Source of the DNA: a virus
Length of the DNA stretch: 39,781 bases
IMG/VR virus record: IMGVR_UViG_3300021959_000125
Coordinates: 1-39,781 of that record
Reading direction: 5' to 3' (one strand)
In this document: in pieces, positions 1-39,781 of the stretch
Position numbering within the stretch: position 1 is the first letter of the stretch
Layout of the letters: each line of letters begins with the position of its first letter
The notes under the pieces: model-generated
Told to the model about the DNA's origin: nothing
Seen by the model: the letters and a program-made list of their open reading frames with translations, nothing else
Databases searched by the model: none
Program-made: the position numbers and the translations under genes

Positions 1-11
1 TTATTATCAAT

Positions 12-117
12 TGCGAAGCAATTTTAGCATCATCTAGATTGTATGGTCACAATTAGCCCGTTGCCGGGCCAAAGTGTGAATTTTGAACATCATCTGAGTT
101 CGCACAGTCACAATAGC
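12..117. repeat. Imperfect two-copy direct repeat, period about 60 bp
   Basis: Copy A (about 12-57) and copy B (about 72-117) share ATTTT-(A/G)-(A)CATCATCT, then TT, then GTCACAAT and AGC in the same order. The second half of B is shifted by one base relative to A. Both copies read to a TAG in the same frame on the plus strand. Between them is a GCCCG-TTGC-CGGGC hairpin at 56-69. Function unknown; it could be a decayed duplication or part of a structured RNA. Confidence 0.5.
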
Positions 118-229
118 GTTAGATCTACAATGCTTACTTTATAATGCATAGCGTAGGCGGTTATCCTATACCTACTCAATCCGTCTTAGTATCTTATGTA
201 CAACGGCAGTTTATAATACAAACGCTAAC

Positions 230-370
230 TTATACTATAAACCTGCGGGAGTTACCCGCTCTTTTAGCCTTTTTTAATCTTGTTCTGACAGCAAAACCGG
301 TTTTATGAAGGCATATCCGATCATCGTCCTGTAAAGGATAGTTGCTGAAATCGTTGCTACCAATCAACAT
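230..370 (-). CDS. Doubtful 46-aa basic ORF
   Basis: An ATG at 370 opens a 46-codon frame ending in TAA at 230. The product is acidic and polar at its start and rich in Lys and Arg from about residue 29 onward. AAGGA directly abuts the ATG, which is too close for a normal ribosome binding site. The frame uses arginine codons (CGG, CGC, AGG) that look rare in the surrounding genes. It also overlaps the terminator-like hairpin at 245-259. No family is recognised, and it may well be a chance frame. Confidence 0.18.
   Translation of the reverse strand: MLIGSNDFSNYPLQDDDRICLHKTGFAVRTRLKKAKRAGNSRRFIV
245..275 (+). terminator. Candidate rho-independent terminator
   Basis: GCGGG-AGTTA-CCCGC (245-259) forms a GC-only 5-bp stem with a 5-base loop. 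It is followed by TCTTTTAGCC and six T residues (260-275). The T-rich tract follows the stem only on the plus strand. It would therefore stop a plus-strand transcript entering from the left, from sequence that is not in this window. Confidence 0.4.
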
Positions 371-427
371 TCCTTACCGTCACACATCAGAACGGATTTC
401 GGGCACCATAACTACGCCGGTGCGGGC

Positions 428-889
428 TTATTTGGTAGTGTTCTTTGCCTGTTGTTCTAATAGTGCCTTGCGCAATTTATCTGATCCGCCTACTCTCACA
501 TTAATAATTCCGTTATAATAGTCGTCTCTTTCCAATACACGGCGGTCAAATTGCTCTCTTGCCTCTATGTAGGACATCTCTGCCCTGTTAGTACAAAGAT
601 ATAATATTTCTCGGGTGAAGTTTGCTGGGCCTAGTGCTTCGACATCTGCTTGTAAACGATCTGATGAACCCCAATAGTCCTTCCAATCGCTTTCTTTGGT
701 GCCTCTGCGTTTGTTTTTTCTGCCTTTGAGTGGCGGTTTGGTAGTTTTGAATTTGGCTAGTTTTTTGCCTATGTATTTTTGCCCAGTCTGTGTGTTTGTG
801 ATGAGGTAGACAAACCCTTCGTATTCCTCAGGAATACTATCTAGTGGTTTATTCTGGTAAGTCCATGCCGGATTCGTCGTCATCAGCAT
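428..889 (-). CDS. GIY-YIG-like endonuclease (Seg type)
   Basis: This 153-aa protein has the two hallmark strands of the GIY-YIG nuclease fold near its N-terminus: GFVYLITN (residues 25-32) and KYIGKK (38-43). A candidate catalytic glutamate follows at E109 in a YIEARE motif. The segment between (about 44-70) is very basic (KGRKNKRRG), as expected for DNA contact. In T4, Seg proteins are free-standing homing nucleases. The spacing here resembles the Seg-like proteins that I recall from marine T4-like phages. It is the last gene of the minus-strand block, and its ATG lies 41 bases inside the end of the upstream 88-aa gene. The start is uncertain: ATG codons occur at 889 and 883, and neither has a strong ribosome binding site. 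It may be a selfish element or a repair or recombination nuclease. Confidence 0.72.
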   Translation of the reverse strand: MLMTTNPAWTYQNKPLDSIPEEYEGFVYLITNTQTGQKYIGKKLAKFKTTKPPLKGRKNKRRGTKESDWKDYWGSSDRLQADVEALGPANFTREILYLCTNRAEMSYIEAREQFDRRVLERDDYYNGIINVRVGGSDKLRKALLEQQAKNTTK

Positions 890-1115
890 TACTTACTTTC
901 TTGGGTCTACCTATTACGCCTTTTCTGGCTGCCTTACGATCTTGCCTTTTTGCCTGTACTTCGTTTCGTCTAAGGCTAGCAAAGTTTCTAATTTCACTTA
1001 GCCAATAACGTGCTTTGATGCCTGCGGCATCTGATCCACTATACTCAAACTTATCTTGCCATTTAAAGTATTCCTGAAATGCTCTTATAAGTTTGTCATG
1101 CGATTCTGTACTCAT
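849..1115 (-). CDS. Small charged protein of unknown function
   Basis: An 88-aa hydrophilic protein. Residues 1-50 look helical (FQEYFKWQDKFEYSG, then ARYWLSEIRNFASL). The C-terminal part is strongly basic, with QAKRQDRKAARKG followed by GRPKK, an AT-hook-like core (GRP flanked by basic residues). It ends in an acidic tail. The ATG overlaps the gp46 stop as ATGA, which suggests translational coupling. The preceding GGTGG gives a plausible ribosome binding site. Its position behind gp46 and its basic GRP motif suggest DNA binding in the recombination block, but this is inference only. No named family is recognised. Confidence 0.65.
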   Translation of the reverse strand: MSTESHDKLIRAFQEYFKWQDKFEYSGSDAAGIKARYWLSEIRNFASLRRNEVQAKRQDRKAARKGVIGRPKKVSNADDDESGMDLPE

Positions 1116-2890
1116 TCCACCAGTTCAACATCATTTGAATATGATGTAAATCCGTTTTCCTTTATTACTTTGAGAACTTGATTAACACGAGTTGCTAAAT
1201 CATCTCTATGAGAAATTAGGAATACGTTTTTATCACGTTCTCTAGTCATTTTCTTTAATACAGCAATACTAGATTCAACACCACTTGAATCCATACCACT
1301 GTCTACTAGTTCGTCGATAAACATCAAATTAATACTATGATATAGACTTTCCCAAACATCACGGAATGCCCAACTCATGGATAAAATGAGTCTATTTCGT
1401 TCACCTCTACTGAGATTGTCAAAGTCTAAGTCCTGTCCTAGTTGTGTAATAATGACACTTAAATCGTTCTGAAATTCTACAGTGTGTGGTAATCCAATTT
1501 TACTTAGATAGTATGTTAACCTCATATTTAGGTAACTTAAATTTTGATCAATGATACGTTTTCTTACAAAACTATCTTTGTTCGTAAGCAGTTTATACAA
1601 GAATTCTTGATGTTCTTTTACTTTCGTAAGTTCGTTTACAGCATCCCAGTTTATTTCTTGTAGGGCTGTTTCTTTAAGTTCAACAATCTGTTCTTCATAA
1701 GGATTAGTATCTTGTTTTTTCTTTTCTAACTCTTTATGTAAACTTGCTAGTGTACTTTTATGATTAACTGCTTCTTCTAGGTTGTCATATTGTGTAGGAG
1801 GACAAATTTCAAGCTCTCCAATTTCGTTAATAACTGCTGTATGCTCGTCAAACTGTGTATTATTTGTTAAAATTTGTAAAGCGGCTTCTTGTTTTTGTTC
1901 TTGTTTGCTGTTTAGAATTTCTTCTTGTGTAGTGTCGTGAATTTCTTGTCCACAAGCATGACACTTATGTTCTTTTAAAAGTAAAATTTCTTTGTCTAGT
2001 TTAGCAATAGTTTTTTCTTGCTTGTTATTGTCTGCTTCGATATTAGCAATCCAACGCTGTGCTTCTTCTAAACGCTTTTTCTTTTCATTGAAGTTTTCTA
2101 AACATTTGTGTGCGTCAATTTCTGCTTCAATATCGATCTTTTCTAGTAGAGTAATACTTTGATCTAGCTCATTTACAGCACTAGTATGATTATCCTGCCA
2201 TAACTTCTGCTTTCTTTCTAAACTTTGAATAGATTCTTCAATTTTTTGATTGCTTACTTTAATAGTTTCGATCTTTGTATTCTCTTGTTGAATAAGATCT
2301 TTGCTAATTCTAATTTGTTCTTTTAGTGCGTCTGCTTTTTCTGATAAAATTGTAATACCAAGCAACTGTTCAATGATAGCACGTTGATCGTTTGACTTCA
2401 AACTTAAGAAAGGTTCAGTGTATGTGTTTAAGGCCACTAGATGTTTAAACATTTCATGGCTCATACCAAACAGTTTTTCAATTTCTTTTTGTGTTTGTCT
2501 ACTATCGCCTTGACTTTCGTCAACATCATCTGCTGAATATTCTTCTCCGTTTACATTAAGTTTAAGAATATTAGGTTTACGACCGCGCTCAATATGATAA
2601 TCAACACCGTTCTTTTCAAAACTAACAGTAACTAACATACCTTTACTGTTAATTTTGTTAATTAAATTGTCTCTTTTAATATTTGTAAGGGCAACACCGT
2701 AGATAGCATAACTTAAACTGTTAATAATCGTAGTCTTACCAGTACCATTTCTAGCACCGCTATCGTCACCCCCTAAGTCTAAGTTTTCTCCTAACACAAG
2801 TGTTAACATGCCTTTGTCAAAGTCAATGGCCTGTGTTTGATTACCAACACTCATAAAGTTTCGGACTGTAAGATTCTTAATTTTGATCAT
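1112..2890 (-). CDS. 46: Recombination endonuclease subunit gp46 (SbcC/Rad50-like ATPase)
   Basis: This 592-aa protein has the full SMC/Rad50 layout. The P-loop is NGTGKTT (residues 48-54). Long charged, coiled-coil-like helices run from about 180 to 305 and from 325 to 440. The zinc-hook CHAC (C310, C313) sits between them. The ABC signature LSRGE is at 493-497, Walker B LMFIDE at 522-527, and the switch histidine at H561. In T4, gp46 and gp47 form the Mre11-Rad50-type complex that resects DNA ends for recombination-dependent replication and host DNA breakdown. The length is close to the T4 protein. Its ATG overlaps the gp47 stop (ATGA), so the two subunits are translationally coupled. All key motifs look intact. 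Confidence 0.96.
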   Translation of the reverse strand: MIKIKNLTVRNFMSVGNQTQAIDFDKGMLTLVLGENLDLGGDDSGARNGTGKTTIINSLSYAIYGVALTNIKRDNLINKINSKGMLVTVSFEKNGVDYHIERGRKPNILKLNVNGEEYSADDVDESQGDSRQTQKEIEKLFGMSHEMFKHLVALNTYTEPFLSLKSNDQRAIIEQLLGITILSEKADALKEQIRISKDLIQQENTKIETIKVSNQKIEESIQSLERKQKLWQDNHTSAVNELDQSITLLEKIDIEAEIDAHKCLENFNEKKKRLEEAQRWIANIEADNNKQEKTIAKLDKEILLLKEHKCHACGQEIHDTTQEEILNSKQEQKQEAALQILTNNTQFDEHTAVINEIGELEICPPTQYDNLEEAVNHKSTLASLHKELEKKKQDTNPYEEQIVELKETALQEINWDAVNELTKVKEHQEFLYKLLTNKDSFVRKRIIDQNLSYLNMRLTYYLSKIGLPHTVEFQNDLSVIITQLGQDLDFDNLSRGERNRLILSMSWAFRDVWESLYHSINLMFIDELVDSGMDSSGVESSIAVLKKMTRERDKNVFLISHRDDLATRVNQVLKVIKENGFTSYSNDVELVE

Positions 2891-3900
2891 AGGTCGTTAT
2901 AAATCTCCAATAGCAGTTTTTGATCATACTGTTCGGAATCAATATTTGTGATCTGATTTACAACAATAGTATCAACACTTTCAAATTTTAAATCAATTGG
3001 TTGAATATCTTGAGAGTCAATTTCCGTTTTTTCTGGAATAAGCATAAGTTCACGCAAGTTATATTGTGGCATGAACGTTTCTTTGATAAAGTTTGCTTCT
3101 TCAAAACTGATAGGAACGTCAATAGTAACACGACAGTGCATCTTTTCTTTAAGTAGATTGTCTGGCGCTTCTAAAAGTTTTGAAAGTTTGTATGTTCTAT
3201 ACAACGGCTGATCCGACCAACTACGATACTCTGGAGTACTACCCCATTCGAGTATCATCATGCCCCGTTCATCATCCCATGCGTCAGCATAGTTGTGTGG
3301 AAAAGCATTGCCAATGTATGTAATATTTCCTTTGGTTTGGCGCTTGTGAAAATGTCCAGAGAAAACATATTCTTGATTAACAAAATCATTGGCTTGTAGT
3401 TGACCGTGATCAGGCATTTGTACCATAGCATTCATATAGAACAATGGTAACTCAAAGTGTCCAAAAATATATCTTGATTTGATATCTTTAACTTTTTTCC
3501 ATTCTTCACCGACTAACCAAGGAAGTAGTGTAACATCTCCGTCGGTTATTGGATGATTAACAGATACAATATTTGGAAATAGTCTAGCAAATTCTAAACT
3601 GTGAATTTCTCTTTTATCTTTGTAAAACTCGTCATGATTACCAAGCATAAGATATGTTTTATCAAATGCGTTGTTAAGTTTTTCTAAGTTACTAACACTG
3701 TAGTTCATAGTGCTAACATCAGTAGTCGCACGATTATGGTGCCAGTCACCTAAAAATATACAAGTTTCACAATTCTCTTTTTTGGCTTCTTTAATGAACC
3801 ATTCGATAAAATCTTCGCAGTCTTTGTTATGTATCCTACTGCCAGATTTCATTCCGAAATGAATATCAGTAAAGCAAGCCGCTTTCTTAAATAGCGCCAT
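2887..3900 (-). CDS. 47: Recombination endonuclease subunit gp47 (Mre11/SbcD-like)
   Basis: A 337-aa metallophosphoesterase with the Mre11 metal ligands in order: D12-x-H14 (FTDIHFG), D52 (FLGDWHHNR), N88-H89 (LGNHD), H148 (IFGHFE) and H183-F-H185 (SGHFHKR). Known family members use two Mn ions for nuclease action. The protein partners with gp46, encoded immediately downstream with a 4-base overlap. A ribosome binding site AGGAG at 3914-3910 lies 9 bases before the ATG. A sigma70-type promoter lies in the short gap upstream. The C-terminal third (about 230-337) lacks recognisable motifs and probably carries the capping and gp46-binding region, as in other Mre11 proteins. Confidence 0.95.
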   Translation of the reverse strand: MALFKKAACFTDIHFGMKSGSRIHNKDCEDFIEWFIKEAKKENCETCIFLGDWHHNRATTDVSTMNYSVSNLEKLNNAFDKTYLMLGNHDEFYKDKREIHSLEFARLFPNIVSVNHPITDGDVTLLPWLVGEEWKKVKDIKSRYIFGHFELPLFYMNAMVQMPDHGQLQANDFVNQEYVFSGHFHKRQTKGNITYIGNAFPHNYADAWDDERGMMILEWGSTPEYRSWSDQPLYRTYKLSKLLEAPDNLLKEKMHCRVTIDVPISFEEANFIKETFMPQYNLRELMLIPEKTEIDSQDIQPIDLKFESVDTIVVNQITNIDSEQYDQKLLLEIYNDL

Positions 3901-3919
3901 TATTTCATTCTCCTATACT

Positions 3920-3948
3920 AGTATAAGGTCTTTTAGTGAAGAAGTCAA
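3920..3948 (-). promoter_or_regulatory. Sigma70-type promoter for gp47-gp46
   Basis: On the minus strand TTGACT (3948-3943) is followed by exactly 17 bases and then TATACT (3925-3920), a close match to the host housekeeping promoter. It starts 4 bases after the gp55 stop and points at gp47. The expected transcript start near 3913 would leave a leader of only about a dozen bases. The -10 lies inside a 12-bp perfect palindrome TATACTAGTATA (3914-3925), which could be an operator or chance. Confidence 0.65.
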
Positions 3949-3951
3949 GAG

Positions 3952-4779
3952 TTACTTTTTGCCATTATCGCCCGGATCGACACCTAAGTTTTCGTTAGAG
4001 TTTTGTCTAGACCAACTAGGGTTCATTCCGTTCATTTCTAAGATATCATCTCGAATGTTTTGATTACGCTTTTCGATATTGATGATTCTAACAAATGAAT
4101 TAGTAACAGCGGCAGTATAATAAGCAAACGGATTATTTGATTTTGATTCGTCAAACTGTAAACCAATTTGTGCTAATTGAAGTATCGCTTGCCCACGCAT
4201 CTCATCATTATACGTGTAACCTCTTACGTTACCACGTGTAGCATAGCGTTCGCATAGTTTCATCCACATGCGAGCTAATTCGTTAGTTGCTTGTCCGTTA
4301 GTTTTAGAGAAATAACCGTTTTGCATTCCTCCAACCCAGTGACTTTTACCTACGCAGATAAGATTGTCGTTTTCATCAAACTTCCAATGCTGGAAAGGAG
4401 GAAAATTAACTCTTTCGTGTGCGTCTGCTACTGTTTTTACTGTTTTCTTACGACCAGGAGCAAGTGGAACATGCTCAAAGGTCATAATTCTAAAAATTAA
4501 ATCTGTTTTTTCAATTTTTCTATAATCGATTTCAAATTCTTTTGCTACTACTTTTTTGTTGTTTTCTTTGGCTTGTTCAAAATTTGCTGTTCCTAGTCGC
4601 TTTGCTTGGTTTCTTTTAGCTTCGGCGATGGTTAAACGGTTAATTTTTTCTAAACTTGGTAGAATAATATCGTATTGACTGTATTCTTTAGCAACATAGG
4701 AGCAGTATGTGTTCTTACTTTTGTGTATTTCTTTCAAAAGATCTCTATTGTTAAGGTATTTTACTCTTCTTTGTGTCAT
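3952..4779 (-). CDS. 55: Late-transcription sigma factor gp55
   Basis: Residues about 165-250 carry the sigma region 2-like block of T4 gp55. It runs from an aromatic helix (RMWMKLCERYATR) through MRGQAILQLAQIGLQFD to the conserved NNPFAYYTAAVTNSFVRII. In T4, gp55 gives the host RNA polymerase specificity for TATAAATA late promoters and works with gp33 and the gp45 clamp. At 275 aa it is clearly longer than T4 gp55 (185 aa), mainly through an N-terminal extension rich in Lys and Asn. The C-terminus is polar (GVDPGDNGKK) and lacks an obvious hydrophobic-acidic clamp-binding tail. AGGAG at 4793-4789 gives a good ribosome binding site 9 bases upstream. It heads the minus-strand block and faces the late operon across an 81-bp control region. 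Confidence 0.85.
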   Translation of the reverse strand: MTQRRVKYLNNRDLLKEIHKSKNTYCSYVAKEYSQYDIILPSLEKINRLTIAEAKRNQAKRLGTANFEQAKENNKKVVAKEFEIDYRKIEKTDLIFRIMTFEHVPLAPGRKKTVKTVADAHERVNFPPFQHWKFDENDNLICVGKSHWVGGMQNGYFSKTNGQATNELARMWMKLCERYATRGNVRGYTYNDEMRGQAILQLAQIGLQFDESKSNNPFAYYTAAVTNSFVRIINIEKRNQNIRDDILEMNGMNPSWSRQNSNENLGVDPGDNGKK

Positions 4780-4804
4780 ATATTGGGACTCCTGTAATAC
4801 TTAT

Positions 4805-4813
4805 ATAATAGCA
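4805..4813 (-). promoter_or_regulatory. Extended -10 promoter candidate for gp55
   Basis: The minus strand reads TGC-TATTAT (4813-4805), an extended -10 element placed sensibly upstream of the gp55 ribosome binding site. With a 17-base spacer the -35 slot falls on 4833-4828 (TATTTA). That is a poor -35, but it coincides exactly with the plus-strand late element TAAATA. Confidence 0.45.
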
Positions 4814-4814
4814 C

Positions 4815-4828
4815 ATTTCTCGAGAAAT
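4815..4828. promoter_or_regulatory. 14-bp perfect palindrome, candidate operator
   Basis: ATTTCTCGAGAAAT is its own reverse complement. It fills most of the -35/-10 spacer of the gp55 promoter candidate and overlaps the edge of the late promoter on the opposite strand. A dimeric regulator bound here could affect both directions. No regulator is identified in the window. Confidence 0.4.
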
Positions 4829-4833
4829 AAATA
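4826..4833 (+). promoter_or_regulatory. Late promoter (AATAAATA) for the baseplate operon
   Basis: AATAAATA resembles the T4 late consensus TATAAATA recognised by gp55. It lies 27 bases before the gp48 ATG. AAAGGAA (4844-4850) follows as a ribosome binding site. Confidence 0.6.
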
Positions 4834-4860
4834 GAGTAAAGTTAAAGGAATTTTACCAAA

Positions 4861-5964
4861 ATGGCATTACCAACAAATACACAAAGTAAAGCAGGAATTG
4901 CTTCGAGCGGAACCGGAGTAAGAAATAAAATTACAATAAGTGGTTCAGCTCCAACCAATACTTCCTGGAAGATTTACAACTATGCTGGAACAGGACAATC
5001 TCCAGGTGGATTTCCTGGTAATGCTGGTCCTAGTAACAATGCTGGTCCATCTAGTGGTAGTGGAAGTTATAGATTTGGTATCAGTGGTAAGCCACAAGCC
5101 AACGGTATAGAAAAAGCTCTAGGAGCAATTGGTTCTGCGATAGCACTGGTTCAAGTAGGAAAAAATTTAATAAACGCAGGAGCAGGAGTCATTCAGTCTG
5201 TGCCTGGAATTATTGAGCAGATGAAAAGAATTGGCGATTCTGCGAAAACTGTAGCAGGAAATATTTTTGAAGCACTGGGTTCTGATGATCCAAATGACCC
5301 TGGTAATAAAGAGGGTGGAGGATCAGAAGAACAAAGCGCAGTAACAGGCGGTTCAAAAAATGATTGGCGTGTAAAAATTTGTGTAGGAAGTCTAGACAGT
5401 GTTTTTAGAAATGCTTCGTCAGGATATCTAGCACCTCTTAAAGAAACAAATAAAGGTGTGGTTTTTCCATACACTCCACAAATTTCAGTACAACATAAAG
5501 CAGATTATTCTAGACTAGACCTAGTTCATAATAACTTCCCTTTTCAAGCATATAAAAACAGCGGCGTTGATGATATACAAATTAACGGAACGTTTACAGT
5601 TCAAACATACAATGAAGGAATTTATTGGCTAGCGGCTGTTAGGTTTTTTCAAGCTCTCACAAAAAGTTTTTATGGACAAAGTGTTCCTAATGGTTTTCCT
5701 CCTGTAGTCGCACAGTTACACGGTTATGGAAATTACATGTTTGGAAATCAAGATTCGAGGGGCATAAATGTTGTAGTTAAAACTGTCAATATAGAATTAC
5801 AACGAAACGTTCAATACAAAAGAATTAATTATAATGGAACAAACAATTGGGTACCATTAGAAAGCAGTATAGCAGTAACAGTAAGCCCAGTCTACAATAG
5901 AAGTACACTGAGAAGATTTAATCTTAATGACTATGCTAATGGCGGTCAGAGAGGAATATTATAA
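4861..5964 (+). CDS. 48: Baseplate tail-tube cap protein gp48
   Basis: A 367-aa structural protein, nearly the length of T4 gp48 (364 aa). Residues 1-70 are Gly/Ser/Asn-rich and flexible. Residues 75-125 are a small-residue, hydrophobic segment (IEKALGAIGSAIALVQVGK). From about 165 to 350 it has a beta-rich part with the look of the tail-tube fold (LDLVHNNFPFQAYKNSGVDD, then IYWLAAVRFFQALTKSF, then HGYGNYMFG). In T4, gp48 sits on the central hub and, with gp54, starts tube assembly. It heads the late baseplate operon and overlaps gp53 by one base (TAATG). T4 gp54 is related in fold and is the main alternative identity. Confidence 0.7.
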   Translation: MALPTNTQSKAGIASSGTGVRNKITISGSAPTNTSWKIYNYAGTGQSPGGFPGNAGPSNNAGPSSGSGSYRFGISGKPQANGIEKALGAIGSAIALVQVGKNLINAGAGVIQSVPGIIEQMKRIGDSAKTVAGNIFEALGSDDPNDPGNKEGGGSEEQSAVTGGSKNDWRVKICVGSLDSVFRNASSGYLAPLKETNKGVVFPYTPQISVQHKADYSRLDLVHNNFPFQAYKNSGVDDIQINGTFTVQTYNEGIYWLAAVRFFQALTKSFYGQSVPNGFPPVVAQLHGYGNYMFGNQDSRGINVVVKTVNIELQRNVQYKRINYNGTNNWVPLESSIAVTVSPVYNRSTLRRFNLNDYANGGQRGIL

Positions 5965-6263
5965 TGGCAACATATAAAAAATCAAGTCCGTGGTTTAAAA
6001 CAAAACAAAATTTTAATTACTTGGATGTATTAGAGTATAGAGTTATACCTGAAACTGATAAAGATTATCCTTATGAGATTGAAAATAAATTTAGACATAG
6101 ACCAGACTTACTAGCACATGCTCTTTATGGAAATTCTGAACTGTGGTGGATTTTTGCTCAACGAAATCCTTCATTGTTAAAAGATCCAGTATTCGACTTT
6201 GAACCTGGCTTAATCATATACATACCTACAGCATCCACACTTCAAAATACCCTGGGAGTATAG
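5964..6263 (+). CDS. 53: Baseplate wedge protein gp53
   Basis: A 99-aa protein with the gp53 core: FNYLDVLEYRVIPETDKD, then HRPDLLAHALYGNSELWWIFAQRNP, then a final beta segment FEPGLIIYIPTA typical of LysM-like wedge proteins. In T4, gp53 is the last wedge component and links neighbouring wedges. It is about half the length of T4 gp53 (196 aa) and appears to consist mainly of the conserved core. GAGG upstream serves as the ribosome binding site, and the start overlaps the gp48 stop by one base. Confidence 0.85.
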   Translation: MATYKKSSPWFKTKQNFNYLDVLEYRVIPETDKDYPYEIENKFRHRPDLLAHALYGNSELWWIFAQRNPSLLKDPVFDFEPGLIIYIPTASTLQNTLGV

Positions 6264-6266
6264 TAT

Positions 6267-8465
6267 ATGGCAGTAACCCCTCATTCTAATAACGTAACTG
6301 CTACAGAAGATGCCGCTACATCACAAAACACAGCTTTTTTCGAAAAAAGATTTGGCAACACTACACCAAATATTTTAAAAGATTACGAAAGTGTAACTTA
6401 TCGTATCAGCTTGGGTGCTGTTTCAGGAGATTCGTTTAAGAATGCTTCGTATCTAGACGATACAGCCAATGGTAAGGATTCTCGTTTTATTGTTTTTGGT
6501 GAATCTGGTTTTACAGGAACATCGAACAATAAAGAAACTAAAGGCAGTTCTAACAGTATCGGAAAACGTGTAATAACTGCTAAAGGCGTTCCTGAATATT
6601 TTATTGACAATCTTAATTTTAAAATTATGATGCCAGGCAACGACTTTGGATATTCTGGATTAGCAGGTGGATCATTTGAGGTTGTTGAGCCCTATAGTTT
6701 AGGTTTGTTTTTTGAGTCTTTGTTGGCAAGTTCTATTTCGGCCGGATTTAAACATTTTAATGATAATTGTCCTTTTATTTTAAGAATAGATTTTTTTGGC
6801 TACAAGGACGGAGAACAAAAAGAAATACCAGATGCTGGAAGGGTAATACCGATTAGAATTCAGAATGTTACTTTTAAAGCAAACGAATCTGGAAGTCAGT
6901 ACACTGTAACTTTTTTAGAATTTGGATCTAGTCATTTTGCATCAGATCCTGTTAAAGATCTTGTAGTTACTACTACTTTTGCTGCAGGTTCAAATTTGAG
7001 AGAAACAATAGCAAACTTTCAAAAGACGTTAAACGACAGAGAAGCAGACAGAGTCTCTAAAAAACTAAGAAAATATCCAGACGTGTATAGAATTGTTGTA
7101 GCGCAAGGATATGCTAACACTACGCAACCCACTTCACAAGAATCTATCAATAGATGGAACGGAGAAATTAAGTTTTTATCAAATCTAGACGAGTACGAAA
7201 AAAATAAAAAATATTTTAATCCTGTTGATGAAGATACAAATGCTCCAAATGCTAGACTTATAACAAATGAAGCAAATCAAACGGTATTCACATACACTTC
7301 ATCACCTGATTCTCAAACAGATTTATATGCTGTATTAAATGATATAATGTGTCATACAGAATTTGCCAAGGAAAGTATAGAAAAAGCAGATAAAGACGGA
7401 TATACATTGTGGTGGACCATCAATGGACAATTAAGTCATCAGATGGGAACTACCACAACAAGCAGAGACCCAGAAAGACCTACTGACTATCGAGTTCAAC
7501 AAAACGAAACCCCAAAATATGATCCGATAGATGGTCGCATACCGATGACTTACAACATCATTCTTCAACCATTTTTGGTAAGGTTAGATCAACTTAAAAA
7601 ACCAGCAGTTAAAATAGAAGATACACCTAAAGTTAAAAAACAAATCAAAAAAGTGTATTCTTATCTATACACTGGTTTAAACGATGATATTCTTTCTTTT
7701 GATATGTCTTTTAATAATATGTTTTATATATCTGGACAACCACAGGCTTGGTCAACAACCGCTGAAGAGTCTTTGAAAAAAATTCTAAAGAATAAAACTG
7801 AAGCACAAAATACAGGAGAAGATGCGAATCTTTCGGTGTTGTCAGAAATGGCAATTGGAAATATCACCGTTGGGTTAGATAAGACAGGTACACCAAAGAT
7901 AGCAGGTGGACTAGGAACAACAACTACAGAAATTGAAGTTGCTCGATGGGTACATTCTAATGTTACAGGACATACAAATGATAATACACATGAAGCAAAA
8001 GTACAGCTAACATTAAATTTAGCAATACTTGGTGACACATATTATTTGCCGATGGCAGGTTTGAGTAATCAGCTTACTGAAGCCAAAGACGAAATGAGAT
8101 GGAAAGGCGAAGAAACAAGAATTTATGTAAGATTTAGAACTATTAATGATTATCCGTTCACAGGTTCTAGCTTACCAATTACAAACTTCGATGGTTTAAA
8201 AGATCATCCTTTTAGCGGAATTTACAGATTAATGATCGTAACCAATGAATTTACTGGCGGAGTGTTTAAACAGAAACTAGAGCTAAGAAAAGACTTTTCA
8301 ATTGACCCTGATATAAAAGCAGATGCTACTTTAGTTGATCAACAATCTAGTGGTACAGCACAAAATTTAAATCCAATTTTGGGTGCTGACTTTAAACAAG
8401 GCGAGGTTGATGGAGTTGCTATTATACCAAAATCACCTAGTCTAGAAGAAGGACCAAATCAATGA
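6267..8465 (+). CDS. Large baseplate hub candidate, gp27-like by position
   Basis: A 732-aa protein with no signal peptide. Residues about 50-230 look like a tail-tube or hub fold: YRISLGAVSGDSF, LNFKIMMPGNDFGYSG, then PFILRIDFFGYKDG and IPIRIQNVTFKANESG. Residues 445-720 contain a second beta-rich part (KVYSYLYTGLNDDILSFDMS, then LNLAILGDTYYLPMAGLS, then GIYRLMIVTNEFTGGVFKQK). Two tube-like domains and a position directly before gp5 suggest the gp27 role, a trimeric adaptor holding the gp5 needle. T4 gp27 is only 391 aa, so this would be nearly double the size. The gp27 call rests on architecture and synteny, not on recognised sequence identity. It overlaps gp5 by ATGA, so the two are probably coupled. 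Confidence 0.6.
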   Translation: MAVTPHSNNVTATEDAATSQNTAFFEKRFGNTTPNILKDYESVTYRISLGAVSGDSFKNASYLDDTANGKDSRFIVFGESGFTGTSNNKETKGSSNSIGKRVITAKGVPEYFIDNLNFKIMMPGNDFGYSGLAGGSFEVVEPYSLGLFFESLLASSISAGFKHFNDNCPFILRIDFFGYKDGEQKEIPDAGRVIPIRIQNVTFKANESGSQYTVTFLEFGSSHFASDPVKDLVVTTTFAAGSNLRETIANFQKTLNDREADRVSKKLRKYPDVYRIVVAQGYANTTQPTSQESINRWNGEIKFLSNLDEYEKNKKYFNPVDEDTNAPNARLITNEANQTVFTYTSSPDSQTDLYAVLNDIMCHTEFAKESIEKADKDGYTLWWTINGQLSHQMGTTTTSRDPERPTDYRVQQNETPKYDPIDGRIPMTYNIILQPFLVRLDQLKKPAVKIEDTPKVKKQIKKVYSYLYTGLNDDILSFDMSFNNMFYISGQPQAWSTTAEESLKKILKNKTEAQNTGEDANLSVLSEMAIGNITVGLDKTGTPKIAGGLGTTTTEIEVARWVHSNVTGHTNDNTHEAKVQLTLNLAILGDTYYLPMAGLSNQLTEAKDEMRWKGEETRIYVRFRTINDYPFTGSSLPITNFDGLKDHPFSGIYRLMIVTNEFTGGVFKQKLELRKDFSIDPDIKADATLVDQQSSGTAQNLNPILGADFKQGEVDGVAIIPKSPSLEEGPNQ

Positions 8466-10117
8466 CGGCAACCAAAGGACATATAAGACCATCAGGTCCT
8501 AGAACTGCTAGGGTAGTGGGCCACGACACTAAAACAGGTGTAGGCACATTGTTTGTAAGTTTACTAGGAAGGTACGCAGGAACTTATGCTGAAGAATCGC
8601 AAATTATTTCAGCTTATCATGCTCCTCCGTTTTTTGGTTACACCAACCATGCTTACAATGGTAAAAATACCGGTAATGATAGGGCGTTTCAAGATACACA
8701 AAAATCTTATGGTATGGCTTTTGTTCCTCCTGATGTAGGAACTAAAGTAATTGTAATTCAAATTGATGATACCAAACAATGGTTTTGGATAGGAGTTGTT
8801 CCTGAACCAGGTATTAATCATATGGTACCAGGAATTGCCGCCGCAGAAAATGTAGACCTATCTCCTGAACAGCAAGAACTTTACGGAAATACAAAATCAT
8901 TACCAGTGGGCGAAATAAATGTAGCAACACTAGAAGAACAAGGTGTTGATATTGAAAATGCTAAACGTCCATTGCACCCTTTGGCAGGATTTTTACTAGA
9001 TAGTGGATTAGTAGGAGATCCTATTAGAGGATCACACGGTAGTACTGTTCGTAGATCTGCTATACCTAATGTCTACGGTATAAGCACACCAGGACCAATT
9101 GATAAAAGACAAAATGCTTTAAAGCAAAAAAAGGGAACTAATCAAGATATTTCTGATCCTGTTTTTGTAAGTCGAATAGGCGGACATCAATTTGTCATGG
9201 ACGACGGCGACGAACGTTTTGTAAGAAAAACAACAGCTGATGCTGGACCACCAGAATATGCTGATACTACAAAAGGTGAATCAGGAGACGTAAGAATACC
9301 CTACGGTGAAAGTTTTAGATTAAGAACTAGAACAGGCCACCAAATACTGTTACACAATTCAGAAGATTTAATTTATATTGGAAACAGCAGAGGTACTGCT
9401 TGGATCGAACTAAGTTCAGACGGAAAGATTGATATTTTTGCTCAAGACAGTATTAGTATTCATACACAACAAGATTTTAATTTTCATGCTGGTAGAGATA
9501 TTAATATTGAAGCAGAACGTAATATCAATATAAAAGCAACAGGACGTAACACAGAAAGTCCAGATGGAGAAGGAGCAACACCCGATGCTGTTGGTAGAAT
9601 ACATGTTGATGCCGCAGGCAATTTAACAACCATAGTTGGTGGATTTAAAAATACAAATGTAGAAAAAGATGTTAGCACAGTGGTCAAAGGTGCTGAAAGA
9701 AAAACAGTTGCTAAGAACTTAGAAGAAACAGTAGGCGATGATATTAAACTTAAAGCAACAAATATTAACTCATATTCATTGAACAATACAAGAATTAGAT
9801 CAGATAACACAACAAACATTAATAGCGGCCAGTTCCATAGAGAAACTGCTGATAAAATTGAGATGAATTGTGATCCTGCTGAAATAGCACAAACAGGTGC
9901 TGTTGCTAGTGTAACGGTCGCAGAACCTTTAAGTTTACATCAAAATGCTGTTGTAGATATTACATTACCGTGGGCTAATCAAGAATATCAAAGTGAGGAG
10001 CCGTTAGAAAGTATTATGAAACGTATTCCACAGCACGAACCATGGTTTAACCATGAAAACTATGATCCTTTATCAGTAGCACCACCTAAGACTGATAGGG
10101 ATATTAAGGAGGAATAA
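8462..10117 (+). CDS. 5: Baseplate hub spike gp5, without lysozyme domain
   Basis: A 551-aa protein. Residues about 8-120 form the OB-fold seen in gp5/VgrG (ARVVGHDTKTGVGTLFVSLL, then FVPPDVGTKVIVIQIDD and FWIGVVPEPG). Residues about 280-470 are the needle: GESFRLRTRTGHQILLHNSE, then octapeptide-like repeats (GRDINIEAERNINIKA at about 343-358; VGRIHVDAAGNLTTIV). The needle forms the trimeric beta-helix that pierces the outer membrane. I see no T4-lysozyme-like domain between the OB-fold and the needle. Marine T4-like phages commonly lack it. The C-terminus (about 500-551) is Pro/Glu-rich and disordered-looking. Confidence 0.85.
   Translation: MTATKGHIRPSGPRTARVVGHDTKTGVGTLFVSLLGRYAGTYAEESQIISAYHAPPFFGYTNHAYNGKNTGNDRAFQDTQKSYGMAFVPPDVGTKVIVIQIDDTKQWFWIGVVPEPGINHMVPGIAAAENVDLSPEQQELYGNTKSLPVGEINVATLEEQGVDIENAKRPLHPLAGFLLDSGLVGDPIRGSHGSTVRRSAIPNVYGISTPGPIDKRQNALKQKKGTNQDISDPVFVSRIGGHQFVMDDGDERFVRKTTADAGPPEYADTTKGESGDVRIPYGESFRLRTRTGHQILLHNSEDLIYIGNSRGTAWIELSSDGKIDIFAQDSISIHTQQDFNFHAGRDINIEAERNINIKATGRNTESPDGEGATPDAVGRIHVDAAGNLTTIVGGFKNTNVEKDVSTVVKGAERKTVAKNLEETVGDDIKLKATNINSYSLNNTRIRSDNTTNINSGQFHRETADKIEMNCDPAEIAQTGAVASVTVAEPLSLHQNAVVDITLPWANQEYQSEEPLESIMKRIPQHEPWFNHENYDPLSVAPPKTDRDIKEE
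10106..10112 (+). promoter_or_regulatory. Strong ribosome binding site of gp25
   Basis: AAGGAGG lies 6 bases before the gp25 ATG, the most canonical ribosome binding site noticed in the window. It suggests high translation of this wedge protein. Confidence 0.6.
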
Positions 10118-10118
10118 T

Positions 10119-10559
10119 ATGGCTAGAAAAATATACAATCAGCAAAAAGTACAAACAATTGAAGCCAGTTCAGGAACAGTATCTGCTGAAGGTTCTAGTT
10201 TTAGATATAGAGGGTTTAATTCAAGAAATTCTACTAAAAACTTTAAGCAGTACGATTTAGATTTAGTAAAGCAGGACTTGTTAAATCATTTCAATATTCG
10301 CAAAGGTGAAAAGCTACAACTTCCAAAGTTTGGCACAGTAATTTGGGACATGCTGTTTGAACCAATGACATCTGAAAATATTGATATAATTGTACAAGAC
10401 GTAGAAGAAATTGTAAACAGAGATCCTAGAGTAAAAGCTAGGAATGTAAGCGTAGATGCTACAGATAAAGGTGTACTGGTCGAGATGGATTTAGAATATT
10501 TAGAACTAAATGCCACAGAACAGTTAAGAATTAACTTTGACAGGAGAAACACAGAATAG
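10119..10559 (+). CDS. 25: Baseplate wedge protein gp25
   Basis: A 146-aa protein of the gp25 family. The core is YDLDLVKQDLLNHFNIRKGE (45-64) and LPKFGTVIWDMLFEP (68-82). This is followed by an amphipathic helix and a beta strand (VEEIVNRDPRVKARNVSVDA). In T4, gp25 joins two gp6 copies and anchors the first sheath ring. The length is near T4 gp25 (132 aa), with a longer polar N-terminus. It sits next to gp6, its direct partner. Confidence 0.92.
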   Translation: MARKIYNQQKVQTIEASSGTVSAEGSSFRYRGFNSRNSTKNFKQYDLDLVKQDLLNHFNIRKGEKLQLPKFGTVIWDMLFEPMTSENIDIIVQDVEEIVNRDPRVKARNVSVDATDKGVLVEMDLEYLELNATEQLRINFDRRNTE

Positions 10560-10593
10560 CTGGAAAATAAAATGCGCAGTTTTTTATCTCCGG

Positions 10594-10599
10594 TAAATA
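10594..10599 (+). promoter_or_regulatory. Late promoter candidate (CGGTAAATA) before gp6
   Basis: TAAATA lies in the 62-bp gap after gp25, 22 bases upstream of the gp6 ATG. It matches the second half of the T4 late consensus and has the same CGGTAAATA context as the element at 33844. It would give gp6 and the giant gene their own late transcript. Confidence 0.5.
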
Positions 10600-10621
10600 G
10601 TGTATAGGGCAAGAAACAGAT

Positions 10622-13600
10622 ATGACAACTACAACTAGACAAAATAATTTAATACTTGCGGAAGATTGGACTCGCATCTATCAGACGTTCCGTAACGCTG
10701 ATTTCAAGTCTTACGACTTTGAAAATTTGCGTAGAGTAATGGTAGAATATTTGAGAGAAAACTACCCCGAAGATTTCAATGATTTTATTGAAAGTTCAGA
10801 ATACGTTGCCCTTATTGATCTAATTGCATTCTTAGGTCAAAGTCTTTCATTTAGACTTGACTTAAACAGCAGAGAAAATTTCATTGAATTAGCAAACAGA
10901 AAAGAAAGTGTTTTACGTATTGCTAGGATGCTTTCATATAATGCTAAACGTAATGTTGGCGCAAGCGGGTTACTTAAAATTACATCTGTTTCAACAACAG
11001 AAAATTTAACAGACAGTAACGGTATTAATCTGTCTGGACAAACTATTCAATGGAATGATCCTACTAATCCTAATTGGTTTGAACAGTTTATTTCTGTTAT
11101 AAATGCTTCAATGGTACCAAATACTGAATTTGGTAAAGATCAAGGTTCGAAAGTAATTGACGGCATCAAAACAGATCAGTACAGATTTAATAGCACAAAC
11201 ACAAGTATACCGTTGTTTAATTTTTCAAAAAATGCCTCTGGTAGATCTATGCGTTTTGAAATTCCTAGCACGTCTATTCTAGCTGAAAACTTTATCTATG
11301 AAGAAAGTCCAGTTCCTGGTAATAAGATGGGATTCATTTATAGACAAGACGGAAAAGGAAACGCAAGTGCTAATACAGGATTCTTTTTACAGTTTAAACA
11401 AGGAACACTAGAAAGTGCTGAGTTTGAAATAACACAACCGACTGTCAATGAACAAGTTTCAATCACTACACCAGGTATTAATAATAGTGATGTTTGGCTT
11501 TATAAATTAGGAGCAGACGGAAATCCACAAAATCAATGGACTAAAGTAGATGCTATTGAAGGAAACAATATTATCTATAATAGTTTGTCATCAAACGAGA
11601 AAAATATTTATACTGTTATAACACAAGAAGATGATACTGTAGATTTATTATTTTCAGATGGTGTCTTTGGTAATTTACCATTGGGTGTGTTTAGATGTTA
11701 TTTTAGAACTTCTATCGGAGCAAGTTTTTCTATCTCTCCAAGAGATATGAGAAATATTAGTATTGATATTCAGTATAATAATGCAATAGGTGTAACTCAG
11801 ACTATTACACTTACAATGAATCTACAATATACTGTTGAAAACAGTGCTCCATCTGAAGACATTGATTCGATTAGAGCTAAAGCACCGGCACAGTATTATA
11901 CACAAAATAGAATGGTAACAGGAGAAGATTATAATCTTGCTCCTCTAGGTAGCTCACAAGAAATTTTAAAAGTAAAAGCAATTAATAGAACATCAAGTGG
12001 CATTAGCAGAAATTTTGATATTGTAGATGCTAGTGGAAAATATTCTATGGTTAATGTTTTTGCTGATGACGGTTTAATTTATAGAACAAACACTGAAAGA
12101 AATTTTAGTTATACATATACAAATAAAAATATTGTTTTAAATTACATTAGAAGTACAATTGAACCAGTAATTGAAGATTCAGAAACATATAATTTTTATA
12201 TTACAAACTTTGATAAAATTTTTACTAGTGATGTTAGTGTTAAGTGGTTACAAAGTACTACTGATATAAATGGAAGTACAGGTTATTTTGGAAACATTTT
12301 TGACGAATTTCCGATCAAGATTGGAATCTACACTACAAGCAATTTACGTTTTATTGAAGCAGGAAGTTTAATTAAATTTTTACCACCTTTAGATACTCAA
12401 GCATTTAAAGATGGAGAACTAGTTACTTACGATCCAACAGATAAAACTCATAAGAAATATGTATGGACAAAGGTAGTAAGAGTAGTTGGAGATGGTACAA
12501 ATGCTGGTCAAGGAAACCTTTCCAGTGGCGTAGGCCCTGTAACATTTTCTGATCCTATTCCAACTGGATCAATTCCAACACAGGTAGTACCTAAGTTTGT
12601 TAATAACTTACCAACTGACATTGAAACAGAAATTTTAAATCTTAGTTTTTCTAGTCAAACATTTGGTCTAAGATATGATATTGAAACACGAACATGGAGA
12701 GTGATTTCTAGTAATAATATTGATCTTTCGAGTGATTTTAGTTTAGGTCAAGCAGGCGACAACACAAATACTAATGCTGATGCTAGTTGGATTCTAGCAT
12801 TTGTATATGACGGCGATGAATTTAGAGTAAGAGTCCGTGGAACAAGTTATGTATTCTCTAGTGTTGAACAAAATAGATTCTATTTTGATAGATCAGAAAA
12901 AATTTATGACAGTAAAAAAAGAACAGTCATTAAAGATCAAATCAAAGTATTAGATATTAATAGTGTTCCTGAGGGTAAAGAATTATCGGCTTCACAGTTG
13001 GCTGATAAAATTATTGAACTTAAAAATTCAAATCCAGATTTTACATCGGCTGATGTTGCTACAATTATTGATCAAGACAAAACTTTAAAGAATGATATTT
13101 TGTTTGAAATATCAGATAGTGTTAGATTTGAAGACGGATATCAAAGCACTGAAAGTGTTAAAGTAACTTTTTATGATACAGACGATGACGGTGTAATTGA
13201 TAATCCAGATAGTTTTGATGATATTGTTGGAACTGATCTAACAGACAAGTACTTGTTCTTTAAAAAATCAACAGACAATTATGGATTTACAAAATTAGAT
13301 TTTATCGACAATAAAAATAATACTGTTTTAATTAAAGACAAAGAAGTTAATACAAGTGTTAATGATTACGATCATAACCAATTAATTTACTTTTATGATC
13401 AAGCAGAAAATTTTGTTAAACGTGTTGATTTAATTACTAGAACATTTATCTTAGAACCTAGTTATATAGCATATATTGGAAGAAGCGGATTAAAGTTTCA
13501 GTACATTCATAATGCCAGTAGTGATAGAAGAATTGACCCTAGTGCTAGTAACATTATTGATATCTATTTGTTAGTTAGAAATTATGATATTAATTACAGA

Positions 13601-14134
13601 AATTATCTAATAGGAGCAACAGCTACAGCACCAGAAGAACCAACTCCTGAAAGTTTAAGAGTTCAATTTGGTAAAGAGTTAGCCGATTTAAAATCTATTA
13701 GTGACGAAGTTGTGTATCATCCAGTAACATATTTTCCATTATTTGGAAGTAAAGCACCTACAGAATTTCAAACAACATTTAAAGTTGTAAAAAATAAAAA
13801 TATGACTATAAACGATAACGATTTAAAAGTTAAAGTTGTAGCAACTATAGCAAATTATTTTGCTATTGATAATTGGGACTTTGGCGATAAGTTTTATTCG
13901 AGTGAATTATTAGCATATATTATTCAAGCAAATTCACCTGAAATTAGTAATATTGTTATGGTACCAAAACAAAGCGATCAAGCATACGGAAGTTTAAGTG
14001 AAATTCAATCACGACCAGATGAAATCCTAGTGAGCGCGGCCACAGTTGATGATGTTCAGATTGTTGAAACTATTACAGCAACTGAATTAAATCTACTCAA
14101 CTCACAGGTTATAACCAAGACGAGTAACAGTTAA
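10622..14134 (+). CDS. 6: Baseplate wedge protein gp6, enlarged
   Basis: The N-terminus carries the gp6 signature (FENLRRVMVEYLRENYPEDF, then FIESSEYVALIDLIAFLGQS and NRKESVLRIARMLSYNAKR, residues about 33-105). The middle (about 380-470) has gp6-like text, ending in APAQYYTQNRMVTGEDYN. The C-terminus (about 1020-1100) has the wedge part VYHPVTYFPLFGSK and NNDLKVKVVATI-type strands. In T4, gp6 dimers form the inner baseplate ring with gp25 and gp53. At 1,170 aa it is far longer than T4 gp6 (660 aa); the excess lies around residues 480-1000. That insert includes a calcium-loop-like DTDDDGVID (852-860). The stop overlaps the next ATG (TAATG). Confidence 0.88.
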   Translation: MTTTTRQNNLILAEDWTRIYQTFRNADFKSYDFENLRRVMVEYLRENYPEDFNDFIESSEYVALIDLIAFLGQSLSFRLDLNSRENFIELANRKESVLRIARMLSYNAKRNVGASGLLKITSVSTTENLTDSNGINLSGQTIQWNDPTNPNWFEQFISVINASMVPNTEFGKDQGSKVIDGIKTDQYRFNSTNTSIPLFNFSKNASGRSMRFEIPSTSILAENFIYEESPVPGNKMGFIYRQDGKGNASANTGFFLQFKQGTLESAEFEITQPTVNEQVSITTPGINNSDVWLYKLGADGNPQNQWTKVDAIEGNNIIYNSLSSNEKNIYTVITQEDDTVDLLFSDGVFGNLPLGVFRCYFRTSIGASFSISPRDMRNISIDIQYNNAIGVTQTITLTMNLQYTVENSAPSEDIDSIRAKAPAQYYTQNRMVTGEDYNLAPLGSSQEILKVKAINRTSSGISRNFDIVDASGKYSMVNVFADDGLIYRTNTERNFSYTYTNKNIVLNYIRSTIEPVIEDSETYNFYITNFDKIFTSDVSVKWLQSTTDINGSTGYFGNIFDEFPIKIGIYTTSNLRFIEAGSLIKFLPPLDTQAFKDGELVTYDPTDKTHKKYVWTKVVRVVGDGTNAGQGNLSSGVGPVTFSDPIPTGSIPTQVVPKFVNNLPTDIETEILNLSFSSQTFGLRYDIETRTWRVISSNNIDLSSDFSLGQAGDNTNTNADASWILAFVYDGDEFRVRVRGTSYVFSSVEQNRFYFDRSEKIYDSKKRTVIKDQIKVLDINSVPEGKELSASQLADKIIELKNSNPDFTSADVATIIDQDKTLKNDILFEISDSVRFEDGYQSTESVKVTFYDTDDDGVIDNPDSFDDIVGTDLTDKYLFFKKSTDNYGFTKLDFIDNKNNTVLIKDKEVNTSVNDYDHNQLIYFYDQAENFVKRVDLITRTFILEPSYIAYIGRSGLKFQYIHNASSDRRIDPSASNIIDIYLLVRNYDINYRNYLIGATATAPEEPTPESLRVQFGKELADLKSISDEVVYHPVTYFPLFGSKAPTEFQTTFKVVKNKNMTINDNDLKVKVVATIANYFAIDNWDFGDKFYSSELLAYIIQANSPEISNIVMVPKQSDQAYGSLSEIQSRPDEILVSAATVDDVQIVETITATELNLLNSQVITKTSNS

Positions 14135-17100
14135 TGGATAAAAAAATATTCAAACAGAGTGAATTACCTGTTAGAGAAACTTATCAGCTATTACCGGAGA
14201 TTTTTAAATCTTCTACTAACAGAAAGTTTTTAAGTGCTACACTGGATCCGTTAGTACAACCAGGAACACTTGATAGGATTTCGGGTTACATTGGACGTAA
14301 CTATGGAAGAACTTATAATAGTAAAGATATCTATGTTGATAAAGAAGAGTCATTGCGACATGCTTATCAATTAGAACCCGGTGTAGTAGTTAGAGATAGT
14401 GAAAATTTATCTGTTAAAAGTTTTTACGATTATATTGATGTTAAAAGCCAATTAAAGTTTTTTAACAATAACAACGAAAGAGACGATCTTACAACATCTA
14501 TAAGAAGTTATAGTTGGAATCCTCCCATTGACTGGGACAAGTTTATTAATTACAGAGAATATTATTGGCTTCCTCAAGGACCAGATACAATTAGTATTTC
14601 TGGACAGGCACAAGATGTTATATCTGAATATAGAGTTCGTAGTCAAAGTGATGACGAGTTTTTGTTTTATCCAGATGGCCTTACACCTAATCCAAGTTTA
14701 CTTTTATATAGAGGTCAAACATATATTTTCAATGTAAACACTCCTGGTGATCCTTTTTATATTAGAAGAAACCCCACTGAAGGAGATCTAGCAAATTATA
14801 ATACCGGTGTTACTAATAATGGAATAGAAGTTGGCACAGTTTCATTTACTGTTCCAAATAACAGTCCTGACTTATTATATTATCAGAGCGGAAATAATAT
14901 TGATAGGGTTGGCATGTTTAGAATAGCTTCTGTTGATGAAAATACAAGTATTGATGTAGAAGCAGAGATCATTGGAAAACTAAACTATACAAGTGCTAAT
15001 AATGTAAAGTTTAGTAACGGTTTAAAGATAAACTTTACTGGTAATGTTACTCCAGAAAAGTATGCTCAAGGCGACTGGTTAGTTGACGGTGTTAGTACAT
15101 CGATTAGATTAATTAATTTTCAAGAACTAGATTTACCACCTGTAAAAAATGACGATGTAGACGTTTTATTTGACGATGGAGGTTGGGACGAACTTCCTTT
15201 TGATGATGCTGTAAGTTTTCCTTCTAACAAAGACTATATTACAATTAACAGATCAAGCAAAGATCGGAATCCATGGAGTCGTTATAATAAATGGTTCCAT
15301 AGAGATGTTATAGATTACAGTGCTAGTATTAATAATGTAGCGTCTAAAATTAACGAACAGTCAAGAGCTAAACGCCCTATTATTGAGTTTAGTTCTAACA
15401 TCCAACTGATAAATCATGGATCGATAGCTAAACAAAGTGTTGATTTTATTGACGACTTTACTACTGATGTTTTCAGTACTATCGAAGGAACAGCAGGTTA
15501 TAATATTGATAATGTTGACGTTTTTGACGGAGCAAGAATTATTTTTACAGCAGACAATGATCCGCTAGTTAAAAATAAAATTTTTGTTGTAAAGAAAATT
15601 GTTATTCAAGCAAACAATACTGCTGACAATAAACAAATTGCCTTAGTTGAAGCAGATGATTCTAATACATCTAAGGGCGAATGTGTAATTATTAAATTTG
15701 GTAAAAATAATGCCGGTTTGATGTATCACTTCGATGGTGAAAATTGGATTAGGAGTCAAACAAAAGATTCTGTAAATCAGTCTCCTAAATTTGATATATT
15801 TGATGACGACGAAGTAAGTTTTACTGATAATACAAAATATGAAACTTCAAGTTTTGCTGGAAGTAACTTATTATCTTATAAACCTGGCTCAGGGCCTGTT
15901 GATAAAGAATTAGGTTTTTCTATTGCGTATCAGAATTTAAACAACAGTGGTGATATAGAATTTAATTCAGACTGGGATGTAGATAGTTTTACCTATCAAG
16001 TTAGTGCTGAAAACAAATCAAAGAAAATTAACTCAGGTTATATTAAAACAACCGAAACACTAGACAACGTAAGTTTTCATAATTTGTATATTCCAAGCGA
16101 TCCGGTATTTGATCAGGGAATAATTCAAACTTATACTTTATCTGAAGAAACTTCTGAAGTTATTTTTTCTAATATAGATTGGATTAGCTCAGTAGATGCT
16201 AATTTGTACTTTTATAATAATGGAAACTTTATTAGAGATTCTTATACAATAGTTTCTACTGTTGAAGGCAAAAGAACTTTTAAATTTGATAATACTAAAT
16301 TTACTGAAGGCGATACAGTAACTCTTAAGGTATTTTCAAATGATGAACCTAATTTAGGATTTTATGAATTTCCTAAAAGTTTAGAAAGAAATCCATTAAA
16401 CCAAGAATTAAAAACATTTACATTAGGACAAGCAACAGATCATTTGCGATCAATGGTTAATTATTCAAATGATTTTGTTGGTATATTTCCCGGAACAAGT
16501 AATCTTAGAGATATTTCAAACTACCAAAATAAAGGACAGAGATTTGTAAAATATACCTCAGTAGCATCAAGTTCTTTACCTCTATTATGCGATAAAAATG
16601 TAAACATTATTAAATCAATAAGATATGCGGCCAGAGAATATGAAAATTATAAAAGTAATTTAATAAAACTGTCTACTACACTACCTTTTGGTGGTGAAGA
16701 TGTAATTAGTTTCCTTGATCAAATTGTATCTAAAATAAGCAATGCGAAACCTGATTCAAGTCCGTTTGTTAATAGCGATATGATCGGTAGTGGAGCAAAC
16801 AAAGTTTCAAAGTATACAGTTGAAGATACAGGTATTAAAACATTTTCATTGTCAGAAAAGTTTGATTTAACTACACCGTCAACAAAAGCAGTATATTTGT
16901 ATCTTAATAATGTACAATTGATACACGGAATTGATTATGTGTTTGATAGTGAGTTTAGTTTTGTAAGAGTTATTAGAGATCTCAATGAAAATGACTTACT
17001 AGAAATAAAAGAATTTTATTCTACATCATACAATTACATTCCTGAAACACCGGCAAGTCTTGGTTTAACAAAAACTTATGTTCCTGAGATGTATGTAGAT

Positions 17101-20100
17101 GATACCTTTGCTTCACCTCAGAAAATAATTAGAGGGCATGACGGTAGTATCACTGTTGCTTATGATGATTTTAGAGATTTACTATTATTAGAATTTGAAA
17201 AAAGAATTTATAACAATATTAAACAAAAATATAATCCTGAAATTTTAGATATTGATAACTTGTTTAGTGGCTGGGATAAAACTGGTACATTTACTAAAAA
17301 ACAAGTTGACGATATCTTAGAATTAGAATTCTTAAGATGGCCGTTGGTCAAAAATATTGACATTTATGAAAACTCATATTATGATCAAGATAACCAGTTT
17401 ACATGGACATATAATAAAAACTTAGATATTTTAAGACAGGAACAATTACCTAAACATTGGAGAGGTGTGTATCAATATTTGTTTGACACACAAACACCAC
17501 ACAGAACTCCATGGGAAATGCTAGGGTTTACAATCAAGCCAACTTGGTGGGATAGTGAATACGGAACAGCTCCGTATACATCAAATAATTTAATTTTATG
17601 GGAAGATCTCAGAGATGGTATTATTAGACAAGGCGAAAGACAAGGTAAGCATAAAAGATATACTAGACCATATTTGCTACAACTTTTACCTGTTGATGCT
17701 GATGGAAATTTAATTTCCCCGCTTGAAGCCAACATCATAGTTGACTACTCTACAAACTATCAAGATGATTTTACTTTTGGTGATATATCACCGGTTGAAT
17801 CAGCATGGCGCAGAAGCAGTGTTTATTCTTATGCTCAATTAATAGCGGCATGTTTACTAACACCGTTTGAAACAATTAGTTTAAATTTAGATAGAAATAT
17901 TTTTCAAAAAAATAAAGTAGGACAATTTGTTAGTAAAACTACTAACACATTTTTAACGGTTACTGATATTGTAGAATCGTTGAATAGTAATTCTCGACCA
18001 GAAGGCTTATTATCATATGTTGTAAACTATCTGAAATCAAATGCTAGAACAAAGCAAGATGTTTTAGAAATATACAGTAATTTTGATTTACAATTAAGCA
18101 CTAGAATGAAAGGATTTGTTGATAAGTCTCAACAGCAATATCTACTTGATAGTAAAAATCCGCAAAGTAAACAAACAGGAATTTTTATTCCGTCTGAAAA
18201 CTATGAGATTTTCTTCAATACCAGCTCGCCGTTGTTCACTACACGATACAGTGGTGTACTTGTTGAAAAAGTAGCAGGCGGTTATAAAGTATCAGGATAT
18301 GATCAGCTCAATGCTATCTTTAACTATTATAGTTTCTTTGCTCAACAAAATGATCCTGTATTAGACATTGGCGGCGTAAGCGAATCTTTCGTAGAATGGG
18401 CACCAGAATCTTTTTATATTAAAGGCTCTTTGATTAGAAGACAAAATCAATTTTTCAGAGCTATTCAAGCCCACCAATCAGGCGATCTCTTTGATCCAGC
18501 ACTTTGGAAACAGATAGACGAAGTACCTGTTGTTGGTGGAGCAAGAGCAATAAAAAGAACTCGGTTTAATCAAGTTGATAGACTTACATTAAACTACGAT
18601 ACTGTATTTGATAATATACAGTCGGTGGTTGATTTTCTCTTAGGCTACGGGTCATTTTTAGAAAGTCAAGGAATGGTGTTTGATCAGTATAATCAAGATT
18701 TAGGTGTTGTACAGAACTGGGAAACATCAGTAAAAGAATTTTTATTCTGGACCACACATAATTGGGCCGAAGGAAGTATTTTATCTGTAAGTCCAGGCGC
18801 AACATTACTGAAATTTGAAAATATTGGTTCGGTAGCAGATAGTGTTCTTGATAGTTTTTATGATTACAATATTCTTAAAGCAGACGGAACTAAAATCGAA
18901 GCAACTAACATTGATGTTTATAGAGGAATTAATGAACTTTTAATTGCTCCAGAAAACGACAACGAAGGAATTTATTTTGCTGAAATAAATTATGTTCAAA
19001 AAGAGCATGTTACAATCTTTTCAGATAAAACAGTTTTCAATGATGTACTATTTGATAAAGGTGCTGGATACAGACAAGAAAGAATTAAGAGTAAAGGATT
19101 TAGAACTGTTGACTGGGACGGAAATTATACAAGTCCAGGATTTGTTTTTGATAAAGTCAATATTCTTCCATGGAAGCAGTTTACAGATTATAGAATAGGA
19201 GACATTGTACAGTACAAAGAGTTCTATTATGTGAGTAAAAAGTTCCAGCGAGGAGCTGAAAAGTTTGATAGAACTTTTTGGGATTTACTAGATAATCTTC
19301 CTGAGTCGGGCTTGGTAGCTAACTTTGATTTTAGAATTAATCAAATTGAAGATTATTATGAAACAAGTATCGAAGGCATAAATTCAAATCAAAAAGAATT
19401 AGCAAAACATACAGTGGGTTTCCAAGCAAGAGAATACCTACAAGAAATTGCTGAAGATACAGTTTCTCAATTTAAATTATATCAAGGCTTTAGTAGAGAA
19501 AAAGGCACTAACAACGCAATCAAAAAAGTGTTTGATAAAGTAAGCACAGTTAGTGATGATAAAATTGTTCTTGATGAAGAATGGGCATTTAGATTAGGAT
19601 CTGTGGGCGGAACCGATCAAATTGACGAAGCAGAGTTTGATTTAAAAGTAAGTGACTTTAAATTAAATCCGCAACCTATTTTACTTAACGGAAAACAATT
19701 TGATATAGTCGATTTCCAAAACTATATTTTACTTAATGATAATGATTATCAATTAGCTAATACTAGTTTTACATTTCCGACAAAACGTTTTGAAGTTCCT
19801 AAAAATTCAGCAGGGTATATATTCAGCAGTGATGTTCAGTTTATAAGAAATAACCTACAAGAACTACTAACAAACGAAACATCAATTGATCAGTTTAAAC
19901 AGGGCGATAACATTTGGACTACATTCGAAACCAGCGGTTGGAATGTTTATAGATATGTTGTTAGTAATGTATCAATTGTTACAGCAGAGGCACCTGATGT
20001 TGATAGAATTGTTCTTAATACAAATAGAGTTCATAATTTTACTATAGGTCAGATAGTTGGATTAAATGGAATTCTAGGGTTAACAGGATTCTATCAAGTA

Positions 20101-23100
20101 GCAGAGATCACTCCTACTACAATAGTAATTGCTATTTCTGGATTTAGAGAAGCACCGCAAGTTGACGAAAGTTCTTTTGCGTTTGTAAGTTATTTTGAAA
20201 GTGTGAGAGTAGCATCATACGAAGAACTAGTTAATAAAGGATTTTCTAAGTTACCAGTAGGTTCTAAAGTCTTTATTGATCAAAATGAAGATAACAATAA
20301 CTGGGAAGTTGTACAAAGAAACAAACAATATCAAGTAACACAGATTTCAGAATATGGTGTTGCTTTCCCAACAGGGACTGGTAGTGCTGTTACTTTTGTA
20401 CCAGAATTAAATCAAACTATTGTTGGTAACCCAGGCGCTCCAGTTTTCAGCGGCGATGTTATTAGAGATTCAGCTGTTATAGTCTACTCCGATGGAGAAA
20501 CAGGACTTATACCTTTACAAATCTTAGCACCTAAAAGCGGATTACAAACTTCATATCTTGGAGCGTATGCTGAAGTACTTACAGCAAGTAAAGATGGTCG
20601 TTGGTTAGTTGTTGGATCACCTAAAGCAAGTTACATCCCAAGTAACTATCAAGAAAAATTCAACCCTGGTGCGAATTACGAACCAGGCGACATTGTGCTT
20701 TATAACGGAAAGTTATATGAAGCAACTACTAGAGTATTTGGCGACGGAAGTACTATTGATCTTTCGTCACAAGATTGGAAACCAGTAGAATTGCCTCAAG
20801 CCAATCCACTTGGAGCAGATTTATTCTTAGCAAACAAAGGTTATGCTAGACAGGGTGGAGTTGATATCTACGAGTATTCAAACGGACAATGGACACTAAG
20901 AAATAGTTTGGTAAGCCCAAGACAAGGCAACGGAGAATATTTTGGTAATTCAATAGCAATTGGAAAATTAGAAGGCATTGAAGGAACAAGCGGTGACGTA
21001 ACTTTAACTGTAAATGAAATTGACAATGCTGGCGGGATTGTTTCTGTTAAAGCAAACGGAACTAGCGGATTAAATGATCAAGTATTTGAGAACGTTAGCG
21101 GAGTTGATGTAAGTAGTGAAGGTGTTAATGCTACATTTGATGTTACTAGATCTACAGGAACACCTATATACGACATTGAAGTACGTAACGGCGGAACCGG
21201 ATATACTGTTGGAGATCAACTTTATATTCAAGGTACCAGAGTAGGCGGTCAACCAGCAACTGGAATTTCAAATAATGACATTGTAATTACTGTAAGAGCA
21301 GTAGATGAGAACGGAACAATTTTAGGTTCAGATACATTTAACAATATAACAGGTATTTTAAGTACACCAGTTAGTGAAACAGCTCTATTTACAATTACAA
21401 AAAACAAAGATGTTTATAATGTTAGATTAAGACAGGACGGTGCTGTTAAAGTACAGCCCGGTGATGGTTACAAACAGCGTAGTATAGTTAGATATGGGGC
21501 TTTCTTTTATGCCTGTATAAAGGATACAAACATTGATAAAGGTGTTTGGTCAGCAACAGCTACTTATGACTCAGGCGATGTAGTTAAGTATCCTGCTAAT
21601 AGTTCACAGTATTGGAATGTATTAAAAACAGTTACAGGCGTCGAACCCGGAACTGACAGTACCGCATACAGTTCATACGAAACAATTTTTCCTGATAGAT
21701 CACCAGAGTATTGGGAACAGGTACAAGGATTTCCATTTAGTGTAGAATATATTAGTGATCCTGCTAATCAATTATTTGGCACAGGAAACTGGGTACCATG
21801 GGATGAAAAAGATAATCAGGGTAACTTAATCACATACACTTCAGGTACTACTATTGTTATACCTGGTAACACCGTAGGAGGTGTTTCACCAGATAATGAT
21901 ATTACAATTAGAATTAATCAAGTTTCGGACAACGGCGATGTAGGACCATTTCCTACAAAACGAGAAGGTGAAATTCAATTCTTCAGTTATACAGGTACTG
22001 CCGCAATTGGCATTGATTATAAAGGCATTCCGGGACCTGGTAGCGGAACATTTTTAGATGTTACACCCGAAGACGTATCAAATCCTGGAACAGGTGCTAT
22101 TTTTAATATTGAAAGAAAAGCAGGAGCATACGAAGCATCAATTAGTGTAGCAGGTTTAGGATATGTTGTAGGTGATCAAATTAGAATCCTCGGAACGGCG
22201 CTCGGTGCTGTTGATGAAAGTTATTACCTAGCAATTTCTGCTCCAGGAAGTAGGGATGATAGAGGTAAAGTATATCTATACCAATACAATGGAATCAAGT
22301 GGACGCTATTACAAGATACTAATTTTGTAGGACTTTTTGATATTAATAGAAGTTATGTACAAGGTAGTATTGTTTGGTATGGAAGTTCTTACTATAAAGC
22401 AAAAGAATTCTTCACAGGAAACGGAGTAATTACTCCAGATGTAAGCGATTCTTGGGAGGCAACAAATACAGTTAACAGAGATATTGTGCCAAATGTATAT
22501 GCTTATGTTGACGACGGTTCCTCTTTAGAGCAAGGCACAACAGATGATCAAATTGAAAATATAGACATTGGAGATAAGTTCGGCACAAGTATAGCAATGA
22601 CTAATGATGGTTCTGTATTAGTTTCAAGTGCTCCTTATGCTGATACATCAAACTTTGAAAATTATAGAGGCGTATGGAGAACTACTGAAACTTATATTCA
22701 GGGTGACGTTGTTAGAAGAAATAACAAGTACTACCAACTTGATAGTGATTCAAGTCTAACTAGTATCAATGATGCTCCTGAAATTGACAACAAATGGATT
22801 GAAGTACAAAATACAGGAACGCCGAGAACAGGTGTTGTGTTTGTCTATAAGAAAAACGAAAACAGAGTTTTTGAATTCATTCAAGAAATTAACAAGAGCA
22901 ATATACCAGGTCTGAATCCTGGAGATGCTTTTGGTGAAAAAGTTACTGTTTCATCAGACGGTACTACACTATTTGTAGGATCACCTAATTCAGATAAAAA
23001 TGAAAAAGATCAAGGATCTGTTTTTATATTCGGATGGGAATCAAATAAATTTGTATTCACACAAAAAATACAATCTAATACAAATGACTATGAAGAAAGA

Positions 23101-26100
23101 TTTGGATCAAATTTAAGTATTTCTCCAGATGGAAAAACTTTAGCAGTATCTGCTGAAGGAGCAGAAACATTTGAGATTACTACATTTGATAAAGATGAAA
23201 CTAGATTTGATAGACTTACTACTAGTTTTGCTGATCCAATAGGTACTACTGGTAAAGTATTTGTTTTCAACGAATACGGCGGAAAGTGGGTACTTGGAGA
23301 AATATTTGAAGATAATTTAAGTTTTAATGAAGACTTTGGTCGTTCATTAGCTACAAGTAATAATACTATTATTGTTGGTTCACCAAGCTACTTGTCAGAT
23401 GATCCGGCATTTACTGAAGTAGTGATTGGTAGAATACAAAAATTTGAGAAACTAGATGGTGTAAAACCGTGGACAGTTATAAGAAATCAAACTAACCAAG
23501 TTGACATTAGTAAGATTAGAACACTTGCGGCATACCAAAAAGACACTTATACAAAAATTGCCGATATAGATGTTGTAGATACATTCAAAGGAAAGTTACT
23601 TGGTATTGTTGAACAAAACATTGACTTTAAAACACCTTTTGATCCTGCTGTATATACAGAATCAAACAATGAAGAATTAACAACAAAAGATGAGTCTCAA
23701 CATTGGACTGAAAAACAAGTTGGTAGAATTTGGTGGGATACGTCAAAAGTCAAATATCTTGTCTATGAACAAGGTGATGTTGTATTTAGAAACGGTAATT
23801 GGAATTCTTTTGCTCAAGGAAGTTCAATAGACGCTTATCAATGGATTGAATCTACATTAAAACCAAGTCAATGGGCAGAACTTGCTAACGGAGATGATCC
23901 AACAATTACAGGTAATCCGTTATATCCTGACGATACTGTTTATAGTGTAAAAAGAAAAGTTGATCCAATATCCGGAAATGTTTCTAAAACACTTTATTAT
24001 TACTGGGTTAAGAATAAGCAAACAACAGAAACAAATAGTTCTAAGACACTTGCGTCTAGTCAGGTTGCTGATTACATTGTAAATCCACAAAATGCTGGAG
24101 TTCCGTTTGCGTTTGTTATTGACAAAGATAAAATTACATTAAGTAATCTTAAAACTTTGTTAGATACTGATGAATTTAGTGTTAACGTACAGTTTTATAA
24201 AAATGTTACTGATATTAATTTAATACACAACGAATATGTTCTTACAACTGAAGAAAGTACAAAGAATCCTAATGAAGATTTAGAAAGAAAATGGATTGAT
24301 AGTTTAGTTGGTAGCGATGTTCTTGGTAACCAAATTCCTGATCCTAATTTATCAGATAAAAACAAATATGGTATCGAAAGTAGACCAAGACAAACTATAT
24401 TTGTAAACAGAAATAAAGCAGTAGAACAGACTATTACATTTATTAATGATGCTTTGTATACTTTACCATTAGCTGATGAAATTGACTACGGTTATCTAAA
24501 TTTGATTGATGAAAAACCTAGTACAGTTAAAAGACTATATGATTTAAGTATTGATACAGAACAAGAATTAAGGTTCTACGCAAAACCTACAATTAAAGAT
24601 GCTGTGCTCTCAGCAAATATTATTAACGGACATGTTAATACAATTGATATTGTTGATCCTGGTTTTGGATACAAGTCTGCTCCTCTTATTACTATTAGAG
24701 GTGAAGGTGAAGGAGCAACGGCCGAAGCAACTATTGATAGTTTTGGTAGAATATCAAGTGTAACTGTAACTAATCAAGGTAAGAAATATCTAACTGCTAA
24801 TCCTATTGTTAGATCTTTCAGTATACTTGTTGAAAGAGATAGCACAGTTAATGGATTCTGGAGTATATACTCATGGAGTGTTAGAGAGCAAGAATTTTAT
24901 AGAGTTGCTACACAAGAATATGACACTACGAAATATTGGGAATATATCGATTGGTGGGCACCTGGATTTTCTGAAGAATCTAGAATTATTCAAACGCTTC
25001 CGGGACTGTATGCTGAGCAAGAAGTTGACCTAGAAGACAACCAGTTATTGAGATTAGACGATTATGGTTCTGGTGGTTGGGCTGTGCTACAACGTGTTTC
25101 ACAAGGAGCAACTATTAAAGGTAAGTTTAAGTTAGTTGGTAGACAACAAGGTACTATTCGTATTATTAACAAGTTTTATAATACAGAGATTGAATCAACC
25201 GGTTATGATAAAACACAAACATATGACAGTAACCGTTATGATACAAGTGCGGCAAAAGAGTTTAGAAACATTCTAAACGCTATGAAGTATGACATATTTG
25301 TAGATGAATTAGCCGGGTACTGGAACAAATTATTCTTTGTAAATATTCACTATGTGTTTAGTGAACAGTTATATATTGATTGGGCATTCAAGACAAGTTT
25401 CTTAAATGCTATACACAATGTTGGATACTTACAACAAAAATTAAATTTCCGTAGTGATAATTTAGCGGCTTATCAAGCATACATTGAAGAAGTTAAGCCT
25501 TATAGAACTAAAATTAGAAACTATACAAGCAGATATCAAAATCTAGAAAATACAAATACAACAATATCAGATTTTGATCTTCCTCCGGTATACAATACAA
25601 CTACAAATACAATTAATCCTGTAAAACTAGGCGATGATGAGATTGATTTACAACCTTGGAATACTTGGTTTAACAATTATAAGTTTGAAGTTACAGATAT
25701 TATACTTACAGAACAAGGCAGTACGTATTCAACTGCTCCTCAGGTAATATTTACAGGCGGCGGCGGTAGTGGAGCAAAAGCCAAAGCATATATTTCAAAT
25801 AGAAAAGTTACTAAAATTGTTCTACTTGATAGCGGTCAAGGCTATACAAGTGTTCCTACAATTGAATTAGTAGGCGGTGTTGGTACACAAACACAGTTTA
25901 GTGCTAAGGCTGTTGCTAGAATTGGTAAGAGTAAAGCAAGACTTTTCCACAATACTATTAAATTTGATAGATTTAGCAAAACACCAACATTTAAATCGTA
26001 TAGTGCTAACGAAAGATTTATTGAAACTGAGTCGTTTGCTGGAACAGGAAGATTAACAACTTTTGAATTGAAGTATCCAAGTACATTAGACAAGAGTTCT

Positions 26101-28953
26101 ATCACAGTTTTTGTAGATAATCAGCAACAATTTGCTAGTGATTATACAATTACACTGTTTACTAAGTTAGTGAATGGATTAACTGTACTTAAAGGAAGAT
26201 TAACCCTACTTACGCCAGCATCAGAAGGATCTAATATTACTATTAGATATGAAAAGAATGATGAAATACTTGATAGCTTAAACAGAATTGACAAGTATTA
26301 TAAACCAACTGATGGAATGTTAGGTATTGATAAAGACGTTCCTGACAACGGCGGCGAAATTACTACTGATTATTCACAGTTAGTTACAGGCATGGATTAT
26401 GGCGGAGTAATTGTACAAGGTGCTACATTCTCAGTTGGCGCAGGATGGGACGCATTGCCTTGGTTTACTGAAGGCTGGGATACAGCAGAAAGTAACAGTA
26501 AAGATTTTTACATTGCCGCAGATGAAAGTACACATTCATTTGTGTTACCTGAAATACCAGAGTCTGGAAAAGTTTATAATATCTATATTAGAAGAAAAGG
26601 CGATACTAATACTACAAGACTAGACGATCCTAATTTTGGTACAGCACAACAAACCAATGAAAGTGCTATTATGCCATCGTTTGTTGGTGATGGTAGTACT
26701 AATGTAATTGATATTCCTATACCAGATGAGGGAATATACATTAATGATGGCGATGTATTAATTTTCCGTCCTATTGAAAGTGATGGTTCGATTGATATAC
26801 AGTCAGCAAATTATCTAGATGCTGAAGTGAGCGGCGGAACATTGCTTGGATCTAATCCTTATTCAACAGCAACTGGTATCTTACCAGAAGAAATTGTAAT
26901 TGATGGTGAAAAGTTTATTAGTCCGGAACAAGTTCCAGCACCAGAGGAAAATATTCCAGGTCAAGTTTTAGAAAGTCTAAGTATCAGAGTTTTCCATACA
27001 GATAGATTTGGTGCTCCGGCAGTTCTTTCTAGAATTTATACAGCAGACGGAACACAGCAGACTTACAAAATTGATCAGCATATTTTACAAAACGCTAACT
27101 TGCTTGTGTACGTTAACAAAGTTTTAAAAGAAGTACAAGTAGATTATACTGTTGATTATAAGAACAACGAAATAAGATTTATTAGCCCTCCTAATAATTT
27201 AGATATTATTGAAGTATTTTCTTTAGGAGTAGGCGGTGTTGAGTTGCTTGATGTGAGAGAATTTACCGGTGACGGGCAAACACGTTATTTCCTAACAGGT
27301 GCTCCTTTTAGTTCTACAGGAAAAGTTTTTGCTACTATAGATGGAGAAGTAACAAGCGTTGGTTTTGTAAACAGCAATGGCGTTGTTAATGAATCAGATA
27401 ATACTTTGATAGAATTTGGTATCCCTCCAGTAAACAATTCATTAATTCAGATAGTTGTTTTATCAGAAGAAAGTGGACAAGCAGATAGTATTGTTAGAAT
27501 TAATCAAGAAAGAATTAATTTAACAGCAGGTACTAGAGAATATCCAATTCAATTTTTTGAATCACTAGCTTCGTCTGATACTTCAAATGTTATTGTTGAG
27601 TATAATGGGTCATTACTAAAAACCATTGATAGTACATACGTTGTATATGATGGAAATGATGTAATTACACTTAACAACGATCCTGAGATTGGCTCAGGCA
27701 CAGTTATTCCAAGCAAAATCAAAGTTTTTGTCAACAGAGAACTTTTAAGAGATGCTGTAGATTATAACTTTAACGGTGCCGATAATGAAGTAAGATTATT
27801 AAAATCATTAAACAAAGGTGATATTGTTTTAATTGAAAACGCCAAAGACGCAAATTACGAAATAGTCGATGGCAAAATTAAATTTTCACCGCTGTATACA
27901 ATACAAGCAGGAGATTATATTGATGTAATTTGGTTTACAAGATATACTGAAGTTGATATCGTAAGAGATGTATATAAAGGTAATCAAAATAGCTATAAGT
28001 TACAAAGAAGTGTAAGAAATATTTCAAATGTTTGGGTTTATAAAAACGGTGTTAGATTAACTGCCGGTATTGACTTTTATATTGGCGGAGCAAATAATTC
28101 AGTTTATCTAAAAGACAGTACTTTAGAAACTGATATAATTGAAACATTGACATACAGTAACAAAATTTATAACACTCCTTTAAGTTATGAAATACATAGA
28201 GATGTTTTAAACAGAAACAGTTATCATAGATATCAATTAGTTAATATTTCTCTAGCACAAGATTTATATTACTATGATACAGTAATTAAACTTAATGATG
28301 CTTCTGGATTACCTAATCCAAGTTCAGGACAACCTGGCATTGTAAGCATAAATGGAGAAAAAATTGAATACCTGAATAAATCAGGAAACGAACTACAGAA
28401 CATTAGACGAGGATTATACGGAACAAGCATCAGAACACTACACGAATCTGGTACTTTAGTAGTTGATACAGGATACACAGAAACGTTACCTTATAACGAT
28501 AATCAAGAAAAATTTGATTTTGTGTCAGATGGTTCTAGTTTATTAGTAGGTCCATTAGAATTTGTTCCTGTAAAAGGCGGAGAATTTAACACAAGCACAT
28601 CGTTTACTTCTGATATTCCACAAGGTTACGGACGTTGCGATGATATTGAAGTATTTGTTGGAGGAAGAAGATTAAACAAAAATGCGTTTAAACTGTACGA
28701 CTCAACAGTAGCATCAATCAGTCCTGAAGGTGATGTTCAGTATGACGCTGAATTTGCTGTAGATGGCATAAATGAATATGTAAGGTTAACTAGTGCTGTG
28801 GCACCAGGAACACGCATTACTATTATTAGGAGAACAGGTAAAACTTGGTACGATAGAGGGGAAACTACTGTATCTGATGGTACTTCATTAAGTGAAGCAA
28901 CATCAGCAATAGCAAGATTCCTACAAAATAGTAGCACAGAATTACCCGAATAA
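14134..28953 (+). CDS. Giant 4,939-aa baseplate/tail structural protein in gp7 position
   Basis: One open frame of 14.8 kb. Residues 1-180 begin with SELPVRETYQLLPEIF and include a conserved-looking WNPPIDWDKFINYREYYWLP (about 129-148). About 187-265 resembles a cupredoxin-like beta domain. About 1060-1260 is a Trp-rich block (HWRGVYQYLFDTQTPHRTPW). Carbohydrate-binding-like GD-V-YNG-LY-A units occur near 1420, 1680, 2180, 2470, 2740 and 2850. Beta-propeller-like blades lie between 2140 and 3115. Two GYxSxP units are near 3508 and 3857. A C-terminal array of VFVNG-type beta domains runs from about 3960 to 4930. It follows gp6, where T4 has gp7 (1,032 aa), so a wedge role with surface extensions is inferred. 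Similar large proteins occur at this site in marine T4-like phages. The exact homologue is not certain. Confidence 0.72.
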   Translation: MDKKIFKQSELPVRETYQLLPEIFKSSTNRKFLSATLDPLVQPGTLDRISGYIGRNYGRTYNSKDIYVDKEESLRHAYQLEPGVVVRDSENLSVKSFYDYIDVKSQLKFFNNNNERDDLTTSIRSYSWNPPIDWDKFINYREYYWLPQGPDTISISGQAQDVISEYRVRSQSDDEFLFYPDGLTPNPSLLLYRGQTYIFNVNTPGDPFYIRRNPTEGDLANYNTGVTNNGIEVGTVSFTVPNNSPDLLYYQSGNNIDRVGMFRIASVDENTSIDVEAEIIGKLNYTSANNVKFSNGLKINFTGNVTPEKYAQGDWLVDGVSTSIRLINFQELDLPPVKNDDVDVLFDDGGWDELPFDDAVSFPSNKDYITINRSSKDRNPWSRYNKWFHRDVIDYSASINNVASKINEQSRAKRPIIEFSSNIQLINHGSIAKQSVDFIDDFTTDVFSTIEGTAGYNIDNVDVFDGARIIFTADNDPLVKNKIFVVKKIVIQANNTADNKQIALVEADDSNTSKGECVIIKFGKNNAGLMYHFDGENWIRSQTKDSVNQSPKFDIFDDDEVSFTDNTKYETSSFAGSNLLSYKPGSGPVDKELGFSIAYQNLNNSGDIEFNSDWDVDSFTYQVSAENKSKKINSGYIKTTETLDNVSFHNLYIPSDPVFDQGIIQTYTLSEETSEVIFSNIDWISSVDANLYFYNNGNFIRDSYTIVSTVEGKRTFKFDNTKFTEGDTVTLKVFSNDEPNLGFYEFPKSLERNPLNQELKTFTLGQATDHLRSMVNYSNDFVGIFPGTSNLRDISNYQNKGQRFVKYTSVASSSLPLLCDKNVNIIKSIRYAAREYENYKSNLIKLSTTLPFGGEDVISFLDQIVSKISNAKPDSSPFVNSDMIGSGANKVSKYTVEDTGIKTFSLSEKFDLTTPSTKAVYLYLNNVQLIHGIDYVFDSEFSFVRVIRDLNENDLLEIKEFYSTSYNYIPETPASLGLTKTYVPEMYVDDTFASPQKIIRGHDGSITVAYDDFRDLLLLEFEKRIYNNIKQKYNPEILDIDNLFSGWDKTGTFTKKQVDDILELEFLRWPLVKNIDIYENSYYDQDNQFTWTYNKNLDILRQEQLPKHWRGVYQYLFDTQTPHRTPWEMLGFTIKPTWWDSEYGTAPYTSNNLILWEDLRDGIIRQGERQGKHKRYTRPYLLQLLPVDADGNLISPLEANIIVDYSTNYQDDFTFGDISPVESAWRRSSVYSYAQLIAACLLTPFETISLNLDRNIFQKNKVGQFVSKTTNTFLTVTDIVESLNSNSRPEGLLSYVVNYLKSNARTKQDVLEIYSNFDLQLSTRMKGFVDKSQQQYLLDSKNPQSKQTGIFIPSENYEIFFNTSSPLFTTRYSGVLVEKVAGGYKVSGYDQLNAIFNYYSFFAQQNDPVLDIGGVSESFVEWAPESFYIKGSLIRRQNQFFRAIQAHQSGDLFDPALWKQIDEVPVVGGARAIKRTRFNQVDRLTLNYDTVFDNIQSVVDFLLGYGSFLESQGMVFDQYNQDLGVVQNWETSVKEFLFWTTHNWAEGSILSVSPGATLLKFENIGSVADSVLDSFYDYNILKADGTKIEATNIDVYRGINELLIAPENDNEGIYFAEINYVQKEHVTIFSDKTVFNDVLFDKGAGYRQERIKSKGFRTVDWDGNYTSPGFVFDKVNILPWKQFTDYRIGDIVQYKEFYYVSKKFQRGAEKFDRTFWDLLDNLPESGLVANFDFRINQIEDYYETSIEGINSNQKELAKHTVGFQAREYLQEIAEDTVSQFKLYQGFSREKGTNNAIKKVFDKVSTVSDDKIVLDEEWAFRLGSVGGTDQIDEAEFDLKVSDFKLNPQPILLNGKQFDIVDFQNYILLNDNDYQLANTSFTFPTKRFEVPKNSAGYIFSSDVQFIRNNLQELLTNETSIDQFKQGDNIWTTFETSGWNVYRYVVSNVSIVTAEAPDVDRIVLNTNRVHNFTIGQIVGLNGILGLTGFYQVAEITPTTIVIAISGFREAPQVDESSFAFVSYFESVRVASYEELVNKGFSKLPVGSKVFIDQNEDNNNWEVVQRNKQYQVTQISEYGVAFPTGTGSAVTFVPELNQTIVGNPGAPVFSGDVIRDSAVIVYSDGETGLIPLQILAPKSGLQTSYLGAYAEVLTASKDGRWLVVGSPKASYIPSNYQEKFNPGANYEPGDIVLYNGKLYEATTRVFGDGSTIDLSSQDWKPVELPQANPLGADLFLANKGYARQGGVDIYEYSNGQWTLRNSLVSPRQGNGEYFGNSIAIGKLEGIEGTSGDVTLTVNEIDNAGGIVSVKANGTSGLNDQVFENVSGVDVSSEGVNATFDVTRSTGTPIYDIEVRNGGTGYTVGDQLYIQGTRVGGQPATGISNNDIVITVRAVDENGTILGSDTFNNITGILSTPVSETALFTITKNKDVYNVRLRQDGAVKVQPGDGYKQRSIVRYGAFFYACIKDTNIDKGVWSATATYDSGDVVKYPANSSQYWNVLKTVTGVEPGTDSTAYSSYETIFPDRSPEYWEQVQGFPFSVEYISDPANQLFGTGNWVPWDEKDNQGNLITYTSGTTIVIPGNTVGGVSPDNDITIRINQVSDNGDVGPFPTKREGEIQFFSYTGTAAIGIDYKGIPGPGSGTFLDVTPEDVSNPGTGAIFNIERKAGAYEASISVAGLGYVVGDQIRILGTALGAVDESYYLAISAPGSRDDRGKVYLYQYNGIKWTLLQDTNFVGLFDINRSYVQGSIVWYGSSYYKAKEFFTGNGVITPDVSDSWEATNTVNRDIVPNVYAYVDDGSSLEQGTTDDQIENIDIGDKFGTSIAMTNDGSVLVSSAPYADTSNFENYRGVWRTTETYIQGDVVRRNNKYYQLDSDSSLTSINDAPEIDNKWIEVQNTGTPRTGVVFVYKKNENRVFEFIQEINKSNIPGLNPGDAFGEKVTVSSDGTTLFVGSPNSDKNEKDQGSVFIFGWESNKFVFTQKIQSNTNDYEERFGSNLSISPDGKTLAVSAEGAETFEITTFDKDETRFDRLTTSFADPIGTTGKVFVFNEYGGKWVLGEIFEDNLSFNEDFGRSLATSNNTIIVGSPSYLSDDPAFTEVVIGRIQKFEKLDGVKPWTVIRNQTNQVDISKIRTLAAYQKDTYTKIADIDVVDTFKGKLLGIVEQNIDFKTPFDPAVYTESNNEELTTKDESQHWTEKQVGRIWWDTSKVKYLVYEQGDVVFRNGNWNSFAQGSSIDAYQWIESTLKPSQWAELANGDDPTITGNPLYPDDTVYSVKRKVDPISGNVSKTLYYYWVKNKQTTETNSSKTLASSQVADYIVNPQNAGVPFAFVIDKDKITLSNLKTLLDTDEFSVNVQFYKNVTDINLIHNEYVLTTEESTKNPNEDLERKWIDSLVGSDVLGNQIPDPNLSDKNKYGIESRPRQTIFVNRNKAVEQTITFINDALYTLPLADEIDYGYLNLIDEKPSTVKRLYDLSIDTEQELRFYAKPTIKDAVLSANIINGHVNTIDIVDPGFGYKSAPLITIRGEGEGATAEATIDSFGRISSVTVTNQGKKYLTANPIVRSFSILVERDSTVNGFWSIYSWSVREQEFYRVATQEYDTTKYWEYIDWWAPGFSEESRIIQTLPGLYAEQEVDLEDNQLLRLDDYGSGGWAVLQRVSQGATIKGKFKLVGRQQGTIRIINKFYNTEIESTGYDKTQTYDSNRYDTSAAKEFRNILNAMKYDIFVDELAGYWNKLFFVNIHYVFSEQLYIDWAFKTSFLNAIHNVGYLQQKLNFRSDNLAAYQAYIEEVKPYRTKIRNYTSRYQNLENTNTTISDFDLPPVYNTTTNTINPVKLGDDEIDLQPWNTWFNNYKFEVTDIILTEQGSTYSTAPQVIFTGGGGSGAKAKAYISNRKVTKIVLLDSGQGYTSVPTIELVGGVGTQTQFSAKAVARIGKSKARLFHNTIKFDRFSKTPTFKSYSANERFIETESFAGTGRLTTFELKYPSTLDKSSITVFVDNQQQFASDYTITLFTKLVNGLTVLKGRLTLLTPASEGSNITIRYEKNDEILDSLNRIDKYYKPTDGMLGIDKDVPDNGGEITTDYSQLVTGMDYGGVIVQGATFSVGAGWDALPWFTEGWDTAESNSKDFYIAADESTHSFVLPEIPESGKVYNIYIRRKGDTNTTRLDDPNFGTAQQTNESAIMPSFVGDGSTNVIDIPIPDEGIYINDGDVLIFRPIESDGSIDIQSANYLDAEVSGGTLLGSNPYSTATGILPEEIVIDGEKFISPEQVPAPEENIPGQVLESLSIRVFHTDRFGAPAVLSRIYTADGTQQTYKIDQHILQNANLLVYVNKVLKEVQVDYTVDYKNNEIRFISPPNNLDIIEVFSLGVGGVELLDVREFTGDGQTRYFLTGAPFSSTGKVFATIDGEVTSVGFVNSNGVVNESDNTLIEFGIPPVNNSLIQIVVLSEESGQADSIVRINQERINLTAGTREYPIQFFESLASSDTSNVIVEYNGSLLKTIDSTYVVYDGNDVITLNNDPEIGSGTVIPSKIKVFVNRELLRDAVDYNFNGADNEVRLLKSLNKGDIVLIENAKDANYEIVDGKIKFSPLYTIQAGDYIDVIWFTRYTEVDIVRDVYKGNQNSYKLQRSVRNISNVWVYKNGVRLTAGIDFYIGGANNSVYLKDSTLETDIIETLTYSNKIYNTPLSYEIHRDVLNRNSYHRYQLVNISLAQDLYYYDTVIKLNDASGLPNPSSGQPGIVSINGEKIEYLNKSGNELQNIRRGLYGTSIRTLHESGTLVVDTGYTETLPYNDNQEKFDFVSDGSSLLVGPLEFVPVKGGEFNTSTSFTSDIPQGYGRCDDIEVFVGGRRLNKNAFKLYDSTVASISPEGDVQYDAEFAVDGINEYVRLTSAVAPGTRITIIRRTGKTWYDRGETTVSDGTSLSEATSAIARFLQNSSTELPE

Positions 28954-28956
28954 ATA
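28949..28956 (+). promoter_or_regulatory. Late promoter (AATAAATA) overlapping the giant gene's stop
   Basis: AATAAATA includes the TAA stop of the giant gene. A transcript starting 6-7 bases downstream would begin after the ATG at 28959. That favours the ATG at 28989 as the true start of the next gene. Confidence 0.55.
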
Positions 28957-28988
28957 CAATGAGAGATAACAAACTCGAAGAGACGGAT

Positions 28989-29618
28989 ATGGCAGAAAAC
29001 ACACAAAATCAAACAGAAAATAAAAAGCCCGACGAGCAAGGCGGGTTTCATATTGAAGGGCACATTAAGATATTTGACCCTGAAACTAAAGAAGTTTATG
29101 TAGACAAACGCAATGCTATTCACTATGAAAACATTAGTGTAGCAATGGCACAAAGTTTGTCAAATCAAGGCGTTGGATGGATTTCAGAAATGAGCTTTGG
29201 TAATGGAGGAACAGTAGTTGATCCCACAGGACTCATTACATATCTAACACCAAATACAAATGGTACAGACAGCAGTTTGTACAATCAAACATATACTAAA
29301 GTTGTTGATCAAAATTCTGCCACAAATACTGACAACACTAGAAATAAAATGGAAGTCCGTCATGTCACTGGAGCAACATATAGTGATGTTGTTGTAAGTT
29401 GTTTGTTAGATTATGGTGAGCCAGAAGGCCAAGAAGCATTTGATAATTCAGTAGATATGGATGGTGAATATGTATTCGATGAACTTGGTTTAAAAGCATC
29501 AACAGGAAAGTTGTTAACACATGTTGTATTTCACCCTGTTCAAAAATCATTGAACAGATTGATACAAATTGATTACACAGTTAGAATACAGAGTCTAACT
29601 GGATTTACTGAGGTATAA
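28989..29618 (+). CDS. Small virion structural protein in gp8 position
   Basis: A 209-aa protein from the ATG at 28989. An upstream in-frame ATG at 28959 would add 10 residues, but it has no ribosome binding site and lies beside the late promoter. AAGAGACGG precedes the chosen start. The first 30 residues are polar (NTQNQTENKKPDEQGG). The core (FHIEGHIKIFDPETKEVYVD, RNAIHYENISVAMAQSL, MSFGNGGTVVDPTGLITYL) and the ending (FHPVQKSLNRLIQIDYTVRI) look like a beta-rich virion protein. It sits between the giant protein and the fibres, where T4 has gp8, but I see no similarity to T4 gp8. It may be a connector between wedge and fibre; that is inference from context. Confidence 0.65.
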   Translation: MAENTQNQTENKKPDEQGGFHIEGHIKIFDPETKEVYVDKRNAIHYENISVAMAQSLSNQGVGWISEMSFGNGGTVVDPTGLITYLTPNTNGTDSSLYNQTYTKVVDQNSATNTDNTRNKMEVRHVTGATYSDVVVSCLLDYGEPEGQEAFDNSVDMDGEYVFDELGLKASTGKLLTHVVFHPVQKSLNRLIQIDYTVRIQSLTGFTEV

Positions 29619-29620
29619 TA

Positions 29621-31816
29621 ATGTCGTATAAAGTTTATTTTACAGATGATACACTCCATCCAGAACCATTAGAGATATTTGATAATACTTCAAATGTTGA
29701 TACAAGTGTAACTATTCCCGGTCGTAACCAAACTGGTTACGGTAAAATTATTGCTGAAAACTTTTTACATCTACTAGAAAATTTTGCTAGTGATGTAGCA
29801 CCTAGTACTTCACAAGCAGTAATTGGACAACTTTGGTACAACAGCGTTGAAAATAAACTTTTTGTATACGACGGTATAAGTTGGAAAACAACATCAAATA
29901 TTAGAACAGGTGTAGATGAACCACAAGGTGCCGCACTTGGCGATTTATGGGTCAATACATCAACACAGCAATTATATCTATGGTCTGGGGTTACTTGGGT
30001 CTTAGTAGGACCACAGTTTAGTGAAGGAACTAAATCAGGACCGTTAGTTGAAAACTTGTTTGATATTGATAATATTTCTAGAACAGTTATTATATTTTAT
30101 TCTCAGGATATTCCAGTAACTATTATTTCCAAAGACAGTTTCACACCAAAAGTTGTAATCCAAGGATTCAACAGCATTGAAGCTGGTATTAATATTACAA
30201 CTAGAACAGATATTTCAGAAGAACAAGTATTTCCAAAACTTATTGGAACAGCTTCGGCGGCCGAAGGTTTAGTTGTAGGCGGCGATACAATTCCTTCAAC
30301 TAGTTTTATTAGAACAGATGTAATTGGTACAATCCAAAAACAATTTAACATTAGAGACGATGCTGGCTTGTTTGTAGGAACAAATGGCAACATGAACGTT
30401 CGTGTTCAAAATGCTAACGCTGTTATCTATAATAGTACACCTGGAGCAAGTATTGATTTACAGTCAAGTAGAACAGGATCGTTTGGTGTTCCGTCTACAG
30501 TACTAAGAGTTATTGAAACTAAAGTAGGTATTAATAATCTAAATCCAAGTGAAACGCTTGACATTGTTGGTACTGTTAAATCTACAGGTGATTTAATTAT
30601 TACATCTGAAACTCAAAGTACAAATTTACAAAGCGGTAGTATTAGAACAGAGGGCGGCCTAAGTGTAGCAAAAAATATTAATGTTGGAGGAGATATAACA
30701 TTATCTTCTGGATCATTAATTACCAAGTCTATTAAACCATTAACTGGATCTGAAACAATCGGCGAAGCTAATAACAAATATAGCTCAATTTATGCTAATA
30801 AGATTATTGCTAATACAGTTGAAGGCACATTAAGTGGAGATATTGACGGTAACTCTAACTCAGCAACATCCTTGAAATCTGCCACAAACTTTAAGATGGA
30901 AGGTGATGTTTCTTCAAACGTCATATCCTTTAATGGTACAGGAAACCTAAATAAAACATTCCAAACAGAACTTACATCAGATATTATTTCGACTAAACCT
31001 AGCGCAGGTAGTGTTAGTTTAAATGACGAAATTTTATTTTACAGTAGAACAGGCGGACTAAGAAAAGCAACACGAGAAGTTTTCTTAGGGGATGCTAGTG
31101 TTCCTATCGGAACAGTAATTCCTTACGCTGGCGATCAAACAAATATACCAGACGGTTACTTGTTATGTGATGGTACAGAATACGAACAATATAGATTTAG
31201 AGATCTGTACACAGTAATTGGTGACACCTATAATGATGTACAAGGAAAAGGCAGTTTACAGTCAACAATCGATAGTACAATTCAACCGTCATTCAGAGTA
31301 CCAGATTTAAGAGGACGTTTTCCATTAGGTAAACAGAACATGAATAGCGGACAAAAAATTCCGCATCCAACAGGGCAGTATGATGCTATTCAAGATCTAT
31401 CTACACCAAGAGTAGATCAAGCTGAAGCAAGTTTATTAGGTGCTTATAGTGGTGATGATGCTTACGTAATTGAACAATATAATATTCCAGATCACGATCA
31501 CGATATGAAAGGTCGTACTGGTACAAATACAGTAAGTGGATCACAGTTTTACGCTATAAATGAAGTTTCAACTACACCAAACGATTTTGCCCCAACTACA
31601 CAAATTGGTGGTACAGGTATAGCAAATACAAGATTAAAATCAGGCACAGTTACTAACGGTGGTCAAAAAATGGGATCAAGTGGTTTAGTTAGAATTGCAA
31701 ATGAAAACAAACGAACACCTGGACAACCAGATTCACTTGTTGGAAGACCGTTTGGAGTAATGAATCCATATATTACAATGAACTATATTATTAGAAGTGG
31801 TCTACCACGAGTTTAA
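29621..31816 (+). CDS. Tail fibre/adhesin 1 with C-terminal tail-collar domain
   Basis: A 731-aa protein. Residues about 35-135 carry the module shared by all five fibre genes here (TGYGKIIAENFLHLLENFAS, GQLWYNSVENKLFVYDG, LGDLWVNTSTQQLYLW). Residues 150-480 are beta-rich shaft with repeats such as GTLSGDIDGNSNSATSLKSA. Residues about 492-570 match the phage tail-collar domain (PIGTVIPYAGDQTNIPDGYL, then LCDGTEY and FRVPDLRGRFPLGK). A HDHD motif near 627 could bind metal, as histidines do in the T4 gp12 receptor-binding region. The collar domain is typical of short tail fibres and adhesins, so host recognition is likely. GAGG precedes the ATG, and the gap after the previous stop is 2 bases. 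Confidence 0.8.
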   Translation: MSYKVYFTDDTLHPEPLEIFDNTSNVDTSVTIPGRNQTGYGKIIAENFLHLLENFASDVAPSTSQAVIGQLWYNSVENKLFVYDGISWKTTSNIRTGVDEPQGAALGDLWVNTSTQQLYLWSGVTWVLVGPQFSEGTKSGPLVENLFDIDNISRTVIIFYSQDIPVTIISKDSFTPKVVIQGFNSIEAGINITTRTDISEEQVFPKLIGTASAAEGLVVGGDTIPSTSFIRTDVIGTIQKQFNIRDDAGLFVGTNGNMNVRVQNANAVIYNSTPGASIDLQSSRTGSFGVPSTVLRVIETKVGINNLNPSETLDIVGTVKSTGDLIITSETQSTNLQSGSIRTEGGLSVAKNINVGGDITLSSGSLITKSIKPLTGSETIGEANNKYSSIYANKIIANTVEGTLSGDIDGNSNSATSLKSATNFKMEGDVSSNVISFNGTGNLNKTFQTELTSDIISTKPSAGSVSLNDEILFYSRTGGLRKATREVFLGDASVPIGTVIPYAGDQTNIPDGYLLCDGTEYEQYRFRDLYTVIGDTYNDVQGKGSLQSTIDSTIQPSFRVPDLRGRFPLGKQNMNSGQKIPHPTGQYDAIQDLSTPRVDQAEASLLGAYSGDDAYVIEQYNIPDHDHDMKGRTGTNTVSGSQFYAINEVSTTPNDFAPTTQIGGTGIANTRLKSGTVTNGGQKMGSSGLVRIANENKRTPGQPDSLVGRPFGVMNPYITMNYIIRSGLPRV

Positions 31817-31831
31817 CGGAGCAAAGTATAA

Positions 31832-33838
31832 ATGGCATATACAATTAATAGAACAGACGGAACAGCAATAGCAACAGTATCCGACGGGCAAATAGATCAA
31901 GCATCAACTGATATTACACTAGTTGGAAAAAACTTTAGTGGATACGGTGAATACATTAATGAAAATCTTGTTAAAATGCTTGAAAACTTTGCTGGTGATT
32001 CTCAGCCTTCTGCTCCTCTAACTGGTCAGCTATGGTATGACATTACAGAAAATAGAATAAAAGTTTATTCCGGAAATGAATGGAAGTCTGTTGGAACATC
32101 TGCTTTAGCAACAGAAAGACCCTTAGATATTAGTTCAGGAGATTTTTGGTTTAACATCGTTTCAAGACAACTGTATTTTTATGATGGAACAGCAGATTAT
32201 TTAATTGGTCCTGACTACAAAATTTCTCAAGGAGTAAGTGGTGTAGTTGTAGAGGATATAGAAGATTCAAACGGAAACAATAGAACTATCTCAACAGTTT
32301 ATGTAGGCGGAGATAGAGTAGGATTTTATAGTAAACAAGAATTTTCGCCACGTGTTGCTATTCCAAATTTTGATCAAGCATCTGTAAAGATTGGTTACAA
32401 CCCAATCAAACAAACTCACAAGTTTTTAGGTGTAGCAACTAACGCAGAAGCACTAGGTGGTTTAAGTTCTGATATTTTTGCTAAAAAAGATCAAGCAAAT
32501 GTTTTTACAGAAGAGCTTACTATTCAAACAGCAGGCGGATTAAGATTCGGCGAAGCAACTAATGGACAGCTAGGTTCAGAAGGTGCTGGCGATTTGTTCT
32601 TATTGAACACAACAAACAATCAAAAAATTACAGTAAGAGGCAGAAGGAATGGAGCCAACGTTAACTTTATTGTTGTAACTCCAAACGATCCTACTGAGCA
32701 AAACAAAGATTCAATTAAACTTAACGATCAACTACCAAACAGCATTGTTAAAATTGGAGGAAGTCTTGTTGTAGACGGAGACTTTACTGTAGCAGGATCT
32801 GTTTTAGAAATCCAATCACAGAACGTTCAAGTTGAAGATAAGTTAATTGAACTAGCAGTACCGAGTTCGGGATCGGCCACAGACTTATTAGCCGACGGTG
32901 GAGGTATAGCACTAAAAGGAAATACCGATCACACTATTACTTGGGATAATGCTACAGACACGTGGCAATTTTCAGAAAATATTAGTATTCCTGCGTTAAA
33001 AGGATATCAAATCAACGGAGCAAATGTTTTATATGATACAGGTAACGGTGTAGAACTTGCCGCGATTGTTAACAGTGCTCCAGGTTTAACCTCTTTTGGT
33101 AATCAAATTGAAATGAATGTTGATAATATTACAGTTAACGATAATATTATTAGCAACAACGGTGTTAGTGCTCCTTACTCAAATGGAGATCCAGCTAACC
33201 CAACAGACATTAAGATTGAACCGAGAGGTAACATTGTATTAGTAGGAACACCAAATCCTAAAATTACAGGACTTGCTACAACTAATGAAACTAATATTAA
33301 TCAAACAGCAGAAGCATTTGATAATTTAAGTGTTACAGAAAGGTCTGAAGCAACCACTAAATCTTATGTGACAAATTATGTAAGAAAAAGAAGTATTCCG
33401 TTTTCAATGGATATTACGGGTTACTATCCAAACGAAGAAAACCCAATGACAGCAAATGAAATTGCTACTGAACTTTTAAGAATTTGTCCTCCAGCAGAAT
33501 ATGAAGCAGGAACTAGAATACGTATTAGCACGGTAAGATATGTATTAAGCAATATTGATTCAGTATCTCCTACATTAACAACTACTTCGCTGTATGATGT
33601 TGTTGGTAGCGAAACACCTAGCGGACCAACAGGAACGTTTGGTGTAATTAGAGAAGTAGACGCTGATACAATAGGTGCTAAGAGACCTCCTAGATTGTAT
33701 CCTATTAGAGGTATAACAACATATGAGTTAAACACAGGTAAAACTGCTTGGGTAGTTGCGCCTGGAGGCGGATTAGTTGAAGACCAAACAAACCCAACAG
33801 ATCCTTTAACAGGACTAGTAAACTTTATTAGGCCATAA
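31832..33838 (+). CDS. Tail fibre protein 2 (paralogue)
   Basis: A 668-aa member of the fibre family. The N-terminal module (residues about 1-125) has SGYGEYINENLVKMLENFAG, GQLWYDITENRIKVYSGNEW and GDFWFNIVSRQLYFYDG. The middle includes GVATNAEALGGLSSDIFAKK and a VDGDFTVAGSVLEIQSQ segment like other fibre shafts. The C-terminal part (from about residue 508) begins TKSYVTNYVRKRSIPFSMDI and resembles the end of fibre 4, so the two may share a tip fold. It has no tail-collar domain. ACGGAG is 10 bases before the ATG. Confidence 0.75.
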   Translation: MAYTINRTDGTAIATVSDGQIDQASTDITLVGKNFSGYGEYINENLVKMLENFAGDSQPSAPLTGQLWYDITENRIKVYSGNEWKSVGTSALATERPLDISSGDFWFNIVSRQLYFYDGTADYLIGPDYKISQGVSGVVVEDIEDSNGNNRTISTVYVGGDRVGFYSKQEFSPRVAIPNFDQASVKIGYNPIKQTHKFLGVATNAEALGGLSSDIFAKKDQANVFTEELTIQTAGGLRFGEATNGQLGSEGAGDLFLLNTTNNQKITVRGRRNGANVNFIVVTPNDPTEQNKDSIKLNDQLPNSIVKIGGSLVVDGDFTVAGSVLEIQSQNVQVEDKLIELAVPSSGSATDLLADGGGIALKGNTDHTITWDNATDTWQFSENISIPALKGYQINGANVLYDTGNGVELAAIVNSAPGLTSFGNQIEMNVDNITVNDNIISNNGVSAPYSNGDPANPTDIKIEPRGNIVLVGTPNPKITGLATTNETNINQTAEAFDNLSVTERSEATTKSYVTNYVRKRSIPFSMDITGYYPNEENPMTANEIATELLRICPPAEYEAGTRIRISTVRYVLSNIDSVSPTLTTTSLYDVVGSETPSGPTGTFGVIREVDADTIGAKRPPRLYPIRGITTYELNTGKTAWVVAPGGGLVEDQTNPTDPLTGLVNFIRP

Positions 33839-33843
33839 TACGG

Positions 33844-33849
33844 TAAATA
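33844..33849 (+). promoter_or_regulatory. Late promoter candidate (CGGTAAATA) before fibre 3
   Basis: TAAATA in the 32-bp gap after fibre 2, 21 bases before the next ATG. GGAAGAG (33859-33865) follows as the ribosome binding site. TATAAT at 33853-33858 is a second possible -10 in the same gap. Confidence 0.5.
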
Positions 33850-33870
33850 TGATATAATGGAAGAGAAAAC

Positions 33871-35493
33871 ATGCCATACCAGATAAACAAATTTAACGGA
33901 GATCAATTAGTAGTACTACAAGATGGTACATTAGACTCTACTACAAGTATCGGACTTGTTGGTAAAAATTTTGCTGGCTATGGTGAAATTCAAAACGAGA
34001 ACGCATTATGGATGTTAGAAAATTTTGCTGGAGTTGGTGCTCCGCCAAAAGCTATTAAAGGTCAACTTTGGTATGATTCTAATGTTGATAGAATTAAAGT
34101 TTACGATAGTACTAAATGGTTATTGGTAGGCGGAACAGAAGTAACTGCGACCGCTCCAACTTCACCCTCAACAGGCGATACTTGGTTAGAATCAGGTACT
34201 AAAAAGTTTCATGTATATGATGGTAATCAGTTTGTATTTGTAGGAGCAGAAGATGTACCTGGATATAATGGTCCTACAAGAGCTATTAGTGCTGAACTAA
34301 CAGACGATCAAGGTGCTACACATCCTGCTATTAGAATAACAGTGAATGGAACCACTATTGCTATTGTAACAGATAGTCCATATACTGTAAACAACATTCC
34401 AGGATTTACAAATTTAGACGCAGGAATAAATTTAAATTCTGCTACTTACCTAAAAGGAGCATTACACGGTAATGCCGATACAGCAACTGCACTTCAAACT
34501 CCGAGAAATATTAACGGAGTAGCATTTGATGGAAGTCAAAATATTACAGTTACATCAAGTACTACCAATCCTTTAATTGCTGGAACATTCTTAACAGGAA
34601 ACAACTTTGATGGTACAAATTCTACCACATGGTCAGTTAATGCTACAGCGAATGATGTAAGCGATACTGTTGTTTCAAGAGATAGCGCAGGCAATTTTAG
34701 AGCAAATACAATTACAGCAGATTTAAACGGTAATTCAACAGGAACACATACAGGACCATTAGTTGGGAATGTAACAGGAAATGTAACAGGAACACATACA
34801 GGACCAGTAGTTGGAAATGTAACAGGTAATGTTTCAGGTAACGTAACAGGTTTTGTAACAGGTAATGTAACTGGTACATTAGTAGGAAGTATACAAAACA
34901 CAGATACAAGTGTTGCTTATGATGAAGTTACAAGAACATTCAATGGAACATTAAATGGAAATGCTTCAAGTGCTAATAAACTTACAGCACCAACAACTAT
35001 TAATAATGTACCGTTTGATGGTAGTGGTCCAATTACAATTCAAGATCTAACTAAACTTCCGCTTTCCGGCGGAATATTGTTAGGTACACTATTATTACAT
35101 CAAGATCCTACACAAAGTTTACAAGCCGCAACAAAACAGTATGTAGATGCTAGAGATACAGCAACGGAACAAAGCGTACTAGCTCAACTACCTCCTGCTT
35201 ATACAATTACGTATGGCAATACACAGTATAGCACAACTGGTTTTACAAATCAAGTAGGAAGTTTCAACAACAGTAGAAATAATTTTGATGTATTTCCTCC
35301 CGCAGGTAAAACAATGGCAGATCTTATAGCATTTATACCTAGTATTGCTGTAATTCATTATGCCGGCGGTGTTGATGGTAACGATAGTTTAAGATGTATA
35401 TGGTCTAATCTAGGAGATAGAATTAGAGTTTATGTACAAAACACAGAACAGAGAAGTACACCAGCCGCAAACTGGTTGGCGATTTGGAGTTAA
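33871..35493 (+). CDS. Tail fibre protein 3 (paralogue) with GNVTG repeats
   Basis: A 540-aa fibre protein. The N-terminal module (1-125) has AGYGEIQNENALWMLENFAG, GQLWYDSNVDRIKVYDSTKW and GDTWLESGTKKFHVYDG. Residues 195-290 carry text common in phage fibres (GNADTATALQTPRNINGVAF, VVSRDSAGNFRANTITADL). Residues about 290-340 are a run of TGTHTGPLVGNVTGNV-type units, likely a beta-helical or fibrous shaft. The C-terminus (about 440-540) ends in a compact tip (RIRVYVQNTEQRS, then NWLAIWS). It is the shortest complete fibre of the set. The repeat is encoded by near-identical DNA (34738-34833), so copy number may vary. Confidence 0.78.
   Translation: MPYQINKFNGDQLVVLQDGTLDSTTSIGLVGKNFAGYGEIQNENALWMLENFAGVGAPPKAIKGQLWYDSNVDRIKVYDSTKWLLVGGTEVTATAPTSPSTGDTWLESGTKKFHVYDGNQFVFVGAEDVPGYNGPTRAISAELTDDQGATHPAIRITVNGTTIAIVTDSPYTVNNIPGFTNLDAGINLNSATYLKGALHGNADTATALQTPRNINGVAFDGSQNITVTSSTTNPLIAGTFLTGNNFDGTNSTTWSVNATANDVSDTVVSRDSAGNFRANTITADLNGNSTGTHTGPLVGNVTGNVTGTHTGPVVGNVTGNVSGNVTGFVTGNVTGTLVGSIQNTDTSVAYDEVTRTFNGTLNGNASSANKLTAPTTINNVPFDGSGPITIQDLTKLPLSGGILLGTLLLHQDPTQSLQAATKQYVDARDTATEQSVLAQLPPAYTITYGNTQYSTTGFTNQVGSFNNSRNNFDVFPPAGKTMADLIAFIPSIAVIHYAGGVDGNDSLRCIWSNLGDRIRVYVQNTEQRSTPAANWLAIWS
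34738..34833 (+). repeat. Two in-frame 48-bp tandem units in fibre 3
   Basis: Units 34738-34785 and 34786-34833 each begin ACAGGAACACATACAGGACC, differ at only a few positions and keep the reading frame. Degenerate GNVTG units continue to about 34890. In-frame repeats of this kind can expand or contract by recombination without breaking the gene. Confidence 0.75.
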
Positions 35494-35494
35494 T

Positions 35495-35851
35495 ATGTAT
35501 TACGTTTGTATAGAAAATAGTGAAGTAACATCAATATTAAATTACAGGCCAAATGTGCCTAGCAGTATTGAAGTGGTTGAAATTTCAGATGATAATATGA
35601 AATTATTAGAAGCAGGTAACCATTACTTTAATGTTGATACAAAATCAGTAACATCAAAATCCGCTGAAGAACTACAAGAAAAAGCAGATGCTGAAGCAAA
35701 TATTGAAAACTTAGAATTTTTACGTAGTACTGACTGGAAAGTTCTTAGACACATTAGAGAACAGAAGTTAGGTATTACAACTAGTTTAACTGAAGAACAA
35801 TATGTTTCTTTAGAAATACAAAGAGAAGACGCCGCAAAGGCAATTAGGTAA
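35495..35851 (+). CDS. Putative tail-fibre assembly protein
   Basis: A 118-aa protein. The start at 35495 is chosen because GGAG (35486-35489) precedes it at normal spacing, whereas an in-frame ATG at 35432 lies inside fibre 3 without such a site. The N-terminus is a small beta segment (YYVCIENSEVTSILNYRP). The centre is an Ala/Glu-rich helix. The C-terminus (about 75-117: FLRSTDWKVLRHIREQKLG, then SLTEEQYVSLEIQR) follows the pattern of tail-fibre assembly proteins (DW-x-x-x-R-x-x-E, then an LTxEEY helix and a final Arg-rich helix). Such proteins help fibres trimerise and may cap the tip. The location between two fibre genes agrees. Confidence 0.6.
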   Translation: MYYVCIENSEVTSILNYRPNVPSSIEVVEISDDNMKLLEAGNHYFNVDTKSVTSKSAEELQEKADAEANIENLEFLRSTDWKVLRHIREQKLGITTSLTEEQYVSLEIQREDAAKAIR

Positions 35852-35862
35852 CGGAGCGAAGG

Positions 35863-37647
35863 ATGCCATATAACGTAAACAGATACAACGGTGTACTACA
35901 AACAACAGTACCTGATCAAACAGTCGATACATCATCAACTGACTTAAGATTTGTAGGTAAAAATTACGCAGGATATGGCGAAATCCTAAATGAAAATTTC
36001 TTACACTTGCTCGAAAGTTTTAGAGGTGATACTCAACCAAGAAAAAGCATACCTGGACAAATTTGGTATGACGATCTAAATAACAAAATTAAATTTAGAA
36101 GTACAGATAATCAGTGGAGAGGACTTGCTATTGCTGATGTAAGCAGTATACCTCCAACTGGACTACAAAATAAAGATGTTGGAAACTTTTGGTATAACTC
36201 AACTGCTGGACAGATTAGTGTTTGGAATGGATCTGATTTTGAATTAATTGGTCCAGAAAGAGCAACAGGGTTTTCTGAAACAAAATTAACTTCTGCTGTA
36301 ATTCGTGATGATAGTAACATTGCTCATGCTATTGTAAAACTTGTAGTTGATAATACAGTAATTGGTGTTATATCCGATGATGATTTTGTTATTGGAACTA
36401 TTGAAAGTATTACAGGGTTTACAAATATTAAGAAAGGTATTACATTAGTTAATACTGGATCAGACGGTGTTACAACAGGTGATCATAGATTCTGGGGAAC
36501 AGCCGGAGACACTTTAAGATTTACTGGTTTAGATATTAATAACTTCGTACTAAGAGCACCAGGCGGATCAACTTATGATGATGCTGGCTTAACTGTTGGT
36601 ACAGATGGCGATTTAAGAATTGCTATTGACAACGGTGACGAAGCAGTTATTGAAAATTCTTTAGGTAATACCGTTAGAGTAAGAGTAAAGACAGGCAATG
36701 TAAATGATGACATTGCTATATTTTCAAATGTAGGATTTTTACCAGGTACAAGTAATAGATTTAACATTGGTTCTTCAGGACAACGATACAGAGAAATACA
36801 TTCAAGAGAAATGTATGCTGATACAATTGAAGGTACTCTTAATGGTAATGTAGTTAGTGATAGTGGTTTAACAATGGTTAACAAACTAACCAACGAGCTA
36901 AATGGTACATTGATTGGAGACCTAAAAGGAAATATTTTAGATAGTGCTAACAATTATGTTTATGAAGCCAGCACTAAAACTTTTACCGGTACAAATGCTA
37001 CAATAACAAATGTAAGCACAGACACTTTGACAGTGGTTAATAGAGTTATAGGAGATGTTAAAGGTGATATATACGCACAAGACGACAGTATTGCGTACAA
37101 TAATAACACCAAGGACTGGTACGGTACCTTTAACGGTAACGCAGATACCGCTTCAAAACTAGCAGGAACACCACAAATTAATGGAGTTGTGTTCGATGGA
37201 AGTCAAAATGTTACAGTAATTGATTCTTCGAGAGTAGCAAAGACTGGTGATACTATGGTTGGTAATTTAACAATTACAGCACAACCTACGCTGAATGATC
37301 ATGCGGCAACAGTACAGTATGTTAACACAGCAATTAGAAGTAGAACAATTTTCTTAAGTTTAGATACTAGAGGTTTAAACGAAACTACCAATGGGCCAGG
37401 ATCGGTTGCCAACATGCTTAATACACTAGCACCAGTGAGTAATTTCGAAGTAGGAACAAGAGCTCATGTAGCAAGTACTAGACAGAATGTTTCATCTACA
37501 GGAGTATTAACTTATGCTAGTTGGATTGGTTATACATCTGTTAGTGGGGTGAATATCACTACAACAGTTTCTGATCCTACAAGAAATAACAATTTAATTT
37601 ACGAAGTTAACCAAGCGGGGAATAGTTGGGTATATGTCTCAGGTTAA
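35863..37647 (+). CDS. Tail fibre protein 4 (paralogue)
   Basis: A 594-aa fibre protein. The N-terminal module (1-130) has AGYGEILNENFLHLLESFRG, GQIWYDDLNNKIKFRS and GNFWYNSTAGQISVWNG. The middle has GTLNGNVVSD and GDVKGDIYAQDDSIAYNNN, also seen in fibre 5. Residues about 455-490 have the widespread fibre motif AKTGDTMVGNLTI followed by HAATVQYVNTAI. The tip (about 487-594: RSRTIFLSLDTRG, FEVGTRAHVASTR, WVYVSG) resembles the end of fibre 2. The last 14 bases overlap the downstream oxygenase gene. ACGGAGCGAAGG precedes the ATG. Confidence 0.77.
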   Translation: MPYNVNRYNGVLQTTVPDQTVDTSSTDLRFVGKNYAGYGEILNENFLHLLESFRGDTQPRKSIPGQIWYDDLNNKIKFRSTDNQWRGLAIADVSSIPPTGLQNKDVGNFWYNSTAGQISVWNGSDFELIGPERATGFSETKLTSAVIRDDSNIAHAIVKLVVDNTVIGVISDDDFVIGTIESITGFTNIKKGITLVNTGSDGVTTGDHRFWGTAGDTLRFTGLDINNFVLRAPGGSTYDDAGLTVGTDGDLRIAIDNGDEAVIENSLGNTVRVRVKTGNVNDDIAIFSNVGFLPGTSNRFNIGSSGQRYREIHSREMYADTIEGTLNGNVVSDSGLTMVNKLTNELNGTLIGDLKGNILDSANNYVYEASTKTFTGTNATITNVSTDTLTVVNRVIGDVKGDIYAQDDSIAYNNNTKDWYGTFNGNADTASKLAGTPQINGVVFDGSQNVTVIDSSRVAKTGDTMVGNLTITAQPTLNDHAATVQYVNTAIRSRTIFLSLDTRGLNETTNGPGSVANMLNTLAPVSNFEVGTRAHVASTRQNVSSTGVLTYASWIGYTSVSGVNITTTVSDPTRNNNLIYEVNQAGNSWVYVSG

Positions 37648-38125
37648 TCTTATAGAAAATTATTGTTCGAATCCAAGCGAAATAGTTGAACTAGCTGAAA
37701 AATATTCAGATAAGTTTTCAACAAGAACTGATGGCGATAAGTTTCAATTTAAAACTAAGTATGGAAAAAGTAATATGAAAAGTATGTTTCATATAAACAT
37801 GCCAGAAGATTTACTTGATACTATTTGGAAAACCATTCCAGAAGATAGAACATTTGTTGAGAGTGTTACTCTTAATAGGTATGATCCTGGTGACTATCTA
37901 CCACGCCATAAAGATTCAATCGGAAGTTATTGGAAATTTAAATTGATATTCTTACAAAGTGACAAACCTCATTTCAAATGGTACGATAAAGAAGGCAACA
38001 GTTACTTAATTGACGAAAAACCAGGAGCAGTTGTTGATATGCCAATTGATTTAGAACATGAGGTAACAGAAATAGGACAAGACGAAAGACCAAAGTACAG
38101 TTTAGTACTGGCATGGGGAGCATAA
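37634..38125 (+). CDS. 2-oxoglutarate/Fe(II)-dependent oxygenase
   Basis: A 163-aa protein with the jelly-roll oxygenase iron site. H92-x-D94 sits in YLPRHKDSIGSYW and the distal histidine is H142 in DLEHEV. A basic residue for 2-oxoglutarate follows, R152 or K154, in ERPKYSLVLAWG. Such enzymes hydroxylate or demethylate proteins, nucleic acids or small molecules; the substrate cannot be told from sequence. It starts inside the end of fibre 4 (14-base overlap) and is followed closely by another small gene, so it is made with the fibres. Modification of fibre residues is an attractive inference. 2OG-Fe(II) oxygenases are known in cyanophage genomes, often without assigned substrate. All metal ligands are present. 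Confidence 0.8.
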   Translation: MSQVNLIENYCSNPSEIVELAEKYSDKFSTRTDGDKFQFKTKYGKSNMKSMFHINMPEDLLDTIWKTIPEDRTFVESVTLNRYDPGDYLPRHKDSIGSYWKFKLIFLQSDKPHFKWYDKEGNSYLIDEKPGAVVDMPIDLEHEVTEIGQDERPKYSLVLAWGA

Positions 38126-38126
38126 T

Positions 38127-38597
38127 ATGGCGATAGAAACTAAAAAATTAATCTTTATGAAGTCCAATGGTGTTCTCGTTGCCATGATGGATAAAGATCA
38201 AAGTACAGACTATATTGATACTGAAAAGTTTCAAATTAAAGTAGTTGAAATGGATAACGAAAATGGTGATTATTGGCATGGTGACCACGATACTGGTAGT
38301 GTTCAAAGCAAAAGTGACAAGCCAGTTGTAAACGAATCAACTCTTAAGTATAATACTAATATCAAGATACTTCAAGAATATCCTATTCATAAACAACTTA
38401 ACATTATTATTGAAATGTTAGACGCATCTGATGTGCCTAACACTCCAGAATTTACGGCAATGAAAGCGTTTATTGATGCTGCAAAAGCTAATTTAGATGA
38501 AAAAATAACAGCGTACTCAACAAACAGCGATGCTTATACATTTGTGTCAACAGATGATGATAAAGCACAAGCTGAAGCGTTAAAGACGTTTGAATAA
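38127..38597 (+). CDS. Small fibre-cassette protein, possible assembly factor
   Basis: A 156-aa protein. Residues 1-65 are beta-like (KKLIFMKSNGVLVAMMDKD, then FQIKVVEMDNENGDYWHGDH). The C-terminal half is helical, with ILQEYPIHKQLNIIIEML (about 90-107) and a final Ala-rich helix. The YP-x-x-x-QL pattern resembles the C-terminal helix found in small fibre-assembly or chaperone proteins of marine phages (YPSIGDQLD-like), but the match is weak. GGGGAG lies 6 bases before the ATG, with a 1-base gap after the oxygenase stop. Its place between the oxygenase and fibre 5 supports a fibre-related role. Otherwise unknown. Confidence 0.55.
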   Translation: MAIETKKLIFMKSNGVLVAMMDKDQSTDYIDTEKFQIKVVEMDNENGDYWHGDHDTGSVQSKSDKPVVNESTLKYNTNIKILQEYPIHKQLNIIIEMLDASDVPNTPEFTAMKAFIDAAKANLDEKITAYSTNSDAYTFVSTDDDKAQAEALKTFE

Positions 38598-38600
38598 ATA
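38593..38600 (+). promoter_or_regulatory. Late promoter (AATAAATA) before fibre 5
   Basis: AATAAATA overlaps the stop of the previous gene and lies 19 bases before the fibre 5 ATG, in the same arrangement as at 28949. AGCGGGA follows as a weak ribosome binding site. Confidence 0.52.
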
Positions 38601-38619
38601 CGTATAGAGCGGGAAAAAC

Positions 38620-39781
38620 ATGGCATATCAAGTAGACAAATATAACGGAACATTTTTAGTAAGCGTAGCAGACGGTACTATTGACACTACAACTGATATT
38701 AAATTAGTTGGAAGAAACTATAGCGGCTATGGTGAAGTTCAAAATGAAAACTTTTTACATCTACTTGAAAGTTTTTCAAACAGTGTACAACCAGAAAAGC
38801 CAATTCAAGGACAAGTTTGGTTTGACACTAACAGTTTAAAATTAAAATTCTACGATGGACAGCGATTTAGAACCGCCAGCGGAGCTGAAATTGGAGCTAG
38901 TCCGCCAGTTGGTTTATCACAAGGCGATCTTTGGTTTGATAGTCAAACTAATCAGTTAAGTGCTTGGAATGGATCAAATTTTGTTTTAATTGGTCCACAA
39001 AGCGCACCTGGTTTTGGTACTTCACAGATTGTTACAGAGGTTGTTAAAGACAATAATAACACTTCGCATGTAATACTTAGAGCAGTTGTTGGTGGTATTA
39101 CAACAGCAGTGTTTAGTAATGATGATGATTTTACCCTTAGTAATGATAATACACTAGCTGGTTTCAGTGAAACAGGTCGTCAAATCAAAAAAGGTATTAC
39201 ACTAAACAGTGTTAATGGCACAACTGGTATTAGTGATAGTGCTGGATTTAGATTTTTCGGTACAGCAAGTAACGCAGAAAAATTAGGCGGGCTAGATCAA
39301 ACACGTTTTGTTAGAACAGACGGTACAGAAGGATTTATAACACAACAATCATTTGCTGATGTTGGCTTTACTGTTGGTAATCCAGTTAAAGCACTTAAAA
39401 TTTATATTAACAGTGATCAAAATCCAGCACTTGAAAATCAAGTTAATGGTAAAATTGTAATTTCGTCAAGCAATCCAAGTAATTCAACTGATAAATTAGA
39501 CTTTTTAACATTTAGTAGAGAACAAGCATTTGTTAGTGATACAGATAGTTTCAATACTATATATCCTGGAGCAACCGGGGTAGTTAACTTAGGTTTGGAA
39601 TCACGTAAATTTAAAAATATTTGGTCAGAAAATTTAAAAGGTGAGTTAGTTGGCGATGTACACGGCAATGTTATAGGAGATGTAACAGGTGACATATACG
39701 CTCAGACTAGTCCTACTACAACAATTAAGATTTTTGATCAAGCGACTAGAGAATTTTCAGCACAAAAATTTACAGGACAAT
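38620..39781 (+). CDS. Tail fibre protein 5 (paralogue), cut by window end
   Basis: An open frame of 387 codons from the ATG at 38620 to the window edge, with no stop seen. The N-terminal module is a clear match to the other fibres (SGYGEVQNENFLHLLESFSN, GQVWFDTNSLKLKFYDG, GDLWFDSQTNQLSAWNG). The middle has FFGTASNAEKLGGLDQTRFV and then, near the edge, GELVGDVHGNVIGDVTGDIY, like fibre 4. The tip lies outside the window, so its receptor-binding end is unknown. Confidence 0.78.
   Translation, partial: MAYQVDKYNGTFLVSVADGTIDTTTDIKLVGRNYSGYGEVQNENFLHLLESFSNSVQPEKPIQGQVWFDTNSLKLKFYDGQRFRTASGAEIGASPPVGLSQGDLWFDSQTNQLSAWNGSNFVLIGPQSAPGFGTSQIVTEVVKDNNNTSHVILRAVVGGITTAVFSNDDDFTLSNDNTLAGFSETGRQIKKGITLNSVNGTTGISDSAGFRFFGTASNAEKLGGLDQTRFVRTDGTEGFITQQSFADVGFTVGNPVKALKIYINSDQNPALENQVNGKIVISSSNPSNSTDKLDFLTFSREQAFVSDTDSFNTIYPGATGVVNLGLESRKFKNIWSENLKGELVGDVHGNVIGDVTGDIYAQTSPTTTIKIFDQATREFSAQKFTGQ

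Follow-up and report, generated by a model that had tools for sequence, protein, structure and literature searches.

We identified an intact 2-oxoglutarate (2OG)-Fe(II) oxygenase within a row of phage fibre genes and found that it is linked to fibres and to a small partner protein across distantly related phages. The gene encodes a complete active site on a recognizable fold and evolves under purifying selection. It likely modifies fibres. The reading that we favor, at a probability of roughly 55%, is that the oxygenase, assisted by its partner, oxidises a fibre, most likely at the receptor-binding tip, during assembly; here we infer both the substrate and the timing. The window, meaning the whole 39.8-kb virus record analysed, contains T4-like baseplate genes, a late sigma factor, and the row of fibre genes, and related contigs reach 364 kb. 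The features used throughout are as follows.

33871..35493, + strand: fibre 3, with an unrelated tip; a comparison case with its own small partner
35432..35851, + strand: 139-aa protein after fibre 3, resembling tail-fibre proteins (phrog_8716, E 1.5e-6) and, weakly, tail-fibre assembly proteins (phrog_188, E 0.003)
35863..37647, + strand: fibre 4, 594 aa, the proposed client of the oxygenase
37315..37644, + strand: C-terminal tip of fibre 4, the proposed modification site
37634..38125, + strand: 2OG-Fe(II) oxygenase, 163 aa, ATG start
37907-37909, 37913-37915, 38057-38059, and 38093-38095, + strand: oxygenase active-site codons H92, D94, H142, and K154
38127..38597, + strand: 156-aa partner (PHROG 13209 family), a putative tail-fibre chaperone
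38620..39781, + strand: N-terminal part of fibre 5, cut by the window end

The oxygenase gene overlaps the end of fibre 4 by 14 bases, as a preliminary description of this DNA had claimed, and the partner gene begins one base past the oxygenase stop codon. A fibre N-terminus in the window resembles proteins of jumbo phages (Phosso, Atu_ph07, RaK2, and 121Q) across 11%–22% of its length. One 4939-aa open reading frame fills positions 14134-28953, with baseplate genes on one side and fibre genes on the other, and a giant virion structural protein is placed similarly in Phosso and Atu_ph07. Three radical SAM genes lie in a cluster after a fibre gene in Sinorhizobium phage Phosso (L087:14618-21742) and in Agrobacterium phage Atu_ph07 (L088:15388-21549); these clusters are possibly another fibre-modifying set.

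Sequence profiles for the oxygenase were below threshold (PHROG 2297, E 0.0017; NCBIfam AlkB, E 0.026; PADLOC "2OG," E 0.00056), a Pfam search gave no oxygenase match, and sequence searches of solved structures returned no oxygenase. Despite this, the fold is settled because an AlphaFold2 model built from a 24-sequence alignment (mean pLDDT 91.8, pTM 0.88) matches oxygenases by both Foldseek and VIA. The predicted model has the double-stranded beta-helix of the superfamily. The best Foldseek match in the PDB was the Pseudomonas putida prolyl-4-hydroxylase in complex with EF-Tu (4iw3, E 6.7e-8), and PHD2 and AlkB were also matched. VIA Z scores were 15.5 for PHD2 (3oui; 146 residues, 2.7 A), 15.4 for 4j25, 14.7 for AlkB (3bkz), and, for the viral collagen hydroxylase of PBCV-1, 14.2. 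The predicted fold is closest to protein prolyl hydroxylases (P. putida P4H and PHD2), although AlkB is tied with them to within about 1 Z. Prolyl hydroxylases (P. putida P4H, PHD2/EGLN, and PBCV-1 collagen P4H) share the beta-helix (Z 14.2–15.5) and the HxD...H iron triad, but identity to the window oxygenase is about 12%–17% and the likeness is a fold match only.

The H92/D94/H142 triad lies where it had been placed earlier, and H92, D94, H142, K154, and S156 are unchanged in all 47 distinct close homologues, window included. The basic 2OG-binding residue, also claimed earlier, is present, with one correction. Of its two candidates, R152 is variable (arginine in only 21 of 47), and the alignment points to K154, on the last core strand, as the 2OG-binding base. 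When later contigs and the homologues from Milchi, RVTF4, and L180 are included, giving 71 distinct proteins, the two histidines and the aspartate are still retained throughout (71/71); position 154 is arginine in those three distant homologues, and the S156 column is isoleucine or valine in Milchi and RVTF4. The 24-sequence alignment has 33 invariant residues out of 163, and the chance that the three residues named beforehand would all fall among them is 0.0077. For five residues the same chance is 0.00026, with K154 and S156 chosen after the alignment had been inspected. Pairwise dN/dS was 0.04–0.16 (15 pairs among six near relatives, with dS saturated in some). Based on the fold model, the invariant active site, and dN/dS, the protein is most likely an enzyme whose activity is maintained by selection, and the earlier claim of an intact oxygenase stands.

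Neighbourhoods in the window's own group were compared using the first 70 contigs with the oxygenase, plus the window counted twice (itself and its own copy, L001). These 72 rows contain many near-duplicate contigs and 47 distinct oxygenases. Among the 70 rows with a visible upstream gene, that gene is a fibre in 68; in the remaining two (L051 and L053) it is truncated by the contig start, and what is left ends in the same kind of tip. The partner family follows immediately downstream in 72/72 rows and is followed by a fibre in 72/72. A profile scan from the oxygenase, using the best 80 of 103 relatives, added 15 further loci, with a fibre upstream in 14 of 14 and the partner downstream in 14 of 14 visible cases (L084 begins within the oxygenase and L077 stops just after it). 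Viewed from the partner (best 80 of 99 relatives), 79 of 80 loci carry the oxygenase, and the exception, L123, begins within the partner gene. Viewed from fibre 5 (best 80 of at least 595), six loci carry the oxygenase and the same six carry the partner; the other 74 have neither in the stretch examined. A second fibre is visible upstream in 64 of these 74, and therefore so is the oxygenase slot. The fibre preceding that slot often has other tip types and is sometimes followed by a different gene of 118–124 aa. Presence of the oxygenase changes at least nine times on the fibre-5 tree (109 loci). The eight large contigs each have a single copy of this oxygenase, and six of them encode other PF13640 oxygenases elsewhere.

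The linkage extends to distant phages. The best matches among cultured phages were Pseudomonas phages Milchi and Astolliot. Oxygenase queries from Milchi and RVTF4 each returned 72 records (their own included) and the Milchi partner query returned 70, all from Pseudomonas phages; by eye, among the matches listed, oxygenase and partner matches are no more than about 105 bases apart in 11 records. Neighbourhoods were examined in five distant records (Milchi, RVTF4, phiKZ, PhiPA3, and QdP_Psa3), and in each the oxygenase and partner lie beside fibre or virion structural genes. Milchi, which we infer from gene order to be T4-like, has baseplate and collar fibre genes, then the partner homologue, the oxygenase, a third gene, and neck genes. 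In phiKZ, gp131–gp135 (tail/virion structural) are directly followed by gp136, gp137, and gp138 (PHROGs 13209, 2297, and 14616), of which gp136 is the partner homologue and gp137 the oxygenase homologue; PhiPA3 and RVTF4 agree with this order. QdP_Psa3 (115 kb) has a tail fibre and then the partner, oxygenase, and third gene as in phiKZ. The phiKZ arrangement differs from the window in that the partner precedes the oxygenase, the 2OG base is arginine, and a gp138-type gene is present. Profile comparison (hhalign) of the window group with the phiKZ type gave 97.8% (E 1.2e-12) for the oxygenase and 98.9% (E 1.8e-17) for the partner, and both proteins are thus homologous between the two. Their joint alignment retains HxD and the distal histidine, including in phiKZ and PhiPA3, with lysine as the 2OG base in the window group and arginine in five distant homologues. 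One contig, L256, has the phiKZ-type order (fibre, partner, oxygenase, gp138 type) within a window-type fibre cassette and is a bridge between the two arrangements; another, L180, has the phiKZ-type order without an upstream fibre. Continued adjacency to fibres among relatives had been proposed as a check on fibre hydroxylation, and it holds both in the window's group and in these distant phages. The fibre hydroxylation idea survives this check and is strengthened by phiKZ.

Among the viral contigs examined, the gp138-type gene was found only in L180 and L256. It follows the phiKZ-type oxygenase at L092:12453-12941, L089:8441-8917, L090:8312-8815, L254:9440-9946, and L256:6555-7016. Its identification as a degenerate oxygenase paralogue without HxD was set aside on a weak match (hhalign 34%, E 4e-4), and from sequence comparison it may be a degenerate oxygenase relative lacking this motif. 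Matches in Yersinia phages (15 records, E 0.03 or worse, coverage of 42% or less) were regarded as chance similarity; the one region examined has its match on the strand opposite to an annotated gene, near head and nucleotide-kinase genes and not near fibres. A search of bacterial and archaeal genome contigs gave 28 pattern matches, of which none was a relative.

The partner had been described earlier as a small putative assembly factor, and structural leads and profile comparison lend this modest support. Its predicted model (pLDDT 86.6, pTM 0.67) has N-terminal strands and C-terminal helices, as described for the Pam3 tail-fibre chaperone gp25 in the portion of that report consulted (PMC9608196). 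Three viral proteins matched its structure: one from 201phi2-1, uncharacterised and possibly the counterpart of gp136 there (E 5.1e-6, TM < 0.5); one from a siphovirus, likewise uncharacterised (E 8.6e-4, TM < 0.5); and a tail-fibre assembly protein from a Yersinia phage (E 0.005, TM 0.29). The top PDB row, probably the Pam3 fibre chaperone, was non-significant (7ypx chain a, 162 residues, E 0.14); according to the same part of the Pam3 report, gp25 has the same length, 162 residues (PMC9608196). The likeness to tail-fibre chaperones such as Pam3 gp25 and Mu Tfa is a weak PDB match, every VIA row against the PDB was below Z 6, and Pfam, PHROG, and NCBIfam searches gave no match to a Tfa-type family. 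From its model, the partner may be a fibre chaperone.

Fibre tips were compared in search of a target. Tips adjacent to the oxygenase are of two related types (hhalign 93.8%, E 1.8e-7), and the cassette has two further tip types, both unrelated to these. When tips were scored with a profile trained on fibres next to the oxygenase, which makes the test partly circular, tip type and oxygenase agreed on average in 6.5 of 7 independent pairs on the fibre-5 tree (109 loci; median p 0.016, range 0.016–0.063). By this profile 45 loci had both, 55 had neither, eight had the tip only, and one had the oxygenase only. A less circular profile, trained on other fibres, gave a non-significant result, with 1.9 of 7 pairs changing the same way and 0.1 the opposite way (median p 0.5; 20 loci with both, 47 with neither, 16 with the tip only, and 26 with the oxygenase only). 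A swap between tips A and B, labelled from a simple end pattern, was uninformative, as it occurs once on each of four gene trees (51 loci) and therefore does not distinguish the enzyme from the cassette's other genes. Across lineages, the phiKZ-type, Milchi, QdP, and L256 tips had no match to the window tips, and comparison of phiKZ-type tips with the Milchi/QdP/L256 set gave a probability of 71% (E 3.7e-5). Tips beside the oxygenase show no detectable homology from one lineage to another, and so a target motif common to them was not identified. Among 23 compared, 90% or more share a tip proline that L065 lacks. A collagen-type substrate was rejected, as 13 fibres had no Gly-X-Y runs beyond those in shuffled sequences; this is a further difference from the prolyl hydroxylase systems. 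The phiKZ-like phage fMGyn-Pae01 is reported to have putative collagen-like domains in a tail fibre, in the part of that report consulted (PMC11877940). The linkage of the oxygenase to fibres and to the partner is strong, and its linkage to a particular target is unsupported by the tip tests.

These results bear on a competing reading in which the oxygenase, though part of the fibre module, acts on the partner or is itself a binding or assembly factor, and mature fibres are unmodified. Its closest companion is indeed the partner and not any one tip type, and tips vary among lineages. A purely structural role would need no iron-binding residues, yet these are invariant in 71 of 71 proteins; this has no bearing on the partner as substrate. 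We regard this reading as unlikely.

It is less probable still that the enzyme acts on a host protein or surface molecule and lies in the fibre region merely since both are made late. The P. putida hydroxylase that gave the best Foldseek match was solved with EF-Tu, which is consistent with a host target. Timing alone hardly accounts for the recurrence, in separate lineages, of a link to fibres and to the same partner, or for the joint presence or absence of oxygenase and partner. The preliminary description had suggested late co-expression with the fibres, and here it was not borne out by promoters: a late sigma factor is encoded within the window, but the T4 late promoter TATAAATA is absent from its + strand and occurs a single time on the - strand, where about 7 would be expected, and a spaced version of the motif was likewise below chance. 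Scanning of the + strand found ATAAATAC twice, at 28950, where it abuts an ATG at 28959, and at 38594, 18 bases ahead of the fibre 5 ATG (38620). The latter could be a variant late promoter.

A nucleic-acid enzyme, either a repair enzyme like AlkB or the "DNA endonuclease" named by PHROG 2297, is very unlikely. In its favor, AlkB structures fall within about 1 Z of prolyl hydroxylases, the AlkB profile reaches E 0.026, and a DNA-repair role for cyanophage 2OG oxygenases is repeated by Sullivan et al. 2010, in the part consulted (PMC3037559). PHROG 2297, labelled DNA endonuclease, matches 19 of 24 members of the oxygenase family at E ≤ 0.01 (best 5e-7), and the oxygenase gene bears this label in the Milchi, phiKZ (RefSeq), and QdP_Psa3 records, apparently derived via that PHROG. 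The AlkB equivalog profile TIGR00568 scored 14.4 bits against a cut-off of 231.05. The phiKZ gp137 protein matches the oxygenase profile PF13640 just under its cut-off (E 2.1e-5, 25.8 bits; cut-off 27) and no Pfam nuclease at E ≤ 1. The gene lies among tail or fibre genes in all five distant records examined, and the location mostly in DNA-metabolism regions that would have counted against a fibre role was not seen for this family. A nuclease or AlkB was therefore rejected as the main explanation on neighbourhood and profiles, though the AlkB fold is tied structurally. The "DNA endonuclease" label also stands on an apparent 2OG-Fe(II) oxygenase at L092:11962-12444 (phiKZ gp137) and in other Pseudomonas phage records, and one Pseudomonas phage record, Churi, is already labelled 2OG-Fe II oxygenase.

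Cyanophage 2OG-Fe(II) oxygenases (PHROGs 61 and 81; PF13640/PF13759) are of the same superfamily as the window oxygenase, and two of 24 homologues match PHROG 81 and two match PHROG 61 (E ≤ 0.01); no cyanophage record matched the window oxygenase at E ≤ 1. In the portions of the reports consulted, 2OG oxygenases occur in 14 of 16 cyanophages, with 2OG modulation or DNA repair suggested as roles (Sullivan et al. 2010, PMC3037559), and phage S-SCSM1 has 24 such genes whose functions lack specific investigation (PMC9602691). Cyanophage enzymes are thus discussed there as metabolic or repair genes or left uninvestigated, whereas the window oxygenase is tied to fibres. Likewise in partial reading, gene 12 of the methylophage Melnitz, a 2OG-Fe oxygenase that may belong to another family, is placed among DNA replication genes (PMC9004378), and Phold identified EGLN3-like phage proteins chiefly in phages of marine bacteria (PMC12774648). 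An auxiliary metabolic gene that lowers 2-oxoglutarate or supplies succinate to the host, as put forward for cyanophage oxygenases generally in the part of PMC3037559 consulted, is highly improbable here, as it leaves the linkage to fibre genes and partner unexplained and other PF13640 oxygenases occur elsewhere in six of eight large related contigs. Neither a description of phiKZ gp137 function nor a report of fibre hydroxylation was found in a literature search with subscription journals largely outside its reach.

Under the favored reading, a working Fe(II)/2-oxoglutarate oxygenase would be part of a fibre-maturation module composed of fibre, oxygenase, and chaperone-like partner. The partner would hold the C-terminal part of fibre 4 as the fibre is made, and the oxygenase would hydroxylate or otherwise oxidise at least one fibre residue, most likely in the tip. 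The modified tip would then fold, trimerise, or bind its receptor properly, and the oxygenase and chaperone would depart. Because the oxygenase–partner pairing is kept in quite different phages, including the giant phiKZ, our results suggest that some phages chemically modify the fibres with which they recognize hosts. More tentatively, several phage lineages may possess a transferable receptor-tip maturation module in which the oxygenase hydroxylates the tip on its chaperone, and host recognition would then need an oxygen-requiring modification. If fibres are modified in this way, host recognition in these phages would depend on the oxygen, iron, and 2OG of the infected cell, fibres made in other hosts may need the oxygenase, and the "DNA endonuclease" label on many phage records would be corrected. 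As phiKZ is among the separate lineages in which the oxygenase is tied to fibres and a chaperone-like gene, fibre hydroxylation would be accessible in a cultured model.
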